64,000 bases of DNA from Alcaligenaceae bacterium (GTDB lineage: Bacteria > Pseudomonadota > Gammaproteobacteria > Burkholderiales > Burkholderiaceae_B). Shown here one piece after another: positions 1 through 64,000 of this stretch (position 1 is its first letter; every line of letters starts with the position of its first letter). The DNA lies in contig CANCOC010000001.1 in NCBI GenBank assembly GCA_947379755.1, forward strand, positions 1 to 64,000. The letters run 5' to 3'. The translations under genes were made by a program, and so were the position numbers. Under the pieces are notes generated by a model. The model did no database searches. It was not told where the DNA came from and worked only from the letters and a program-made list of their open reading frames with translations.

Positions 1-606
1 AATGTAGAAGACGAGTGCTGCCAGAGTGATGGCAGCGAACCAGACATCATAAAAGACGGAAAAATACCCTAGTACCAGTGCAAACTCGATGATCGTTGGC
101 AAAATGCTATAGAGCGAATACGACACCAACGACTGTATCGCCCGGGTCCCGCGCTCGATATCGCGACTCACGCCGCCAGTCTGGCGCCCCAGGTGGAACC
201 TTAATGACAAGGCATGCAAATGCTGAAAGACTTCAAGCGCGATCTGACGCACAGCATGCTGGGTCACTCGGGCAAAAAGTGCCTCTCGCAACTCTGAAAA
301 CATGGAAGCAGAAAATCTCAGCAAGCCATAACCAACAATCAGTCCGATCGGCACGACCAGCAACGCATTGGGAACCGTATGGCGCACATCCAGAGAGTCA
401 ATCAGATGTTTGAGCAAAACGGGAATACCAAGATTTGCAAACTTGGCCGCGATCAGACAGGAAATCGCCAGCGCCACCCGTGCCTTGTAGGCAAGCAGAT
501 AGGGCAAAAGATCACCAATCACACGCCAGTCGGTGCGTTTAGCCGCCCCTGAGGCAGGATGACCCCCACCTGGGTGGTCCGTGGATCTGGTTGAGTGATG
601 TCGCAC
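1..606 (-). CDS. Atm1-type ABC exporter, N-terminal part (cut by window edge)
   Basis: This reading frame runs off the left edge, so only about 202 N-terminal residues are visible: the membrane domain before the ATPase. A GTG at 606 follows an AAGGGAA ribosome site, and an in-frame stop lies just upstream. Hydrophobic helices begin near residue 30 (DLLPYLLAYKAR), and the loop GRQTGGVSRDIERG is the hallmark of the Atm1/HMT1 branch of ABCB half-transporters. Family members export glutathione-linked or metal-related compounds from the cytoplasm; the substrate here is not known. It is divergent from the Bug receptor gene at 711. The ATP-binding domain should lie outside the window. Confidence 0.85.
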   Translation of the reverse strand, partial: MRHHSTRSTDHPGGGHPASGAAKRTDWRVIGDLLPYLLAYKARVALAISCLIAAKFANLGIPVLLKHLIDSLDVRHTVPNALLVVPIGLIVGYGLLRFSASMFSELREALFARVTQHAVRQIALEVFQHLHALSLRFHLGRQTGGVSRDIERGTRAIQSLVSYSLYSILPTIIEFALVLGYFSVFYDVWFAAITLAALVFYI

Positions 607-710
607 AAAGTTCCCTTAAAATAGGCAAATACCTGCTGATTGAGCATTATTGCAGGAACTTGGCGGGCGTGATCGCATTCAAACGAACCTTAGTCGTCTA
701 TTGGATACCT

Positions 711-1682
711 ATGAAGCAACTCAAAAAAGTACTCATCAGCGTGGCGCTGGCCACCCTGCCATTGCTTGCCTGTGCCCAGGACAAATGGCCGACTCAGCCC
801 ATCACATTCATTGTGCCTTACCCACCAGGCGGACCAACAGATATCATGGCACGCCTGATTTCCGTGCCCCTGGCCAAAAAACTGGGCACGACCGTCGTGG
901 TCGAAAACAAAGCGGGCGCGAGTGGCAACATCGGCAGTGGCCAGGTTGCGCGAGCCAAACCTGATGGCTATACGATCCTGCTTGCTGCAAGTGGCAACAT
1001 GTCGGTCAATCAGACCTTGTTCAAAAACCTGAACTACGACCCGATCAAGGATTTTGCACCCATCATCCAGATTTCAAAATTCCCACTGGTGCTCGAAGTC
1101 AAAGCCGGCTCGGATATCAAAACACTGCAGCAATATATTGACTATGCCAAAGCAAACCCAACCAAAGTCAGCTTTGGCTCGGCAGGCAACGGTTCGCCAC
1201 AGCATCTTGGTCCTGAATTAATTGCAAGCATGTCGGGTGCTCCACTCCAGCATATTCCATATAAAGGCGCGAGCCCTGCTTTGAATGATCTCCTGGGCGG
1301 TCAGATTTTCAGTATGTGCGACATCATGGCTGGGTCGATCAACTCGATCAAGGCTGGCCTGCTGCAGCCAATTGCCGTGACGACCAAGACACGCTCACCC
1401 GTCTTGCCTGACGTACCGACGATGGATGAATCAGGACTCAAAGGTTTTGATTACTATGCATGGCATGGCATTGTGGTACCCGCCAAGACACCGCCTGCAA
1501 TCATTGCAAAATACAACACTGCTCTGAATGAGATTTTTAACGATCCTGAATTCAGAATCCGCTGGGAAGCCATCGGCAGTGAAGTCGTTGGCGGCACACC
1601 CGAAGCTTTCAATGCCCTCATTCTCTCCGAAGCAGACAGGCTCGGTGCACTCGTTAAAAAGTTAGGCGTGCAGCTCGATTAA
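711..1682 (+). CDS. Bug/TctC periplasmic solute receptor
   Basis: This is a tripartite tricarboxylate transporter receptor of 323 residues, a periplasmic protein that binds small carboxylates. The ATG at 711 gives a clean signal peptide ending in LLACAQ; an upstream in-frame extension to 591 would bury the signal and is rejected. The Bug signature IVPYPPGGPTDIMAR follows the signal, and the motifs ENKAGASGNIG and HIPYKGASPALNDLLGG are typical. No TctA or TctB membrane genes are nearby. A good terminator follows. The next gene is an RraA-like protein in the same direction, so the ligand may be a substrate or relative of hydroxy-methylglutarate-type acids, which is inference. Confidence 0.93.
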   Translation: MKQLKKVLISVALATLPLLACAQDKWPTQPITFIVPYPPGGPTDIMARLISVPLAKKLGTTVVVENKAGASGNIGSGQVARAKPDGYTILLAASGNMSVNQTLFKNLNYDPIKDFAPIIQISKFPLVLEVKAGSDIKTLQQYIDYAKANPTKVSFGSAGNGSPQHLGPELIASMSGAPLQHIPYKGASPALNDLLGGQIFSMCDIMAGSINSIKAGLLQPIAVTTKTRSPVLPDVPTMDESGLKGFDYYAWHGIVVPAKTPPAIIAKYNTALNEIFNDPEFRIRWEAIGSEVVGGTPEAFNALILSEADRLGALVKKLGVQLD

Positions 1683-1690
1683 CCGCATTT

Positions 1691-1720
1691 AAAATGGCAT
1701 CCTGGTGATGCCATTTTTTT
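1691..1720 (+). terminator. Rho-independent terminator after the Bug gene
   Basis: A perfect 10-bp stem (AAAATGGCAT at 1691-1700 with ATGCCATTTT at 1708-1717) encloses a 7-base loop and runs into seven T residues. It sits 9 bases after the Bug stop codon, so at least part of the transcription should end before the RraA-like gene. Confidence 0.85.
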
Positions 1721-1739
1721 GACTATAGGCCACAGCGTC

Positions 1740-2384
1740 ATGCTCGACAGACTTATAAGACTCGACACAAACACCGTATCTGATGCGCTGGACTTTTTGA
1801 ACTTACCTGGCGCAACCTTTGGCATCAGGCCGTTGTGGAACTGTCCAAAAATAGTTGGACGCGCCTCGACCATCCAGCTGGGACCCAAACAAAATAAGGC
1901 TCCGACTGTTCACCTGATTTCCCCTGTTATTGCCAGCATCACAACACATGACAGAATTCTGGTCATTGCGGGTGGCATCGAAGGCATTTCCTGCTGGGGC
2001 GACATTCTCGCCAATGCGTCCAGAATAAAAGGAATTCGCGGTTCGGTCATTGATGGCATGAGCAGGGACATCGAAGGCAGCGAATCAATTGACTATCCAG
2101 TCTACGGGCGTGGAATCACAATGATCAGTGCACGTAACAGACTGATCCAGCTTGCCTCAGGCACACCAGTTCAATTCGCTGGCGTGACCGTGCATGAAGA
2201 TGACTTCGTCATTGCCGATCGCTGTGGCACTGTCTTTGTTCCCGCTGCACGCATGGATGAAGTCCTGACACTCGCCGAACGAATCGCTGTCAGGCAGCAA
2301 GGAATGGTTCAGGCCGTCCGTGCAGGTCAATCTGTCGAAGAAGTCATGCATGACAAAAAATTCGAAGCAATCAAACAGGCCTAG
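1740..2384 (+). CDS. RraA-like / HMG-CHA aldolase family protein
   Basis: The protein has 214 residues and belongs to the RraA/dimethylmenaquinone methyltransferase-like fold. This family includes class II 4-hydroxy-4-methyl-2-oxoglutarate/4-carboxy-4-hydroxy-2-oxoadipate aldolases and the RNase E regulator RraA. The segment WGDILANASRIKGIRG followed by GSVIDGMSRD contains the Arg and Asp that bind substrate and metal in the aldolases. A TTG at 1719 would extend the frame but lies in the terminator hairpin, so the ATG at 1740 is preferred. The neighbouring Bug receptor favours a catabolic aldolase over RraA itself. The exact substrate cannot be read from the sequence. Confidence 0.8.
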   Translation: MLDRLIRLDTNTVSDALDFLNLPGATFGIRPLWNCPKIVGRASTIQLGPKQNKAPTVHLISPVIASITTHDRILVIAGGIEGISCWGDILANASRIKGIRGSVIDGMSRDIEGSESIDYPVYGRGITMISARNRLIQLASGTPVQFAGVTVHEDDFVIADRCGTVFVPAARMDEVLTLAERIAVRQQGMVQAVRAGQSVEEVMHDKKFEAIKQA

Positions 2385-2394
2385 GGAGTAAATG

Positions 2395-3834
2395 ATGGAA
2401 TGGTTCGATGCCCACACGCTGGCCCGTATGCAGTTTGCTTTTACGGTTAGTTTTCACATCATTTTCCCTTCTTTTTCGATCGGGTTGGCAAGTTATCTAG
2501 CGGTTTTAAACGGCTTGCATCTTTTTACAGGTAAAGAAGTCTTTCTGACACTTTTTAATTACTGGAAAAAAATCTTTGCCGTTGCCTTTGGCATGGGTGT
2601 CGTGTCCGGCATCGTGATGAGCTATGAGTTCGGCACCAACTGGAGCGTGTTTGCCGACAAGGTTGGTCCGGTCATTGGTCCGCTGATGGGCTATGAAGTC
2701 ATGTCGGCATTTTTTCTTGAGGCCGGCTTTCTGGGTGTCATGCTGTTTGGGCGCGAGCGCGTGGGGCCACGCCTGCATTTCTTTGCCACGCTCATGGTCG
2801 CTGCAGGCACTGCCATGTCCGCCTTCTGGATTCTGTCAGTCAACAGCTGGATGCAAACCCCTGCTGGTTTTGGCTACAACGACGTGGGTCAGTTCATCGT
2901 TAAAGACTGGATGGAAGTAATTTTCAATCCCTCCCTGCCCTACCGTCTGGTACATATGGTACTTGCAGCGTATCTGACCACAGCATTCGTTGTTGGCGGT
3001 GTCGGTGCATTTCATCTGCTTAAAAAACGCAAAATCCACAGCACGCATACGAACAGCGGCTTGTCTCGCGAAGCCGTGCACAAGATGTTTTCGATGGCAA
3101 TGTGGATGGCTGCGATTGTGGCGCCGATCCAGATCATGGCGGGTGATGCGCATGGGTTAAATACCTTTGAATATCAACCACGCAAAATTGCTGCCATTGA
3201 AGGGCATTACGAAACCGTATCGCGTGCGCCCCTGATCCTGTTCGGCATTCCTGATTCGAAAGAGCAGAAGATGAATTACGTGGTCGAAATTCCCGTGCTC
3301 GGCAGCCTCATACTGACTCATTCAGTTGATGGCGTGATCCAGGGCATGAAAGTGTGGCCTCGTGACGAGCAGCCACCCATGGGTATTGTTTTCTTTGCCT
3401 TCAGGGGCATGGTAGGAATCGGCATGCTGATGCTCTGCATTGGTCTCTGGAGCCTGTGGCTGCGATACAAGGGCAAACTCTACGACACACCATTGATGCA
3501 TCGCGCTGCACTCTTGATGTCACCAGCAGGTTTCATCGCTGTCTTATGCGGCTGGGTGGTCACAGAAGTCGGCAGACAGCCCTACACCGTATACAACCTG
3601 CTGACGACGGCACAATCCGCCTCGCCAATTGATGCGGCTGCAGTGGGGTCCTCACTCGTTGCCTTCATCGTGGTCTATTTCACTCTGTTTGGCGCAGGTG
3701 TGTTTTACATTCTCAGGCTCATGTCCCATGCACCCTGTGAGGACGAACCTCATTCTTCACCCCCCGGGCCCATGCGCGCTGCCGGCTTTGTCCCTCCAGC
3801 GTTGCACGAGAATGACTCCAGGAGCAAGCCATGA
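2395..3834 (+). CDS. cioA: Cytochrome bd-type quinol oxidase subunit I (CIO-type)
   Basis: Subunit I of a bd-type terminal oxidase, which oxidises quinol and reduces oxygen in the inner membrane. The 479-residue length and short Q-loop fit the cyanide-insensitive (CIO) branch rather than long-loop E. coli CydA. Likely haem-ligand histidines are H21 (FTVSFHIIFPSF) and H187 (RLVHMVL). K264 and E269 in KIAAIEGHYE match the quinol-binding Lys/Glu pair, and GRQP is at 393-396. Two ATGs occur in a row (2392 and 2395); GGGAG at 2384-2388 is better spaced for the second. It overlaps subunit II by four bases, so the two are translationally coupled. Confidence 0.95.
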   Translation: MEWFDAHTLARMQFAFTVSFHIIFPSFSIGLASYLAVLNGLHLFTGKEVFLTLFNYWKKIFAVAFGMGVVSGIVMSYEFGTNWSVFADKVGPVIGPLMGYEVMSAFFLEAGFLGVMLFGRERVGPRLHFFATLMVAAGTAMSAFWILSVNSWMQTPAGFGYNDVGQFIVKDWMEVIFNPSLPYRLVHMVLAAYLTTAFVVGGVGAFHLLKKRKIHSTHTNSGLSREAVHKMFSMAMWMAAIVAPIQIMAGDAHGLNTFEYQPRKIAAIEGHYETVSRAPLILFGIPDSKEQKMNYVVEIPVLGSLILTHSVDGVIQGMKVWPRDEQPPMGIVFFAFRGMVGIGMLMLCIGLWSLWLRYKGKLYDTPLMHRAALLMSPAGFIAVLCGWVVTEVGRQPYTVYNLLTTAQSASPIDAAAVGSSLVAFIVVYFTLFGAGVFYILRLMSHAPCEDEPHSSPPGPMRAAGFVPPALHENDSRSKP

Positions 3835-4838
3835 CGATTGACTACGCACTCATCTGGGCGGGTTTGATCGCCTTCGCAGTACTGGCTTATGTATGTCTGG
3901 ATGGCTTTGACCTGGGTATCGGTATCCTGTTTCCGTTTGCACAAAATGCCGAGCAGCGCGATCAGATGATGAATTCCGTGGCGCCCGTCTGGGATGGTAA
4001 CGAGACATGGCTCGTCCTGGGCGGCGGTGGTCTCTTTGCTGTATTCCCCCTCGCCTATTCAATCATCATGCCTGCGTTATATGCACCATTTTTCATCATG
4101 CTGCTCGCACTGGTATTTCGTGGCGTGGCCTTTGAATTCCGCTGGAAAAGCCGCAACAGAAAGTACCTGTGGGATTTTGCCTTTGCAGGCGGCTCGACCG
4201 CCGCAACCTTTGCACAGGGTGTCGCACTCGGTGCGCTGGTGCAAGGCATCCCCGTAACGGGGCGAGCCTATTCGGGCGGCTGGTGGGACTGGCTTTCACC
4301 GTTCAGCCTGCTGACGGGTGCAGCACTGGTCATTGGCTACACACTTCTTGGGTCCACCTGGCTGATTTTAAAAACCGAAGGTACGCTTCAATCCATGGCA
4401 TTCAGATTCGCCCGCATCGCGGGCATCCTGATGCTACTAATGATTGCCGTAGTCAGCGGCTGGACCCCAATGCTGCACGAACACTTCATGTCAAAGTGGT
4501 TTGCCTGGCCTGCCATGCTGTTTGTTGCACCCGTTCCTGTCCTGGTTCTGATATGCGCAGCCATCCTGTTCAGGGGTCTGAACAGGCAACAGCCACTGGC
4601 GCCATTTATTGCGACACAAGGTCTGTTTATTCTGTCCTATATTGGCCTGGTTATCAGTTTTTTCCCCTACATCGTCCCATCTTCTGTGACACTTTGGGAC
4701 GCCGCAGCACCGGACAACAGCCTGAAATTCCTACTGGTTGGTGCCGCATTCCTGATTCCTGTTATTTTGACGTATACCGCCTATTCTTACTGGGTGTTCA
4801 GGGGTAAGGTTGGCCAGACCAGCGCCTATCACTCATAG
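3831..4838 (+). CDS. cioB: Cytochrome bd-type quinol oxidase subunit II (CIO-type)
   Basis: Subunit II of the same oxidase, 335 residues with about eight or nine membrane helices. The start is set by the ATGA overlap with subunit I. The N-terminal helix carries the conserved LDGFDLGIG motif and is followed by SVAPVWDGNETWLVLGGGGLF, both diagnostic of CydB/CioB. No small CydX-like gene and no CydDC exporter follow: the next gene is on the opposite strand and its 3' end overlaps this one by six bases. The pair therefore forms a two-gene unit, probably used under low oxygen or when haem-copper oxidases are inhibited. Confidence 0.95.
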   Translation: MTIDYALIWAGLIAFAVLAYVCLDGFDLGIGILFPFAQNAEQRDQMMNSVAPVWDGNETWLVLGGGGLFAVFPLAYSIIMPALYAPFFIMLLALVFRGVAFEFRWKSRNRKYLWDFAFAGGSTAATFAQGVALGALVQGIPVTGRAYSGGWWDWLSPFSLLTGAALVIGYTLLGSTWLILKTEGTLQSMAFRFARIAGILMLLMIAVVSGWTPMLHEHFMSKWFAWPAMLFVAPVPVLVLICAAILFRGLNRQQPLAPFIATQGLFILSYIGLVISFFPYIVPSSVTLWDAAAPDNSLKFLLVGAAFLIPVILTYTAYSYWVFRGKVGQTSAYHS

Positions 4839-5390
4839 TGCATGACGCTGGGCCGTACTGAGTTCGACCCAGCTCCCCGGCGCCAGTTCTCCCAGCTGCA
4901 ACGTCCCCATACTCACGCGCATGAGCCTCAGAGTCGGGTGACCGACCGCTGCGGTCATCTTGCGCACCTGACGGTTTTTACCTTCGATCAGTTCCAGTGC
5001 GATCCAGCAATCAGCAATGCTCTGGCGCACACGGATCGGCGGCACGCGGGGGGCAACGACTGGCTGCGGATCCAGCAACCATGCTCGCGCGGGCATCGTC
5101 GTGTAATCCTTGATATTCACCCCGCGCGACAAGTGTTCGAGCGCCTCTGCATTCGGGATGCGCTCAACCTGGGCCCAGTAACATCGCGTGTGCGCGTGTT
5201 TCGGATCCAGCAGACGCGTATTGAGGCCGGGTTCATCGCTTAACAGCAACATGCCTTCAGAGTCAGCATCCAGGCGACCAATCGGATAGACCTCAGGGGG
5301 AAACCCGAACTCTGAAAGTGTTCTGTTTGGTGACCCATCCGCAGTAAACTGTGACAACACCCCATAGGGCTTGTTAAAAACAATAATCAT
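4833..5390 (-). CDS. rluE: 23S rRNA pseudouridine synthase, RluE-type
   Basis: A small RsuA/RluB/E/F-family pseudouridine synthase of 185 residues. It has no N-terminal S4 domain, as in RluE, which modifies U2457 of 23S rRNA in E. coli. The catalytic motif GRLDADSEG places the nucleophilic Asp at residue 41, and the family motifs NKPYGVLSQF (residues 6-15) and EGKNRQVRKM (C-terminal half) are present. It converges on the oxidase operon with a six-base overlap and diverges from the histidine phosphatase with only about 40 bases between them, so the two promoters must be compact or overlapping. Confidence 0.9.
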   Translation of the reverse strand: MIIVFNKPYGVLSQFTADGSPNRTLSEFGFPPEVYPIGRLDADSEGMLLLSDEPGLNTRLLDPKHAHTRCYWAQVERIPNAEALEHLSRGVNIKDYTTMPARAWLLDPQPVVAPRVPPIRVRQSIADCWIALELIEGKNRQVRKMTAAVGHPTLRLMRVSMGTLQLGELAPGSWVELSTAQRHAL

Positions 5391-5430
5391 TGATAAAACG
5401 AGTCCTTACAACAAAACAGATCTGGATGAC

Positions 5431-6045
5431 ATGTCGATTATTCTCGTACGACACGGCGAAACCTTACTCAATGCAGCGCGTGCATTTCAGCCTTTCAATA
5501 CTGAACTGGGTCCTCGCGGCCTTGAGCAAGCCAGGCTGGCAGCCTACAGAATAGCCGAGTATGCGCCTGTCGCCATTCTCGCCAGCGATATGCCTCGTGC
5601 ATACAAAACCGCACAGCATATTGCTGAACAGACTGGACTGACACCCTCGACCACGCCCCTGCTGCATGAACGCAACTTTGGTGACTGGCGCGGGCAAAGC
5701 CACGCAAGCATTGGTGTGGATCCCAACACATTTGTGGGGACACCCCCAGGCGGTGAGTCTACAGAAACCTTTCAAAAACGGGTGGCTGAAGCCTTTGCAC
5801 TCGCCATCGGCCTACGGGCAAAACTGAATGGCCCGCTTGTGGTAGTCAGCCATGGCCTGGTGATCCAGACCATCCTGCAGACATGTGTGCAACTGGGCCT
5901 GCACACCATGCCAGAGCGTATTGCCAATACATCGGTCACAGTGATCGACGCCAGCGCACCTTATAGCGTGAGCGAACTGAACTGCACTCGTCACCTTGAT
6001 GGCAGCGATGTCGCAGAAGACCCCAAGAGCTTGTCAGGCGGCTGA
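5431..6045 (+). CDS. Histidine phosphatase (phosphoglycerate mutase-like) family protein
   Basis: A 204-residue member of the histidine phosphatase superfamily. The catalytic RHG motif is at residues 7-9 (R7, H8), with the second histidine in VSHG near H141. Such proteins dephosphorylate small phosphoesters, for example alpha-ribazole phosphate or sugar phosphates; no specific substrate can be assigned. The start at 5431 is chosen because it puts IILVRHGE at the extreme N-terminus, as in relatives; the frame upstream to 5371 overlaps the divergent rluE. Its stop codon abuts the stop of the convergent FccB gene (TGATCA shared by both strands). Confidence 0.88.
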   Translation: MSIILVRHGETLLNAARAFQPFNTELGPRGLEQARLAAYRIAEYAPVAILASDMPRAYKTAQHIAEQTGLTPSTTPLLHERNFGDWRGQSHASIGVDPNTFVGTPPGGESTETFQKRVAEAFALAIGLRAKLNGPLVVVSHGLVIQTILQTCVQLGLHTMPERIANTSVTVIDASAPYSVSELNCTRHLDGSDVAEDPKSLSGG

Positions 6046-7332
6046 TCAAGCCAGACTGTCCGCCCAGATATTGCGTGCCCAGCCCCAGGCATACGTTCCT
6101 TCCAGGTCTGAAGGCGCCGCAGATACGCCCCCAGAACCAGCAACAGTTTTATAGGTTTTCTCGACAGCGCTGTACTGATGCACGCTCGCCACATGGACGA
6201 CCTGTTTCGCATCGACAAAGCTGTAACAGGTGTTGGTGAGCACTGGCGAGGGGTTGACTTCCCAGTCATTGAGTTCTGCGATGATGGCAGCCGCTGCAAC
6301 TTTGGCATGCTGATTGGCCATATGTGCCGACTTGGGCATAAAGGCCGCATTCTGAGCTGAATCACCAATGACATGAATATCTTTTGCAGCAGTTGATTCA
6401 AAATTTAAAAAGTGCACCTGCGCCCAGCGCTTGTTCGAGTTTGCCAAACCGGTATCGACCACAAGGTCGCCAGCACGCATCTGCGGCAGGACGTTCAGCA
6501 CATCCGCACGAACATCTTCATTGATTTCAAATTTTAAGGTTCTTGTCTTCGCATCCACACGCATCACTCGATGCGAGGGTCTGTATTCGATCATCCCGGG
6601 ATATAACTCTGACCAGGCCTTCTTGAATAAAGCGGGCTTTGAAACAACATCCTGGTTCGCATCAAAAATCAGCACTTTAGATTTAGGCTTATTTTTTTTA
6701 AAATAATCAGCCACCTGACAGGCCCGCTCATACGGACCCGGAGGACAGCGATAAGGCTGTTCTGGGATCGTAATGGCAAACACACCACCATCCTGCATGG
6801 CAGACAATTGCTTATGGAGGGCAACGGTTTCGGGGCCCGCCTTCCAGGCCTGTAACGTGACACCGGCAGCGTTGGCCTGAACGAGCCCCTCAATGCTATC
6901 CATCACCAGACTGATACCGGGTGACAATAACAATTTGTCATAGGCGAGTGTTTTACCCGAGCCGAGTAAAACAGTTTTCTTGACAGGATCAACCCTTGAC
7001 ACCACATCACGCACCAGGGCAACACCATGAATCTTGTTCAGCGTGTCGTACGGCAGTGTCATTTCATCCAGTGTGCGCGAACCGCCGACAACAAGATTCG
7101 ATAACGGACAGGAAATGAACATCGGGCTGGGTTCAATCAGCGTCACGCGCGCAGTGTGGTTGGATAATAGCCGCAGATATTTAGCAGCAGTCGCTCCACC
7201 GTAACCGGCACCTACCACGATGATTTCTGCCGACTTAAGGCTGGCAGCAGAAGATTTTCCCACTGCGGCCACTCCGCCAATGAGCAAGCCCATTGTGGCA
7301 GTACTCTGGCCAATAAAGTGACGACGATTCAT
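6046..7332 (-). CDS. fccB: FccB-type sulfide dehydrogenase flavoprotein, Tat-exported
   Basis: Flavoprotein subunit related to flavocytochrome c sulfide dehydrogenase (FccB/SoxF), 428 residues. It begins with a twin-arginine signal (NRRHFIGQ) and a dinucleotide-binding GAGYGGATAA at 41-50. C75 in ISCPLSNLV matches the cysteine that carries FAD covalently in Allochromatium FccB, and C196 in RCPPGPYERA matches one redox cysteine. The partner cysteine of that disulfide (Trp-Cys-Pro in Allochromatium) reads Trp-Ala-Gln here, before FEST and HVIGDS. The start follows a strong GAGGAGT site. It is the last gene of the Sox/molybdoenzyme operon, 13 bases after its cytochrome partner. True sulfide oxidation is uncertain given the missing cysteine. 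Confidence 0.9.
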   Translation of the reverse strand: MNRRHFIGQSTATMGLLIGGVAAVGKSSAASLKSAEIIVVGAGYGGATAAKYLRLLSNHTARVTLIEPSPMFISCPLSNLVVGGSRTLDEMTLPYDTLNKIHGVALVRDVVSRVDPVKKTVLLGSGKTLAYDKLLLSPGISLVMDSIEGLVQANAAGVTLQAWKAGPETVALHKQLSAMQDGGVFAITIPEQPYRCPPGPYERACQVADYFKKNKPKSKVLIFDANQDVVSKPALFKKAWSELYPGMIEYRPSHRVMRVDAKTRTLKFEINEDVRADVLNVLPQMRAGDLVVDTGLANSNKRWAQVHFLNFESTAAKDIHVIGDSAQNAAFMPKSAHMANQHAKVAAAAIIAELNDWEVNPSPVLTNTCYSFVDAKQVVHVASVHQYSAVEKTYKTVAGSGGVSAAPSDLEGTYAWGWARNIWADSLA

Positions 7333-7345
7333 AATGGACTCCTCA

Positions 7346-7678
7346 TCATTTTTTACCCAGCACAGTCGCAATAATTTGCAACTGCTCATCGGTATATCCT
7401 TTGGCCAATTGCGGCATGATCGTACCGGGTTGTACGCCACTTTTGTAAGCCATCAGTCGTGTCAGCATCTCTTTTGGCGTCAGCAGATTGATCAAAGGCA
7501 TACCACCGCCTTCAATCCCCTTGCCTTCTGTGCCATGGCAATTGGCGCAGGTGGCAGCTAGGCTGCGCTGATAGAGAAGGACTGCATCCTGGCTTTGAGC
7601 ATCAGCAGCGGCACAAACACCGGTCAGCGTCACCCAGATGAACAGGCTGGCATATTTCATATATTTGCGTGCATACAT
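7346..7678 (-). CDS. fccA: Monohaem cytochrome c, FccA/SoxE-like electron partner
   Basis: A 110-residue periplasmic c-type cytochrome with a signal peptide, one haem site CANCH (C44 to H48) and a probable distal ligand M88 in TIMPQLAKG. The pattern LAATCANCHG plus QLAKGYTDEQL is that of the cytochrome subunit of sulfide dehydrogenases. A GGGGAG site precedes the ATG at 7678. It lies between soxA and fccB, so it most likely accepts electrons from the flavoprotein and may also serve SoxAX or the molybdoenzymes upstream. Unlike the two-haem FccA of purple sulfur bacteria it has a single haem. Confidence 0.88.
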   Translation of the reverse strand: MYARKYMKYASLFIWVTLTGVCAAADAQSQDAVLLYQRSLAATCANCHGTEGKGIEGGGMPLINLLTPKEMLTRLMAYKSGVQPGTIMPQLAKGYTDEQLQIIATVLGKK

Positions 7679-7692
7679 CGCTTGAACTCCCC

Positions 7693-8469
7693 TCACGGCC
7701 GCACGGCTGGCGTCTCAACCAGCAACCCGCGGGCACGCCACATTAAATACAATTCTAGATCCACGATTTCCTGAGAGTCGAAGGCAAACGGCTCGGCTCG
7801 CACGCCCGTCATGCAATTACGCAGCCGCCGTTCAAGTGAACCAACCGACTGCCACTCGAGGCGATAGATTGGATAACCCGTCGGATGCGCCTGGGGAATT
7901 GGATTGCCTGCAAGCTTCAAACCAGCGCGCTCCGCGTGGCACTGCGCACAAGACAGATTGAGTTGACCCATGCGCTGTTCAAAGATCTTTCGTCCCGCTT
8001 CAAGATACGGAGCATTTTCAGGCGTCTGCTCGATCGCAATCGGCATACCTTTTGACTGGTTGCCCACATACGCAGAAATGGAAAGTTGCGCCTTGCTTTC
8101 ATGTTTAAAGGGCTGTGCCTGTTGCTGATCGGTCCGGCACAGATTAATACGTGCTTCAAGATTGAGCAATTTTTTGTCGACGATTTTGGGAAAGCTCGCT
8201 GCAACGCCTTTCATGGACTGCTGTGCATCACCGTGACAGCTGGCACAGGACATCCCACTTTTCCCTGCCTTTTCCTGCCAGAGTGCCTGACCATCCAGCA
8301 CCCAGAACGTGGCGGGGTTTTGCATGGGGTCATCCTGCATCATCTGCGTCTGTCTCGACATCAACGCATAACTGGACTGTCGATCCGCACCACTCGCATC
8401 TGCACATACATTTGTTGCCATACATGAAAGTACGGCGAACATGCAAAAAAGGTGTTTGAGCCGGACCAT
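7693..8469 (-). CDS. soxA: SoxA, dihaem cytochrome of the SoxAX complex
   Basis: SoxA joins thiosulfate or related sulfur to the SoxY cysteine in the periplasm, together with SoxX. The 258-residue protein has a signal peptide, two haem sites CASCH (C75-H79) and CAQCH (C174-H178), and the conserved cysteine C219 in RNCMTGVRAEPF that ligates the active-site haem. It is therefore the dihaem form with the catalytic cysteine intact. The start codon overlaps the soxZ stop by one base (TGATG). No SoxB hydrolase or SoxCD dehydrogenase lies in this operon, so the product of SoxAX would have to be handled differently. Confidence 0.95.
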   Translation of the reverse strand: MVRLKHLFCMFAVLSCMATNVCADASGADRQSSYALMSRQTQMMQDDPMQNPATFWVLDGQALWQEKAGKSGMSCASCHGDAQQSMKGVAASFPKIVDKKLLNLEARINLCRTDQQQAQPFKHESKAQLSISAYVGNQSKGMPIAIEQTPENAPYLEAGRKIFEQRMGQLNLSCAQCHAERAGLKLAGNPIPQAHPTGYPIYRLEWQSVGSLERRLRNCMTGVRAEPFAFDSQEIVDLELYLMWRARGLLVETPAVRP

Positions 8470-8798
8470 CACGTCACGGCTATCTTGCCGGAGGTAGATG
8501 AGGCGTAATCATTGTCCCCCTTCCAGTTGAACTCAAGGGTACCGCTCTCGGTCGCAACCGTTGAAAACATGATCATGGGATTCGCACCCATCGCTGGATA
8601 CAAATCAGCCCTGAATACCTCTTCGCCGTTATAGGTACAGACAAACTCCCGAATAATGTCGCGTGGGATGAGTTCGCCTTGCTCAGTATGTCGAAAGCCC
8701 GTTTCCATATCATGTTGAACAATGATACGGATATCAATAATTTCACCTTTTTTGGCCGTAGCTGGCATGGTGACAAGTGTGCGTGATGTCCGACTCAT
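8469..8798 (-). CDS. soxZ: SoxZ, partner of the SoxY sulfur carrier
   Basis: A 109-residue immunoglobulin-like protein without a signal peptide of its own. SoxZ normally forms a heterodimer with SoxY and travels out with it through the Tat pathway. Motifs HDMETGFR and the C-terminal FNWKGDNDYASSTSGKI fit the family. The start at 8798 has GGAG five bases upstream and overlaps the soxY stop (ATGA), so the two subunits are made in step. Nothing in this subunit looks degenerate, in contrast with the SoxY tail. Confidence 0.92.
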   Translation of the reverse strand: MSRTSRTLVTMPATAKKGEIIDIRIIVQHDMETGFRHTEQGELIPRDIIREFVCTYNGEEVFRADLYPAMGANPMIMFSTVATESGTLEFNWKGDNDYASSTSGKIAVT

Positions 8799-9241
8799 AT
8801 TTGCTCCGTACACGCAGCGAGCGTAACAAGTGTGGCTGCATATCCCTGCCAGTAAGAGCCGTCACTCATTTGCGCAATGGCCCAGATGCGCTGGGAATCT
8901 GACAAACGAATCCTGGTTGTCACAGCGGCGCGTCCGGCACGTTGATTCATATGAAAGCTGACAATGTTGGGCAAAGGGTTGCCTTCCGCCACAATATGAA
9001 TGGCACGCACATGATCCTCAGGCGTCATTGGACTTTCAACAGAAACCTTCATCACGACTGAGTTGCCATTTTCGACCAGAGGTGGAATATCAAGCGTCAC
9101 ACGGCCCGTTCTGATCTTTGAGGCGCCAACAATCTGCTTAATCGCCTGCGCAGCTTCTGCTTCTGTGGCTTCGGCGTCCAACCAGGGATAGAGAGTGGAT
9201 GCCCCCAGGATCGTAATAAACGCACGACGATTAATGATCAC
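8795..9241 (-). CDS. soxY: SoxY-like sulfur carrier with an altered carrier arm
   Basis: SoxY holds sulfur intermediates on a cysteine at the end of a flexible C-terminal arm, normally GGCGG. This 148-residue protein has a Tat signal (NRRAFITILGAS) and the usual SoxY fold, including DHVRAIHIVAEGNPLP and the dimer-facing SFHMN. It ends in LAACTEQI: the cysteine (C144) is present but the flanking glycines are not, and four residues follow it. I checked the codons directly: the stop TGA is at 8797-8795. Both ends overlap their neighbours by four bases (soxX and soxZ). The altered arm suggests a different fit to partner enzymes, which is inference. Confidence 0.9.
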   Translation of the reverse strand: MIINRRAFITILGASTLYPWLDAEATEAEAAQAIKQIVGASKIRTGRVTLDIPPLVENGNSVVMKVSVESPMTPEDHVRAIHIVAEGNPLPNIVSFHMNQRAGRAAVTTRIRLSDSQRIWAIAQMSDGSYWQGYAATLVTLAACTEQI

Positions 9242-9702
9242 TGTTTCAAACTCACTAAAAAAGCGACAACATCCTCAATATCCTGAGCACTCAGGATCGA
9301 CTGGGCCGCATACTGCGGCAATACTCGGGTGAAATGTTCTTTACGATAATACGCAGGCATGATGCTTTCCGGATTGAACTGACTGGCGTCGACAATACGT
9401 GCCCTGAGTTGAGAAGCTGATAATCTGGCTGCGCTTGCAGCCAGATCTGGCCCAAGATTTCCCTGAAAGCGCTCTTCAGGAAACGGTCCACTATGACAAA
9501 GAATACATAAGCCCGTCTGACGACTTAATACAATCGCGCGTCCTCTTGCCGCATCTCCAGGTTGTCCGGAGAGCGACTCAAGAATTTCATCTTTCGAAAC
9601 AGCTTGTGCAAAAAGAGGGTGGGTCCAGTCCGTCAGGACCAGTAATGCACACGCAACCTGGATACATAGCAGGCGTGCACTCCCAACCCTCATTTTTTTC
9701 AT
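9238..9702 (-). CDS. soxX: SoxX, monohaem cytochrome of the SoxAX complex
   Basis: A 154-residue periplasmic cytochrome with a signal peptide, haem motif CILCH (C66-H70) and distal methionine M115 in NPESIMPAYY. The closing segment ILSAQDIEDVVAFLVSL is typical of SoxX. SoxX takes electrons from SoxA and passes them to the respiratory chain. Its start codon overlaps the stop of the molybdopterin-binding subunit upstream by four bases (ATGA). That physically couples a Sox cytochrome to a molybdenum hydroxylase, an arrangement I do not recognise from classical sox clusters. Confidence 0.93.
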   Translation of the reverse strand: MKKMRVGSARLLCIQVACALLVLTDWTHPLFAQAVSKDEILESLSGQPGDAARGRAIVLSRQTGLCILCHSGPFPEERFQGNLGPDLAASAARLSASQLRARIVDASQFNPESIMPAYYRKEHFTRVLPQYAAQSILSAQDIEDVVAFLVSLKQ

Positions 9703-11894
9703 ACAAGCGTCAAACCACTGTTTTTCAGGGGAACTGTACGATAACGTTTACCGGTTGCACGATAAATCGCATTCAACACAGCTGGCGCTGCCACGCAAAT
9801 CGTAGGCTCTCCAATACCGCCCCAGTCTTTGCCCCCGCCCTGGATAATGATGGTTTCTACTTTTGGCATCTGCGCGATGCGCATCGAGTCAAAATTCGTA
9901 AAGTTGGTCTGTTCAATCCGGCCATCTTTCACCGTGCACTCTTCCAGAAACAAGGCTGACAATCCATAGACAAAAGAGCCAGAGACCTGGCGCTCAATCT
10001 GCGAGGGATTGACGGCATAGCCACAATCGGTCGCTGCAACAATACGATGGATTTTGACTTTGGTACCGTCCTGAACTGAAAGTTCACAAGCCGCTGCCAC
10101 ATAACTGCCATAGGCTTTCATCTGGGCGACACCCCGGAACACCCCGGGCGCAGCAGGCTGGGTCCAGCCAATACGCTCAGCGACCGCATCAAGCACAGCC
10201 TGGTTGCGCGGATAGTCAGCCATGAACTTGCGCCGAAATACCACTGGATCCACGCCCGCGGCATCAGCAAGCTCATCCATGAAACATTCCATGAAAATGG
10301 CATTCTGATTCACGTTCACACCACGCCAAAAACCTGGTGGTATATGCGTATTACGCATGGCATGATCGACCATCAGATTCGGAAACTTATATCCAAAGGC
10401 ATGCTCTCCCCCGCCAGGAAGCAAGCCCTGGAATACCGCAGCGTCACGGCCCTTGTCTTTTTCAACAACAGCAGGACGCACCGAAGCCAGGATCGACTGA
10501 CCTGACAGCCGCATATTTACTCCGGTCAGATTCTTGTCTGCATCAAACGTACCTGTCAGCTTGCACATCATGCTTGGGTGATAACGACCCTGCGTCATGT
10601 CTTCTTCACGGGTCCAGATCAGTTTGATGTGCGTACCAGGCATTTCTTTCGCAATCCTGACCACTTGAGTGGTGTAATCCTGGAAGGCACCACGACGACC
10701 AAAGCCTCCGCCAAGGTTTACCTTGGTGACATCACACTTGTCTGCAGACAATCCCGAGGCCGCGATGACAGCTGCCAGCGAAGCCTCGCCGTCTTGCGTA
10801 GGGACCCAGGCGATGCAGCTCTCTGGCGTCCACTTGGCCGTTGCATTCATCGGCTCCATCGTCGCGTGATTCAGGTAAGGATAAAAATAAGTTGCTTCAA
10901 CTTTGTTTGCAGCGTCAGCCAGTGCTGACTTCATATTGCCGGATTCATTGCCGACAAAAGCTTGCTCTGCAGTCAGACCTTCTTCAAACATGGCCTTGAT
11001 CGTTGCGCTGGAGACTTTGGCGTTTGGACCTTCATCCCACACAATTTCAACGGCATCCATTGCGGTTTTGGCAACCCAGAAAGTATCCGCGACGACTGCG
11101 ACAGCGCTATCTCCAACTTGCAGGACTTTTTTCACCCCTTTCATTGCTGTCGCTTTGCTGGCATCAAAACTTTTTACTTTGCCACCAAACACTGGGCACT
11201 CACGGATGTTGGCAACCAGCATGCCCGGGAATTTCAAATCTATTCCATAGACCTGTTTACCCGTCACTTTGTCCTGAAACGTGTCCAGGCGATTCTTGGG
11301 CTGACCAATAATCTTCCACTCTTTCGGATCTTTAAGCGTGATTTCAGTTGGTACCTGCAACTTGGAGGCCGCTGCGGCAACCTTGCCAAAGCTGATTTTC
11401 TTGCCGCTTGGCTTGTGCGTAATGATGCTGTTGGCAGCAACACACTCGACAGCGGGCACTTTCCACTGGTCGGCAGCAGCTTGCACCAGCATGATGCGCG
11501 CAGCAGCGCCACCTTTTCGGACATAGTCTTCCGAGGTCCGGATACCACGGCTGCCGCCCGTACCAAAATCACCCCAGATGCGCTTGCGCTTCAAGTTTTC
11601 ACCGGGGGTTGGATATTCAACAGATACTTTATTCCAGTCGCACTCAAGCTCTTCGGCAACCAGCTGAGCCAGACCGGTGATGGTGCCCTGGCCCATTTCT
11701 GAGCGCACCACGCGCACAACGATTGAATCATCGGGCTTGATCACTACCCAAGCACCCACTTCTGGCGTGGCCAGTGCAGCCTCAGCACTACCAATTGCAA
11801 AAGGAAAGGTCAGTCCTAAAGACAGGCCAGTTGTGATAGCGGTCGAACCAACGATAAAGTTACGACGGGAAAGATTAGGGACGCGTGCATTCAT
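9699..11894 (-). CDS. Molybdopterin-binding hydroxylase subunit (IorB-like), Tat-exported, copy 1
   Basis: Large subunit of a xanthine dehydrogenase-family molybdenum hydroxylase without a FAD domain, 731 residues, resembling isoquinoline 1-oxidoreductase beta. The N-terminus carries a Tat signal (LSRRNFIVGS). Cofactor-binding segments include VRSEMGQGT, GTGGSRGIR and GGGFGRRGAFQDY. GGIGEPT near the C-terminus holds the catalytic glutamate (E696). The ATG at 11894 follows GAGGGG. Members of this type hydroxylate N-heterocycles or oxidise aldehydes with water and pass electrons through [2Fe-2S] clusters to a cytochrome. Its [2Fe-2S] partner is encoded 10 bases upstream and soxX overlaps its 3' end, so Sox or FccA cytochromes are plausible electron acceptors. 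Confidence 0.9.
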   Translation of the reverse strand: MNARVPNLSRRNFIVGSTAITTGLSLGLTFPFAIGSAEAALATPEVGAWVVIKPDDSIVVRVVRSEMGQGTITGLAQLVAEELECDWNKVSVEYPTPGENLKRKRIWGDFGTGGSRGIRTSEDYVRKGGAAARIMLVQAAADQWKVPAVECVAANSIITHKPSGKKISFGKVAAAASKLQVPTEITLKDPKEWKIIGQPKNRLDTFQDKVTGKQVYGIDLKFPGMLVANIRECPVFGGKVKSFDASKATAMKGVKKVLQVGDSAVAVVADTFWVAKTAMDAVEIVWDEGPNAKVSSATIKAMFEEGLTAEQAFVGNESGNMKSALADAANKVEATYFYPYLNHATMEPMNATAKWTPESCIAWVPTQDGEASLAAVIAASGLSADKCDVTKVNLGGGFGRRGAFQDYTTQVVRIAKEMPGTHIKLIWTREEDMTQGRYHPSMMCKLTGTFDADKNLTGVNMRLSGQSILASVRPAVVEKDKGRDAAVFQGLLPGGGEHAFGYKFPNLMVDHAMRNTHIPPGFWRGVNVNQNAIFMECFMDELADAAGVDPVVFRRKFMADYPRNQAVLDAVAERIGWTQPAAPGVFRGVAQMKAYGSYVAAACELSVQDGTKVKIHRIVAATDCGYAVNPSQIERQVSGSFVYGLSALFLEECTVKDGRIEQTNFTNFDSMRIAQMPKVETIIIQGGGKDWGGIGEPTICVAAPAVLNAIYRATGKRYRTVPLKNSGLTLV

Positions 11895-11904
11895 GATTGA
11901 CCCC

Positions 11905-12357
11905 TCAGGCTTTAGCAACAGAGTGAATCGCTGCGCGCACTTGCTGGAACGTGCCGCAACGACAGATATTTGTGATCGCAGCATCGATATCTGCATCAGT
12001 TGGTTTTGGATTTTTATTGAGCAAGTCTGTGACGGCCATCAACATGCCTGACTGGCAATAGCCACACTGTGGGACCTGATGATCAATCCACGCCTGTTGT
12101 AATTTGCTGAGTTTGCCGTTTGCTGCCAAACCTTCAATGGTCTGGATTTTTTGTGTGCCGACCGCACTCACAGGATATGCGCATGAACGTACGGGCTGAC
12201 CGGCGATCATCACCGTACAGGAGCCACATTGGGCCACACCACAGCCATATTTTGTACCCGTAAGTCCAACCTGTTCACGGATGACCCATAGCAAGGGGGT
12301 ATTGGGATCCACGTCGACAGTATGTTGCTTGCCGTTTATGTTGAGTTGCTGAGCCAT
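11905..12357 (-). CDS. [2Fe-2S] subunit of molybdenum hydroxylase (IorA-like), copy 1
   Basis: Small iron-sulfur subunit of 150 residues. The N-terminal plant-type ferredoxin domain binds one cluster through C39, C44, C47 and C59 (CGVAQCGSC, then VRSC). The C-terminal helical domain binds the second through the QCGYCQSG and CRCG motifs. It has no signal peptide, so it probably leaves the cell bound to the Tat-tagged large subunit, as in related enzymes. It relays electrons from the molybdenum centre outward. It is encoded directly before its large subunit, with a 44-base gap from copy 2. Confidence 0.93.
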   Translation of the reverse strand: MAQQLNINGKQHTVDVDPNTPLLWVIREQVGLTGTKYGCGVAQCGSCTVMIAGQPVRSCAYPVSAVGTQKIQTIEGLAANGKLSKLQQAWIDHQVPQCGYCQSGMLMAVTDLLNKNPKPTDADIDAAITNICRCGTFQQVRAAIHSVAKA

Positions 12358-12401
12358 TCGATCACTCCTGATATATATATCTTGGTTTAATTTTTAAATA
12401 A

Positions 12402-14615
12402 TTACGCGAGCGTCAGTCCGTGCTTGCGCAAGGGCAACTCACGATGCGGCTTGCCTGTTGCTGCAAAAATAGCATTCAACACGGCGGGCCCCACCACGCA
12501 AATTGTTGGTTCACCCACTCCACCCCAAAAATCATGGGTCGGCACCAGCACACACTCAACTTTGGGTGTGTCTTTCATCTTGGCGACTGGGTACAGGTGG
12601 TAGTTCAGCTCTTTCACAGCACCGTTTTCAATTGTAATTTCTTCATTGAACGTAGCCGACAAGGCCATCACCACCGACCCCTCGATCTGCGCTTTGACTT
12701 GGGAGGGATTGACGTGATGTCCGGAGTTCAGGGCAAACACCATGCGATGCACTTTAACCTGCCCGCCCGGCGTCACAGAAACCTCTGCAGTCGCCGCAGA
12801 ATAACTACCATAGCCCATAAACTGAGCAATGCCACGATAAACCCCACTGGGCAAAGGCTTACCCCAGTTCCCTTTTTCGGCAGCCGCATTGAGGACCGCG
12901 AGGTGCTTGGGGTGGTTCTTCATCATTTCACGACGGAATTCGAGCGAGTCTCGCCCTCCGGCGCGAGCGCACTCCTCGATAAAACACTCCATGTATATGC
13001 CATTCTGATTCGTATTCACACCACGCCAGGGCCCAACAGGCACATGCGTATTACGCATCACATACTCGGTCAGCAAGTTGGGTACTGAATAGCCCAGCTG
13101 CGCATCACCTGGTTCTTCGTACCAACCCTGCAACTGCCGCACATCTTTATTATTCTTGATTGCAGTCGGTGCGAGCCAGGCATTAATCGACTGACCAGAA
13201 ACACGTGCATGCAGGGCAATCAATTCGCCTTTTTCGTTCAACCCGGCAGAGAGCTTTGCCATTGAGGTCGGACGATAAAAATCATGGCTCATGTCTTCTT
13301 CGCGGCTCCAGACCAGCTTGATTGGCGTGTCTGGATAGAGTTTGGCAACCGCGACCGCCTGATGCACGAAATCTTGCGTTCCACCGCGCCGCCCAAGTCC
13401 ACCACCCAGATCGATCTTGTGCACGTCACACTTGTCAAGCTTCAAACCCGAGGCTTCAGACAAGGCAGCAATCGATGCCTCTGCGTTTTGAGTCGGCACC
13501 CAGGCTTCAGCATGATCCGCACCGAGCTTGACGATGCAATTCATCGGTTCCATCGTGGCATGTGCTACGAAAGGTGTGACGTAAACCGCTTCCACGATTT
13601 TTGCAGACGTCCGGATGGCGCCAGGCGCATCACCCACTTTCCGCTGCCAGAAGTCACCCTCAGCCTCAAGCCCTTCGCGCAGGTTTGCAGCAATGGTAGT
13701 ACTGGAAGCTTTGGCGTTGGGGCCAAGATCCCAATCGATTGGCAGGTTTTCGAGTGCATTCTTGGCACGCCACCATGTGTCAGCCACCACTGCTACGGTC
13801 GAGTCGTCGACCTTGACCACACCTTTGATACCACGCATCGCTTGAACTTTCGAGGCGTCAAAACCAACCAGCTTGCCCCCAAAGACCGGACAGCTCTTGA
13901 CTGCAGCACACAACATCCCGGGCAGCTGCATGTCAATGGTGAACACTTTACCTCCATTGACTTTATTGGCAGTATCGAGTCGTGGCAGCGAGGCACCGGC
14001 GATCGTCCATTGTGCAGGTTTTTTCAGCACGATTGCTTTGATATCTGGAGGCGCCAGCCTGGCAGCCGCATCTGCGACTTTGCCGTAACTGGTTTTACGG
14101 CCTGTGGCGGTATGCGTAATGACACCTTTACTCACTTTAAGATCAGAAACAGGGACTTTCCATTGATCAGCGGCCGCCTGCAACAGCATCATGCGCGCCG
14201 CAGCACCGCCACGTCGGACATAGTCCTGTGAGTCGCGGATACCACGGCTGCCACCAGTTGCCATCGAACCCCAGGCACGCCCACGCGCAAGGTTTTCACC
14301 AGGTGTCGGCTCTTGGGTGGTTACTTTGCTCCAGTCACAATCCAGCTCCTCAGCGACCAGCTGTGCCAGGCCTGTGCGAGTGCCCTGTCCCATTTCGGAG
14401 CGTGCGATGCGAATCACAACCGTATCGTCTGGCTTGACAACGACCCAGACGTTGACCTCGTCCACTGTTTTAAGCGGCACGGACTGCGCAGCAGCCGTGG
14501 ATGGTAGGGCAAAACCCAGTGCAAGACCAGCACCCGCGGAAGCCCCAGCGATCATGAACAGCCGGCGTGAAGAATTCAGCGAATTTTTTGTTTGATTATT
14601 CTGATTCATGTTCAT
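12402..14615 (-). CDS. Molybdopterin-binding hydroxylase subunit (IorB-like), Tat-exported, copy 2
   Basis: A 737-residue paralogue of the large subunit encoded next to it; long stretches such as LAQLVAEEL and VAVVADT are shared, and I estimate about half of the positions are identical. It has its own Tat signal (SRRLFMIAGAS), the motifs ARSEMGQGT, ATGGSRGIR and GGGLGRRGG, and the catalytic glutamate in GGVGEPT (E702). The start ATG at 14615 has AAAGG upstream. Differences between the copies around the substrate channel suggest two substrates or a heteromer; this cannot be decided here. The partner [2Fe-2S] gene ends only six bases upstream. Confidence 0.9.
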   Translation of the reverse strand: MNMNQNNQTKNSLNSSRRLFMIAGASAGAGLALGFALPSTAAAQSVPLKTVDEVNVWVVVKPDDTVVIRIARSEMGQGTRTGLAQLVAEELDCDWSKVTTQEPTPGENLARGRAWGSMATGGSRGIRDSQDYVRRGGAAARMMLLQAAADQWKVPVSDLKVSKGVITHTATGRKTSYGKVADAAARLAPPDIKAIVLKKPAQWTIAGASLPRLDTANKVNGGKVFTIDMQLPGMLCAAVKSCPVFGGKLVGFDASKVQAMRGIKGVVKVDDSTVAVVADTWWRAKNALENLPIDWDLGPNAKASSTTIAANLREGLEAEGDFWQRKVGDAPGAIRTSAKIVEAVYVTPFVAHATMEPMNCIVKLGADHAEAWVPTQNAEASIAALSEASGLKLDKCDVHKIDLGGGLGRRGGTQDFVHQAVAVAKLYPDTPIKLVWSREEDMSHDFYRPTSMAKLSAGLNEKGELIALHARVSGQSINAWLAPTAIKNNKDVRQLQGWYEEPGDAQLGYSVPNLLTEYVMRNTHVPVGPWRGVNTNQNGIYMECFIEECARAGGRDSLEFRREMMKNHPKHLAVLNAAAEKGNWGKPLPSGVYRGIAQFMGYGSYSAATAEVSVTPGGQVKVHRMVFALNSGHHVNPSQVKAQIEGSVVMALSATFNEEITIENGAVKELNYHLYPVAKMKDTPKVECVLVPTHDFWGGVGEPTICVVGPAVLNAIFAATGKPHRELPLRKHGLTLA

Positions 14616-14621
14616 GATCCT

Positions 14622-15119
14622 TTAAGCTTTGCTCACGCCAGCAGTGGCGTACTCTTTAAGAACATCAGCAAGTTTTTTCTGGCCTGCTGCGACATGAATG
14701 CCATCGCGAATACGTTGATAAGTTCCGCATCGGCAAATATTAGTCATCGCTGCATCAATATCCGCGTCAGTCGGTTTAGGAACTCGCTTTAGCAAAGCGA
14801 CCGCAGCCATCACCTGACCCGACTGGCAATACCCGCACTGAGGAATATCAAGTGCCACCCAGGCTTTCTGAACAGCATGGCTGCCATCTTTAGACAGGCC
14901 TTCAACTGTTGTAATTTTTTGTCCTGCAGCTCCCGACACCGGAATCGAACAGGAGCGAACCAGTTCACCGTTTAGCTGGACAGAGCAGGCACCGCACTGC
15001 GCCACACCACAGCCATATTTTGTACCGGTCAGACCTAGCACCTCACGCAGTGCCCACAACAAAGGCATATCCGGTTCAACATCGACTGAATGAACAACGC
15101 CGTTTACATTGAGTTCCAT
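14622..15119 (-). CDS. [2Fe-2S] subunit of molybdenum hydroxylase (IorA-like), copy 2
   Basis: First gene of the ten-gene minus-strand operon, 165 residues. Cluster ligands are C37, C42, C45 and C57 in the ferredoxin domain, with QCGYCQSG and CRCG in the helical domain. It is slightly longer at the C-terminus than copy 1 (extra segment [13 protein letters not shown]). An AAGGA site lies ahead of the ATG at 15119. No XdhC-type maturation factor or molybdenum cofactor gene is in the window, so maturation must rely on genes elsewhere. The operon promoter should lie in 15120-15459. Confidence 0.93.
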
Positions 15120-15459
15120 TATTCTTGTCCTTGGTCAAGTGTGGCTTGGCTGGGTTGGTGCATAGGGTTCATCTGTCGAGAGTGCGTGACACCCCAAAGA
15201 CGGGAGCAAAATGATGATCAATTCACAGGCCCAATCTCGCCTGATATTAGCTGAGGGAATCACCGGCGTCACCAGATTATTCAGACCTTTTCAGAACCGT
15301 CACATGCGGACGAGAGCACTTTAAAGGAAATCTTAAAAATAAACAGGCGTTGCGCTGCGATGCACAATCGATTGTTAGCAATTACCTGTCACTTTCACTA
15401 TTCACACGCCCGACCAGCAGGTAGGATCAGCTTTGGTATTCACTTTAAAAAGGTCGGCC
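15120..15459. other. Divergent intergenic region, Sox/molybdoenzyme operon and lipoprotein hydrolase
   Basis: About 340 bases without a credible gene lie between the start of the ten-gene minus operon (15119) and the plus-strand hydrolase (15460). It must carry both promoters. I could not find a convincing sigma-70 box pair or a clear dyad for a regulator, and no regulator gene sits next to the operon. Confidence 0.5.
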
Positions 15460-16560
15460 ATGAATCTGCTGTCAGCGTCTAAAAAATTAAAGAAATTCAT
15501 TTTTTATTCAATGTTAGGTATCACAGCAGCTGTCGCAGGCGGCTGTGCAGCACCGGCGGATTCGTCACGCAGCTCCAGCGCCATCACCGCAGGTGCCAAT
15601 GCTCAATTAGTCGTCGAAGAATTCATGGTCCCAAGTGCAGACCCAGGCATCAGCCTGTATGTGCGCAACAAGCGCCTGACCAGCACGACATCCTTTAATA
15701 AAGACAACGTCCTGCTATTTGTACATGGTGCAACCTATCCTTCAGAAACAGGGTTCGATTTGAGACTGGAAGGACTATCCTGGATGGATGTCCTCGCTCA
15801 ACAAGGTTTCGATGTCTATATGGTTGATGTGCGCGGCTATGGAAAATCCACACGTCCGGGCGAGATGGACCAGCCCGCTTCAGCAAGCAAACCGATTGCC
15901 GATACAGATACCGCGGCACGTGACTATGCTGCGGCAGCAGACTGGGTTCGTAATCGCAGATCGGTACAAAAAATCAATGTACTTGGACACTCGTGGGGGA
16001 CTGCTATCACTGCGCTCTACACAAGCCGTCATTCGGACAAGGTCAACCGACTTGTCCTCTACGCGCCAGTCTGGCTGCGTAAAACAGCGTCCCTGACTGA
16101 CTCGGGTGGAACACTGGGCGCCTATCGCCAGGTCACGATCGATCAGGCGAGAAAACGTAAAGACACCGGACTCAAAACGGGCCAGAATCCACAGCCTGAC
16201 GCATGGTTTGAAGTCTGGGCAAAAGAAACGTTTGCTTCTGACCCGCTGGGATCCCAGGCAGAGCCAAAGTTTGTCCGCGCGCCCAATGGCAGTGTTCAGG
16301 ATAGCCGCATATTCTGGAGTGCCGGCAAGCCTGTTTATGATCCGGCGCTGATTAAAGTGCCAACCATGCTGATCCTGGCAGAGTGGGATGCAGACACCCC
16401 CCTTTACATGGCTGAAACGCTCTTTCCTTTGCTCACCAATGCAAACCCTAAAAAGCTTGTCATCCTGAGTGAAGGCACACATTCGATCATGAATGAGGTC
16501 AAGCGGTTTAGTCTCTTTAACGAGGTCAGCCGTTTTTATCAGGATGAACGCGCACCTTAA
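15460..16560 (+). CDS. Alpha/beta hydrolase, predicted lipoprotein
   Basis: A 366-residue alpha/beta hydrolase anchored to a membrane. The ATG at 15460 has AGG upstream and opens a signal peptide ending in the lipobox AGGC (C29); a TTG at 15433 in the same frame is less likely. The catalytic triad is visible as S178 in GHSWG, an Asp in EWDADTP (D310 or D312) and H341 in GTHS. The oxyanion-region motif LFVHG precedes DVRGYGKSTRPG. The substrate is unknown; esters, amides or lactones are possible. It is divergent from the Sox operon. Confidence 0.85.
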   Translation: MNLLSASKKLKKFIFYSMLGITAAVAGGCAAPADSSRSSSAITAGANAQLVVEEFMVPSADPGISLYVRNKRLTSTTSFNKDNVLLFVHGATYPSETGFDLRLEGLSWMDVLAQQGFDVYMVDVRGYGKSTRPGEMDQPASASKPIADTDTAARDYAAAADWVRNRRSVQKINVLGHSWGTAITALYTSRHSDKVNRLVLYAPVWLRKTASLTDSGGTLGAYRQVTIDQARKRKDTGLKTGQNPQPDAWFEVWAKETFASDPLGSQAEPKFVRAPNGSVQDSRIFWSAGKPVYDPALIKVPTMLILAEWDADTPLYMAETLFPLLTNANPKKLVILSEGTHSIMNEVKRFSLFNEVSRFYQDERAP

Positions 16561-16568
16561 TCAACAAA

Positions 16569-16597
16569 ACGGTCCGCCCAATACAGAAGCGGACCGT
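16569..16597. terminator. Hairpin between convergent genes
   Basis: A 9-bp perfect stem (ACGGTCCGC at 16569-16577 and GCGGACCGT at 16589-16597) lies between the stops of two convergent genes. On the minus strand it runs into GTTTTG, on the plus strand into GGTGCTTT, so it may serve both directions. Confidence 0.55.
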
Positions 16598-16611
16598 GGT
16601 GCTTTCACCAG

Positions 16612-17232
16612 TTACTTCCTGGGCAAACGACCCAGCATAAAAAACTCATCATTCGGACGCATCGAAATCGTATTCGCGATGCGATTCGACATTCCGAAAA
16701 ATGCAGTGATACTGGTAATATCCCAGATGTCCTCATCATCAAATCCATGCGCATACAACAACGCATAGTCGGCATCTCCCACAGACTGCGAGTCCAGGCA
16801 GACCTTGATTGCAAAATCGAGCATGGCATGCTGCCTTGGCGTGATATCTGCTTTGTGATGATTGACAGCAACCTGATCTGCGATTTGAGGATTCTTTGCA
16901 TAAATACGTAAAATCGCCCCGTGTGCCATCACACAATAGAGGCAATTATTTTTTGCGCTGGTTGCCGTCACGATCATTTCGCGATCAGCCTTGGTCAGGC
17001 TCCCCGTCTCTTTGACCATCAGGGCATCGTGATATGCAAAAAAAGCCCGAAACTCATCGGGACGTCTGGCGAGGGTCAGAAATACGTTTGGTACAAAACC
17101 AGACTTTTCCTGAACGAGAAGAATTTTTTCACGAATATCGTCTGGCAATGATTCGAGTGCAGGCACGGCATATCTTGAAACAGGGGCGGCTGTGGAAGTC
17201 GAACCTGCAGGTGATTGTGCATTGGATGTCAT
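16612..17232 (-). CDS. AhpD-like / carboxymuconolactone decarboxylase-family peroxidase-related protein
   Basis: A 206-residue member of the AhpD-like superfamily of uncharacterised peroxidase-related enzymes. The active-site motif CLYC (C97, C100) with H104 follows, as in AhpD, where the dithiol reduces peroxides or peroxiredoxins. The N-terminal 20 residues are rich in Ser, Ala and Thr and look disordered. LTKADREMIVTATSAKNN before the motif is typical of the family. It is monocistronic and convergent with the lipoprotein hydrolase. Its in vivo reductant or substrate cannot be inferred. Confidence 0.85.
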   Translation of the reverse strand: MTSNAQSPAGSTSTAAPVSRYAVPALESLPDDIREKILLVQEKSGFVPNVFLTLARRPDEFRAFFAYHDALMVKETGSLTKADREMIVTATSAKNNCLYCVMAHGAILRIYAKNPQIADQVAVNHHKADITPRQHAMLDFAIKVCLDSQSVGDADYALLYAHGFDDEDIWDITSITAFFGMSNRIANTISMRPNDEFFMLGRLPRK

Positions 17233-17401
17233 CTTGGTCTCTGGTTATATTTATTAGACTAACAATCATGAGTGATGCAGAACTGTATGCTGAGTATAAA
17301 TCCAAGCTGAACTCTGCAATATGGCTTAAATTATGAAAAATTCGGATACATGATTTTTCGTACCAATATCAAAAATAAGCATCACACCCATAGAGACATG
17401 A

Positions 17402-18985
17402 ATGAATATCCCTCCAGTCACTTTTTGCAAGATACTCTTGGCAGCCAGCCTGACCATCAGTCTGAATACACAGGCTGAAATCACACGCATTGAAATCGAA
17501 TCCACTCAGCCATTTGGTACGTTCCAAAGCGGTGAATTCGTCATCATGAAAGGCAAACTCCAGGGTGAGATCTCTTCCAAAGAACAGATTCCCGGCCTGG
17601 ATCAAGTCAAAACAAATGCGAAAGGGCTGATTGAATACTCGACAAAACTTGTGCTGATCGTGCCTGCTGACAAGAGCCGTGGCAACGGCGCACTGCTCGT
17701 CGATGTCCCAAACCGTGGACGTGCCTATGCCCAGGCACTTTATAACTCGCCGCGCGACCAGCCTTTTCAATCCGGCACCTTTGAACAAGGGACGGGCTTC
17801 TTGCAGGAACAAGGCTATAGCGTTGCAGAGGTGTACTGGGAATTGGGACAAGGTGCTGAACTTCCCTCATTTAAAGACACACAGGGTCAGACAAGATTTG
17901 TTGAAGGAGTGGGATTTGCAATCATGCGTGATGCTGCGATCTTCCTCTCAAAGGCATCTGCTGATACAACAGGAGTGCCCAATCCGCTGAAAGGTCAGAT
18001 CAGCCGAACGCTAGCTAGTGGCAAATCACAAACGGGTCGCTTCCTGAAGACCTTTTTACTGAACGGCTTCAACATGGCAGGCGATCGTCGCGTGTTTGAC
18101 GGCATGGAAATCTTTGTTTCAGGAGCCGGTCTGTTGCCAGTTCTACAAACCGGAACAGGTCCTGAGTCCAGTGGCAATGCAGCGCCAAGTTTTACCAATC
18201 CTGAAATGCGTGGCGTTCACGAAAATCAGCTGACGATTGGTGAGATCAACTCAGCAGTCATTGCACGCGGAGAGATTCCTCCCAAAATGATTCTGGTCAG
18301 CACCTCTACAGACTTCTATTCTTTACGTGCCTCTCTTGGCAGAACTGGAGCGAGCGGTACGACCGATCAACCGATCCCGGAGAATGTGCGTATGTATGAG
18401 GTTGCTGGCTCATCGCATGTGCTGGTACCACGACAACCCAAAGACTGCACCATGCCTCATGCAGTTCTCGACTGGACACCAGTCTCCAGAGCAAGCTTTT
18501 TAAAACTGGACCAGTGGGTGACCACCAACAGTCTCCCGCCCGCCAATCAGCTTATGCCTCTCGAACGTGCAACAGGCGTGCCACCAAGCCTGCGCGCGCC
18601 AACCCATCTGCCCACAGCTGTCATTCAGGTGCCAAAGCTTGACTCAGACGGCAACGCACTGGGTGGTGTGCGATTGCCTGACCTCGTCGCTGCACTCGGG
18701 ACCCATGGCGGTCAGAATGCACCACAGACGTTTACCTGTTCACTGATTGGTTCATATACCGCGTTTGCAAAAAACAAAATTGAGCGCGAAGCCAGCAACG
18801 ATTCACGCCCTTCCCTTGGCGAAAGGTATCGCGACCGGGACGATTACGTGAATCGCGTCAGACAAGCCGCCGCCAGCCTGATTCAAGAAGGTTTTTTGCT
18901 GCCTGATGATGCTGCAATTATTATCCAGGCAGCAGCCTCCACCCCATTGTTTGGCGACATCAACGCCAATCCAAACCCCAGATAA
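17402..18985 (+). CDS. Secreted alpha/beta hydrolase domain (Abhydrolase_10-like) protein
   Basis: A 527-residue exported protein with a signal peptide ending in LNTQAE. The central region resembles the large alpha/beta hydrolase-domain family often annotated only as such: SGKSQTGRFLK carries the likely nucleophile S209, close to the GFSQSGRF version seen in relatives. DVPNRGRA and VAEVYWELGQG occur upstream, and GSSHVLVPR downstream could supply the catalytic histidine. The TauE-family permease gene starts eight bases after its stop, so hydrolysis outside the membrane and export of a product may be linked. The substrate is unknown. Confidence 0.8.
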   Translation: MNIPPVTFCKILLAASLTISLNTQAEITRIEIESTQPFGTFQSGEFVIMKGKLQGEISSKEQIPGLDQVKTNAKGLIEYSTKLVLIVPADKSRGNGALLVDVPNRGRAYAQALYNSPRDQPFQSGTFEQGTGFLQEQGYSVAEVYWELGQGAELPSFKDTQGQTRFVEGVGFAIMRDAAIFLSKASADTTGVPNPLKGQISRTLASGKSQTGRFLKTFLLNGFNMAGDRRVFDGMEIFVSGAGLLPVLQTGTGPESSGNAAPSFTNPEMRGVHENQLTIGEINSAVIARGEIPPKMILVSTSTDFYSLRASLGRTGASGTTDQPIPENVRMYEVAGSSHVLVPRQPKDCTMPHAVLDWTPVSRASFLKLDQWVTTNSLPPANQLMPLERATGVPPSLRAPTHLPTAVIQVPKLDSDGNALGGVRLPDLVAALGTHGGQNAPQTFTCSLIGSYTAFAKNKIEREASNDSRPSLGERYRDRDDYVNRVRQAAASLIQEGFLLPDDAAIIIQAAASTPLFGDINANPNPR

Positions 18986-18993
18986 ATCCACAC

Positions 18994-19755
18994 ATGCATG
19001 AATCGATCATTATCATTGTTCTGATTTCGCTGATTTTCATTGCCGCCGGGATCGTCAAGGGCGTGCTGGGAATGGGTTTGCCAACGGTTGCTATTGGCAT
19101 ACTTGGGCTGGTCATTGCACCAGTTGAAGCAGCTGCCATGCTGGTATTGCCATCGCTGATCACCAATGTCTGGCAGCTGATTGCCGGCACCAGCTTTGTG
19201 GCCCTGAGCAAAAGATTTGGCAGCTTACTGGTTGGAATCTGTGTGGGCACACCAATCGGAGTCAGCTTTATCACTAGTGGCAATACACACATTGTGACGA
19301 CAGGCTTAGGGGTCGTACTGGTTGGATATGGTGCCTACGGTTTAAGCTCCGCCAAGCTCCAGGTCGCAAAAAAAAATGAATGGTGGATGTCACCTCTGAT
19401 GGGCGTTCTGACTGGCATACTGATGGGCGCAACAGGGATTTCTGCTTTGCCCGTCGCGCCCTACTTTACTGCGCTCAATCTAAAGAAAGACGATCTGATT
19501 CAGGCCCTTGGTTTGTCGTTTACCGTGTCCTCCTTTGCACTGGCAGTTGGTTTGTACTTCACAGGCCAGTTTCAGATGGCGATTGCGACGAGCTCCCTGA
19601 TTGCTCTTATCCCCGCCTTTGCAGGGATGTTCCTCGGACAAGCCATCCGCAATCGTTTACGACAAGATGTCTTTCGCCGCTGCTTCTTTATTGGTCTGCT
19701 CGTGCTGGGAACCTACATGGCACTCAGGTCACTGAGCCTGGCTCTTGCGTCTTAA
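18994..19755 (+). CDS. TauE/SafE-family membrane permease
   Basis: A 253-residue integral membrane protein with about eight helices and the two TauE/SafE repeats (GIVKGVLGMGLPTVAIG near the N-terminus and GVLTGILMGATGISALPV in the second half). Family members export sulfite, sulfoacetate or other organic anions. It is encoded just behind the secreted hydrolase and about 4 kb from the Sox-like operon; a role in sulfur anion export is possible but not shown. Its 3' end lies three bases from that of the convergent flavin reductase gene. Confidence 0.88.
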   Translation: MHESIIIIVLISLIFIAAGIVKGVLGMGLPTVAIGILGLVIAPVEAAAMLVLPSLITNVWQLIAGTSFVALSKRFGSLLVGICVGTPIGVSFITSGNTHIVTTGLGVVLVGYGAYGLSSAKLQVAKKNEWWMSPLMGVLTGILMGATGISALPVAPYFTALNLKKDDLIQALGLSFTVSSFALAVGLYFTGQFQMAIATSSLIALIPAFAGMFLGQAIRNRLRQDVFRRCFFIGLLVLGTYMALRSLSLALAS

Positions 19756-19758
19756 GTC

Positions 19759-20388
19759 TCAGGAAGCAGCAACATACTCTTTAGGTCGAACCATTTCGAA
19801 CAGCGTATTGACTTCGACATAGTCGCCACGATAGCCGCAGCGTCCAAGTGGACGTGCAGCTGCGGTGTCAAAGATCCCATCCTTTAAAAACGCATCATTA
19901 ATATGAATGCCAACCACTTCGCCCAGTGTCAGCCAACTATTGATCAGTTCTCCTTTTGAATTTTTCATTTGAGTGGTTTCGATGAGTTTGCATTCAAGCG
20001 AAGCAATCGCACGTGCGACGCGTGGCACGCTCACAATCGTTGACGGTGCGCTGGCAAGTCCGGCCAGTTTCATTTCGTCCACACCAGGTTCAAGCGTGGC
20101 AGAGGTGATATTCATTTCATTGGCAAGCTCAGCCCCCACGAAATTCGCCACAAACTCACCCACTGCATCGATATTATTCACACTGTCTTTGCGGACGCCG
20201 CTCGTACAAAAACCAATAATGGGAGGTGTTTCTGCGAACGCATTAAAAAAACTATATGGTGCAAGATTGACACGTCCCTGCACATCCATGCTTGAGATCC
20301 AGCCAATTGGCCGGGGAGCCACGATTGCTTTGAATGGGTTATGGGGTAAACCATGACCTTTACTCGGTTCGTAAAAATAATCGCTCAT
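19759..20388 (-). CDS. Flavin reductase-like (FMN-binding split barrel) protein
   Basis: A 209-residue flavin reductase-like protein. The segments KAIVAPRPIGWISS and NLAPYSFFNAFAETPPIIG form the FMN-binding split barrel typical of this group. It may reduce flavin for a monooxygenase or act as a flavoprotein itself. The ATG at 20388 is chosen because AGGG lies just upstream; the frame extends to 20418 without a better site. No monooxygenase gene is adjacent, so a partner is not apparent. Confidence 0.85.
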   Translation of the reverse strand: MSDYFYEPSKGHGLPHNPFKAIVAPRPIGWISSMDVQGRVNLAPYSFFNAFAETPPIIGFCTSGVRKDSVNNIDAVGEFVANFVGAELANEMNITSATLEPGVDEMKLAGLASAPSTIVSVPRVARAIASLECKLIETTQMKNSKGELINSWLTLGEVVGIHINDAFLKDGIFDTAAARPLGRCGYRGDYVEVNTLFEMVRPKEYVAAS

Positions 20389-20540
20389 TTCAACCCTTTT
20401 CAAATGTATGCTCAACACCTGAGCTTAAAGATTCATAACATGGTGCGCCGCATCATTCAAGGTTTCGGCGACCCGACTCGGCGCTATACTGAATTCGTAG
20501 TTCATGACCAAGACTCATTATCTGATATTCAAGGAATAAA

Positions 20541-20792
20541 ATGTCACACCACGATAAGATCATTGCAGCGTTTGAAACATATCAAGCCGAAAACGCAAAG
20601 TTCACAGAAAAAGGCGTAAAAGCCTCTGCTGCCCGCGCGCGTAAGGCTTTGCAAGAAATTGCTGGTTCATGCAAAGAGCGTCGCAAAGAAATTACCGCAG
20701 AAAAAGAAGCGCTTGAAGGTCAGGCAGCCCCAAAAGAGGCTGGCAAAGGTATGTCTCAGGATGCAGCGCGTCACGCACACGTCCGTAAATAA
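20541..20792 (+). CDS. Small basic histone H1/Hc1-like protein
   Basis: An 83-residue, strongly charged, alanine- and lysine-rich protein that should form one long helix. The segment KGVKASAARARKALQEI resembles bacterial histone H1-like (Hc1-type) nucleoid proteins common in Burkholderiales, so DNA binding is the likely role. An AAGGA site sits five bases before the ATG, a TATACT -10 candidate is at 20485-20490, and a strong terminator follows, so this is a highly expressed single-gene unit by appearance. The C-terminus (GMSQDAARHAHVRK) is histidine-rich. Confidence 0.75.
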   Translation: MSHHDKIIAAFETYQAENAKFTEKGVKASAARARKALQEIAGSCKERRKEITAEKEALEGQAAPKEAGKGMSQDAARHAHVRK

Positions 20793-20826
20793 GAATCGGA
20801 CACCTCCGCTTCTTGAATTTGTTTAA

Positions 20827-20854
20827 AAAATGACTCCTTCTGGAGTCATTTTCT
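20827..20854 (+). terminator. Rho-independent terminator after the histone-like gene
   Basis: A perfect 11-bp stem (20827-20837 with 20842-20852) with a TTCT tetraloop ends in TTTTCTT. It separates the histone-like gene from the lipoprotein gene downstream. Confidence 0.88.
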
Positions 20855-20902
20855 TACGTGATTCACCGAATAAATATGCAGTCCCTCACTCATAAGTATG
20901 CA

Positions 20903-22168
20903 ATGATCAAATTTGATAAAAAATATTTCACACTTTGTGTATTTTCAATATTGTTATTACAGGGATGCAGCTCTACGAATCCGAGCTTTTCTGATATGTC
21001 GCAGTCGTATCAGAATCTGATGGAAAGCTATAACTTGAACAGCACACTTCTCAACGTCGTGCGCGCTTCCAAAAATCGTCCTCTGAGCTTCCTGGCAATC
21101 CCCTCCATTACAGGGACTGGCTCGATCAATGAGAGTGCAGGCCTGAGCGCCAATATTCTAAGCTCTTTACCCAGCACGGTTGGCGGATTCTTTTCTGCGG
21201 GAGCTGGTACGTATTACACGGGTGGCGCGCAGGCAACTCTAGGCAGATCATTTACCTTTACACAATCGTCTATGGACAATGCCGAGTTTCAAAGACAAAT
21301 CCTGACTCCGATCTCACTGGAAACGATAAACTATTTTAATAGTCGTCATACAAATAAAGAACTGCTTTTTTCGATGACGCTTTCTGCTATAGAAATCAAA
21401 TACCCGAATCAGGCGCCGGAAATATACAACAACTACCCTGACTCAAGATCTTATGGTGAATTTCAAAATTTATTGCACCGACTGGTACAGAACGGATTAT
21501 CGACACAGATGCTTGAGACAAAAGAAAATATTGGTCCGCTGATGCCCAAGATCTTCAGGAATAAAGAAGTATTCCAATACCTTGATGCCAAAGACAAGCA
21601 AAACCTGAGCCTGGAGGAGGTATCCACCCTTGATGGTACGCGTTTCCAGCTGGTTCAGACCCATCGAAAAGCAAATATTTGTTTTGTCAGAAACGCAGAT
21701 GCTCAGGAAGTCATTGCCGAATTTGGGGACTCATTTTTTTGTTTTAATCACTTTGATGCGTATGACAAAAAGAAAAAATATGCTGCGCTCAATGAGAGCA
21801 CGAATGAACATCATCATAAAACCTCTATCCGCTTTATCACGCGGTCCAACCATGAAATATTTGACTATCTGGGCGCCATTTTGCGCGCGCAAATCAAAAA
21901 TCCTGAAAACATCCCTTCGATCAACAACAAGACGCCGTCAACAGATGATGTGCCACTCATCATCAAAAACATTCCAATCCTGGTCATTGAAAAAAACAAA
22001 TCCTCCAGCAAGGCGCTCGCAACCACAGCCTATGACGACGACGTATATTCCATTCCTGTTGAAAACAATGGGTATAGCGCAGTCGTTGTGAACTTGTTGA
22101 GCCAGCTGCTGGCCTTGAATCGCGTACCGGGATCCATTCCACCTTCGCCTGCCATTCTGATTAAATAA
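20903..22168 (+). CDS. Predicted lipoprotein of unknown function
   Basis: I do not recognise this 421-residue protein. The start at 20903 gives a lipoprotein signal peptide with lipobox LLQGC (C22). A Ser/Gly-rich stretch follows at about 60-120 (ITGTGSINESAG, STVGGFFSAGAGTYYTGG), then a helical middle and a C-terminal part with PLIIKNIPILVIEKN and a tail ending in PPSPAILIK. No ribosome site is obvious and ATGs at 20858 and 20876 are alternatives. Base composition is more AT-rich than its neighbours, which may mean lateral acquisition. The gene stands alone behind a terminator. Envelope location is the only firm inference. Confidence 0.7.
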   Translation: MIKFDKKYFTLCVFSILLLQGCSSTNPSFSDMSQSYQNLMESYNLNSTLLNVVRASKNRPLSFLAIPSITGTGSINESAGLSANILSSLPSTVGGFFSAGAGTYYTGGAQATLGRSFTFTQSSMDNAEFQRQILTPISLETINYFNSRHTNKELLFSMTLSAIEIKYPNQAPEIYNNYPDSRSYGEFQNLLHRLVQNGLSTQMLETKENIGPLMPKIFRNKEVFQYLDAKDKQNLSLEEVSTLDGTRFQLVQTHRKANICFVRNADAQEVIAEFGDSFFCFNHFDAYDKKKKYAALNESTNEHHHKTSIRFITRSNHEIFDYLGAILRAQIKNPENIPSINNKTPSTDDVPLIIKNIPILVIEKNKSSSKALATTAYDDDVYSIPVENNGYSAVVVNLLSQLLALNRVPGSIPPSPAILIK

Positions 22169-22214
22169 AACCCCTTGTCCTTCAATACGCTCTACAACGC
22201 AAGCTGAGAAAAAT

Positions 22215-23222
22215 ATGAATAGTGATCTGAAAAAGAATCAGCAAATTATTTTATTGAGTCGTCCGACAGGCTGGGTCACACCTGAAAACTTCAAACTGAT
22301 TGAGTCGGATATGCCAGCGCCGGCTGAAAATCAGGTGCTCATCCGCAATCACTACCTTTCACTCGATCCTTACATGCGCGGCAGAATTTCAGACGCAAAG
22401 TCCTATGCACAGCACGTCAATATTGGCGATCTAATGGTAGGTGGTGCAGTGGGTGAGGTGATTGAGTCGAGATCATCAACGTTCAACGTCGGCGATTCCG
22501 TTCTTGCAGCAACAGGCTGGCAACTTTTTGCCGCCATGAATGCCGATCAGGTCACAAAAATTGATACAAGCCGTGTGCGCGCCTCAGCCTACCTCGGTGT
22601 ACTCGGAATGCCTGGCATCACTGCATGGCGCGGACTCATGGAAATATGCGAGCCAAAGGCCGGCGAAACAGTGGTGGTTGATGCTGCATCCGGAGCTGTC
22701 GGCTCCGTAGTCGGACAACTTGCCAAACACCTTGGATGCCATGTGGTCGGCATTGCTGGTGGACAGGAAAAATGCCGCTACGTCGTTCAAGAACTTGGCT
22801 TTGATGCCTGCGTGGATCATCGTTCCAGTCATTTTGCAGACGAACTGAAAGCCCAATTACCAACAGGCATCGATTGCCTCTTTGAAAATGTCGGAGGATC
22901 GATATTCGAGACCCTGCTCACACTCATGAATCCCTTTGGTCGCATCGCACTGTGCGGCATGGTGTCTGAGTTCAATCAGCCGCCACACGCTTACAGGACA
23001 CTTCGATCCATTCTGGTCAACCGACTCAAACTGCAAGGCTTTATTGTTTCAGACAAAATGGATGCCTGGCCTGCTATACGTTCGAATCTGCATGAACTGG
23101 TTGCAACAGAGAAATTAAAATTCCGCGAGTCCGTCGCAATGGGTTTATCCAGCGCACCAACAGCCTTTGTCGGTCTGCTCAAGGGCGAAAATTTTGGCAA
23201 ACAGGTCGTTAAACTGACATGA
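22215..23222 (+). CDS. NADP-dependent medium-chain reductase, CurA/prostaglandin-reductase-like
   Basis: A 335-residue zinc-free medium-chain dehydrogenase/reductase. The N-terminal motif LSLDPYMRGRI and the nucleotide-binding VVDAASGAVGSVVGQLAK are characteristic of the CurA/leukotriene B4 dehydrogenase branch, which reduces activated C=C double bonds of enones with NADPH. GCHVVGIAGGQEKC follows in the Rossmann domain. The gene ends in an ATGA overlap with a Bug receptor gene, and an MFS transporter follows, so the three form an operon. Reduction of an imported unsaturated carboxylate is a reasonable but untested idea. Confidence 0.88.
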   Translation: MNSDLKKNQQIILLSRPTGWVTPENFKLIESDMPAPAENQVLIRNHYLSLDPYMRGRISDAKSYAQHVNIGDLMVGGAVGEVIESRSSTFNVGDSVLAATGWQLFAAMNADQVTKIDTSRVRASAYLGVLGMPGITAWRGLMEICEPKAGETVVVDAASGAVGSVVGQLAKHLGCHVVGIAGGQEKCRYVVQELGFDACVDHRSSHFADELKAQLPTGIDCLFENVGGSIFETLLTLMNPFGRIALCGMVSEFNQPPHAYRTLRSILVNRLKLQGFIVSDKMDAWPAIRSNLHELVATEKLKFRESVAMGLSSAPTAFVGLLKGENFGKQVVKLT

Positions 23223-24226
23223 TAAAAATGAATCCTAACAATAATTACCGTCGTACGGTTCTCGCTGCTGCCGTCTTTTTTCTGGCTGCCGGACTGACGA
23301 GTCATCCGGCAATCGCGCAATCCTATCCAAACAAACCCATTCGTATCGTAGCCTCCCAGAATCCGGGCGGCACGACAGATGCGACTGCCCGCGCCTTTGC
23401 AGACTACTTCACGCAAAAACTTGGAGTTTCAGTCACCGTTGAAAATCGTCCGGGTGCTGGCGGCATGATTGCTGCTGAAAACGTTGCGCACGCCACCCCA
23501 GATGGTTATACGCTTTTTGTCGGGTTGCACAGTCAATTGGCGCAGGCCCCCGTGCTATTCAAAAAACCACTCATTGATCCGGACAAGGATCTGATTCCCG
23601 TGGCTGCAGTCACTGCAGGAGGTTTGCCCACAGCCGTGCGTTCGAGCCTGCCCGTAAAAAATGTTAATGAACTGGTCGAGCTCTCACGCAAACAAGTCAT
23701 TAATGCCGGCAACTATTCAATTGGTTCTGGCTGGCACTTATTGCTCACGCAACTCGCCAAAGAAACAGGTGGGCAATTCACCGTGGTCAGCTACAAGGGT
23801 ACGCCACCCATGTTTGCCGATCTGGTGGGACAACAGACAGACGTCGCAACGGGTTCTGTAATCAGCATTAGCCCTTTTATGCAACGCGACGGTTTGCGCG
23901 TCATTGCCATCATCTCTGACCGTCGCAGCACAAAGTTTCCGGATGCACCAACTTGGGCGGAACAAGGCTTTACCAGCCCGGCCTTTAGCAAGCTGCTCGA
24001 ATACAACATGCTGCTTGCGCCAGCTGGCACACCTCAAGAGGTGCTGGATAAATTATCCAGCGTGGCAGCAGGAGCCGCGACACAATCGCCAAAAATGGCC
24101 AACCTGCTTGAGATGATCGGTTCGGACGAACCCGTTCTGGTCGGTGCTCCTCTGCTTAAAATGATCAGCGAAGTCTGGCCGGTCTATCGTTCGTTAACAA
24201 CAGAGCTTAAGCTGACTCCGGAATAA
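23219..24226 (+). CDS. Bug/TctC periplasmic solute receptor
   Basis: A 335-residue Bug receptor with signal peptide (ending in IAQS) and the signature YPNKPIRIVASQNPGGTTDATARAF, here with SQNPGG in place of the usual PYPPGG. ENRPGAGGMIAAENVA and VVSYKGTPPMFADLVG are also present. It is coupled by a four-base overlap to the CurA-like reductase and followed 22 bases later by an MFS transporter, so it is part of a catabolic operon. An internal ATG at 23228 is an alternative start. The ligand is unknown. Confidence 0.92.
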   Translation: MIKMNPNNNYRRTVLAAAVFFLAAGLTSHPAIAQSYPNKPIRIVASQNPGGTTDATARAFADYFTQKLGVSVTVENRPGAGGMIAAENVAHATPDGYTLFVGLHSQLAQAPVLFKKPLIDPDKDLIPVAAVTAGGLPTAVRSSLPVKNVNELVELSRKQVINAGNYSIGSGWHLLLTQLAKETGGQFTVVSYKGTPPMFADLVGQQTDVATGSVISISPFMQRDGLRVIAIISDRRSTKFPDAPTWAEQGFTSPAFSKLLEYNMLLAPAGTPQEVLDKLSSVAAGAATQSPKMANLLEMIGSDEPVLVGAPLLKMISEVWPVYRSLTTELKLTPE

Positions 24227-24248
24227 TCCGACACTAATAAAAGATCCA

Positions 24249-24272
24249 ATGACAACAACAATGACAACAACA
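24249..24272 (+). repeat. Duplicated 12-base start region of the MFS gene
   Basis: The sequence ATGACAACAACA occurs twice in tandem at 24249-24260 and 24261-24272. Both copies are in frame and each begins with an ATG, so the unit codes for Met-Thr-Thr-Thr twice. It looks like a simple slippage duplication. Confidence 0.85.
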
Positions 24273-25457
24273 ACCGTACCCCGCCTGTTTAATAAGAATC
24301 TCGTCCTTCTCATTCTGTGCCAGGGTATTTTCCTCACCAATAATGTGACCTTTATTGCCATTAACGGCCTGGTAGGCTTGAGTCTGGCCAGTGCCGCCTG
24401 GATGGCAACACTGCCTGTGATGGGATACGTTGTGGGCGGTGCGCTTTCCACAACTATTGTGGCAGCCACTCAAAAAAAGCTGGGACGTAAAAGATCTTTT
24501 CAGCTTGGTTTACTCGTGGCAATGTTTTCTTCGCTGCTATGCGGCTACGCAGCAGTCACTAAAAACTTCTGGCTCCTGACGCTCGGCACGTTCATTGCAG
24601 GTTACTACAGCGCAAATGGCCAGCTGTACCGCTTTGCAGCAGCGGAACTCACGCATATCAGCCTGCGGGACAAGGCCGTTTCATGGGTGCTCGCAGGCGG
24701 CATCATGGGCGCGGTTATTGGCCCTAATCTTGCGGTCGTAACTAGAAATTCATTTGAGACACCATTTTTAGGTGCTTACCTGACGCTCACCGTCGCTGCA
24801 TTACTTGGCATGTGTGTCATGCACTTTATTCATTTTCCTGATGAAGTCACCGTCAAAAAGGAAACACCACCAGGCAGAACGCTTTCTGAAATCATGCGGC
24901 AACCGGTCTTTCTCGTTTCAGTGATTGGTTCCGCACTGGGCTATGGCGTGATGAATCTTCTGATGGCAGCCACCCCGCTTGCCATGCAGGTATGCGGCAT
25001 GCCCTTTTCCGATACAGCACTGGTACTTGAATGGCACGTGATCGGGATGTTTGCACCTGGATTTTTCACGGGCTCACTCATTAAGCGCTTCGGTATCATC
25101 CCTGTCATGTCCGTCGGTGTCCTGCTCAATCTCGTTTGTATCGGCATTGCCCTGACAGGCAGCGATTTGCATCAATTTGTGCTGGCCCTGTTTGTGCTCG
25201 GTGTTGGCTGGAACTTCCTTTTTACAGGCGCCACCACACTTGCTATCTCAGCCTACCGCCCCGAAGAAAAGGACAAGGCCCAGGGTGCCATCAATTTCTT
25301 TGTCTTCAGCACCATGGCGATTACTTCTTTCAGTTCAGGCGCGCTCGTCACCACGAAAGGCTGGACGCTCTTGAATGTAGGATCACTCTTTCCAGTGCTT
25401 TTGATCGGTGGAGCATTGATCTGGCTGGTCTACAAACAGAAACAGGTGCGTACGTAA
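24249..25457 (+). CDS. MFS transporter
   Basis: A 402-residue, 12-helix major facilitator superfamily permease of the inner membrane. The loop after helix 2 carries KKLGRKRSF, matching the MFS loop-2/3 signature, and long hydrophobic helices continue to the basic tail YKQKQVRT. The gene starts with a 12-base sequence repeated twice, so it has two in-frame ATGs four codons apart and an N-terminus rich in Thr. It is the last gene of the reductase-Bug-MFS operon and is followed by a terminator. Transport direction and substrate are unknown. Confidence 0.9.
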   Translation: MTTTMTTTTVPRLFNKNLVLLILCQGIFLTNNVTFIAINGLVGLSLASAAWMATLPVMGYVVGGALSTTIVAATQKKLGRKRSFQLGLLVAMFSSLLCGYAAVTKNFWLLTLGTFIAGYYSANGQLYRFAAAELTHISLRDKAVSWVLAGGIMGAVIGPNLAVVTRNSFETPFLGAYLTLTVAALLGMCVMHFIHFPDEVTVKKETPPGRTLSEIMRQPVFLVSVIGSALGYGVMNLLMAATPLAMQVCGMPFSDTALVLEWHVIGMFAPGFFTGSLIKRFGIIPVMSVGVLLNLVCIGIALTGSDLHQFVLALFVLGVGWNFLFTGATTLAISAYRPEEKDKAQGAINFFVFSTMAITSFSSGALVTTKGWTLLNVGSLFPVLLIGGALIWLVYKQKQVRT

Positions 25458-25507
25458 CGCGATCCATTCACACCGTCTTGGTGTGCGAACAGATCATCTG
25501 CTTAATT

Positions 25508-25535
25508 AAAAAAGGCTTGCGTCGCAAGCCTTTTT
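25508..25535. terminator. Bidirectional rho-independent terminator
   Basis: The stem GGCTTGC (25514-25520) pairs with GCAAGCC (25524-25530), extended by flanking A and T runs on both sides. It lies between the convergent MFS and DUF1330 genes, and the A/T flanks make it work in both directions. Confidence 0.88.
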
Positions 25536-25553
25536 CTTCACCAGCAACGTGTT

Positions 25554-25847
25554 CTAAACACCTTCGACAATACGAATATCACGTTCTGCCGCATTCTTGC
25601 CCAAAGCAGCAATCGCTTCCTGATATGCAGGACTGTTATATGCAGCGAGTGCGGCATCCACACTTTCAAACTCGATCAGAACAGTACGCTGATTCAGTCC
25701 ATCCTCTTTAGTCGCAGCCGGCATGCCACGTGCGAGAAATGTTCCGCCAGCCGCTGTTAGCGCGGGGCCGGCTAGCTTGGCATAGGCCGCCAAGGCATCC
25801 GTGTTGGAAATTGAACGGTAAGAACTGATCCAATATGCTTTTGCCAT
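25554..25847 (-). CDS. DUF1330-family protein
   Basis: A 97-residue single-domain protein of the DUF1330 family, a dimeric alpha-beta barrel fold related to EthD and ABM domains. The motifs KAYWISSYRSI, a Gly-rich turn AAGGTFLARG and VLIEFESVDAALAAYNSPAYQEA are characteristic. No enzymatic role is established. It stands alone, convergent with the MFS gene, and is followed upstream by the Tat-exported FAH-like gene in the same direction, 75 bases away. Confidence 0.85.
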   Translation of the reverse strand: MAKAYWISSYRSISNTDALAAYAKLAGPALTAAGGTFLARGMPAATKEDGLNQRTVLIEFESVDAALAAYNSPAYQEAIAALGKNAAERDIRIVEGV

Positions 25848-25922
25848 AGTTATCTCATACGTAAAGGTAAAAATTCAGATTTTAAAAACACTACATTATT
25901 AACATACAAAAAGGAAATGAGT

Positions 25923-26960
25923 TTACGTAAGTGTAAAGTTCAAGCTTCCTAGTTTTTCTATTCTGGTTTCCAGTCTGTCTCCTGGTTTGAGCCAGACCTG
26001 TTTGTCTTTGGGATAACCAGTAATCACTCCCTCAGGTGTTCCTGTAAAAATAATATCGCCAGGCTCAAGGGTGAAGATCTTTGAGGTGTAGCTCACAATC
26101 TGAGCACATTTAAAGACCAGATCATTGGTGTTGGATGATTGTCTGACCTGCCCATTGACGTACTGCTCGATCTTTAAATTATCAGGGTTCCCTACAAGGT
26201 CAGACGTCACAACATAAGGACCAACAGGAGCAAACCCATCGTTCGTTTTTCCAATCATCCACTGACTGCTGCGTTGCTGTAAATCTCTCGCGGTAAAGTC
26301 CTGGCCTGTCGCATACCCGAACACATAGGATAAAGCCTGGGCTTCGCTCACATTGCTTGCGCGTCTGCCCATTACGATGACCAGCTCTGCTTCATAGTCA
26401 AACTTTTCGGCATTGACAGCCGATACTTGAATAACACCCTGATGTGCATTCAACGTGTTATTGAATTTATTGAAGAGAATCGGAAGCTTGGGAATAGGGT
26501 TGTTCGTTTCGCGCGCATGCTTGGCATAATTTAACCCGACACAAATAATTTTCTCAGGATTGGTAATTGCTGGACCATATGTGATGTTTGATTCGTCAAG
26601 GAATAAGCCTGCGTGACCTTTTTCGAGCGCAAGTGCTACAACGTTTGTCAGCCCCTGGTCACCAAACTGAATCAAATCATCTGTGGTGCGCGGTGCTTTC
26701 AACTTAAACACTTTGGCCGCTTGATCGACTTTCAGAATTCCTTTGGGTGTTTTAACTCCCAACAAATACTCATCACCCTGCCGGTAATTCAATACCGTCA
26801 TATTGGTCGCCATCACAGGATTTGCAATCTTTTTAAGTGGGGACATTCCTGCACCCACACCTTGCGCCTGCGCCTCATCACTGATCGTTGTCGAGGCGAG
26901 CGCAGAGACACCCGCAGCGAGTGCTGATACTTTTAAAAAATTACGGCGTTGATTCGTCAT
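25923..26960 (-). CDS. Fumarylacetoacetate hydrolase-family protein with Tat signal
   Basis: A 345-residue protein whose C-terminal two thirds is an FAH fold. CVGLNYAKHARE, the metal-binding FDYEAELVIVMG and GYATGQDFTARDLQ, GKTNDGFAPVGP, and GDIIFTGTPEGV are all present. Relatives hydrolyse or decarboxylate beta-keto acids or tautomerise oxaloacetate in the cytoplasm with magnesium. Here the first 30 residues form a twin-arginine signal (NQRRNFLKVSALAAG) ending in AQAQ, so the folded enzyme should be exported. Its periplasmic substrate is unknown. Confidence 0.88.
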   Translation of the reverse strand: MTNQRRNFLKVSALAAGVSALASTTISDEAQAQGVGAGMSPLKKIANPVMATNMTVLNYRQGDEYLLGVKTPKGILKVDQAAKVFKLKAPRTTDDLIQFGDQGLTNVVALALEKGHAGLFLDESNITYGPAITNPEKIICVGLNYAKHARETNNPIPKLPILFNKFNNTLNAHQGVIQVSAVNAEKFDYEAELVIVMGRRASNVSEAQALSYVFGYATGQDFTARDLQQRSSQWMIGKTNDGFAPVGPYVVTSDLVGNPDNLKIEQYVNGQVRQSSNTNDLVFKCAQIVSYTSKIFTLEPGDIIFTGTPEGVITGYPKDKQVWLKPGDRLETRIEKLGSLNFTLT

Positions 26961-27210
26961 CTTCTTATCTCCGTGATCAGCTTGTCAGCAAGCCTGTTTT
27001 CAATAGACGGCCCATATGTCCTTCACTCATGCTGTTCGAATTTACTCCTGTTAGGCAGGCCAGTTAAGTGATTTTCAATTACCTGAACATTGCTGCATTG
27101 CAAGAATCATGTGCATCATTTGAATCACTATCGCAAACAACATTGAGCTGATACGATCGGCTCAGGCATCCATTATAAAAATATACACACGCTGGACTCT
27201 GGAGACATTA

Positions 27211-28899
27211 GTGGAAGTCACCCTTATCAAAAAAAGCCTTTTTGCATTGGCGCTGGTTTTAAGTTCTGTTGTTGCGACGCCATTCACTGCAAGCGCGACA
27301 ACGACGTACGTCGATATTGCACTGCAAGGCCAAGTGGCGTCTCCCGACGAAGGGCAAATGGAGGGGGTGGTCGTCACCGCACAAGAAAAAGGCTCAACCA
27401 TCTCAATTTCGGTACTGACCAATGCCCGAGGCCATTTCCAGTTCCCCCGATCAAAACTGCGAGCGGGTGTGTATGACTTGCGCATTCGTGCCACGGGATT
27501 TGATCTTGAACAACCAGTCACTGCTACCGTCAGTAATAGTGATTCGATCGAGATCAATATCAAACTTCAAACCACACGCGACCTCTCATCGCAGCTCACC
27601 AATGCCGAATGGATATACAGCGTACCCGGTACAGTTAAAGATAAAACTGCACTCTTGAATTGTGTCGCATGCCACACACTGGAACGCGTCGTAAAGTCTA
27701 AATACACCGAAGAAGAATTCATGAGCAGCATCCTCCCAAGGATGCAGAGTTACGTCAATCAGAGCATGCCCGGCGCGCCCCAGCTACGCAAAGGTGAGCG
27801 ACAAATGGAAGAACGTGGCGATCAACGCATTCAGGTCTATCAGGAGCTTGGTAAATTTTTGGCCAAAATCAATCTGGGCGGACGCAATACGTGGTCTTAT
27901 CCTCTGCAGACTTTCCCCCGACTCAAGGGTGACTCCACTAAAGTGATTTATACAGAATATGATTTACCCAGGCCGACCATCCAGGCTCATGACGTGATTT
28001 TGGATAAAAATGGACAAATCTGGTTTTCGAATTTTGGCGAACAAAAAATTGGCAAAGTTGATCCAGCTACTGGCGTGCTGAAAGAAATCGATGTTGCGCG
28101 GGCTAAACCAGAGTGGCCATCTGGGATACTCGCTATGCGCCCGGATCGCGAGGGAAAAATATGGATCGGCAATATGTATCAGGCATCGATTGCACGCTTT
28201 GATCCTGAGACTGAGACATTCAAGTTCTTTACCCCCCCTAAAGAAGACAACCTGCCCTCCACTCAGCTCAACCAGGTCTCACCTTACAACACAGGTGTCG
28301 ATGGCAAAGTCTGGGCACAAAACAGCGGGTTTGCAGGTGTGCACCGCTTTGATCTGGAAACTGGAAAAGTTGAGACATGGGCACCTTTTAAAGACTCAAA
28401 GAAAGTCCACAATATTTATGATGTGATATCAGACTCCAGGAACAATGCCTTCTTTACCGACTTTCGCAACGAACATATTGGTCGGATTGATGCAAAGACC
28501 GGTGAGATCAGAATATTTGAAATCCCGACCAAACTCGCCTCTCCCAGGCGAGGTTCGATGGATGACCAGGATCGCCTCTGGTTCGGTGAGTATCGTGGCC
28601 ACCGGATAGGCATGTTTGACACGCGGACCGAGACATTCAAAGAATGGCAGATCCCGACGCCATACTCTGCAAGCTACGATGTCGTTCTGGACAAGGATGC
28701 ATTTGCCTGGACGGGCTCCATGACCACTGACCGGATCGCCAGGCTCAACACACAGACCGATGGGATCATCGAATACCAACTCCCAAGATCGACCAATATT
28801 CGTCGCGTCTTTATTGATCATACGCAGCCCAGACCTGTGCTCTGGCTGGGCAATAATCACGGCGCATCAATCGTCAAGCTTGAAACGCTAGATGAGTAA
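27211..28899 (+). CDS. Exported fusion: carboxypeptidase-regulatory domain, cytochrome c motif, Vgb-like beta-propeller
   Basis: A 562-residue periplasmic protein starting at GTG 27211, with GGAG upstream and a signal peptide ending in ASAT. Residues about 35-125 look like a carboxypeptidase-regulatory/transthyretin-like domain (GVVVTAQEKGS, TNARGHFQFP). A single haem-binding motif CVACH (C151-H155) follows. From about 240 to the end there is a propeller of repeated DxxGxIWFSN/GKIWIGN-type blades like virginiamycin B lyase or streptogramin lyase. No distal haem ligand is evident. Such fusions occur near quinoprotein or aromatic catabolism genes; the function is unknown. The PheC-like gene follows in the same direction. 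Confidence 0.8.
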   Translation: MEVTLIKKSLFALALVLSSVVATPFTASATTTYVDIALQGQVASPDEGQMEGVVVTAQEKGSTISISVLTNARGHFQFPRSKLRAGVYDLRIRATGFDLEQPVTATVSNSDSIEINIKLQTTRDLSSQLTNAEWIYSVPGTVKDKTALLNCVACHTLERVVKSKYTEEEFMSSILPRMQSYVNQSMPGAPQLRKGERQMEERGDQRIQVYQELGKFLAKINLGGRNTWSYPLQTFPRLKGDSTKVIYTEYDLPRPTIQAHDVILDKNGQIWFSNFGEQKIGKVDPATGVLKEIDVARAKPEWPSGILAMRPDREGKIWIGNMYQASIARFDPETETFKFFTPPKEDNLPSTQLNQVSPYNTGVDGKVWAQNSGFAGVHRFDLETGKVETWAPFKDSKKVHNIYDVISDSRNNAFFTDFRNEHIGRIDAKTGEIRIFEIPTKLASPRRGSMDDQDRLWFGEYRGHRIGMFDTRTETFKEWQIPTPYSASYDVVLDKDAFAWTGSMTTDRIARLNTQTDGIIEYQLPRSTNIRRVFIDHTQPRPVLWLGNNHGASIVKLETLDE

Positions 28900-29005
28900 T
28901 ATTCGAGCGACGCTTTCCTTTCAGAAAACAGCGCCTCCAGCTATATTAGGCATGTGCGTGTACATGACGTTCGTGCGTATTTTTATCATCCAAAGGAAAT
29001 TGAGA

Positions 29006-29779
29006 ATGAAAAAAGTTACAGCTCTATTTTTATCCGCTACAGGATTATTTCTAAGCTTCAGTTGTCTGGCCCAATCGGCATCAAGACTGGATGACGTGAT
29101 CAAGTCCGGCAAACTGCGTGTGTGCAGCCCTGGCGACTACAAGCCCTTTGCTTTAGCCAAACCAGACGGCACCTTTGAAGGAATCGATATCGATCTGATT
29201 CAAGCTGCAGCCAAATCACTAGGCGTTCAGGTCGAGATGGTCAAAACAAGCTGGCCCAAACTGCTGGATGATTACACTGAGAAATGTGACGTTGCAGTAG
29301 GTGGCATTTCGTCGTCAACAGATCGCGCAAAACGTGTGGGCCTGATGACAGCTTATATGGTCAACGGCAAAGCACCGATCGCACTTTGTACGAATACCAA
29401 AAAATTCCAGACTGTTGCCGACATCAATAAACCTACAGTCACTGTCATCACCAATCCAGGTGGCAGTAACGAAAAATTTGTCCGCGCCAACCTGCCAAAC
29501 GCCAAAGTGGTGGTCTACAACGATAACGTCACCATTTTTGACGAAATCGTAAAAGGCAATGCTGATGTGATGATTTCAGAATCTGTTGAAACCATTGTTC
29601 AGCAAAAAGCCAAGCCTACGCTTTGTGCGATCAATCCTGACAAACCCCTGCAGTATGGCGAGATGACATATTTACTGCCGCGCGGCGATTTGCCCATGAA
29701 AGCCTGGTTTGACACCTGGATTCATTTAAGTAAAGCCTCAGGCGAATACGATCGTATTGTGGACAAGTGGCTGAAATAA
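29006..29779 (+). CDS. pheC: Periplasmic cyclohexadienyl dehydratase, PheC-like
   Basis: A 257-residue periplasmic protein of the type II solute-binding fold. Several segments match the secreted cyclohexadienyl dehydratase PheC of Pseudomonas: GDYKPF, TSWPKLLDDY, NPGGSNEKFVRANL, NVTIFDEIVKGNADVM and YLLPRGD. PheC turns prephenate into phenylpyruvate and arogenate into phenylalanine. The Glu in ISESVETIVQ aligns with the acidic site region of PheC (DAIEARLQ), which supports enzyme rather than transporter receptor. AAAGGA precedes the ATG at 29006, and the signal peptide ends in CLAQS. The frame upstream to 28892 overlaps the previous gene and is rejected. An amino-acid-binding role remains possible. 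Confidence 0.75.
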   Translation: MKKVTALFLSATGLFLSFSCLAQSASRLDDVIKSGKLRVCSPGDYKPFALAKPDGTFEGIDIDLIQAAAKSLGVQVEMVKTSWPKLLDDYTEKCDVAVGGISSSTDRAKRVGLMTAYMVNGKAPIALCTNTKKFQTVADINKPTVTVITNPGGSNEKFVRANLPNAKVVVYNDNVTIFDEIVKGNADVMISESVETIVQQKAKPTLCAINPDKPLQYGEMTYLLPRGDLPMKAWFDTWIHLSKASGEYDRIVDKWLK

Positions 29780-29873
29780 GCTCGTTTCAGTAAGTTGCGA
29801 GAAAATCGTGATGTTTGAACATACATGACCTCGCAACCAGGCCCACCATATTGATGCATGACAACTAACAGGC

Positions 29874-30488
29874 CTAGCTAGTAAAAAATAATTTGATTCC
29901 AAATCCAATCAGGCAGATTCCTGCAGTCTTTTCAAGGATGAGAGGCATGATTGGATTTGACCTGAGACGCTCAGCTAAAAAATACGTGAGCAAGACAACA
30001 GAAAGTCCATACAGAAAAGTCAAAACGGCGACAGTCACCGCCATGAAGGAAAAAGTCGTAAAGCCCTGATGATTGACTGGATCCACAAATACCGGAAAAA
30101 AAGCCATATAAAACACAATTGCCTTTGGATTGAGCAGCGTGATGGCAAGGGCCTGGCGCATGTAATGATAGGGCTTGATATTCAGTATTGGGGCAGCACC
30201 GGGCTTGGCAAGGAGCATCCTGCCGCCCATGTAGGCAAGGTACGCAGCACCCGTCCATTGAACGAGGTGAAATGCCGCAGGGTAATTGATGAGCAAGGCG
30301 GATAGCCCTGCCAGCGCGCACCACAGCAAGACTTGATCGCCGGCAATCACGCCAAATGTCGCACCCATTCCTCCCCGGATCCCGCCTTTGCTAGTTGATG
30401 TGATCAACGCAAGATTCCCGGGCCCTGGTATCAGCAATAAAATAATGATGGCAATTACAAATGCACCATAATCTGTCACGCCAAGCAT
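29874..30488 (-). CDS. LysE/RhtB-family amino acid exporter
   Basis: A 204-residue permease with about six helices; the family exports amino acids such as lysine, homoserine or threonine. The conserved N-terminal LLIPGPGNLALITS and GGIRGGMGATFGV are present, as is LLNPKAIVFYMAFFP in the middle. The ATG at 30488 is preferred because AAGGA lies seven bases upstream, inside a longer frame starting at 30503. It is convergent with the PheC-like gene, which would fit a link to aromatic amino acids, but this is guesswork. Confidence 0.88.
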   Translation of the reverse strand: MLGVTDYGAFVIAIIILLLIPGPGNLALITSTSKGGIRGGMGATFGVIAGDQVLLWCALAGLSALLINYPAAFHLVQWTGAAYLAYMGGRMLLAKPGAAPILNIKPYHYMRQALAITLLNPKAIVFYMAFFPVFVDPVNHQGFTTFSFMAVTVAVLTFLYGLSVVLLTYFLAERLRSNPIMPLILEKTAGICLIGFGIKLFFTS

Positions 30489-30605
30489 CTTTATGTCCTT
30501 CATCCCACAAGTTGATAAGAGATATTACCCAAGTTCTCCGTCGGACAGGACGAACCATTCAAATTCGGGCGAAGTAAATCATTTGATACTTTTTAACAGC
30601 AGGAC

Positions 30606-32378
30606 TTACTGTGAAAACTGAAGCGTCGCGAGCCTGGAGTAGAGTCCAGACTGTCTGAGCAGTTCGGAATGAGTGCCCTGTTCAACAATTCTGCCTCCAT
30701 CAATGACCACGATGCGATCAGCTCGTAATACTGTTGCAAGTCGATGAGCAATGATCAGAGACGTTTTTCCCTCTAGCAAGGCATTGAGGGCGCGTTGCAC
30801 GTCACGTTCAGATTCAGCATCAAGTGCGGAGGTCGCTTCGTCAAGCAGCAAGATCTGGGGACTCTTTAACATCGTTCTTGCAATAGAGATGCGTTGCTTC
30901 TGCCCCCCCGACAGACGAACGCCACGTTCACCCAAAAAGCTCTGATAACCCTGTGGCATCGCAGTAATAAACTCGTGGGCACAGGCTTTTTTTGCAGCCT
31001 CGATGACTTCGTCATCGCTTGCCTCAAGCCGCCCATAGCGAATGTTCTCCATCGCCGTATTTGCAAAAATAAGCGGCTCCTGTGAAACGACACCAACCTG
31101 GGTTCTCAGCACATCAAGAGGCCAGGCTTCAATCTCTTTACCAAAGACACTGATGCGACCCGTCTGGGGTGCATAAAAGCGTAAGAGCAAAGAGAAAACT
31201 GTCGTTTTGCCGGCGCCAGAGGGTCCGACCAAGGCATAACTCTGGCCTTGAGGAATAGATAACTGAAACTGAGCCAGTGCCTGATCGGCGGGTCGCGAGG
31301 GGTAGGAAAAGCATACCTGATCAAACTCAATTGCAGGGACGCAGGGATCAACCACTGCTGGACGGGAATGAACACTCGATACATCGCTTCGAAAGGATTC
31401 AATGGTTGGTCGTGCCTGGATCAACTCAACCAGTCGCTCTGTTGCACCTGCTGCACGCTGCAAATCACCCCAAACTTCGGACAGTGCACCAATGGATCCA
31501 GCCACCAGTACTGCATACAAAACAAACTGTGTCAGTTGACCTGTGGTGATCTGCCCCGACCCCACCTGAAGTGCCCCGACCCAGAGCACAAACACAATGA
31601 CACCAAAGGCCAGCGCAATAGCCAGTGCTGTGAGCAGCGCGCGTGTCTTGATTCTCTCTTTGGCTACAGTGAAGGCAAGCTCAACTGCCTGCTGATATCG
31701 CTGTTGTTCGTAAGGCTCCCTGACAAACGCCTGTACGGTCTGGATCGCGCCCAAAATCTCACCTGCAATGGCACTCGTATGCGCAACCTGATCCTGACTT
31801 GCACGCGACATTTTTCTGACTCGCCGACCATATGCCCAAAGCGGTAAAATCGTGACCAGCAGCAACACGATCATGATGCCTGCCAGCCAGGCACTGGTCG
31901 CAAGCATCATGGCAATGCCGCCAATCGTCATAACGAGGCTTCGCAAGGCAACAGAAATACTTGTCCCAACAAGAGTCTGGATCAAGGTCGTATCGCTCGT
32001 CAGCCGTGACAGGACCTCACCACTTTGCAACGTCTCAAAATACGCCGGGTGCTGGCGCAAGACATTTTGAAAGACACGCTCACGCATATCGGCGACCACC
32101 CGCTCTCCAAGCCAGGACATGTAATAAAACCGTGTCGCAGTCGCGACCGCCAGCAAGATCGAAATCAGTAAAAGATAGATGAATTGACGGTGCACTTCCT
32201 GGCTGGTCAAGCCGATATCAATTAACTGCCTGAATGCCAGCGGGACTGACAACGTCGCACCCGCAGCAAGGAAGACAAAAACAAAGGCCAATAACCAGCG
32301 CGTACGATATTGTTGAAATATCCTGTATTCCTTGAGCCATCGCCGAATGCTCCCCAACTGCACTTTTTTCTTGCTCAT
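30606..32378 (-). CDS. ABCB-type exporter, fused membrane and ATP-binding domains
   Basis: A 590-residue half-transporter with six helices in residues 30-310 and an ATPase domain after about 350. Walker A is GPSGAGKTT (385-393), the signature is LSGGQKQR, Walker B is ILLLDEATSALD, and the H-loop is IIAHRLATV. It resembles MsbA-like or multidrug/lipid exporters and would work as a homodimer in the inner membrane. It is distinct from the Atm1-type exporter cut at the left edge. The substrate is not predictable. It lies in the same direction as the LysE gene downstream, 117 bases apart. Confidence 0.9.
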   Translation of the reverse strand: MSKKKVQLGSIRRWLKEYRIFQQYRTRWLLAFVFVFLAAGATLSVPLAFRQLIDIGLTSQEVHRQFIYLLLISILLAVATATRFYYMSWLGERVVADMRERVFQNVLRQHPAYFETLQSGEVLSRLTSDTTLIQTLVGTSISVALRSLVMTIGGIAMMLATSAWLAGIMIVLLLVTILPLWAYGRRVRKMSRASQDQVAHTSAIAGEILGAIQTVQAFVREPYEQQRYQQAVELAFTVAKERIKTRALLTALAIALAFGVIVFVLWVGALQVGSGQITTGQLTQFVLYAVLVAGSIGALSEVWGDLQRAAGATERLVELIQARPTIESFRSDVSSVHSRPAVVDPCVPAIEFDQVCFSYPSRPADQALAQFQLSIPQGQSYALVGPSGAGKTTVFSLLLRFYAPQTGRISVFGKEIEAWPLDVLRTQVGVVSQEPLIFANTAMENIRYGRLEASDDEVIEAAKKACAHEFITAMPQGYQSFLGERGVRLSGGQKQRISIARTMLKSPQILLLDEATSALDAESERDVQRALNALLEGKTSLIIAHRLATVLRADRIVVIDGGRIVEQGTHSELLRQSGLYSRLATLQFSQ

Positions 32379-32471
32379 CGATTCACGCTCAACACTGTAT
32401 CAATTTTGATATTAGCGCGTAATTTTTTCTCCATTAAATTTCGCTGATCTGGCATGAACCGAGAGCGGCCG

Positions 32472-33494
32472 TCATTCAACAGTCACATTTGCAGTCGTAA
32501 CAACATCTTTCCAGAGTGCGTGTTCATTCAACACGTCAGCGCTGAAATCGACAGCAGGCGTATAGATCAACTCTGCTCCTTGGGCGAGCATTGCCGCCTT
32601 CAGATCAGGCAGGATCAACACATTCCTGACGGCTTCTTCAAGCTGCGCAACTACAGCTTGCGGGGTACCCTTGGGTGCAAAAAAACCATATAGATTATCT
32701 GCCTGCATATCTTCAATTCCACTCTCTTTTAACGTTGGCATATCAGGCAGCAAGCCAACTCTCTTTCCTGAGGCGACGGCTAATATTTTTATTTTGTTCC
32801 CATTGACCAGCGCCATGGATCCCGGAATACTGTCGAACATCATGCTGGAGGATCCTGATGCAAGCTCTGGCAGTGCCTGTGAGCTGCCCTTGTAGGGAAT
32901 ATGCGTGAGTAGCACGCCCGTTCGAATCGCAAAGAGCTCAGACTCAAGATGCGAGAGCGTACCAGTCCCCTGCGAAGCAAAATTGTATTTGCCTGGATTG
33001 GCTTTCAGGTAGGCAACCAGTTCACTGACTCGGCTGACGGGTAATGTTTCAGGGACGACAAGGATATGCGGCACGTTTCCCAAGCCAGCAATGGGTACAA
33101 AATCATCGATCAGGCTCGCCTGCTGCTTTTTATAAATGCTCGCGGCAATCGCCTGGTTCGTGACACCTGCAATATAAAGGGTATAGCCGTCAGCGGGAGC
33201 CTTCGCGGCGGCGACCAAACCAATAGCCCCCCCAGCGCCCGGACGATTTTCCACTACGACCTGTTGACCGAGTACAACAGAAAGTTTCTGACTGATGGCG
33301 CGTGCCAGCACATCCGTCGCTCCCGCGGGAGGAAAGGAAATAATAACTTTAATGGGTTTATCTGGATAAGCGGCACGCACCGGATGATGGCCCGCCCAAC
33401 CCAGGCAGAGTCCAAGCAACAGCACACCGAGCTGACAGAATTTCGCTTTTGAAATACGACTCAGATCAGTACTTGAATGCAAAAATACCATCAT
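32472..33494 (-). CDS. Bug/TctC periplasmic solute receptor
   Basis: A 340-residue Bug receptor. The start at 33494 (two ATGs in a row, AAGG just upstream) gives a signal peptide ending in HHPVRAAY; the frame to 33545 is rejected. The signature is YPDKPIKVIISFPPAGATDVLARAI, with PPAG instead of PPGG. ENRPGAGGAIGLVAAAKAP and THIPYKGSSQALPELASG follow. It is divergent from the M81 peptidase gene and has no transporter partners next to it. The ligand is unknown. Confidence 0.92.
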   Translation of the reverse strand: MMVFLHSSTDLSRISKAKFCQLGVLLLGLCLGWAGHHPVRAAYPDKPIKVIISFPPAGATDVLARAISQKLSVVLGQQVVVENRPGAGGAIGLVAAAKAPADGYTLYIAGVTNQAIAASIYKKQQASLIDDFVPIAGLGNVPHILVVPETLPVSRVSELVAYLKANPGKYNFASQGTGTLSHLESELFAIRTGVLLTHIPYKGSSQALPELASGSSSMMFDSIPGSMALVNGNKIKILAVASGKRVGLLPDMPTLKESGIEDMQADNLYGFFAPKGTPQAVVAQLEEAVRNVLILPDLKAAMLAQGAELIYTPAVDFSADVLNEHALWKDVVTTANVTVE

Positions 33495-33692
33495 GAAACC
33501 TTGATTGAGTTGCGAGAGGCGCGTGATGTTTGACCCATTACGCACTCGTTACTCAAGCAAAATTCATGCCACACCTGAACCGACGTCAGAGACCACCCAT
33601 GCAAGTGGCATGCTTATTGCTTTTAAAACATATATTCTTGAGTGACAGCCAAGCAACAGATAACCTCATTACAAACCAGGTGAAGATCGGTC

Positions 33693-35195
33693 ATGAAAAT
33701 ACTGCTCGCACGGATGAACCACGAAACCAATACATTTTCACCAATCGAGACACCACTTGCCTCGTTCGGTGAAAATGGCCCGCTATACGGTGATGCAGCC
33801 TATCAGGCTTCTAAAGGGACTCGCACCGGCATTGCTGCATTCATCGATCTGGCCGAGGCCGCCGGTCATGAGATCGTCGTTGCCATCAGTGCGACGGCCA
33901 ATCCCAGCGCCAGGGTAGAAGCGTCCGCCTATCTCAACATCTGCGATGCAATCGTTGCCGCCGCCAAGGGCTGTGATGCGGTCATGCTGGACTTGCATGG
34001 CGCGATGGTTGCCCAGAACACCGACGATGGCGAGGGTGAACTTCTCGAACGCGTCCGTGCGGAGCTTCCACACGCTCCAATCGCGGTCGCTTTAGACCTG
34101 CACGGAAAAATGACGGACCGGATCATCAACAATGCAGACGTCATTATCAGTTTTAAAACATACCCACACGTAGATATGTATGAAACAGGAGAGCATGCAG
34201 GCCGATTGCTCCTGGACATGATTGCAGGTCGCAGCAAACCTGTCATGGCCTGGCGCAGACTCCCGCTTATGGTGCATACACTTTGCAGCCGTACCGATAA
34301 GGGTCCGATGCACGAGGCGGTCAATATGGCCAGACAGGCGGAATCTAATGGCATGCTCGGCGTATCTGTGCTGGCCGGCTTCTCACTGGCCGATATTGCC
34401 GCACCATGCATCAGTGTGGTTGTCGTCGCCGATGGCGACAAACAGGCTGCGGAGAAGATGGCAGATGAAATTGCAGATTACATCTGGACACAGCGTGAGG
34501 ACTTTATTTATCACAGCGAACCCCTTGCGACGTCTATCCGCCGTGCCAAAGAACAAGCTGCCCTGCCTGGTTCGGGTCCCGTACTGCTCCTGGACCATGG
34601 TGACAACTGCATGTCCGGCGGTACGTGCGACGACATGCATGTATTGCATGAGGCCCTGGCTCAAGGACTAACTGATATCGTCGTAGGTCCTGTTTGCGAT
34701 CCAGAAGCAGTCCAGACCATGATAACTGCCGGAATCGGCCAGACAATCACACTCAGGGTTGGAGACAAAGTCCCCCTTACTCAACTTGGCATCACCCCTG
34801 TATCACGGGAATTGACCGGTAGGATCGCACGCATCACGGATGGGGAGTACATCATGAGTGGTCCGACCTACACGGGGCAGCGCATGCGAATGGGCCGAAC
34901 CGTACTGTTCGAAACACCCGCCGCACAGATCATCGTCACAGAGACTCCGCATGAGCACTGGGATCTTGGCATCTTTGAACATATCGGCATTGATCCGACA
35001 AAGCACTGTTATGTCCTGCTGAAGTCACGTATGTATTGCCGGCCAGTTTTCGTGCCGCTTGCCAAAGCAGTGGTCGAGTGTGACGGAGGGGGAGTCACCA
35101 GTTCGGACTATTCCCGATTCCCCTTTGCACAAATCATACGTCCGGTCTACCCACTTGACAACGAGACAGTGTATGAATCGTGTATCCAGCAGTGA
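33693..35195 (+). CDS. M81-family metallopeptidase (MlrC-like)
   Basis: A 500-residue protein of family M81, founded on MlrC (microcystinase C), a zinc peptidase that cleaves small linear peptides. The start motif ARMNHETNTFSP, the metal-site segments DLHGAMVAQNTDDGEGE and DLHGKMTDR, and DHGDNCMSGGTCDD are family hallmarks. There is no signal peptide, so it acts in the cytoplasm. It starts a two-gene unit with a MetX-like hydrolase and faces a peptide ABC importer, so hydrolysis of an imported unusual peptide or amide is likely. A microcystin substrate is not implied. Confidence 0.88.
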   Translation: MKILLARMNHETNTFSPIETPLASFGENGPLYGDAAYQASKGTRTGIAAFIDLAEAAGHEIVVAISATANPSARVEASAYLNICDAIVAAAKGCDAVMLDLHGAMVAQNTDDGEGELLERVRAELPHAPIAVALDLHGKMTDRIINNADVIISFKTYPHVDMYETGEHAGRLLLDMIAGRSKPVMAWRRLPLMVHTLCSRTDKGPMHEAVNMARQAESNGMLGVSVLAGFSLADIAAPCISVVVVADGDKQAAEKMADEIADYIWTQREDFIYHSEPLATSIRRAKEQAALPGSGPVLLLDHGDNCMSGGTCDDMHVLHEALAQGLTDIVVGPVCDPEAVQTMITAGIGQTITLRVGDKVPLTQLGITPVSRELTGRIARITDGEYIMSGPTYTGQRMRMGRTVLFETPAAQIIVTETPHEHWDLGIFEHIGIDPTKHCYVLLKSRMYCRPVFVPLAKAVVECDGGGVTSSDYSRFPFAQIIRPVYPLDNETVYESCIQQ

Positions 35196-35250
35196 GGCCA
35201 GCATGACAAACCAACCGATTTATCCGACGATCTAAAAAAGGCAGTGCACC

Positions 35251-36267
35251 ATGAGCGACTATTCAATTTTCAATGCTGGCAATATTGTGCTGCAATCCGG
35301 CATCACTTTTCGTGATGCCAAACTGGCCTATAAAACATTTGGCCAGCTCAACGCAAGCAAATCAAATGTCATCCTGTGCATGACACCGTTTGGCGCTCAC
35401 CACACAGACATCCTTTGGCAGGTCGGGCCTGGCAAGGCACTGGATACAGACAAGTATTTCGTCATTATCCCTAATCTGTTTGGCAATGGGCTGTCCTCCT
35501 CTCCCAGCAATGCGACGGATCCATTTAGTGGGAACCGCTGGCCAAATTTCACGATTGCCGACAACGTCTCCGTGCAGCATAAGTTATTAACGGAGGAGCT
35601 TGGCATTGACTCTCTGGCACTGGCAACAGGATGGTCCATGGGTGGCTTGCAAGCCTATGAGTGGGCAGCAGCTTATCCTGCAATGGTCAAACGGCTCGCA
35701 GTGATCTGTGGGGCGGCAAAATGCTCGCCACACAATCAGGTATTCATCGAAGGGGTGCGCGCCACGCTCACAGCGGACGCAGCCTACCAGAATGGCACCT
35801 TTGTCCAGCGGCCCGAACGGGGATTACGCGCGATGGCTCGCAATTACGCGGCAATGGCCATGTCGCAAACGTTCTATCGTGAGGAAGTATGGCGTCAGGC
35901 GGGGTTTTCTTCTCTTGAGGATTTCCTCATCATGTCCTGGGAAGCAAACTTCCTCAAGCGAGATGCAAACAATCTCGTGGCACACATGTGGACCTGGCAA
36001 TATGCGAACATCTCAGTCAATGATCGTTATCAGGGCGACTTTCATGCCGCACTAGGTGCAATCACCGCAAATGCACTGATCATGCCAAGTGTCACGGACC
36101 TGTATTTTCAGGTTGAAGACAATCGACTCGAAGTCCAGCAAATGTCGCGTGCAAGACTCGTGCCGATCGAATCCGTATGGGGTCACAGGGCAGGCCTGCC
36201 ATCAGCAAACATACATGATGCGGCATTTATCTCTGCCGCTATCACAGAGCTTCTGGCTCAGGACTGA
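35251..36267 (+). CDS. Alpha/beta hydrolase of the homoserine acetyltransferase (MetX)-like family
   Basis: A 338-residue alpha/beta hydrolase resembling MetX. The nucleophile elbow is [13 protein letters not shown], and [15 protein letters not shown] before it matches the substrate loop. The C-terminal catalytic region is near VWGHRAG (a histidine). Many such proteins outside methionine synthesis are hydrolases, so transferase activity should not be assumed. AAAAGG lies ten bases upstream of the ATG. It follows the M81 peptidase by 55 bases, and its 3' end overlaps that of the ABC ATPase gene by ten bases. Confidence 0.85.
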
Positions 36268-37880
36268 GCCATTCCGAAAGCAAAGTCGCGGCCGGGTGCC
36301 GCGGCAAGTAACGCCTGGGTATATGCGTGCTGAGGCTGAAGAAACACGTCACGAATCGCACCCTGTTCGACAATCTTCCCTCGTTGCATCACAATCACCC
36401 GATCACATATCTGGCTGGCAACGCGAAGATCGTGCGTAATGAACAAAATACCAATCTGAAGCTTTTGCTGAATATCATTGAGCAAATCCAGGATTTGTGC
36501 CTGAACAGAAACATCAAGAGCAGAGACGGCCTCATCGGCGATCAGTACTAGTGGCTCGCATGCAAGTGCGCGTGCAATCGATATTCTCTGACGCTGCCCA
36601 CCTGAGAATTCACTCGGATAACGATGCAATGCATCAGGTTTGAGGCGAACAAGCGTCATCAGCTCTTCTGCACGCTGCCATGCCTGACTCGCTGACACAC
36701 CAAAATTTGTCGGGCCCTCAATAATCGACTGGCCCACTGTTCGACGCGGATTCAGGGAACGATAAGGATCCTGGAATACCACCTGCACAATGCGTCGAAG
36801 TGGCGATAAATCCCTTCCCTGCAATGACGCCACAGAAAGTCCATCAGCATAGATATCGCCAGAGGTCGGCTCTATCAGGCGTGCAATACAACGAGCAACT
36901 GTTGATTTGCCCGATCCAGACTCTCCTACAATTCCTACTGTCTCACCTGGCAAGACTTGCAGTGTCACATCGCTGGCGGCAACCACAACATGCTTGCGTC
37001 GCGGCCAGGCACCTGAGGTATAGGTTTTGACAAGGTGATGCGTGCGGATCAATGCCTGCCCCTCACGCACAGGCGGACGATTGCGGGGCACGAGGCTAGG
37101 AACCGATGCGAGCAGCATCTGTGTATAAGCTTCAATTGGTTGCTGCAAGACTTGACGTGTCGGTCCTTGCTCCACCATTTCACCAAGTTGCAGGACTACA
37201 ACCTGATCAGCGATTTCAGCCACAACACCTAAGTCATGCGTAATGAACAACACAGCGGTATCGCTACCGCGTTGCAACTCTGCAATCAGTTTGAGAATTT
37301 CAGCTTGCGTCGTCACATCAAGTGCAGTGGTCGGCTCATCACAAATCAATAATGCAGGCTTGAGAATCAGCGCCATCGCAATGACGATACGCTGGCGTTG
37401 CCCACCAGACAACTGATGCGGATACGCGGCATACATCCGCTCAGGATCCGGAAGTTTGACCTGATTGAAGATTTCAATGATACGGGTACGACGGTTGCGC
37501 GTGCTCAGGCTACTGTGCTGGGCAAGCATCTCATCAACCTGCTCACCGCAGGTCATAATGGGATTCAAAGCGGTCATCGGCTCCTGAAACACCATCGCCA
37601 TGGTGGCTCCACGGAGCTTTCGCAGCCTGTCATCTGAGAGTTCTAAAATATTTTCGCCCAGCAGATCAATTCGACCGCAAGCAGGTACCAGTGTAGAGGG
37701 CAACAAACCCATCACCGCTTGAGCAATGACAGACTTGCCCGAGCCAGACTCTCCGACCAGACAGACAATTTCTCCCTTTGCCACACTGAATGAAATGTCA
37801 CGTACGGCATGGCGTCGATCCGCACTGGCTGGCAAATCAATCGTCAGATGATCAATTTTTAAAACAGCATGTGTTGTCAT
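36258..37880 (-). CDS. Peptide ABC importer ATPase, DppD-DppF fusion
   Basis: A 540-residue protein with two complete ATP-binding domains in tandem, as in GsiA. The first Walker A is GESGSGKS at 43-50 and the second near residue 330; each half has an LSGGQRQR or FSGGQRQR signature and a CDEPTTALD or ADEAVSALD Walker B. It powers import of di- or oligopeptides or similar solutes. Of two consecutive ATGs, the one at 37880 is better spaced from GAGG. It lies seven bases after the DppC-like permease gene in a four-gene operon read toward lower coordinates. Confidence 0.92.
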
Positions 37881-37887
37881 CATGACC

Positions 37888-38829
37888 TCAGCCACCACGC
37901 TTATTGAACTTTGGATCGAGCGTATCGCGTAACCCATCACCCAGAATATTGACAGCCAGGACAGTCAGTGCCAAAAAAATCCCTGGGAACAAAACTGTCT
38001 GGGGAAACTGATTGAATTGTGTACGACCATCAGCCATGATGTTGCCCCAGGTTGCAATGTCGGGCGGCAACCCAACACCCAGAAAGGACAGAATGGCTTC
38101 AACCAGAATAGCGGAAGCACAGACATAGGTCCCTTGTACAAGGAGTGGCGCAATTGCGTTCGGTAAGATATGCCTGCACAGGATCATCACGGTCGGAGTA
38201 CCTAACGAAATAGCGGCCTCGACATACGCTTCTTCGCGAATCGACAAAACAATTGATCGCACAAGTCTCGCAACACGCGGGATTTCCGGAATCGTAATAG
38301 CCACCACAACCGTCAGTAATGTTGGACGCCAGAGCGCCATCAGCGTAATTGCAAACAGAATGCCAGGAATCGCCATCACGCTATCCATGATGCGCATGAT
38401 CACATTATCCAGGCGCCTGAAATATCCTGCAGCGATTCCAACCAGCATTCCGCCAGTCAGGGCCAGGCACGCGACCGCGATCCCGACTGTCAGCGAAATC
38501 CGCGCACCATAGGCAATTCTGCTCCAGGTATCACGACCGAGGCTATCGGTTCCCATCAAAAAGAAATGTTCAAACGTATCGCCGGATAAATTATTGAACT
38601 CTGCCTGTGTGCCAGGCAAGAGATTGCCGCTCGAGGGATCCATCGCGACAGGATCAATTGTGCCAAGCCACGGTGCAAAGATAGCCATACATACCAGCAT
38701 AGCCAGTACACCCCCACCCAGACGGACAGACCAGTGGCTCATCACACGATGCCATAAGGGCTGCCGGCGAACAGGCGGTGCATTGGCCTCAAGAGGCACT
38801 GCGATGATGCGTTCAGAATGTGTAGGCAT
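37888..38829 (-). CDS. dppC: Peptide ABC importer permease, DppC-like
   Basis: A 313-residue inner-membrane permease of the peptide/nickel/opine family. LGTDSLGRD-type segment MGTDSLGRDTWSRIAYGAR marks the N-terminal DppC consensus. The ATPase-contact EAA loop reads EEAYVEAAISLGTPTVMILCRHILPNA. The C-terminus GDGLRDTLDPKFNKR is standard for DppC. It sits between DppB and the fused ATPase and forms the membrane heterodimer with DppB. Confidence 0.93.
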   Translation of the reverse strand: MPTHSERIIAVPLEANAPPVRRQPLWHRVMSHWSVRLGGGVLAMLVCMAIFAPWLGTIDPVAMDPSSGNLLPGTQAEFNNLSGDTFEHFFLMGTDSLGRDTWSRIAYGARISLTVGIAVACLALTGGMLVGIAAGYFRRLDNVIMRIMDSVMAIPGILFAITLMALWRPTLLTVVVAITIPEIPRVARLVRSIVLSIREEAYVEAAISLGTPTVMILCRHILPNAIAPLLVQGTYVCASAILVEAILSFLGVGLPPDIATWGNIMADGRTQFNQFPQTVLFPGIFLALTVLAVNILGDGLRDTLDPKFNKRGG

Positions 38830-38847
38830 GAGTCAACAGACAGTTCA

Positions 38848-39789
38848 TTAATAACGAATACGTGGATCAAGCACCACGTAGCTCAAATCAACCAGCAAGT
38901 TGATCAGCACATACACAAAGGAAAAAAACAAAGTAATACCCTGAATCAAAGGAAAATCACGACCCAGCACGGCATCAACGGTCAATTGACCGAGTCCAGG
39001 GATCGCATAGACCGTCTCAGTCACTACAACGCCTCCGATGAGCAAACCCACTCCAATCCCGATGACCGTCACGATTGGAACGGCAGCATTGGCCAGGGCG
39101 TGGCGCGTCAGCACACGTAATTCAGAGATACCTTTGGAGCGTGCTGTACGGATGTAATCTTCACTCAGGGCTTCGGAGACTGAGGCACGCGTCACCCGCG
39201 CAATCAGGGCCAGATAAATAATGGATAACGTGATGGCAGGAAGAGCGAGATGCGAGAGCCAGGGACCAAACCCCTGGGCGATGGGCACATACCCCTGCAC
39301 AGGCAGCAACTTCCAATGCATGGCGACCACCCAAATAAGCAGGTACCCAATCACGAAGGACGGAATAGAGAACCCCAGCACAGAAAACCCCATCAATGAC
39401 CGATCAAGCCATCCACCATGCCGCCAGGCGGCCAATACACCCAGTGGCACCGCAATCAGGATCGTCATCAGAAGTGTCAGAATGGACAAGGACAGCGTCG
39501 GTCCGAGACGTTGACCGATGAGTTGTGTCACGGGACGTTTCATGTAATACGATTCGCCCAGATCACCACTGAATACCTGCAGTGACCATTTATAAAACTG
39601 AACGGGCAAAGGCTGATCCAGACCCAGGCTGGCACGCACATTGGCAATATCTGCACTCGTACCGTTATTGCCCACCAGAGACGCGGCCGGGTCACCTGGC
39701 GTTAAGCGCAACATCAAAAAAACGATGACGGCAACAATAATGAGTACTGGTATCGTTGACATCACACGTCTGAGAATAAACACAAACAT
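38848..39789 (-). CDS. dppB: Peptide ABC importer permease, DppB-like
   Basis: A 313-residue permease with the DppB-type N-terminus (LRRVMSTIPVLIIVAVIVF) and the conserved MLRLTPGDPA. LGLDQPLPVQFYKW occurs in the periplasmic loop, and the EAA loop contains DYIRTARSKGISELRVL. It ends in DPRIRY, as in many DppB proteins. It pairs with DppC 18 bases downstream. The order in the operon is receptor, DppB, DppC, fused ATPase. Confidence 0.93.
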   Translation of the reverse strand: MFVFILRRVMSTIPVLIIVAVIVFLMLRLTPGDPAASLVGNNGTSADIANVRASLGLDQPLPVQFYKWSLQVFSGDLGESYYMKRPVTQLIGQRLGPTLSLSILTLLMTILIAVPLGVLAAWRHGGWLDRSLMGFSVLGFSIPSFVIGYLLIWVVAMHWKLLPVQGYVPIAQGFGPWLSHLALPAITLSIIYLALIARVTRASVSEALSEDYIRTARSKGISELRVLTRHALANAAVPIVTVIGIGVGLLIGGVVVTETVYAIPGLGQLTVDAVLGRDFPLIQGITLFFSFVYVLINLLVDLSYVVLDPRIRY

Positions 39790-39873
39790 TTTTAAATTAT
39801 CCCGGGAGTCCCGCTCCCCGGCATCGGATCCAGATCACATGATCAAGACCCGTGTAACCGGGGTTGTTTGTCT

Positions 39874-41454
39874 TCAGTTCTTTTTCAGATTCCAGAACAC
39901 GTTGACTGGTGCGCTCACTAAACCCGTCACAACGCCTTTGCGTAATACCGAGTAAAAGTCAAAATTACCCAATGGAGCAAAAATTCCGGTCTCATAGACT
40001 TGCAACTGAATCTGCGCTGCGATTTTTTTACGCTGAGCCTGATCTGTAGCCATCAAATAGTCAGTTTTAAGCTGTTCGAGTTTTGGATCTGTCGGCCATC
40101 CAAACCAGCCTTTTTCACCATTACCTGTCAGGGGTGGGAAAAACAAAGGGTTCATGGTGTCGCCAGTCGACCAGCCTGTCATGAACATATTCCAGCCGCC
40201 TTTGTCAGCAGGCTCTTTCATGGTGCGCCGTGTAATCAATGACGACCAGTCCATCGCTTGCATATCTACGTTAAAGCCGGCTTGCTTGAGCAATTGCGCC
40301 ATGACAGGAGGAAACTTGTTGATCACAGCAAAATCAGCCGGATACAGCAACACCACTGGTTTGCCGTCGTAGCCAGCTTCCTTGAGCAGTTTTTTAGCGG
40401 CTTCAAATTGAGGCTTACCTGTGAAATATGCAGAATCGGTTGAAGCAATGGCAGAATCGCATGGAAAGATTGACGTGCAGACACGATAGAGATCTTTATT
40501 GATCAACTGTGCACGCAACAGGGCTTCCTGATTGATCGCCATGATTGCGGCCTGTGCGATCCTTGGATTATCAAAAGGCGGAACAAGATGATTCAAGTGC
40601 AGATCAAACAACCCGGCTGGCGTAGGTTTGACCAACTCAAGATTGGGATTGGCTTTGAACGCGGCATACTGTTCAGCAGGCATCCATTCAATCATATCAA
40701 CCTCGCCGTTGGAGATCGCATTAGCCATGGTTTGCGCATCTTTCAGAATGACCCACTCGACGCGATCCACAAAAACCTGTTTACCACCAGCCGTACCAGA
40801 AGGGGCTTCACTACGGGGGATATAGCCGGCATTTTTGGTATAAACAATTTTTGAACCAGGGCTGTACTCATCCTGTTTGAAAACATAGGGACCAGAACCG
40901 ATATATTCAGTAATCTGTTTGTCAGCAGGCGTTTCGGCAGTGGACTTCTCCATGATGAATGGTGCAATTCCAGAAGGCTTGGAGAGCGCATCCAGCACCA
41001 TGGGAAATGGTGTCTTGAAAACCATCTTGAAGCTGTTTGCGTCAATCGCCTCAAATGAACTCATGACTTCAAACATCTTTTGACCAAAGACATCGCGTTT
41101 ACCCCAGCGATTAATCGAGGTAATCACATCAGCCGAAGTGACAGGCTTTCCATTGCTGAAAGCGAGTCCTTTACGCAATGTAAAGGTCCAGACCAGCCCA
41201 TCAGGCGATGTGGAATACGTATCAACCATCTGTGGCTGCACGACACCCTGGGCATCCAGACCAAACAGCGTGTCATAAATCATGTACCCATGATTGCGTG
41301 TAACAAAAGCGGTTGTCCAGATTGGATCCAGAATTTTCAGATCTGCCTGAGGCACGATCCGCAATGTTTTATTGGTATCCTGCGCCGGCGCGGCAGTCAT
41401 GACTCCCGCCATCGCAACGCCAAGCATCAACTTGGAAAACACTCGTTTGAACAT
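39874..41454 (-). CDS. dppA: Peptide ABC importer substrate-binding protein, DppA-like
   Basis: A 526-residue periplasmic receptor of the SBP family 5, first gene of the Dpp-type operon. AAGGTG precedes the ATG at 41454, and the signal peptide ends in AAPAQ. Family features include LRIVPQADLKILDPIWTTA near the N-terminus, WTFTLRKGLAFSNGKPVTSADV and GSGPYVFKQDEYSPG. Ligands in this family include di/oligopeptides, glutathione and nickel chelates. The adjacent MlrC-like peptidase and hydrolase favour a peptide or amide, which is inference. Confidence 0.92.
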   Translation of the reverse strand: MFKRVFSKLMLGVAMAGVMTAAPAQDTNKTLRIVPQADLKILDPIWTTAFVTRNHGYMIYDTLFGLDAQGVVQPQMVDTYSTSPDGLVWTFTLRKGLAFSNGKPVTSADVITSINRWGKRDVFGQKMFEVMSSFEAIDANSFKMVFKTPFPMVLDALSKPSGIAPFIMEKSTAETPADKQITEYIGSGPYVFKQDEYSPGSKIVYTKNAGYIPRSEAPSGTAGGKQVFVDRVEWVILKDAQTMANAISNGEVDMIEWMPAEQYAAFKANPNLELVKPTPAGLFDLHLNHLVPPFDNPRIAQAAIMAINQEALLRAQLINKDLYRVCTSIFPCDSAIASTDSAYFTGKPQFEAAKKLLKEAGYDGKPVVLLYPADFAVINKFPPVMAQLLKQAGFNVDMQAMDWSSLITRRTMKEPADKGGWNMFMTGWSTGDTMNPLFFPPLTGNGEKGWFGWPTDPKLEQLKTDYLMATDQAQRKKIAAQIQLQVYETGIFAPLGNFDFYSVLRKGVVTGLVSAPVNVFWNLKKN

Positions 41455-41732
41455 GCTGCACCTTTGTGAATAAGTATCGAAACACACTCAAAAAAACATC
41501 CGTAAAGTAGATGGTTTTTATGAATATCTTGATCAATCCTATCACTCGAAACCAGGCAAATCCAATCGTTTATTATGGGCACGGCTATGGTGCAAATTCA
41601 CTTTTTTAAAACAAAAAAATTATTGAGAATAAATAAATGTAAGCACATGAATCTAAGCATGTATTCACTTTTTTATCCTGCATCAAGAGAATGACCTCAG
41701 ATCACACGCCCCGAATAAGTGCATATGCTGCA

Positions 41733-43241
41733 TCAATTTGAGGCGCCCAACCATTCGACATTTTTCTGCAATTCAAGGTTTTGCATTTTTTCAAAGACCT
41801 GCGTCATATGCTCCTCGCCAAAGTCCTTGGTCAGCATTAAAAACTTTTGTTTCAGTGCAGCCTGATCCATCGGGTTCTCAGGAGTCCCCATAAAAGCAGT
41901 CGTGCGTTGACTCAGGACACGGCCATCTTTGAGGGTGATCGTAACCACACTCGTCATATCCGATCGATTGTCTGGTTCGGGCAGCGCACGCATCGTGATG
42001 CGTGCGGCCATTCCCATGATCGCAGGGTCTGCAATAGCCGACGCATCAAAAGCGCGTGGATCAACTGGATTACGATATAAAGCCAATGCAACGCAAAATG
42101 GAATACTGTACTGAGCGAGCAAAATATCTTTAGGTTGGCCGTTGCTATTGACGCGTATCGCCCGGTCAATCGTCTGGATATCTATTGCTGCGACATCATC
42201 ACCCTTGAAGCCATACTCCTTCATTAAAGAGAGCGTACCTTCAACTGGCGTATGTGCGGTGATGTGACAAGCGTAGCGCTTCATCATGACTGTCTGCGTC
42301 AGCCATGTCCTGCCAAGTCCTTCGGTGAGCGCGTCCATATCGTAATCTGGGCAGAGCACCTTTAAGAATCCAAAGTCCCCCTCAATCGCAGTATCTGGGC
42401 CTGTAAAACCGACACTCGCCAGGCTCGCAGCCAGGACACCTGACTCTGCTGCACGCCCCAGATGCAGGCGTTTGACCATTCCGCCAGTCCCTGACTTTGC
42501 AAACTCGAGTAAACCACTCGCCGTCGATGCCGCGATCGCGAGGGCGTTGCGGGTCTGCGTGACGTTCAAACCCATCAGATGTGCACAGGCAATAGCGGAC
42601 CCAAAGGGCCCCGTCGTGCCGGGAGCATGAAAACCGTGCTGCTCCTGACTATGGCGGGTTGCACGTCCAATCCTGATCATCACTTCAACACCTGCGACAA
42701 AAGCGACGATAAGATCCTGACCGCTGGACCCGCGCTCCTGCGCGACAGCCAGCGCTGCAGTAAAAGCTGTTGCACCAGGATGCGAACCAGAATTTGGTTT
42801 AGTCAAATTATCAAGTTCAAAAGCATGTGCAAACGCACCATTGGAGAGCGCCGCAGAAGGAGCATGCACAAGCGCCTCAGGTACTCCGAGAATTCTTGAG
42901 CGACCACCAGACCCATTGGCACGGGCATAGTCGGCGATCATTTTGCTCCAGGGCAAAGACGCACCATACGTTGCAGTCGCAACTGTATCGATCATTGCAC
43001 TTTTTGCCATTTGAACAATCGGTGTGGGAATATCTTCGAACTTCAATGACGCGGCAAAGACCGCAAGTGCCTGCGTTTGTCCGGCAGCGACCCCCTTGGG
43101 TCCTTTGCCGTGTTCGTCTGCAGCCAGCGCATGTGTAGCAAGTGCGGTGCCAGCGCCGGCCAATATAGCCTGGGGAGCGACTCGAGTAGCCGCTGCAGCG
43201 GCGACTCTGCGCAAAAATGATCGGCGTTGCTGAGTATTCAT
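41733..43241 (-). CDS. MmgE/PrpD-family protein with Tat signal
   Basis: A 502-residue protein of the MmgE/PrpD family, which includes 2-methylcitrate dehydratase and cis-aconitate decarboxylase. SHPGATAFTAALAVAQERG and HGFHAPGTTGPFGSA are the family active-site region, and MVKRLHLGRAAESGVLAASLA follows. The N-terminus QQRRSFLRRVAAAAAT is a twin-arginine signal ending in THALAAD, so the product should be exported, unlike the cytoplasmic dehydratases. It is monocistronic and divergent from a nitroreductase. The substrate is unknown; a tricarboxylate-like compound is plausible. Confidence 0.88.
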   Translation of the reverse strand: MNTQQRRSFLRRVAAAAATRVAPQAILAGAGTALATHALAADEHGKGPKGVAAGQTQALAVFAASLKFEDIPTPIVQMAKSAMIDTVATATYGASLPWSKMIADYARANGSGGRSRILGVPEALVHAPSAALSNGAFAHAFELDNLTKPNSGSHPGATAFTAALAVAQERGSSGQDLIVAFVAGVEVMIRIGRATRHSQEQHGFHAPGTTGPFGSAIACAHLMGLNVTQTRNALAIAASTASGLLEFAKSGTGGMVKRLHLGRAAESGVLAASLASVGFTGPDTAIEGDFGFLKVLCPDYDMDALTEGLGRTWLTQTVMMKRYACHITAHTPVEGTLSLMKEYGFKGDDVAAIDIQTIDRAIRVNSNGQPKDILLAQYSIPFCVALALYRNPVDPRAFDASAIADPAIMGMAARITMRALPEPDNRSDMTSVVTITLKDGRVLSQRTTAFMGTPENPMDQAALKQKFLMLTKDFGEEHMTQVFEKMQNLELQKNVEWLGASN

Positions 43242-43355
43242 TTTGAGTAATCTCCACTGAGAACGACTTGTGCTGACGCAAGCTTTACGCTTAAAGTTTT
43301 GGGATACCTTAACCTATAGTGAAGGTCGTCGCATCAAAACAAAAATGGAGACAAT

Positions 43356-44015
43356 ATGGAATTACTACAAGCACTGGAAAACCGACGCAGCACGCGTGGA
43401 TTCAAACCGACGCCCATCACTCAAGAAACCATCCGTACCATTCTGCATGCTGCGGGAAGAAGTCCTTCATACACCAATAGCCAGCCCTGGGAAGTCGCTG
43501 TCGTCATGGGACAAAAGCGGGATGCCCTGAGCAGGATTTTGTACCAACTGGCCGAGGCAGGTACACCAAGCAACGCGGACGAACCCGCACCCACAAACTG
43601 GCCCCTGGACATTGCACAACGCGCCAAAGAACATGGCGCGCGTCGGTTTGAGGCGCTCGGAGTAGGTCGAGACGATATCGCGCGACGCAATGAACTCAGA
43701 CTGATGAATTTCAAGTTTTTTGATGCACCCTGTGTGATATTTATTTTTATGGAGGAATCACTGGGCCCCTGGTCAACGATGGACATGGGAATCTTCATAC
43801 AAACGCTCTCGCTGGCCGCGCAAGGCGTGGGGCTCGCGACCTGCATGCAGGCTTCGCTTGCGAATTACCCTGATGTCGTACGTGAGTTTCTGGACATTCC
43901 AGGCTCACATAAACTACTGGTTGGCATCTCTCTTGGTTACCCCGACGAAGATGCACCACTGAATATTTATCGCAGCGAGCGCAAAGATGTAGACACGTTC
44001 ACACGCTGGTATTAA
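43356..44015 (+). CDS. Nitroreductase-family FMN oxidoreductase
   Basis: A 219-residue nitroreductase. The FMN-binding N-terminus is RRSTRGFKPTPI, followed by AAGRSPSYTNSQPWEV; the C-terminal IFIQTLSLAAQGVGLATC and LLVGISLGYPDE are typical. It reduces nitroaromatics, quinones or enones using NAD(P)H and would act as a cytoplasmic dimer. A TATAGT -10 candidate is at 43315-43320, without a clear -35 partner. It is followed by a hairpin and converges on the repeat-protein gene. Confidence 0.9.
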   Translation: MELLQALENRRSTRGFKPTPITQETIRTILHAAGRSPSYTNSQPWEVAVVMGQKRDALSRILYQLAEAGTPSNADEPAPTNWPLDIAQRAKEHGARRFEALGVGRDDIARRNELRLMNFKFFDAPCVIFIFMEESLGPWSTMDMGIFIQTLSLAAQGVGLATCMQASLANYPDVVREFLDIPGSHKLLVGISLGYPDEDAPLNIYRSERKDVDTFTRWY

Positions 44016-44019
44016 GGGA

Positions 44020-44049
44020 ACCTGCCTGTCTCCTTTGCGCGAGGCAGGT
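44020..44049. terminator. Hairpin between convergent genes
   Basis: An 8-bp stem (ACCTGCCT at 44020-44027, AGGCAGGT at 44042-44049) begins five bases after the nitroreductase stop and lies ahead of the convergent repeat-protein stop. There is no T run, so it may be only a weak terminator or transcript-stabilising hairpin. Confidence 0.45.
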
Positions 44050-44064
44050 GACGGCACCGATTCA

Positions 44065-44460
44065 CTACAAGAAAAAGTAAAAATAGACGATCATCTGCAT
44101 CCGTCGCAAACCCTCGGCACGACCAATCTGACGCCCAGATGCATCATAGATGTAGTTGCCATCTATACGCCCCATCTGGGATCCTGAGGCGCTGTACAAA
44201 TAATTGCCATCAAAACGACCCACCTGCCGGCCAGAGCTGTCATAAACATATGAGCCGTCTATCCGGCCAAGCTGACGACCAGAGCTGTCGTAGATATAGC
44301 TGCCATCCGTCCTGCCCATTGTCCGGCCACTGGCATCGTAATATTGATTGCCGTCTACACGCCCGATTTGCCGGCCGCTCGAGTCATAAACATATTGTGC
44401 GGACACCTCAACAGTAATCGCCATTAAAAGGAGCCATATATATCGATACATTTTTTTCAT
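44065..44460 (-). CDS. Exported protein made of six 16-residue GR-x-DG repeats
   Basis: A 131-residue protein with a signal peptide ending near EVSAQ (residue 22). Residues 23-118 are six tandem 16-residue repeats of consensus YxYDSSGRQxGRxDGS, interrupted by nothing. Repeat 5 is the most divergent (YSASGSQMGR). The short tail MQMIVYFYFFL is very hydrophobic. The beta-turn-rich repeats resemble YD/RHS-like or beta-flap proteins and suggest a small beta-solenoid or beta-sheet. I do not recognise the family. Location should be periplasm or cell surface. No ribosome site is obvious. Confidence 0.7.
   Translation of the reverse strand: MKKMYRYIWLLLMAITVEVSAQYVYDSSGRQIGRVDGNQYYDASGRTMGRTDGSYIYDSSGRQLGRIDGSYVYDSSGRQVGRFDGNYLYSASGSQMGRIDGNYIYDASGRQIGRAEGLRRMQMIVYFYFFL
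44107..44394 (-). repeat. Six tandem 48-bp coding repeats
   Basis: Six copies of a 48-base unit in frame within the exported protein, each encoding one 16-residue module with a conserved SSGRQxGRxDG core. The copies differ at synonymous and non-synonymous sites, so they are not a recent expansion. Confidence 0.85.
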
Positions 44461-44631
44461 TATTGTCTAAATGAAGTGAATTGAAGAATATTGCGATGAA
44501 CGTTGCGATGAACGAAAATTGTGACATACATCAAGGTATAAACAACCTGATTAAATAGGTTTTGACTCACTTTTCCGGGTTAAAGGTTTAAAGTGGTCAT
44601 GTGCGTAAGCTAATCCACTGGAGAAATCAAA

Positions 44632-45162
44632 GTGAACACAAAGAAATCCGCCACAAAGAAAGAAAAACAAACGCATAAGAGCACTGGCGTTCCCGAAATT
44701 GATATCGGCATCAGTTCTTCAGGCCGGGCAGCGATTGTAGAGGGTCTCTCTAAGCTGCTGGCCGATAGCTATTCACTCTATCTGATGACACATAATTTTC
44801 ACTGGAACGTCACGGGGCCACAATTCAATAGTCTTCACCTGATGTTCATGGCACAGTACACCGAGCAATGGACAGCGCTCGATCAGATTGCCGAACGAAT
44901 TCGCGCCCTGGGTCATCCTGCCCCCGGCACATACAAAGAATTTGAAAAGCTCGCATCAGTTATCCAGGTCGAAGGCGTGCCGAACGCAATGGAGATGGTC
45001 CGTCATCTTGTAAAAGCTCAGGAACAAACTGCAAAAACCGCACGCAAGCTGTTCCCTGTGGTGACAGAGGCAAACGATCAGCCTACCGCCGATCTCTTGA
45101 CCCAGCGCCTCGAAGTACATGAAAAAACAGCCTGGATGCTACGCAGCGTGCTCGACGAATAA
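44632..45162 (+). CDS. dps: Dps-family miniferritin
   Basis: A 176-residue Dps-like protein that stores iron and protects DNA from hydrogen peroxide as a dodecamer. It starts at GTG 44632, with GGAGA upstream. The basic N-terminal tail (KKSATKKEKQTHK) could bind DNA. Ferroxidase-type residues are H57 (HWNV), H69, D84 and E88 (LDQIAER). The position four residues after H69, acidic in E. coli Dps (D67), is Met73 and the next is Ala. The region upstream contains TTGACT at 44562-44567 as a possible -35 box. It is followed by a hairpin and converges on the TauD-like gene. Confidence 0.92.
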   Translation: MNTKKSATKKEKQTHKSTGVPEIDIGISSSGRAAIVEGLSKLLADSYSLYLMTHNFHWNVTGPQFNSLHLMFMAQYTEQWTALDQIAERIRALGHPAPGTYKEFEKLASVIQVEGVPNAMEMVRHLVKAQEQTAKTARKLFPVVTEANDQPTADLLTQRLEVHEKTAWMLRSVLDE

Positions 45163-45181
45163 GGATTTGTTCCGGGACACT

Positions 45182-45207
45182 GACGCAGGAGCATTCAAGC
45201 CTGCGTC
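45182..45207. terminator. Hairpin between dps and the TauD-like gene
   Basis: A perfect 8-bp stem (GACGCAGG at 45182-45189 with CCTGCGTC at 45200-45207) lies between the convergent stops of two genes. There is no T run; the placement suggests transcript end protection or weak termination. Confidence 0.5.
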
Positions 45208-45211
45208 GATG

Positions 45212-46093
45212 TCAGGCACTCTGCTCGAGAGTTGACGCACTGTCTGCAAGTGTGAGTCGGCGCATGTCCCGTTTGTAGCGGATATCGTCATATGGGCGGC
45301 CCCTGTGCATGGTGCACCGATTATCCCAAATCACAAGATCATGCGCCTGCCAGGCATGGCTGTAGACATACTGCTGCGCACACGCTTGCTCGATCAGCTC
45401 ACGTATCAGAGCCATCGCTTCAGGTCTGAGCATCCCATGAATCTGTCCGATATGTGAAGATAAAAAAATACTTTTACGATCCGAGCCTGCATGACGTCGA
45501 ACAAGACGCTGGGGCACTGGGGCAAAAGCCAGTTTTTCGACTTCTGTAAATTCATCAAATCCCAGTAACGCGCGTGAATATATCAGTGAGTGATCACAGA
45601 TCATCGGTTCGACCATGTCTTTGGTCGCTTGTGACAAACGATCCCAGGCCCAACGCATATCGGCAAACTCTGTCTCGCCCCCTTCGGGTGGCACAACGCG
45701 TGCATGCAACATTGAATACTGCGCCGGGATAGCTTTAAAACTGCTATCTGAATGCCAGAGGCGGTTGCCAAGATTAAACATGCGCCGTCGATCATTCACA
45801 GCCATGATAGAACCATCTACTTCAAGATTAGAGATATCAATCATTTGCCTGTGCTTGAGTCTTTGCAATTGCACATCAACAACGGCGGCCTCTTCTTCGA
45901 TCGGCCCAAGCAAGGAGGCGAACTGCATCTGCTCATCGTCATTGAGATCCTGGGCTTCGAACACCAGCACGCCATACCGGTTCATCCCCGCATGAATCTG
46001 CTCGATTTGAGCTGCGCTCAATCGTTGTCGCAAATCGATTCCAGTTGCTCGCGCGGCAAAGTTTTCAAAGATGGGAGAAAAATGAATCGACAT
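45212..46093 (-). CDS. TauD/TfdA-family 2-oxoglutarate dioxygenase
   Basis: A 293-residue Fe(II)/2-oxoglutarate-dependent dioxygenase. The metal triad is H114 and D116 (WHSDSSF) plus H263 (TMHRGR), and an Arg about 12 residues later (R275) fits the 2-oxoglutarate site. Substrates in the family include taurine, 2,4-D and other sulfonates or aryloxy acids; it is not close enough to either to choose. The gene is last in a same-direction group of amidohydrolase, TRAP transporter and Bug receptor, so its substrate may be imported by one of them. Confidence 0.88.
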   Translation of the reverse strand: MSIHFSPIFENFAARATGIDLRQRLSAAQIEQIHAGMNRYGVLVFEAQDLNDDEQMQFASLLGPIEEEAAVVDVQLQRLKHRQMIDISNLEVDGSIMAVNDRRRMFNLGNRLWHSDSSFKAIPAQYSMLHARVVPPEGGETEFADMRWAWDRLSQATKDMVEPMICDHSLIYSRALLGFDEFTEVEKLAFAPVPQRLVRRHAGSDRKSIFLSSHIGQIHGMLRPEAMALIRELIEQACAQQYVYSHAWQAHDLVIWDNRCTMHRGRPYDDIRYKRDMRRLTLADSASTLEQSA

Positions 46094-46147
46094 GATTAAT
46101 ATTCAGTCCTCAAATTGAACGCTGTTGAACCTGTCATCACCCGTTCT

Positions 46148-47137
46148 TTAATTTTCAAGCGTAATGTTCTGATCCCTGATCACAGAAGTCCATCTCGTCT
46201 TCTCATCGGAGATATATTCCTGGATACGCAGATCGGTCATTGCCTGTCCTGGAACAAACCCCATGTTGATCATCGTTTGCTTGAATAACGGATCTTCAAA
46301 AACATGATTGATCGCTTGTTGAAGCTGCAAAGCAATATCATCGGGTACGGCTTTAGGCACGACCATGCCGTACCAGACAATGGACAAAAATCCAGGAAAA
46401 AATTCAGCAATTGTCGGGATATCAGACATTGTTGGCAGGCGTGCACGTGAGGTCACGCCCAGCGCTCGTAGCTTGCCACTTTGAATTTGCGGGTATGCCG
46501 TCGAGTACGCATCGAGCATCAGGTCAACCTGTCCACCCACTAAATCAGTCAGCGCCTGTGTGCTGCCTTTGTAGGGCACATGCGTCATGTTTATGCCCGA
46601 CTTCTGTTTGAATAGCTCACCTGCGAGATGCAGCGTACTTCCGGTTCCGACGGAGGCGTAATTTAATTTACCCTGCTGCTGTTTAGCATACTGAACAAAC
46701 TCTGAAAGACTGTTAACAGGCATCGCCACAGGTACAACCGCGACCAGAGGGACTTCACCCAAGATGGCCAGCGTACGAAAATCCTGATCGGGATCGTAGG
46801 GAAGTTTTTTATAAAGTAGCGGATTTAAAACAAGTGTCGAGCCTGCCGCCACAAAAAGCGTATAGCCATCAGGAGCGGCGCGAGCCACCACGTCTGCTGC
46901 GAGGATCGTATTGGCGCCAGGACGGTTTTCAACGATGACTTGCTGACCGAAACTCTTTGACAGTTTTTCAGCAAACAGCCGGCCTAATTGATCGGTCGCA
47001 CCACCCGGCACAAACGGAATGATGATACGAAGCGGTTTATCAGGAAAGGCCTGAACAGCAACAGCAGTCAGCAGCAGCACAGACATCAGCGCAATTTTTA
47101 TGCATGCACTATTTTTAACAGTCTGTAGCGTCTTCAT
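46148..47137 (-). CDS. Bug/TctC periplasmic solute receptor
   Basis: A 329-residue Bug receptor with a signal peptide ending in AVQAF. The signature is FPDKPLRIIIPFVPGGATDQLGRLF, with ENRPGANTILAADVVARAAPDGY and THVPYKGSTQALTDLVGG following. It is encoded 74 bases after a TRAP permease gene and 54 bases before the TauD-like dioxygenase gene, all on the minus strand. A link to the dioxygenase substrate is plausible but not shown. Confidence 0.92.
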   Translation of the reverse strand: MKTLQTVKNSACIKIALMSVLLLTAVAVQAFPDKPLRIIIPFVPGGATDQLGRLFAEKLSKSFGQQVIVENRPGANTILAADVVARAAPDGYTLFVAAGSTLVLNPLLYKKLPYDPDQDFRTLAILGEVPLVAVVPVAMPVNSLSEFVQYAKQQQGKLNYASVGTGSTLHLAGELFKQKSGINMTHVPYKGSTQALTDLVGGQVDLMLDAYSTAYPQIQSGKLRALGVTSRARLPTMSDIPTIAEFFPGFLSIVWYGMVVPKAVPDDIALQLQQAINHVFEDPLFKQTMINMGFVPGQAMTDLRIQEYISDEKTRWTSVIRDQNITLEN

Positions 47138-47211
47138 TTTTTATAACCAGTATATTTTGGTGTTCCATCGCAACAATTGCGTCTGCTACGTCGTCACAGA
47201 CGCATGTGTTC

Positions 47212-48495
47212 TTACTTCAGCAGCCCTGCACTTCTTGGCAATGCAAGCGACAGATCAGGGATCGTAATGATAAGCATCAGACCAAAAAGTAACGCACAGA
47301 TATATGGCCAGTAACACTTGAAGTGCTGCCAGACACCGACCTGCGCAAACTTAAGCGCCATGAGCAGACCAACGCCCATTGGTGGTAAAAACAAACCGAT
47401 TCCAACGGCTGCGGTCTGAACGATATCAAAGTGAATGGGATGAATTCCAATTTTTACTGCAATGGGATACACCACTGGAATCAACACGACTGCTGCAGGT
47501 AAACCCTCAAGCACCATTCCGAACAACATCGTGATCATGGCTACGCCAAGCAGGAAGGTCCAGTGGTACACAGCCAGAGGTTGAAGGACGTCAGCCAACA
47601 GTTTGGGCACTCCCGACACTCCCAGAATATATTGAAATACTGTCGCCACTGCCAGCAGAAACACAACACTCGCCGTTGTCACACCACTTTGATAGGCGAT
47701 CGTACATACTTCACGCCAAGGAAGATTCTTGTAGTAAAACTTCGCAGCAAGCAAGGAATACAAGGCTACGATTGCGCCCGCCTCGGTAGCCGTGAAAGCA
47801 CCCAGATAAAAGCCACCCAGAATCACAACTGGAATCACCATGGGTACCGCTGCATTTTTAGCTGCAGCCATCAATCTCTTGAAGCTTGGGCGTGAGTCTT
47901 TTGGCCAACCCAGGATGTGAGCCTGAATCAGGACCAACACACACAGGCACACTCCAATCACCGCAGCGGGAACAAAACCGGCCAGGAACAAAGTCACAGC
48001 GGACTGATTTGTGACGGCTGAAATCACAATCATAAAGATGGCTGGAGGAACCAGCATACCCATCGCAGTTCCTGCCGCGATGAGTGAGGCCGCATCTTCT
48101 GCACGGTAACCTGACTTTTTTAACGAAGGCATAAAAGCACTGCTCAACGCAGAAACCTCAGCCATCTTGGAGCCGCAAATATCGGAAAAGAAATACGACA
48201 CCACAATGACTGACATACCCAGCCCGCCTCGCAACCAGCCCACCAGGGCGCGCGCAAGCTCAACCAGGGCATGGGACATGCCACAGCGCTCCATGACGCT
48301 TCCGGCAAACACAAAGCATGGGATCGCAAGCAACACCCAGCTTTGTGAAGCAGAAACAATGCTGGCGCCTAACTGTTGCAATGGGTAATCACCTACCCAC
48401 AACCCAAACACAGCCGAAATTCCAAGTGAAAATACAATCGGCAGTGAAATCAATAACGCACCGACAAAAACAAGACCCATCAGAACTAAGACCAT
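47212..48495 (-). CDS. dctM: TRAP transporter large permease, DctM
   Basis: A 427-residue large membrane subunit of a TRAP transporter with about twelve helices. SGSVMERCGMSHALVELA-type segment and FFSDICGSKMAEVSALSSAF are diagnostic of DctM, as is PPAIFMIVISAVTNQS. The ATG at 48495 follows AGGTGGG and lies just behind the DctQ stop, so the frame upstream to 48564 is not used. It carries the sodium-driven translocation path. An imperfect hairpin (47178-47204) downstream has no T run. Confidence 0.93.
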   Translation of the reverse strand: MVLVLMGLVFVGALLISLPIVFSLGISAVFGLWVGDYPLQQLGASIVSASQSWVLLAIPCFVFAGSVMERCGMSHALVELARALVGWLRGGLGMSVIVVSYFFSDICGSKMAEVSALSSAFMPSLKKSGYRAEDAASLIAAGTAMGMLVPPAIFMIVISAVTNQSAVTLFLAGFVPAAVIGVCLCVLVLIQAHILGWPKDSRPSFKRLMAAAKNAAVPMVIPVVILGGFYLGAFTATEAGAIVALYSLLAAKFYYKNLPWREVCTIAYQSGVTTASVVFLLAVATVFQYILGVSGVPKLLADVLQPLAVYHWTFLLGVAMITMLFGMVLEGLPAAVVLIPVVYPIAVKIGIHPIHFDIVQTAAVGIGLFLPPMGVGLLMALKFAQVGVWQHFKCYWPYICALLFGLMLIITIPDLSLALPRSAGLLK

Positions 48496-48496
48496 A

Positions 48497-49009
48497 TCAA
48501 TGCCCACCTGTGTGATTGATTGGGTATCCCTGGGTATGGATCTGACGCACATTGTTACCTGCATGAAAAACCATCAAGATGCCACCGACGGTTGCAGAAA
48601 CATAAAACAACCCGAGGCTGATTTCTAACGCAGGTGAAGACAGACTACTGTTCAGGATTGTCAACTTGAAGCAAATCCATGCAACAAGCCCACCAAACCC
48701 GGCAATCACCAGTTGATTAAAGGTTGCCATGCGTCGCTGCGTTTTTTCGCTTAACCGGTGTGTGAATACGTTGAGCGAAAAGTGGCTGTGCTCCCCGACT
48801 CCCAGGGCAGCACCAATCATCACCAGCCAGGTCAACGCCAGCTCACCAACCTCTTCGACCCAAAAAAAGTTAATCGGGTCAACATCGATCCAGTCTGTGA
48901 TTGGCAGCATGATGTAGCGTAAAAAAACACCACACAACATGACTGCAATCGCAAATAGAACCAGAAAGCCAACGATAAATTTTGGACCTGCCGTGACTAA
49001 GCGTTTCAT
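48497..49009 (-). CDS. dctQ: TRAP transporter small permease, DctQ
   Basis: A 170-residue, four-helix small membrane subunit of a TRAP transporter. FFWVEEVGELALTWLVMIGAALGVGEHSHFSLN is the DctQ core, given here only as landmarks FFWVEEVGE and GVGEHSHF. The start ATG at 49009 lies directly after the DctP stop; the frame reaches 49117 but that overlaps DctP. It stabilises DctM and links it to the loaded receptor. Separate small and large subunits mark this as a DctQ/DctM rather than a fused TRAP system. Confidence 0.9.
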   Translation of the reverse strand: MKRLVTAGPKFIVGFLVLFAIAVMLCGVFLRYIMLPITDWIDVDPINFFWVEEVGELALTWLVMIGAALGVGEHSHFSLNVFTHRLSEKTQRRMATFNQLVIAGFGGLVAWICFKLTILNSSLSSPALEISLGLFYVSATVGGILMVFHAGNNVRQIHTQGYPINHTGGH

Positions 49010-49010
49010 A

Positions 49011-50045
49011 CTAACGGCTCGCCACAATATCGTCCCACAGGGCGCCGTACTGCTTTTGATACTGCGGCCAGATTTTTTGTTGCGCAAGTGCCTTGAAGGG
49101 TCCAAGATCCGGGGCATTGACCTTCATCCCCAGGGGCTCCAGGATTCGTTTCGCTGCAGCCAGGTTATCAACCTCTTCGGTTATTTTACGCACCACACCC
49201 TGTGCTTCGCGTCCAGTGTCCAGGATCATTTTTTGCTGTTCAGGCCGCAGCGCATTCCACATGCCAAGGTTCATGGCTACCAGTGTCGCACCGTAATTAT
49301 GGTATGTCATAGAAAAATACTTCGACACCTCATAGGCTTTCAACGGCACCATATTGACGACGGGCAAATCGGCACCGTCAATCACGCCTTGTTGTGCAGC
49401 CGTGATGACTTCTGACCATGCCAGAGGAACTGCAACGCCACCCAGTCCATTGACGCAGTCGGCAAATACTTTGGATGGCTGGACGCGAACCTTAATGCCG
49501 CGCAAGTCTTTAGGCTGTTCGATTGGACGCTTGTTGAGCCAGAAATGCCTGAATCCATAGTCATAAAAATAGATGACTTTAACGCCGTATTTTTCCTGAA
49601 AAATTTTGTCGAGCTGATCACCAACCTTGCCATTCAAAATCGAATAAGCCTGGTTATAGTTGCTGATCAGATAAGACACAATGAAGGCACCCATCTCAGG
49701 GAACAAACTTGCGGCAGCACCAGCAGGCGAACCCATAGCAATGTTGCCTGACTTGACGGCATTCATGACTTCAATTTCTTTGGTTAACAGTGTGGCGCCC
49801 TGGAACTCGGCAGCAATTTCACCGTTGGACCTTGCCGAGAGTTCTTTGGCAAACCAGTCCATCGAAACCGAACCCGACTCAGGCAAAGGGTTCATGTGCG
49901 CCACAATCATTTTCTGCGACTTTGCCTGCGCGAACACAGGTGCCTGACCAGAGGCAAGAATCCCGGCAAGACCGCCTGCTCCCTGCAAAATTTTACGTCT
50001 GGGCAATATAAATGGCGTACCTTCAATGCGTGAGTCTTTGCTCAT
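49011..50045 (-). CDS. dctP: TRAP transporter substrate-binding protein, DctP, with Tat-type signal
   Basis: A 344-residue periplasmic receptor. The ATG at 50045 follows GAGGAGA. The signal begins PRRKILQGAGGLAG, a twin-arginine type, and ends in APVFAQA, so the receptor is probably exported folded. DctP landmarks are AKELSARSNGEI, LRGIKVRVQPSK and GVIDGADLPVVNMVPLKAYE. The conserved Arg in KVRV would bind the ligand carboxylate. It is the first TRAP gene and has an inverted repeat 27 bases upstream of its start. Confidence 0.92.
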   Translation of the reverse strand: MSKDSRIEGTPFILPRRKILQGAGGLAGILASGQAPVFAQAKSQKMIVAHMNPLPESGSVSMDWFAKELSARSNGEIAAEFQGATLLTKEIEVMNAVKSGNIAMGSPAGAAASLFPEMGAFIVSYLISNYNQAYSILNGKVGDQLDKIFQEKYGVKVIYFYDYGFRHFWLNKRPIEQPKDLRGIKVRVQPSKVFADCVNGLGGVAVPLAWSEVITAAQQGVIDGADLPVVNMVPLKAYEVSKYFSMTYHNYGATLVAMNLGMWNALRPEQQKMILDTGREAQGVVRKITEEVDNLAAAKRILEPLGMKVNAPDLGPFKALAQQKIWPQYQKQYGALWDDIVASR

Positions 50046-50071
50046 GTTGTGTCTCCTCGGATTTATCAAAC

Positions 50072-50093
50072 CAAGACCTTATATATGGTCTTG
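50072..50093. promoter_or_regulatory. Inverted repeat upstream of dctP
   Basis: The sequence CAAGACC (50072-50078) is repeated in inverse as GGTCTTG (50087-50093) around an AT-only 8-base spacer. It lies 27-48 bases upstream of the dctP start. This spacing fits an operator near the transcription start, or a hairpin ending the upstream amidohydrolase transcript. No regulator gene is adjacent. Confidence 0.5.
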
Positions 50094-50271
50094 TTTATAT
50101 TTTTATTGAGAAACTATATATCTTTATTTACAGAAAAGGCAAAAAACTTACCTTCTCCGCATACAACGCGTGACGCGCCCCAGACTGCATAGCGTCAATC
50201 CAACTGCAATCTAATGTCTGAATTAAATTGCAAGTGTCTGGCGGCGATAGTGACATGCGACGAATTGAATC

Positions 50272-51135
50272 TTAAAAATCAAATAATGCCGACGGATTAT
50301 CGACCAGAATTTTTTTGCGTACCGCTGCGTCCGGCGCCCAGTCGCCAAGCAAGTCAAACAGATCTGTTGTGTTGGGCATTTTGCCCTTGAACGCCACGTG
50401 TGGCCAATCGCTCCCCCACAGAATACGATCAGCGTGTTCCTGTACAAGTCTGTGTGCAAAGGGTAGCAAGTCCTGATATGGAGGCGTGCATTCGGACTGT
50501 CGATAAGAGGCTGTAAATTTCACCCAGCACTTACCCCCTTTCAGCAAGCGAAGCAGCGCTTGAAATGCTGGCTGCTCAAGTCCACCGTCTGTCGGTTTCA
50601 CGAAACCCATATGATCAATCACAATATCGGAAGCGAGCCTGGCCAAACGAGACTCGAGCGCAACAAGATCATAAGATTTAAGCAAGAGCTGGATATGCCA
50701 ACCCATCTCTTTGGCTCGAACCGAAAATGATTCCAGCGTATGCAATGGCAATCCGCCACGATGAGCAAGAATGAAGCGGACTCCACGAGCGCCCCCCTCA
50801 TGAAGACGAGCCATCTCAGCATCCGGTGTCTCATATGGAACCACGACAATCACGCGTGCAGGCATTCCCAATGCTTGTGCAGCATCCATCGCGCAACGGT
50901 TATCTGTTCCGTACACACTGGGCTGAATAATGACCGCACGCTGTATGCCAATGGCATCAAACTGTGCACGACAACTTGCGGGCAATGCATCAGGCGGTGT
51001 GTATTCACGATCAGCAATGTAGGGAAAGCGACTTGCAGGCCCAAGAACATGAAAGTGCGTGTCTGTTGCCAAAGCAGGAACAACCAGTCGTGAAGCTTTC
51101 AAAGCCAGGTCTGGGCCCGCACATAAGTCTGTCAT
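50272..51135 (-). CDS. Amidohydrolase, 2-pyrone-4,6-dicarboxylate lactonase (LigI)-like
   Basis: A 287-residue metal-dependent hydrolase of the amidohydrolase-2/LigI group. The HxH pair is H27/H29 (ATDTHFHVLGP), and GSDWPH near the C-terminus carries the catalytic Asp, both typical for lactonases that act on 2-pyrone dicarboxylate and related cyclic acids. GTDNRCAMDAAQ and IQLLLKSYDLV are also LigI-like. It lies about 230 bases upstream of the TRAP operon in the same direction, so a carboxylated lactone taken up by TRAP is a reasonable guess. Confidence 0.82.
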   Translation of the reverse strand: MTDLCAGPDLALKASRLVVPALATDTHFHVLGPASRFPYIADREYTPPDALPASCRAQFDAIGIQRAVIIQPSVYGTDNRCAMDAAQALGMPARVIVVVPYETPDAEMARLHEGGARGVRFILAHRGGLPLHTLESFSVRAKEMGWHIQLLLKSYDLVALESRLARLASDIVIDHMGFVKPTDGGLEQPAFQALLRLLKGGKCWVKFTASYRQSECTPPYQDLLPFAHRLVQEHADRILWGSDWPHVAFKGKMPNTTDLFDLLGDWAPDAAVRKKILVDNPSALFDF

Positions 51136-51260
51136 GGTCTGTTGTCTCTAGTTTTTTAATTTTTTTGAGTATTCCGAAAACTAGCATACAACCGACCATA
51201 TCACTCAGTCATTTTTTAGAGTGCCTCTGATTTTTTGGAAAAAAAATTAAAGCAGCAACG

Positions 51261-51887
51261 CTATTTCAACGCGACTGCAAACCCTCTTTGAACGGCAGGT
51301 CTGGCCATCATCGTTTCAAACCACCGTTTGACATTCGGGTAATCCATGAGATCAACCTGATGCCTTTGATGCCTCCACGCCCAGCCCAGGATTGCAAAAT
51401 CAGCAATCGATACCTCGCCAGCAAAGAATGCATGCGTGGCAAGACGCTGATCCATCACACCGTACAGTCGGCGTGTTTCATTCAAAAACCTCTTTAAACC
51501 GTAGCGCTGATCGTCTTCACTGGACAAACCAATAAAGTGATGTGCCTGACCTGGCATCGGACCAAAACCACCCACTTGAAACATCAGCCATTCATAAACT
51601 GGTATGCGTGCAGACAGCTCCACCGGCAGGAACTTTCCTGTCTTTTCTGCCAGATAGAGCAAAATCGCTCCGGACTCAAACACGCTGACCGTCTTGCCTT
51701 GCGGTCCATCGGTATCAACAATTGCAGGAATTTTATTATTTGGACTGATTGTTAAAAAGTCAGGTTTGAACTGCTCGTCCTTGGTGATGTCGACAGGTGT
51801 GACACGATAGGACAGATCCATTTCTTCAAGTGCAACTGAAATTTTTCGGGCGTTTGGTGTGTCAAAGGAAAACAGCTGAATGGTCAT
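51261..51887 (-). CDS. Glutathione S-transferase family protein
   Basis: A 208-residue two-domain GST. The thioredoxin-like N-terminus reads SFDTPNARKISVALEE and contains NNKIPAIVD and the Ser-binding FESGAILLYLAEKTG, as in the YfcG/Nu-class group. The all-helical domain contains FQVGGFGPMPGQAHHF. It may conjugate electrophiles or reduce disulfides with glutathione. It lies downstream of the Old Yellow Enzyme gene in the same direction, 67 bases apart, so the two are likely co-transcribed as an electrophile-detoxification pair. Confidence 0.9.
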   Translation of the reverse strand: MTIQLFSFDTPNARKISVALEEMDLSYRVTPVDITKDEQFKPDFLTISPNNKIPAIVDTDGPQGKTVSVFESGAILLYLAEKTGKFLPVELSARIPVYEWLMFQVGGFGPMPGQAHHFIGLSSEDDQRYGLKRFLNETRRLYGVMDQRLATHAFFAGEVSIADFAILGWAWRHQRHQVDLMDYPNVKRWFETMMARPAVQRGFAVALK

Positions 51888-51954
51888 GATCAGACTTTTA
51901 AGGTAAATGAATCGGATGAAATCATTTCATCCGTTCACTATAACGGAGCGAGCC

Positions 51955-53079
51955 TTAAAGGGCAGGATAATCAATGTATCCAACCGGACCAGGCGTGTAA
52001 AACGTCTGGGGATGAGGCGCGTTGAGCGCTGCGTCCAGCTTCAGTCTCTGCACCAGGTCAGGATTTGAAATAAACAGACGACCAAAGGCGACTGCATCCG
52101 CACGCCCTGTCTCCACCGCCTCGATCGCCATCGCGCGGTCATAACCATTGTTGGCGATATACACCCCTTTAAACGTGGTTCGTGCCCAGCCAAAGTCAAA
52201 ACCAGGCACGTCACGTGGACCTCCCGTGGCGCCCTCGATGAAATGAATGAAGGCGATGCCACGTTTGTTTAACTCTTGCACCAGATACCCGAACACAGCC
52301 TGCGGATCGGTGTCCGACAGGTCATTGGCCGGCGTCACTGGAGACAGGCGGATACCAACTCGCCCGGCACCGATTTCCGCGATGGTCGCATCCACCACCT
52401 CAAGTGCAAAACGACAACGATTTTCAATCGAACCACCATACTGATCCGTACGCTGATTCGCACCGTCGCGCAGGAACTGATCAATCAGATAGCCATTCGC
52501 ACCATGGATTTCAATACCATCAAAGCCGGCACGTATGGCGTTGGCCGCTCCGCGTCGGTATTCGTTCACCACTTCATGAATTTCTTCGAGTGACAGGGCA
52601 TGCGGAATGGGTGCATCCACCTTGCCGCCATGCGTATAGGCCACGATATGAGGCTGGATCGCAGAGGGCGCGAGAGGTTGAGCGCCACCGATGAGATCAG
52701 GATGTGTGACGCGACCGACGTGCCAGATCTGCGCAACGATTTTGGAACCCGCCTCATGTACCGCACGTGTAATGGGTTTCCAGCCTTCGACCTGCTCGTC
52801 CGAATAGATCCCTGGCGTAGCCATATAACCCTTTCCAAGGGGCGATACCTGTGTGCCTTCGCTGATAATAAGACCTGCGCCACTGCGTTGACGGTAGTAC
52901 TCGATATTCATCTCGCTACCAGGCACATCACCTGACGGCTCATCAGCACGACTGCGCGTCAGGGGAGCCATCACAACCCGGTTAGTCACTTCAATGTCGC
53001 CAATACGCAAAGGCTGGAACAGTTTCAGACTGTCTGCCTGAAGTGTATCGGCGACCTGATTAGGTAAAGGAGCATTCAT
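51955..53079 (-). CDS. nemA: Old Yellow Enzyme-family ene-reductase, NemA-like
   Basis: A 374-residue FMN-dependent ene-reductase. Landmarks are VVMAPLTRSRA, IWHVGRVTHPDL, the substrate-binding His/Asn in IHGANGYLIDQFLRDGANQR, and QYGGSIENRCRF; the C-terminal FMN phosphate site includes VAFGRLFISNPDL. It reduces activated alkenes, N-ethylmaleimide-like compounds and nitrate esters with NADPH. It is divergent from a LysR-type gene, and two dyads lie in the shared promoter region. The downstream GST gene is probably in the same transcript. Confidence 0.93.
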   Translation of the reverse strand: MNAPLPNQVADTLQADSLKLFQPLRIGDIEVTNRVVMAPLTRSRADEPSGDVPGSEMNIEYYRQRSGAGLIISEGTQVSPLGKGYMATPGIYSDEQVEGWKPITRAVHEAGSKIVAQIWHVGRVTHPDLIGGAQPLAPSAIQPHIVAYTHGGKVDAPIPHALSLEEIHEVVNEYRRGAANAIRAGFDGIEIHGANGYLIDQFLRDGANQRTDQYGGSIENRCRFALEVVDATIAEIGAGRVGIRLSPVTPANDLSDTDPQAVFGYLVQELNKRGIAFIHFIEGATGGPRDVPGFDFGWARTTFKGVYIANNGYDRAMAIEAVETGRADAVAFGRLFISNPDLVQRLKLDAALNAPHPQTFYTPGPVGYIDYPAL

Positions 53080-53129
53080 ATTCTGGATTCCTGTTTCAAT
53101 GAATTGTCATTAGATTAGCCATTGTGAGC

Positions 53130-53187
53130 ATTCCTGCAGAATAGGTATAGACTACAATTTCACATAGTATTTATTCCTATCAGGAAT
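53130..53187. promoter_or_regulatory. Two ATTC-type dyads in the nemA/lysR promoter region
   Basis: ATTCCTATCAGGAAT at 53173-53187 is a perfect dyad with a 3-base centre and fits the LysR T-N11-A rule. ATTCCTGCAGAAT at 53130-53142 is a similar half-site pair, centred about 44 bases away, close to four helical turns. The first dyad contains the AGGA ribosome site of the regulator gene, so it could also control the regulator itself. The dyads are seen directly; regulator binding is inferred. Confidence 0.6.
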
Positions 53188-53198
53188 GGTTGCAACAT

Positions 53199-54122
53199 AT
53201 GGATCGTTTACAGCTACTGGAAACCTTTGTCCGAGTGGTCGATGCAGGCAGTTTCTCTGCAGTGGCACGAGAGGAGCGCACGACCCAGTCCGCAATCAGC
53301 AAGCGGGTGCAGGCACTCGAATCAAAAATCGGCGTGCTACTACTGGTACGTTCGACTCGCAGCCATTCGCTCACAGAAGCCGGTCAGCTCTACTACGAAC
53401 GCTGCCGTCAGGTACTGGATACCCTGGAGGAAGCTCGCATCGAGATTCATCGTGCAGAACATGAAATCAGCGGGGTGTTGCGCGTCGCCGCACCCGTTGC
53501 GTTTGGTCGCCTGCACATCGTCCCCAGGCTTCCCGCGTTTTACGCGCGTTACCCTAAACTCAGACTTCACCTTCAACTCGATGACAACTTTGTCGACCTT
53601 GTCGTAGCCGGGATTGACGTAGCGTTCCGTGTGGGCGAGCTCAAAGATAGCCGACTCGTCGCCCGTCGCATCGGCACGGCACACCGCGCCACTCTGGCCT
53701 CTCCTTCATATCTGTCGCAGTTTGGTGAGCCGCTTCACCCGGACGACCTGCTCAAGCACAACTGCCTTGTCTATACAGGATTGGCCAGCCTCAACGAGTG
53801 GGGTTTTCTTGATCCTGACAACCAGCCACACGCCGTACATGTCAACGGCAACTTTGAATCAAATAGTTCGGAGGCAATTCGTCAGGCCGCCTGCGAAGGT
53901 CTGGGCATCAGCTACTCGACTGTCTGGATTTATGGAGAGGACATACGCGCAGGTCGAGTCAAACCTATCCTGACAAACTTTCGGGCGCAACCCTTGCCGC
54001 TCAATGTTGTGTTCCAACCCTCACGACGTCCATCCCTGAAAGTGAAGAGTTTTGTCGATTATTTTGCCAACGCCTTCAATCAGGATCCTGATATTGCACA
54101 GATGCTGGAGGCGCACGAATAG
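53199..54122 (+). CDS. LysR-type transcriptional regulator
   Basis: A 307-residue LysR-family regulator. The N-terminal helix-turn-helix is LLETFVRVVDAGSFSAVA followed by TTQSAISKRVQALE, and the effector domain spans about residues 90-300. It most likely senses an electrophile and controls the divergent ene-reductase and its GST. The ATG at 53199 matches the usual short LysR N-terminus; a TTG at 53190 sits closer to AGGA and cannot be excluded. A GAAA-loop hairpin follows the gene. Confidence 0.92.
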   Translation: MDRLQLLETFVRVVDAGSFSAVAREERTTQSAISKRVQALESKIGVLLLVRSTRSHSLTEAGQLYYERCRQVLDTLEEARIEIHRAEHEISGVLRVAAPVAFGRLHIVPRLPAFYARYPKLRLHLQLDDNFVDLVVAGIDVAFRVGELKDSRLVARRIGTAHRATLASPSYLSQFGEPLHPDDLLKHNCLVYTGLASLNEWGFLDPDNQPHAVHVNGNFESNSSEAIRQAACEGLGISYSTVWIYGEDIRAGRVKPILTNFRAQPLPLNVVFQPSRRPSLKVKSFVDYFANAFNQDPDIAQMLEAHE

Positions 54123-54125
54123 CAA

Positions 54126-54141
54126 GCCGGCGAAAGCCGGC
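54126..54141. terminator. Short GAAA-loop hairpin between convergent genes
   Basis: The self-complementary GCCGGC (54126-54131) is repeated at 54136-54141 around GAAA, forming a stable 6-bp stem with a GNRA tetraloop. It lies between the LysR stop and the phosphopantetheinyl transferase stop. No T run follows, so terminator function is uncertain. Confidence 0.45.
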
Positions 54142-54149
54142 GTGAAACA

Positions 54150-54842
54150 TTATTCGAATGCGCAGGCAGCAGTCAGCACATAATGATCCGTCGCGGACAC
54201 AAAAATATCGCCCACGATTAAACGACCAGATATCTTGAATTGCAATTTATCAGAAAAATATATTTCGACTTCCCGCATATCCACAAAGTCTTTCAAATAA
54301 AAACTCAGGGCTTTGATGACCGACTCTTTAATGCTGAACAAAAGCAAAGCCGGGTCGACTGAAACACTACAATGCTGCATCACCGCCAATTCATCAGGTC
54401 TGGTCATAAAAATGGAAAGTAAATCCTCCATTTTTTCAGTTCGCGCAGACCTTGCCACGAGATCAATACCAATGCCCGCAAAGCAGCCGGCTTCTTTTCG
54501 GACAAGCGCAACGGCGCACAATCCCGCATCATGGGTGATGGTGCCGAGCACCGTATCAGGCCAGAGTGGATTTCTCAGTCTGCCCATCAAAATCGGAGCC
54601 TGCGGTAAACCAAAAAACTGTAACCCTTGCCTGGCAAGCCATCGGCCCGTCGAGAACTCTTGCTGACGGCTGTGAATCGCGTTGGCCACCAACGCCTGCT
54701 CAGAGGGCGGCATCGGATGTGCCATGATTTGCGCAGCGCGCGTAAAGGCATGTTCGAACCATTGCGCCAGGCAAGACTCGACATGTTCAACTTCACGACT
54801 GAAATCAATCGTGGCAAGCATGCCTGATGACAGTGGACTCAC
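54150..54842 (-). CDS. 4'-phosphopantetheinyl transferase (EntD/Sfp-type)
   Basis: A 230-residue transferase that moves phosphopantetheine from coenzyme A to a carrier-protein serine. The magnesium-binding motif GIGIDLV (D127) and FSIKESVIKAL (K172, E173) identify the EntD/Sfp group, and THDAGLCAVALV precedes them. The GTG at 54842 has AGGAG seven bases upstream and is preferred to the TTG at 54896 and the ATG at 54821. No siderophore, polyketide or nonribosomal peptide genes lie nearby, so its carrier protein must be encoded elsewhere. Confidence 0.85.
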   Translation of the reverse strand: MSPLSSGMLATIDFSREVEHVESCLAQWFEHAFTRAAQIMAHPMPPSEQALVANAIHSRQQEFSTGRWLARQGLQFFGLPQAPILMGRLRNPLWPDTVLGTITHDAGLCAVALVRKEAGCFAGIGIDLVARSARTEKMEDLLSIFMTRPDELAVMQHCSVSVDPALLLFSIKESVIKALSFYLKDFVDMREVEIYFSDKLQFKISGRLIVGDIFVSATDHYVLTAACAFE

Positions 54843-55056
54843 ACCCTGGCTCCTGTTCGTTTTGTGAACTGACTCGCATTTTACGCTGCAGCCCAAACCA
54901 AAAACCCGTCCGTCACACCTGATAATTACACACTTGTCAATACAGGTTCATCTGCATACGGACGTGCACAGAATTTATCTGTCGGGACGGTAAACTCAAA
55001 AGAGTGGCGATTTACAAAATTATTCAAAAACATCCACTCTGCACTGAGGAGCACAG

Positions 55057-56049
55057 ATGCAAAATCATTCTATCCGGAACCCGAGTCGACGCTTAGGTCT
55101 GTTCGGCATTCTCTTATTCGCGCTAACCAGTCTGTCCAATGTACAGGCGCAAGACTACCCCAACAAACCTATACGATTTATTGTTCCCTATTCTGCGGGT
55201 ACCACGACGGATGTGATCGCCCGCGTCTACGCCCAGAAGCTCACCGAAGTACTCGGACAGACAGTCATGGTTGAAAATAAGGCGGGTGCTGGCGGAAACA
55301 TCGCCTCCGAGTACGTTGCCAGGGCGGCACCTGACGGTTACACACTGACCTTTTCTACCAGTGCGACCCACGCCACCAACCCTGCGTTATATGAAAAAGT
55401 GAGCTTTGATCCAATCAAGGATTTCACACATATCGCGTTAATGGTTTCGGCCCCGAACATGCTGGTCGTCAACACAAAAATTCCCGTCAACAACATGGCA
55501 GAGCTGATTGCCTATGCGAAAGCGAACCCCGGCAAACTGACCTACATTTCGGCAGGCTCAGGAACCTCTCCACACATGGCGGGCGAACTCCTGAAAACCA
55601 TGGCGGGCATCGACATTCAACATGTTCCCTACAAAAATATCACGCAAGGATTTACTGATTTATTTGCGGGAGAAGTGTCAATGACGTTCTATCACGTGCC
55701 CGTCATTTATCCGCACGTCAAATCCGGACAGCTTAAGGCGCTGGGCGTTGCAACCTCTGAGCGCAGTCCGATTGCACCTGAGGTCCCCCCGATAGGCGAT
55801 ACCGTCAAAGGGTACGACTTGCGCCCGTGGTGGGGGCTGTCTGGCCCTGCAGGTATGCAGAAAGATGTTGTGGAAAAGCTCTACGCTGCGACCACAACGG
55901 TCCTGAGCGACCCAGCCGTTCAAAAGCGATTCATTGAACTGGGAATGATCATCACCCCGATGACGACCCAGGAATTCAATGACTTTACTGTGGTCGAGCT
56001 CGCAAAGTGGGGCAAGATCGTTCGCGACTCGGGCGCCAAAGCAAACTGA
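55057..56049 (+). CDS. Bug/TctC periplasmic solute receptor
   Basis: A 330-residue Bug receptor with signal peptide ending in VQAQD. The signature YPNKPIRFIVPYSAGTTTDVIARVYAQ has SAGTT in place of PPGGxx. ENKAGAGGNIASEYVARAAPDGY and HVPYKNITQGFTDLFAG follow. GAGGAG precedes the ATG at 55057. The MetE-like gene begins seven bases after its stop, so the two are an operon: the receptor may serve the enzyme's pathway. Confidence 0.93.
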   Translation: MQNHSIRNPSRRLGLFGILLFALTSLSNVQAQDYPNKPIRFIVPYSAGTTTDVIARVYAQKLTEVLGQTVMVENKAGAGGNIASEYVARAAPDGYTLTFSTSATHATNPALYEKVSFDPIKDFTHIALMVSAPNMLVVNTKIPVNNMAELIAYAKANPGKLTYISAGSGTSPHMAGELLKTMAGIDIQHVPYKNITQGFTDLFAGEVSMTFYHVPVIYPHVKSGQLKALGVATSERSPIAPEVPPIGDTVKGYDLRPWWGLSGPAGMQKDVVEKLYAATTTVLSDPAVQKRFIELGMIITPMTTQEFNDFTVVELAKWGKIVRDSGAKAN

Positions 56050-56056
56050 TTCAAAA

Positions 56057-57115
56057 ATGGTGATGCCTATGATGGACAAATCTAACTCTGCACAGCTGCT
56101 ACCTACAACAGTCGTGGGCAGCTACCCTCAACCTGACTGGCTAGTCGACCGGGAAATGCTATCCAAAGGCGTGCCACGTACGCGCATGGAGCAGATGTGG
56201 CGCATTCCTGTGCAGCACCTGGAGCAAGCGCAGGACGACGCAACCATTCTCGCGATTCGTGACATGGAGCGCGCAGGAATCGACATCATTACGGATGGCG
56301 AGATCAGGCGTGAAAGCTACTCCAACCGCTTTGCCAATGCGCTTGAGGGCATCGATGACAAACAGCCTGCCATCATCACATCCAAAGCAGGCCTGAAAAC
56401 CCCAGTCCCCCGTGTGGTAGGGGCAATCAAACGTGTGCATGCCGTAGAAATCAGGGATCTGGAGTTCCTTAAGGCAAATACTGACCGTTTGACCAAGATC
56501 ACACTGCCTGGCCCATTTACGCTGGGCCAGCAAGCAAGCGACGAGTATTACAAGGACGACGAAGCCATGGCGATGGCTTTCGCTGCAGCAGTCAACGCCG
56601 AAGCACTGGACCTGCAGGCCGCAGGTGCGGACTTCATCCAGTTTGATGAGCCATGGCTCAGGCATGACCCGGATGCGGCGAATCGTTATGCCGTCAAGGC
56701 CATCAACCGAGCGCTTCAGGGTCTCACCATTCCAACAATTGTGCACTTATGCTTTGGCTATGCCGCGGTCGTCAAAGGACAAAAACCAACGGGGTATTCT
56801 TTTTTGCCAGGTTTGAGTGATTCGATCGCGACTCAGATTTCAATCGAAGCGGCGCAGCCTCGACTGGATTTAGGGGTACTCAGTGATCTTGCAGGTAAAA
56901 AAATCATGCTGGGTGTGCTTGACCTGGGCACGCAAGATATTGAAACACCCGAACACGTCGCGGGTCGTATTCGTGCAGGCTTGAAATACGTGCGCCCGGA
57001 GAATCTGATCCCGGCTCCTGACTGCGGCATGAAGTATCTGCCACGCGCAGTAGCCTTCGGAAAACTACGTGCACTGGCAGAGGGTGCAAACATTGTGCGA
57101 AAGGAAATCAGTTGA
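56057..57115 (+). CDS. MetE C-terminal-like (cobalamin-independent methionine synthase family) protein
   Basis: A 352-residue protein equal to the C-terminal catalytic barrel of cobalamin-independent methionine synthase. Zinc-type ligands appear as H230 and C232 (VHLCFG) and C323 (PDCGMK), and QFDEPWL matches the QxDEP substrate motif. TVVGSYPQPDW begins the fold. Stand-alone barrels of this type are often demethylases or methyl transfer proteins of unknown substrate, rather than methionine synthases. Several in-frame ATGs follow 56057, so the exact start is open; the frame to 55979 lies in the Bug gene. It is coupled with the upstream Bug gene. Confidence 0.82.
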   Translation: MVMPMMDKSNSAQLLPTTVVGSYPQPDWLVDREMLSKGVPRTRMEQMWRIPVQHLEQAQDDATILAIRDMERAGIDIITDGEIRRESYSNRFANALEGIDDKQPAIITSKAGLKTPVPRVVGAIKRVHAVEIRDLEFLKANTDRLTKITLPGPFTLGQQASDEYYKDDEAMAMAFAAAVNAEALDLQAAGADFIQFDEPWLRHDPDAANRYAVKAINRALQGLTIPTIVHLCFGYAAVVKGQKPTGYSFLPGLSDSIATQISIEAAQPRLDLGVLSDLAGKKIMLGVLDLGTQDIETPEHVAGRIRAGLKYVRPENLIPAPDCGMKYLPRAVAFGKLRALAEGANIVRKEIS

Positions 57116-57129
57116 GTTGAATAAGTTCC

Positions 57130-57159
57130 GTGACGAAACCTTGTCAATCAGGGTATAAT
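57130..57159 (+). promoter_or_regulatory. Sigma-70-like promoter of the leader/small-protein transcript
   Basis: A perfect -10 box TATAAT at 57154-57159 has GTGACG at 57130-57135 as a -35-like box with an 18-base spacer. Transcription would start near 57166, exactly at the first base of a strong hairpin. It lies about 40 bases downstream of the MetE-like stop. Confidence 0.6.
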
Positions 57160-57432
57160 CTTTGCACTGGAGCAGTTTGCTTACACACGCTCCAGTTGTT
57201 GTTGATTTACTCTGTGGTACCCATCACCGCTTATTCACAATCCAGTCGTATCTCAAGACGACTCCGATTATTCAACTCCCTAAAGTTGCAAGCCAAACCA
57301 GTCTCACGTTATCTCTAACGTCAGGCGAATTTCTGCATTCATCGCCAGGTTCATTGCAACCCGCGCGCCACATGCTGACTTAAAACAATAATTAATTTAA
57401 TCAATATCCTGGTTTAAAACCTGGGGAATCTT
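57160..57432 (+). ncRNA. Candidate structured 5' leader or small RNA ahead of the 77-residue gene
   Basis: About 270 bases lie between the promoter and the start of the 77-residue gene without a credible gene. A strong 8-bp hairpin (ACTGGAGC 57166-57173 with GCTCCAGT 57189-57196) sits right at the predicted transcript start. Near the end, GGTTT-A-AAACC at 57411-57421 adjoins the GGGGAA ribosome site (57423-57428). This could be a thermosensor-like leader, as for cold-shock genes, or an independent small RNA. No ligand or family could be identified. Confidence 0.45.
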
Positions 57433-57666
57433 ATGACTATCAAAATAGAAAAAACAATTACAGCAGGAAAATACCTCGTTTCACCGCTGGCAAAAATCAC
57501 CGACAACGGTAAATTCAGGGCTTCTGTATCCATCAAAAGTGGACATAAAAGTGGAACGCATGACAGGATTTTTCGTTTCACCCCTGACTTTGCGAGCCAT
57601 GATGTTGCGATCCAATACGCCTTGTCAGAAGGTAAAAACTGGCTGCAGCAGCACGCCGTCAACTGA
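57433..57666 (+). CDS. Small conserved-looking protein of unknown function
   Basis: A 77-residue soluble protein without signal peptide, starting at ATG 57433 behind a GGGGAA site. It reads SPLAKITDNGKFRASVSIKSG followed by THDRIFRFTPDF, ending in the helix AIQYALSEGKNWLQQHA; a small alpha-beta fold is suggested. It resembles short proteins seen in Burkholderiales, but I cannot name the family. The long structured leader suggests regulated expression, perhaps in stress. It converges on the P-loop gene, 26 bases away. Confidence 0.7.
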   Translation: MTIKIEKTITAGKYLVSPLAKITDNGKFRASVSIKSGHKSGTHDRIFRFTPDFASHDVAIQYALSEGKNWLQQHAVN

Positions 57667-57692
57667 TCCGCACGAGGCTGGTATGCGCAGAA

Positions 57693-58538
57693 TCATTTTG
57701 CAACCTGATATGCGGCCTCACTGATACGCCCGTCTTTTCTTGCTCGCTCCAGTTCGGACGTCAAGGTTTGCAACAAGTCTTTTGCATTCACAGCAGGTAG
57801 CGTATTGAGCGCAACAATCGTCTGATTGCCCCAGCCCCTCGAGTTGTCGACCGCGATCAGATTCACTCGGGGATCATCTGCGTATTTTTTTAACAATGCG
57901 TCCTGTACCTGTCGCGCACCCACATGGCTATCGACATGGTAAGAAAGAACTACCATCCGTCCCATTTTCACCGCTCGGGGTAGCACCCCATTGACGAAGG
58001 CCTCAACAGGATCGCGATACACGTAAATCACGGTCACGTTACGCCCGCTTTTCAAGGCCTTTTCAATGAGCGCGGTTGAGCGTGACAAATTCGAAAGTGT
58101 CGTGTCATACACAATTTCTGTATGTTCAACGATTGATGAAAGCATGTTCAGACTCGTTGTTTTACCAGCGCCTGTTCCGCCTGCAGAAAATAAAACTCCA
58201 AACCCAGGTTGTGGTCGCTCAGCTAGTTTTTCAGCATACAGTCGGGCAATGAATTTCTGGGCAGGCACGCGCACCGCACCGACCAGCGCCTGATCTTTCA
58301 GGTACTCAGGTGAAAGCTGAATCGCAATATCGGAATTCAGAATTTTGCCGTTGTCTGACTCGGATAGTTGGTTGTACTCAGCAACAGCCAGGGAGAAGTG
58401 ATTCTCTACTTTGTCCTGCAACAGTTGTGTCGCTTGACTGCTCGCTGATTGAGCGATCTCAGGCTTCTGTGCCAGCACGGGAGTGGACAGGAACGCCAGG
58501 AGCAATGTGGCGTGAAGAAATCGAATCATGTTTTTCAT
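57693..58538 (-). CDS. Zeta-toxin-like P-loop protein with signal peptide
   Basis: A 281-residue protein with a Walker A motif GGTGAGKT at 120-127 and a Zeta-toxin/UDP-GlcNAc kinase-like layout. ALIEKALKSGRNVTVIYVYRDPVEAFV resembles the strand and helix after the P-loop in Zeta proteins. The N-terminus KNMIRFLHATLLLAFLSTP ending in VLAQK is a clear Sec signal peptide, which would place an ATP-type enzyme outside the cytoplasm. No antitoxin gene is adjacent. The start is 58538, with 58547 as an alternative. Either the protein uses another donor outside, or the leader is a membrane anchor. Confidence 0.75.
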   Translation of the reverse strand: MKNMIRFLHATLLLAFLSTPVLAQKPEIAQSASSQATQLLQDKVENHFSLAVAEYNQLSESDNGKILNSDIAIQLSPEYLKDQALVGAVRVPAQKFIARLYAEKLAERPQPGFGVLFSAGGTGAGKTTSLNMLSSIVEHTEIVYDTTLSNLSRSTALIEKALKSGRNVTVIYVYRDPVEAFVNGVLPRAVKMGRMVVLSYHVDSHVGARQVQDALLKKYADDPRVNLIAVDNSRGWGNQTIVALNTLPAVNAKDLLQTLTSELERARKDGRISEAAYQVAK

Positions 58539-58866
58539 TGAGAGCATCTGTCGGTATACATCAGTCGGTCAGTACAAATAAAAAGAATAGGAAAATGCTG
58601 TCACTTAAATGCAGTCAATCTGTAATCAAACAGTTACATCCGGCATAGATAATGCATACGCTGTGATTGAATCACTGCACAGCACACCGCTGGAGAACAT
58701 ATTACAGCGCAAGGGGGGCATGGGTAATGCGACTCACCTGTCATCTGCTCAACACGCTGAAACTCCAGCATTCTGAGTGGCCAGCCAGGCGACCCCCAAA
58801 ACACATTCCATCCAGGCACTTGATAACTGGTGCATTCATACTTTTTTAAATTGAACGGAGAGTATT
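58539..58866. other. Intergenic region before the ABC importer operon
   Basis: About 330 bases between the P-loop gene and the ABC operon hold no credible gene. A TAGATAAT stretch near 58646 looks like a possible -10, without a good -35. No dyad or riboswitch-like structure was recognised. Confidence 0.4.
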
Positions 58867-59877
58867 GTGAACAAATTGATTGTGACCATTTTACGTACGA
58901 CACTAACGGCACTCGCGCTGATAGCAGGTTCCGCACAGGCACAATCCGCCATCTGCTACAACTGTCCTCCAGAATGGGCAGACTGGGCATCACAACTCAA
59001 TGCGATCAAGGAAAAAACGGGGATTCACGTACCCCCCGACAATAAAAATTCAGGCCAATCTCTTGCGCAATTAATTGCCGAAAAAAAGAGTCCTGTCGCT
59101 GATGTCACTTATCTGGGCGTGACCTTTGGCATTCAAGCGGCAAAAGATGGTGTGGTGACCGCCTACCAACCCAAAGGCTGGGAGCAGATTCCTGCCGAAC
59201 TCAAGGATCCTGCCGGCAACTGGTTCACCATTCATTCTGGCACGCTCGGTTTCATGGTCAACAAAGATGCGCTGAAAGGCAAGCCTGTTCCTCGATCTTG
59301 GGCAGACCTGCTCAAGCCTGAATACAAAGGGATGATCGGGTATCTTGACCCAGCCTCTGCATTTGTCGGTTACGTAGGAGCAGTTGCGATCAATCAGGCT
59401 CGCGGTGGATCTCTGGACAATTTTGGACCAGCGATTGACTATTTCATTGCATTGCAAAAAAACGACCCGATCGTACCCAAGCAAACATCATATGCACGCG
59501 TACTGTCTGGCGAAATCCCCATCCTGCTTGATTATGATTTCAACGCCTATCGCGCAAAGTACAAAGATCATGCCAACGTAGAATTTGTCATCCCAGCTGA
59601 AGGCACTGTGCTCGTGCCTTATGTGATGAGTCTGGTCAACAAAGGTCCGAATCCAGAAAACGGCAAAAAAGTGCTCGATTTTGTATTGTCTGACGAAGGC
59701 CAGGCGTTGTGGGCAAATGCCTACCTGAGACCCGTGCGTGCGTCAGCCATGACCAAAGAGTCGCAAGCACACTTTTTGCCTGATAGCGATTATGCGCGAG
59801 CGGTTGCTGTAGATTATTCAAAAATGGCAGAGGTCCAGAAAGCATTCTCGGATGCGTATCTCAAGCAAGTCAGATAA
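58867..59877 (+). CDS. ABC importer substrate-binding protein (spermidine/iron-type fold)
   Basis: A 336-residue periplasmic receptor of the PotD/AfuA-like class. The start is GTG 58867 with CGGAGA upstream, and the signal peptide ends in SAQAQS. Mature features include CYNCPPEWADW (two Cys close together) and GYLDPASAFVGYVGAV, followed by SYARVLSGEIPILLDYDFNAY. Members bind polyamines, iron(III), phosphonates or phosphodiesters. The operon also encodes a phosphodiesterase, which favours a phosphorylated ligand. Confidence 0.85.
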   Translation: MNKLIVTILRTTLTALALIAGSAQAQSAICYNCPPEWADWASQLNAIKEKTGIHVPPDNKNSGQSLAQLIAEKKSPVADVTYLGVTFGIQAAKDGVVTAYQPKGWEQIPAELKDPAGNWFTIHSGTLGFMVNKDALKGKPVPRSWADLLKPEYKGMIGYLDPASAFVGYVGAVAINQARGGSLDNFGPAIDYFIALQKNDPIVPKQTSYARVLSGEIPILLDYDFNAYRAKYKDHANVEFVIPAEGTVLVPYVMSLVNKGPNPENGKKVLDFVLSDEGQALWANAYLRPVRASAMTKESQAHFLPDSDYARAVAVDYSKMAEVQKAFSDAYLKQVR

Positions 59878-59894
59878 TCTTCGGGATCCGTCTC

Positions 59895-60695
59895 GTGACG
59901 AAAACGCTGACTCGTTTGTGCATACTGCCCGCAGTCGTGTTTTTTGCGACCTTCTGGTTGCTGCCAGTTTCCATATTGATCCTGCTTCCAGCCGAAAAGG
60001 GCTGGAGCACGTATTTTGCCGTGTTAACCGATGCTCGCTATGCATGGAGCCTGTTCAACACGCTTGCCTTATCCATTACCGTCACACTCTGCACACTGGT
60101 GCTCGGAGCAGCCGTTGGTTTGTATCTGGCTCGTCGGCATTTCCCGGGCGACCAGATACTACTGTCCATCCTGACGCTCCCACTGTCCTTTCCCGGTGTC
60201 ATCATTGGTTTTTTTATCATCTTGCTCGGTGGCAGGCAGGGCCTGATTGCAGATATCACTGAGTGGGCAGGCATGGGTCGAGTCACCTTTGCCTATGGAG
60301 TCGTAGGTCTTTTTCTCGCTTATCTGTATTTTTCGTTGCCACGCGCCATCGCATCGTATACAGCTGCTGCCCAGAGTATGGACCCTGCTCTCGAAGAAGC
60401 AGCCAGATCGCTGGGTGCGTCACGTCGGCACATTCTTTCGGATGTCTGGATTCCGCAGCTCGGGCCTACAACCGCCGCCTGCGCCGCGATTGTTTTTGCG
60501 ACCTCCATGGGTGCTTTTGGGACGGCATTCACACTTGCGAGCAAGTTTGAAGTGCTCCCCATCACGATCTACAGCGAGTTCACAAACTATGCCAACTTTG
60601 CACTTGCTGCATCATTGTCCATCACCCTCGGCCTATTTACCTGGTTCGCACTATATCTTTCCAGACGTCGGACGGGCGTGGTGCCGGGTGTATAA
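59895..60695 (+). CDS. ABC importer permease, first
   Basis: A 266-residue inner-membrane permease with about six helices, start GTG 59895. The EAA contact loop reads DPALEEAARSLGASRRHIL, as in spermidine/iron-type permeases. It pairs with the second permease, which starts 18 bases later. It lies between the receptor and the ATPase genes in a five-gene operon. Confidence 0.9.
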   Translation: MTKTLTRLCILPAVVFFATFWLLPVSILILLPAEKGWSTYFAVLTDARYAWSLFNTLALSITVTLCTLVLGAAVGLYLARRHFPGDQILLSILTLPLSFPGVIIGFFIILLGGRQGLIADITEWAGMGRVTFAYGVVGLFLAYLYFSLPRAIASYTAAAQSMDPALEEAARSLGASRRHILSDVWIPQLGPTTAACAAIVFATSMGAFGTAFTLASKFEVLPITIYSEFTNYANFALAASLSITLGLFTWFALYLSRRRTGVVPGV

Positions 60696-60713
60696 AGTGA
60701 TGCGTCACGCATC

Positions 60714-61523
60714 ATGAGCAAAACATCCTCGATATCGGGCTCAAGTTCGCCAGTATTGGCGAGCCTCACGGCCCTGGTTGCGCTCTTTATGATTTCACCG
60801 ATGCTCCTTTCCGTCATGGCAGGCATTGTGAACAACTACAGCCTGGGCGTGTCCAGCGGGTTGACAGCAAAGTGGCTGGTACAAGTCTGGTCCCAATATG
60901 GATCAACAGTGCACTGGTCGATTCTGATCGCGGCCTGCTGCACAATCGGAAACATCCTGATTGGCGTGCCGTGTGCGTATGCGTTGGCGCGCAGCACGTC
61001 ACGATGGGCCAGGGTCTTTGAAGAACTTCTGATCCTTCCCGTCGCGGTTCCCGGGCTGGCAACAGGACTGGCTTTGATCCTTATTTACGGTTCCTGGCGG
61101 GATTTTCGTCAAAGTTTCTGGTTCATTCTGGTCGGACACATGGTGTTCACCTTGCCATTCATGGTTCGAACTGTGGCTGCGGCCTTTCAACGCCCCGAAT
61201 TATCCTCTATCGAAGAAGCGGCCCGTTCACTCGGTGCGACCTTCTGTAGAAGATTTATTGGTGTACTTGTGCCATCTGTTCTTCCAGCAATTGTCGCAGG
61301 AAGCCTGATGGTGTTTACCTTGTCAATCGGTGAATTTAACCTGACCTGGATGTTGCACACTCCGATGACACGCACCCTGCCTGTCGGACTGGCAGACAGC
61401 TATGCCTCCATGCGCATTGAAGTCGGCTCAGCGTACACGCTGGTCTTTTTTCTGATTGTGCTGCCAATGCTGTGGTTACTGCAGTGGATAGCAAATTTGG
61501 TACAGAAGAGATATGGAACTTGA
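60714..61523 (+). CDS. ABC importer permease, second
   Basis: A 269-residue permease. The EAA loop is ELSSIEEAARSLGATFCRRFIG-like (shown as EEAARSLGATF), and helices run from about residue 20 to the end. Its 3' end overlaps the ATPase gene by eleven bases, so translation is coupled. With the first permease it forms the heterodimeric channel. Confidence 0.9.
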   Translation: MSKTSSISGSSSPVLASLTALVALFMISPMLLSVMAGIVNNYSLGVSSGLTAKWLVQVWSQYGSTVHWSILIAACCTIGNILIGVPCAYALARSTSRWARVFEELLILPVAVPGLATGLALILIYGSWRDFRQSFWFILVGHMVFTLPFMVRTVAAAFQRPELSSIEEAARSLGATFCRRFIGVLVPSVLPAIVAGSLMVFTLSIGEFNLTWMLHTPMTRTLPVGLADSYASMRIEVGSAYTLVFFLIVLPMLWLLQWIANLVQKRYGT

Positions 61524-62565
61524 ACAAATTTCGGTAGAAGTGATCGACTGTGCAAAAACGTATGCAGACGGCACGAAAGGCTTGCACGCAACCAGCCTGA
61601 AAATTGAACCGGGCGAAGTGATGGCGCTACTCGGCCCTTCGGGATGTGGCAAAACCACTCTGTTGCGCCTGATTGCCGGTCTTGAGTCAATCGACGCTGG
61701 GGGTCGTATTTTATTTGGCAACCAGGATGTCACTCAGAGACCTGTGGAGCAGCGACGCGTGGGCATGGTGTTTCAGCATTACGCACTATTCCCGCACATG
61801 ACAGTCCTTGGCAATATTGGTTACGGTCCTCGCGTACGTGGCGTCAGTCAACAGGAACGAACGCGTGTGGTGGGCGAACTCATTGACCTGGTCAGACTTA
61901 ATGGCCTGGAACATAAACGACCCAATGAACTTTCTGGCGGACAACGCCAGCGTGTCGCCCTCGCGCGCGCGGTGGCAGCAAAGCCGCGCGTGCTGTTGCT
62001 CGACGAACCGCTCACCGCTCTGGATGCCAAGCTCAAAGAGACTCTGCGCGATGAGCTATCAGAGTTATTAAGGCGGCTAAATATTACAGCGATTCACGTC
62101 ACGCACGATCAACAGGAAGCCATGGCAATTGCAGATCGTATGGCGGTCATGCGAGCAGGGAAAATCATGCAAATCGGCGAGCCCGAGCACCTCTACAACT
62201 CACCCAGTCATCCCTTTGTCGCTCAGTTCCTGGGACGAGTCAATACATTGCAGCGTGACCCCACCCAGACTTCACAAGGAATATTAAGGTTTGGTCAAGC
62301 GTCCATCCCAGTCGATGCAACACTCGGCAACGCACTGCTGATTCGCCCTGAGGATCTGATGATTCACGCCAGCGGCCAAGCAGGTACAAGCGGAGCCATT
62401 CTGACACGGAGTTTTATGGGTGACCGGGTGCATTTACGCATCTGCGTCGAGGGGCAGCCCACACTCACAGCAGATGTTTCACGCGAGTGTCCATTCAGAC
62501 AGGGGGACTCTGTTTCTATCACCATGAACGCTGAAAGACTCATGCGTGCTTCGGAATTATCATGA
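61513..62565 (+). CDS. ABC importer ATPase (PotA/FbpC/UgpC-like)
   Basis: A 350-residue ATPase with a C-terminal TOBE-type domain. Walker A is GPSGCGKT at 41-48, the signature is [15 protein letters not shown], Walker B is VLLLDEPLTALD, and the H-loop lies in VTHDQQEAMAIADRM. The C-terminal region from about residue 240 carries the regulatory fold, with LIRPEDLMIHASG. It overlaps the next gene by four bases (ATGA). It energises the two permeases upstream. Confidence 0.93.
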   Translation: MELEQISVEVIDCAKTYADGTKGLHATSLKIEPGEVMALLGPSGCGKTTLLRLIAGLESIDAGGRILFGNQDVTQRPVEQRRVGMVFQHYALFPHMTVLGNIGYGPRVRGVSQQERTRVVGELIDLVRLNGLEHKRPNELSGGQRQRVALARAVAAKPRVLLLDEPLTALDAKLKETLRDELSELLRRLNITAIHVTHDQQEAMAIADRMAVMRAGKIMQIGEPEHLYNSPSHPFVAQFLGRVNTLQRDPTQTSQGILRFGQASIPVDATLGNALLIRPEDLMIHASGQAGTSGAILTRSFMGDRVHLRICVEGQPTLTADVSRECPFRQGDSVSITMNAERLMRASELS

Positions 62566-63386
62566 CAATTGAATTCATTCAACTCTCTGACACCCACATC
62601 CGCGAACCAGGAAGACTAGCCTATCGAAAACTCGATACTGCGCCGTATCTGGACCGTGCTGTCAAAGCCATTATGGCACTCCCGCAAAAACCGGGGGCTA
62701 TCGTCATGACAGGTGATCTAACTGACTTCGGCCGACCTGAGGAGTATGCACATCTGGCTGAACTGCTTGCACCATTAGATATGCCGGTTTACTTGATGCC
62801 AGGCAATCACGATGATCGCGGGAATCTACGCGCATCGTTTCCAGATCATGCCTACCTTGGCACGTCTGGCTTTATTCAATATGAAATACCCATTGGCAAT
62901 ATCATGCTGCTGACTCTGGATACAACGTTGCCAGGTGCGAGTGAGGGCGCCTTATGCAGTGAGCGGCTGAAATGGCTTGAAAAAAAACTCGCCAAACATC
63001 AGGACAAGGCTGTGGTTGTCGCCATGCACCACCCTCCATTTCAGACCATGATTGGTCATATGGATCGCATTGGATTGCTCTCGGGTATCGAAGAGCTACG
63101 CGCCATCATTGCTCGCTATACAAATGTCGAGCGGATTATTTGCGGTCATTTGCATCGTGCGATTGATGTCCGTTTTGCAGGAACAATCGCCAGCACGACG
63201 CCTTCTCCTGCACATCAGGTCAGTCTTGACTTAAGTGTTGACGCTGCGTCAAACTGGAGCCTGGAGCCGCCTGCGTTCCGTGTATTTGGCTGGCACGAAG
63301 GACAGGGACTCGTCACACACTTAGCCTTCGTCGGTCCACACGAAGGTCCATTTCCGTTTCATGAAAATGGAAAACTAATCGATTAG
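62562..63386 (+). CDS. Metallophosphodiesterase, GpdQ / class III cyclic-nucleotide phosphodiesterase-like
   Basis: A 274-residue calcineurin-like phosphoesterase without a signal peptide. The metal motifs are complete: LSDTH (D10, H12), VMTGDLTDFG, PGNHDD, MHHPP and CGHLHRA. It resembles GpdQ, which hydrolyses glycerophosphodiesters, and CpdA-like cAMP phosphodiesterases. Co-translation with an ABC importer (ATGA overlap) suggests it cleaves the imported phosphodiester in the cytoplasm, which would release a phosphate and an alcohol. The substrate is unproven. Confidence 0.88.
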   Translation: MTIEFIQLSDTHIREPGRLAYRKLDTAPYLDRAVKAIMALPQKPGAIVMTGDLTDFGRPEEYAHLAELLAPLDMPVYLMPGNHDDRGNLRASFPDHAYLGTSGFIQYEIPIGNIMLLTLDTTLPGASEGALCSERLKWLEKKLAKHQDKAVVVAMHHPPFQTMIGHMDRIGLLSGIEELRAIIARYTNVERIICGHLHRAIDVRFAGTIASTTPSPAHQVSLDLSVDAASNWSLEPPAFRVFGWHEGQGLVTHLAFVGPHEGPFPFHENGKLID

Positions 63387-63454
63387 TCGATACGTACGTG
63401 CCGCGATATATCCGCGAAGAAATTGACGCATGGGTTTGCAGCGATATCTGGGAA

Positions 63455-63481
63455 AAACACGATGCGGTCGTCCTGACCGCA
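63455..63481 (-). terminator. Rho-independent terminator after metQ
   Basis: On the minus strand the stem TGCGGTC / GACCGCA (63475-63481 with 63463-63469) has a 5-base loop and is followed by TGTTTTT at about 63455-63461. It begins a few bases after the metQ stop and ends that transcript. Confidence 0.7.
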
Positions 63482-63486
63482 CGCGA

Positions 63487-64000
63487 TCAGAATGCTGGCA
63501 CAACCACGTTGTCAAATTTCTTGATAATGAAATCCTTGACTGCTGGTGACTGATAAATCGTCACAAACTTCAGAACCCGCGGGTCAGCTTTGTTTTTTTC
63601 TTGCACGACCAATACGTTCGCGTAAGGCGAGTCTGGCGACTCCATCACGATCGAATCACGTCCGGGCTTCAGGCCTGCTTCGAGTGCAAAGTTTGTATTG
63701 ACAGCCCCTGCATCCACATCGTCCAGTGCACGTGGCAACTGGGCCGCATCCAGCTCGATGAATTTAATCTTTTTAGGATTTTCTATCACATCAATTGGTG
63801 TTGCCTTCAAACCCGCTTCGGGACGCAGCTTAATCAGGCCCTGTTCCTGCAGCAACAATAATGCCCGGCCACCATTTGTCGGGTCGTTTGGCAAAGAAAA
63901 CTTTCCGCCCTGGGGAAAGTCCTTCAGGCTCTTGATTTTCTTGCTGTAAATTCCAATCGGAAAAATCACGGTTTTACCCACGCTGACGAGCTTGTAACCG
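63487..64000 (-). CDS. metQ: MetQ/NlpA-family methionine-binding lipoprotein, C-terminal part (cut by window edge)
   Basis: The frame runs off the right edge; about 171 C-terminal residues of a D-methionine ABC receptor are visible. The segment KTVIFPIGIYSKKIKSLKDF and LPNDPTNGGRALLLLQ are typical of MetQ, and AGAVNTNFALEAGL contains the conserved ligand-loop Asn. The GTG at 63981 is internal and not the true start, since GYKLVSVGK precedes it in frame. The signal peptide and lipobox lie outside the window, as should the MetN and MetI genes, which are not seen here. Confidence 0.9.
   Translation of the reverse strand, partial: GYKLVSVGKTVIFPIGIYSKKIKSLKDFPQGGKFSLPNDPTNGGRALLLLQEQGLIKLRPEAGLKATPIDVIENPKKIKFIELDAAQLPRALDDVDAGAVNTNFALEAGLKPGRDSIVMESPDSPYANVLVVQEKNKADPRVLKFVTIYQSPAVKDFIIKKFDNVVVPAF

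Follow-up and report, generated by a model that had tools for sequence, protein, structure and literature searches.

Loci of the kind described here are labelled as sox genes by annotation, and their owners are then credited with sulfide or thiosulfate oxidation. Polynucleobacter QLW-P1DMWA-1, which has three sox clusters, has received such credit, the trait being without experimental confirmation in the available part of the report (PMC3308952). SoxYZ-like carriers also accompany PQQ- and lanthanide-dependent alcohol dehydrogenases, and the available sections of two articles give maturation, redox-control or protection as proposed roles (PMC12997753, section 15; PMC11237559). In the available part of a study of SAR324 draft genomes, isoquinoline 1-oxidoreductase genes are reported to be present (PMC4782131). 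Among the open-access PMC matches listed, we recognised no paper linking an AACIE-arm SoxY, or SoxXYZA, with the IorAB type of molybdenum hydroxylase. The locus described below contains both, and its enzyme set points to an undescribed route of sulfur-compound oxidation.

A ten-gene operon of molybdenum hydroxylases and Sox proteins

The window (the whole 64,000-nucleotide stretch analysed, positions 1 to 64,000 of contig CANCOC010000001.1 from an Alcaligenaceae bacterium) carries a ten-gene operon on the minus strand at 6046-15119, in the order IorA1-IorB1-IorA2-IorB2-SoxX-SoxY-SoxZ-SoxA-cytochrome-FccB. All ten frames were intact, in agreement with the unbroken run of ten genes described there by an earlier note. 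The first hydroxylase comprises a [2Fe-2S] small subunit, IorA1 (14622..15119; PF01799 95.7 bits, PF00111 35.9 bits), and a molybdopterin subunit with a Tat-type RR N-terminus, IorB1 (12402..14615; PF20256/PF02738). The second comprises the [2Fe-2S] subunit IorA2 (11905..12357; PF01799 95.8 bits) and the molybdopterin subunit IorB2 (9699..11894), also with a Tat-type RR and identified by Pfam domains, tree and AlphaFold model. Fer2/Fer2_2 domains in the small subunit and MoCoBD_1/MoCoBD_2 domains in the large one were found in both pairs. These genes are followed by SoxX (9238..9702), a monohaem cytochrome c with one CxxCH (TIGR04485 81 bits, cut-off 61); the carrier gene, here called SoxY* (8795..9241); SoxZ (8469..8798; TIGR04490 80.3 bits, cut-off 76); dihaem SoxA (7693..8472; TIGR04484 223 bits, cut-off 110); a short monohaem cytochrome c in the FccA position (7346..7696; PF00034 23.1 bits, cut-off 21.3); and FccB (6046..7332; PF21706 153 bits, PF09242 80.4), a flavocytochrome c sulfide dehydrogenase flavoprotein with a Tat-type RR.

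The Ior genes are separated by 6 (IorA1/IorB1), 44 (IorB1/IorA2) and 10 bases (IorA2/IorB2), and the cytochrome and FccB by 13. Overlaps of 4 bases were measured at each of the five junctions between (IorB2/SoxX, SoxX/SoxY, SoxY/SoxZ, SoxZ/SoxA and SoxA/cytochrome), bearing out the IorB2/SoxX overlap and the overlapping Sox junctions noticed earlier. Because of these overlaps we infer that the ten genes form one transcript; promoter- and terminator-like sites across the operon were no more frequent than in shuffled sequences. A divergent alpha/beta hydrolase gene lies outside the operon at 15433.

Catalytic residues of SoxA, FccB and IorB were kept. Alignment to 1h31 placed a retained cysteine in the SoxA motif RLRNCMTGVRA, which we take to be the active-site cysteine, and FccB retained the cysteines matching those of 3vrd_B, with both the flavin and the redox-cysteine features of this dehydrogenase. 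IorB has the xanthine oxidase family architecture, the glutamate of its GEP motif (E696) and the Mo-loop glycines being conserved. The carrier departs from the earlier note, which had taken it for an ordinary SoxY: with TIGR04488, the model for thiosulfate carriers, it scores 88.4 bits and misses the cut-off of 125, whereas its 195.6 bits with TIGR04487 of NCBIfam (SoxY_para_1, "SoxY-related AACIE arm protein") exceed the cut-off of 172. SoxY* has an RR N-terminus, and its translated swinging arm reads A-A-C-T-E-Q-I (8798..8818) in place of GGCGG, and its Cys144 aligns where SoxYs of known structure have the cysteine of their GGC motif.

Partnership of the carrier with one IorB clade

Comparison across loci shows, at the level of gene content and phylogeny, that the altered-arm SoxY family goes with one clade of RR-leader xanthine-oxidase-family hydroxylases. 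Sixty loci could be assessed; in 58 of them IorB was found upstream of the SoxY* family gene, and the two exceptions are GGC-arm SoxYs. IorAB was also present at all 16 loci of the wider phylum that had enough flank, behind FccB in 14 of them; the suggestion that FccB takes the place of IorAB upstream of AACTEE SoxXYZA had come from 1.5 kb flanks that were too short, and was rejected. Control loci with a GGC-arm SoxY, all tails of which were checked, had IorAB within about 6 kb in 0 of 21 cases, and no SoxB, SoxC or SoxD was found in the fetched stretch at any of 65 module loci. A rule that a GGC arm means no IorAB nearly holds, the exception being L237, a member of a deep subclade with the arm VGGCNP that does have IorAB. 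L246, which matches the family at 132.9 bits and has the arm GGCGG, is without IorAB and counts against the module reading given below.

An additional census of 35 SoxY* family loci found IorAB on the same strand in 26, divergent in 3, at a contig edge in 1 and not adjacent in 5. Adjacency is thus not universal, although each of the last five genomes has an unlinked IorB of the clade, 61-69% identical to IorB1. In 34 chosen genomes an IorB of the clade occurred in 18/18 carrier-positive and 1/16 carrier-negative genomes (Fisher p 9e-9), a contrast whose weight rests on the negatives and the five unlinked-IorB genomes, since the positives were mostly picked from loci with IorB already seen. The carrier-IorAB partnership, adjacent or unlinked, is well supported by these gene-content data. 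It recurs across alpha- and betaproteobacteria, Roseomonas and Methylobacterium plasmids bear the IorAB-Sox cassette, and the gene order, for which a search in relatives had been advised, is conserved there. The view of the hydroxylases and Sox set as one rewired unit is strengthened by this order, by the recurrence and by the unlinked copies; it has to be amended for the misjudged SoxY and for a probable SoxC/SoxD-like pair elsewhere in the genome.

The SoxY-linked IorBs formed one clade against 13 paralogues with support of 100/100, in a tree from which four very distant of the 17 paralogues were left out and near-identical linked rows thinned. Fifteen clade-specific residues set them apart; at W691 of IorB2 (9822-9824), in the WGGxGEP loop, tryptophan was present in 49/49 SoxY-linked IorBs and proline in 13/13 paralogues. 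The arm cysteine was retained in 65/65 SoxY tails examined, and the surrounding arm varies, being xAC-x-[ED] in the main forms of the family and GC-type in one subclade. This motif tracks the IorB subclade across loci, both types having been assigned from the best-matching of four representatives rather than from a tree, with a few contigs entered twice under two locus names (e.g. L043/L254, L054/L259). Members of the IorB1 subclade adjoin ACLD/ACLE-arm SoxXYZA in other bacteria (L043, L080, L174), and IorB2 is of the type found next to AACTE/AACIE-arm SoxY. The window therefore holds two IorAB sets of the SoxY-linked clade on one carrier, which perhaps serve two substrates or two successive steps.

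We read the locus as a conserved, horizontally mobile periplasmic module of IorAB and SoxXYZA, with FccAB optional, in which IorAB would oxidise a carrier-linked, probably organic, sulfur substrate (probability roughly 0.45). The IorB2 AlphaFold model (pLDDT 80) counts against an organosulfur substrate, as its nearest solved fold, 8gy3_C (TM 0.83), is an ordinary membrane-bound aldehyde dehydrogenase; pLDDT fell below 50 in stretches including the Mo-binding loops, so that the clade-specific residues could not be placed. This fold would suit simple electron coupling, in which the substrate of IorAB is an ordinary aldehyde or N-heterocycle, SoxXA and FccA act as its cytochrome acceptors and SoxYZ is a passenger. 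IorAB-family enzymes use c-type cytochromes, and in Sinorhizobium (three plasmids) and Methylosinus (one) a c-type cytochrome frame replaces SoxXYZA upstream of IorA at 4/4 loci looked at. We nevertheless consider electron coupling unlikely: SoxYZ survives the loss of SoxX and SoxA, the arm cysteine is retained in every tail examined, and the carrier predicts an IorB of the clade even when unlinked. Subclade B3 of IorB, to which 16 loci were assigned from their best matches (one contig counted twice), keeps IorAB and SoxYZ at every one of them, while the stretches fetched contain neither SoxX nor SoxA; the same holds for nine IorAB loci of the 60-locus survey, a set that overlaps the first. 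The earlier suggestion that the hydroxylases simply feed electrons to Sox cytochromes fits these loci poorly.

The dependence is one-sided. The Sinorhizobium and Methylosinus IorBs nest in the clade, signature residues included, in a later tree with rows thinned further, and a search out to about 7 kb from their IorAB genes showed no Sox protein; Methylosinus pOB3b1 has a SoxY elsewhere on the plasmid, but with a GGCGG arm and next to SoxB. IorB is therefore not strictly bound to SoxYZ, and IorAB can work without a SoxY* carrier. A carrier that needs IorAB but not vice versa could be explained if SoxYZ* sulfane, loaded by SoxXA/FccAB, restored or protected the Mo=S of exported IorAB, so that the sulfur genes maintain the hydroxylase; the same idea accounts for the SoxYZ-like carriers accompanying PQQ/lanthanide alcohol dehydrogenases. 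Such a service appears improbable. Mo=S sulfuration is usually cytoplasmic and carried out by XdhC, and locus L213 has an XdhC-MocA fusion and MoaA adjoining the full module, so the carrier does not replace XdhC there. IorB paralogues are, moreover, present in genomes without the carrier, and the clade-specific IorB substitutions suggest that this enzyme has a substrate or partner of its own.

SoxB, SoxC and the search for a substrate

SoxB is missing from the operon, as the earlier note had it, and was not found in the organism's own assembly either (94.6% complete; sole match 58.5 bits, well short of the 550-bit cut-off). With the gene order conserved in relatives as well, neither of the outcomes that the note named as refuting its idea was observed. 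SoxCD is likewise missing from the operon, but its complete absence from the genome was rejected: the gene at the start of contig C140 is truncated by the contig end, and the C-terminal part that remains aligns with SoxC positions 333-408 (110.5 bits, 76 residues). The next gene encodes a monohaem cytochrome of 187 residues, so that an orphan SoxC/short-SoxD-like pair is probably encoded there. A complete pair of this kind was found in a congener (G302). Contig C78, considered as a SoxC candidate, was rejected because it encodes SorT (622.9 bits).

These genes could serve inorganic sulfur oxidation: the operon would then be a cut-down Sox/Fcc set that acts on sulfide or thiosulfate with the help of SoxB, SoxCD or SorT from elsewhere in the genome, and the hydroxylases would be incidental. 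The SorT gene and orphan SoxC end of the genome itself agree with this, as does the occurrence of SoxB over the cut-off in 36 of 52 genomes with a carrier-family match of at least 100 bits, and of SoxC in 27 of 51 strong-match genomes. At one module locus (L228) SoxC and short SoxD lie close to SoxXYZA, an arrangement that could represent conventional sulfane oxidation. In the remaining 16 of the 52 genomes, however, no SoxB exceeded the cut-off; SoxB was also missing from two congeners with near-complete assemblies, G300 and G302, the former having no SoxC match either. IorAB co-occurs with the carrier much more closely than SoxB or SoxC does. In B. diazoefficiens, according to the available part of a secondary report, soxY1 was essential for thiosulfate oxidation and soxY2, an unconfirmed candidate for the AACIE type, was not (PMC5748708). 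We judge an inorganic role doubtful on this evidence.

Frame clustering of 47 loci found only IorA, IorB, SoxX, SoxY, SoxZ and SoxA to be widely shared, and no conserved neighbour among these loci named a substrate. A cluster of tripartite-tricarboxylate-type receptors, which are common in Burkholderiales, was present at 15 of the 47 in varying positions; FccB was shared by four at the clustering threshold used, and the remaining clusters were single-lineage flanks or antisense frames. The hydrolase at 15433 was discarded as a marker, its only matches besides the window copy being in L076 (1e-10 limit) and a short piece of L032.

Proposed chemistry and comparison with known systems

For the proposed periplasmic module, substrate and chemistry are what we infer from the proteins encoded. 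SoxXA would attach a sulfur substrate of the thiol type, probably an organic one, to the SoxY* arm cysteine; in place of SoxB/SoxCD, IorAB would oxidise the carrier-bound or carrier-delivered compound, probably hydroxylating the carbon adjoining the sulfur and passing electrons to c-type cytochromes; and leftover sulfane or sulfide would go to FccAB, together with the orphan SoxCD-like pair and SorT where present. More tentative is the specific form of this proposal, that a mobile alpha-/betaproteobacterial cassette carries out a new carrier-bound sulfur chemistry in which IorAB acts on organosulfur tethered to or delivered by an AACxE SoxYZ arm and replaces SoxB and SoxCD. If the carrier does hand a substrate to a molybdenum hydroxylase, this would be a sulfur-carrier chemistry absent from the literature searched, and one by which dissolved organic sulfur might be processed in the periplasm. 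Pnuc_1154-1157 of Polynucleobacter QLW-P1DMWA-1 we presume to be, probably, this IorAB-Sox module, and another, larger sox cluster of that strain may be classical. Credits for sulfide or thiosulfate oxidation would need re-examination if the module acts otherwise, and its presence in Polynucleobacter sinensis (L034) and Polaromonas sp. JS666 (L047) makes the question directly testable.

Among known systems, SAR324 resembles the module in having a flavocytochrome c flanked by SoxY and SoxZ, with other Sox proteins not recovered, but in the available part of the study the authors treat Fcc-SoxYZ and isoquinoline 1-oxidoreductase separately (PMC4782131). The quinoprotein-dehydrogenase-associated SoxYZ-like carriers (TIGR04557; PQQ-ADH and XoxF clusters) are a further case in which a periplasmic dehydrogenase has recruited a carrier of the Sox type; there a fused SoxYZ occurs with SoxH, whereas here SoxY and SoxZ are separate, do not pass that model (54.3 and 36.5 bits, cut-off 140) and are accompanied by SoxXA and a molybdenum enzyme. 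SoxY* is a member of SoxY_para_1, a model name that covers the arm only. With the known xanthine-oxidase-family hydroxylases of the IorAB type (isoquinoline 1-oxidoreductase and the Gluconobacter membrane-bound aldehyde dehydrogenase 8gy3) the module shares [2Fe-2S] and Mo subunits, the GGxGEP catalytic loop, the RR leader and the fold, but its IorBs form a separate clade, in which GGxGEP is always preceded by Trp and there are additional Arg/Glu positions, and SoxYZ adjoins its IorAB. Classical Sox is matched by SoxXA and SoxZ proteins that pass the equivalog models, by the carrier cysteine, by the SoxA active-site cysteine and by the logic of a periplasmic carrier; unlike it, the module is without SoxB or SoxCD, has the SoxY arm AACTEQI instead of GGCGG, and includes in the same unit molybdenum hydroxylases of another enzyme family.

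The ten-gene operon and its SoxY

Read along the minus strand, the operon comprises ten complete frames between 15119 and 6046, with junctions that are, in gene order, gaps of 6, 44 and 10 bases, five 4-base overlaps and a final gap of 13 bases; the 4-base overlap between the second molybdopterin gene and soxX that an earlier note had described was confirmed from the frames. The translations of IorB1, IorB2, SoxY and FccB have N-termini of the twin-arginine type. SoxX, SoxA and SoxZ each score over the cut-off of the corresponding NCBIfam model, and CxxCH motifs occur once in SoxX, twice in SoxA and once in the small cytochrome. FccB contains FCSD domains, and SoxA and FccB retain the cysteines that we take to be required for their respective chemistries.

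The SoxY had been read as an ordinary Sox carrier, a reading that had to be abandoned: it scored 88.4 bits against the thiosulfate-carrier model TIGR04488 (cut-off 125) and 195.6 bits against TIGR04487, "SoxY-related AACIE arm protein" (cut-off 172), whose name says nothing of function. Its arm is AACTEQI; in an alignment with SoxYs of solved structure, the arm cysteine falls at the cysteine of GGC. Judged by these models, the SoxY of the window is not a thiosulfate carrier.

Genes for cytochrome bd oxidase subunit I and a subunit-II-like protein (2392-4838, plus strand) lie beyond the convergent neighbours of FccB, and were also matched in loci L119, L121 and L033, the last two being one contig. 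A lipoprotein-like alpha/beta hydrolase gene (15433-16560, plus strand) is divergent from and next to IorA1; an alpha/beta hydrolase is likewise divergent from IorA on Roseomonas marmotae p1318-3, and no general conservation of this gene was found among the loci of our further census. A TauE/SafE family sulfite-exporter-like membrane protein (18994-19755, plus strand; PF01925, 94.2 bits) is encoded approximately 4 kb from the operon, and is present in locus L032 too.

Sox genes elsewhere in the genome and genus

The assembly from which the window derives is 94.6% complete and contains a single match each to SoxZ and TIGR04487, in both cases the operon copy. The earlier note was right that the operon contains no SoxB, and none was found in this 94.6%-complete assembly, where the best match reached 58.5 bits against a cut-off of 550. 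Its claim that SoxCD is absent holds for the operon but could not be extended to the genome: contig C140 (locus L083, 1-787) opens within a gene that corresponds to SoxC positions 333-408, a monohaem cytochrome of 187 residues comes next, and the two are probably a contig-end copy of an orphan SoxC/short-SoxD pair. The pair is complete in the congener G302 (SoxC 604.2 bits) and in locus L135 (8450-10340), where the listed surrounding frames include neither soxYZ nor soxB. In genome G131 (locus L228) SoxC and short SoxD (1-840) lie approximately 3 kb from a SoxXYZA set with an ACLD arm (3835-5835), which suggests that the pair sometimes serves a carrier of that type. In the window's own genome, contig C78 encodes a sulfite dehydrogenase of the SorT family, which scores 622.9 bits against a cut-off of 570.

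An AACIE SoxY scored over cut-off in 25 of 32 genomes of the genus. SoxB was over cut-off in 17 of these 25 and not in 8, among them G323 with a 256-bit partial SoxB, and was present in 6/7 genomes without AACIE SoxY, so that the two systems are gained and lost independently. Genome G301 carries both a classical locus (SoxC, SoxD, GGCGG SoxY, SoxZ, SoxA, SoxX and SoxB) and a separate IorAB-SoxXYZA locus.

Association of IorAB with the SoxY-related carrier

Our first census covered 65 loci, drawn from named contigs (26), the order (20) and the genus (18), together with the window itself; the same contig was entered twice in at least two pairs (L033/L121 and L042/L065). The gene order that the earlier note proposed to seek in relatives was recovered, with IorB upstream in 58 of the 60 loci with at least 2.5 kb visible; the two loci without it (L056 and L057) have GGC arms. 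SoxB, SoxC and SoxD were found in none of the 65 loci within the fetched stretch. Neither IorA nor IorB was present in any of 21 control loci, all of whose SoxYs end in a GGC arm. SoxX and SoxA were missing from the same 10 of the 65 loci, nine of which have IorAB; the retention of SoxYZ where SoxXA is lost argues against a pure electron-transfer role for the Sox genes beside IorAB. In a wider-phylum sample IorAB was present in 16/16 re-fetched loci, with FccB between IorB and SoxX in 14. The module is also found on named plasmids of Methylobacterium sp. NMS14P, Neorhizobium galegae and Roseomonas marmotae, the last in the gene order of the window but with one IorAB pair. The N. galegae IorB match is whole in pNg7g1, and in two pieces in pNgVX (L220), where the gene table does not list it; the linked IorB of L174 (G012:C11) is full-length except for one in-frame stop, and both the stop and the split are candidate sequencing errors or pseudogenes.

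A further census of 39 loci included one repeat (L262) and three GGCGG-arm loci without IorAB, namely L265 and L266, both of which adjoin SoxB, and L246, which matches the family at 132.9 bits. Among the remaining 35, a few of which duplicate earlier loci, IorAB was on the same strand in 26, divergent in three, at a contig edge in one and absent in five. The genomes of these five all carry an unlinked IorB1-type gene (G263:C26, locus L173, placed in the clade by tree; G293:C202, G131:C10, G169:C37 and G097:C83, placed by identity alone), 61-69% identical to IorB1. In all but G097, carrier copies scoring at least 100 bits and clade IorBs are equal in number, the two fragments in G169 being taken as a single gene. 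Across 34 chosen genomes, IorB (at least 47% identity) was present in 18/18 carrier-positive versus 1/16 carrier-negative genomes (Fisher p = 9e-9); because the positives were drawn largely from loci with IorB already seen, the negatives and the unlinked cases are the informative part. In the lone carrier-negative genome with IorB (G311) the contig ends 147 bases away from the gene.

In a tree of 49 SoxY-linked IorBs, including both window copies, and 13 paralogues, the former make up one clade (support 100/100). Fifteen residues are near-invariant in the clade and rare in paralogues; the residue before GGxGEP is Trp in 49/49 clade members and Pro in 13/13 paralogues, and the clade has Arg61, Arg103 and Arg514 in 49/49 and Arg116 in 47/49. 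Elsewhere the IorB1 subclade directly adjoins SoxXYZA with ESACLD or ELACLE arms, and the IorB2 subclade accompanies AACTE, AACIE and similar arms. Among the 16 loci of a deep subclade, in which one contig is entered twice, most arms are of the GC type, and the fetched stretches contain none of SoxX, SoxA and FccB. The arm motif, the presence of SoxXA and the type of IorB thus co-vary, a pattern that shared descent alone could also produce.

As counter-evidence, clade-nested IorBs with no Sox protein within approximately 7 kb were found on three Sinorhizobium plasmids (L223, L225 and L226) and on Methylosinus pOB3b1 (L224), in a search of these hosts that covered plasmids. In all four, a frame upstream of IorA encodes a c-type cytochrome, with 8 haem motifs in Methylosinus, and the SoxY of pOB3b1 lies elsewhere on the plasmid, has a GGCGG arm and is beside SoxB. 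Arsenic genes lie near the carrier-less IorAB in S. medicae, and an arylsulfatase in Methylosinus. Since these plasmid IorABs exist without SoxYZ alongside, dependence in the examined loci looks one-way: AACxE SoxYZ was found with IorAB of this clade, adjacent or unlinked, and IorAB can occur without neighbouring SoxYZ.

Proposed mechanism and comparison with known systems

By gene content, IorAB and SoxYZ of this type form a unit, accompanied in most cases by SoxXA and in many by FccAB. We propose that the Tat pathway would export the components, that SoxXA would couple a substrate of the thiol type to the cysteine in the SoxY arm, that IorAB would oxidise the carrier-bound substrate or a compound yielding it, and that sulfide or sulfane would pass to FccAB. 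In this bacterium, the oxidation of sulfite and sulfane could be completed by SorT and the SoxCD-like pair. No substrate clue was found among the module neighbours. In locus L213 a complete IorAB-FccAB-SoxXYZA module is followed immediately downstream by an XdhC-MocA fusion and MoaA (12609-15126), which suggests a hydroxylase sulfurated in the usual way for such molybdenum enzymes, with SoxYZ no substitute for XdhC.

The soxY2 of B. diazoefficiens is, we presume, likely of the AACIE type. Of the two soxY genes in that organism, soxY1 alone is described as essential for thiosulfate oxidation (PMC5748708). Our search of the open-access literature found no paper that joined an AACIE SoxY with IorAB. 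The account of SAR324 describes Fcc flanked by SoxYZ and gives an isoquinoline oxidoreductase separately (PMC4782131), and carriers of the Sox type that accompany PQQ or lanthanide alcohol dehydrogenases have been described with their function left open (PMC11237559; PMC12997753). We rate the present module as carrier chemistry of the Sox type in which the catalytic partner differs.
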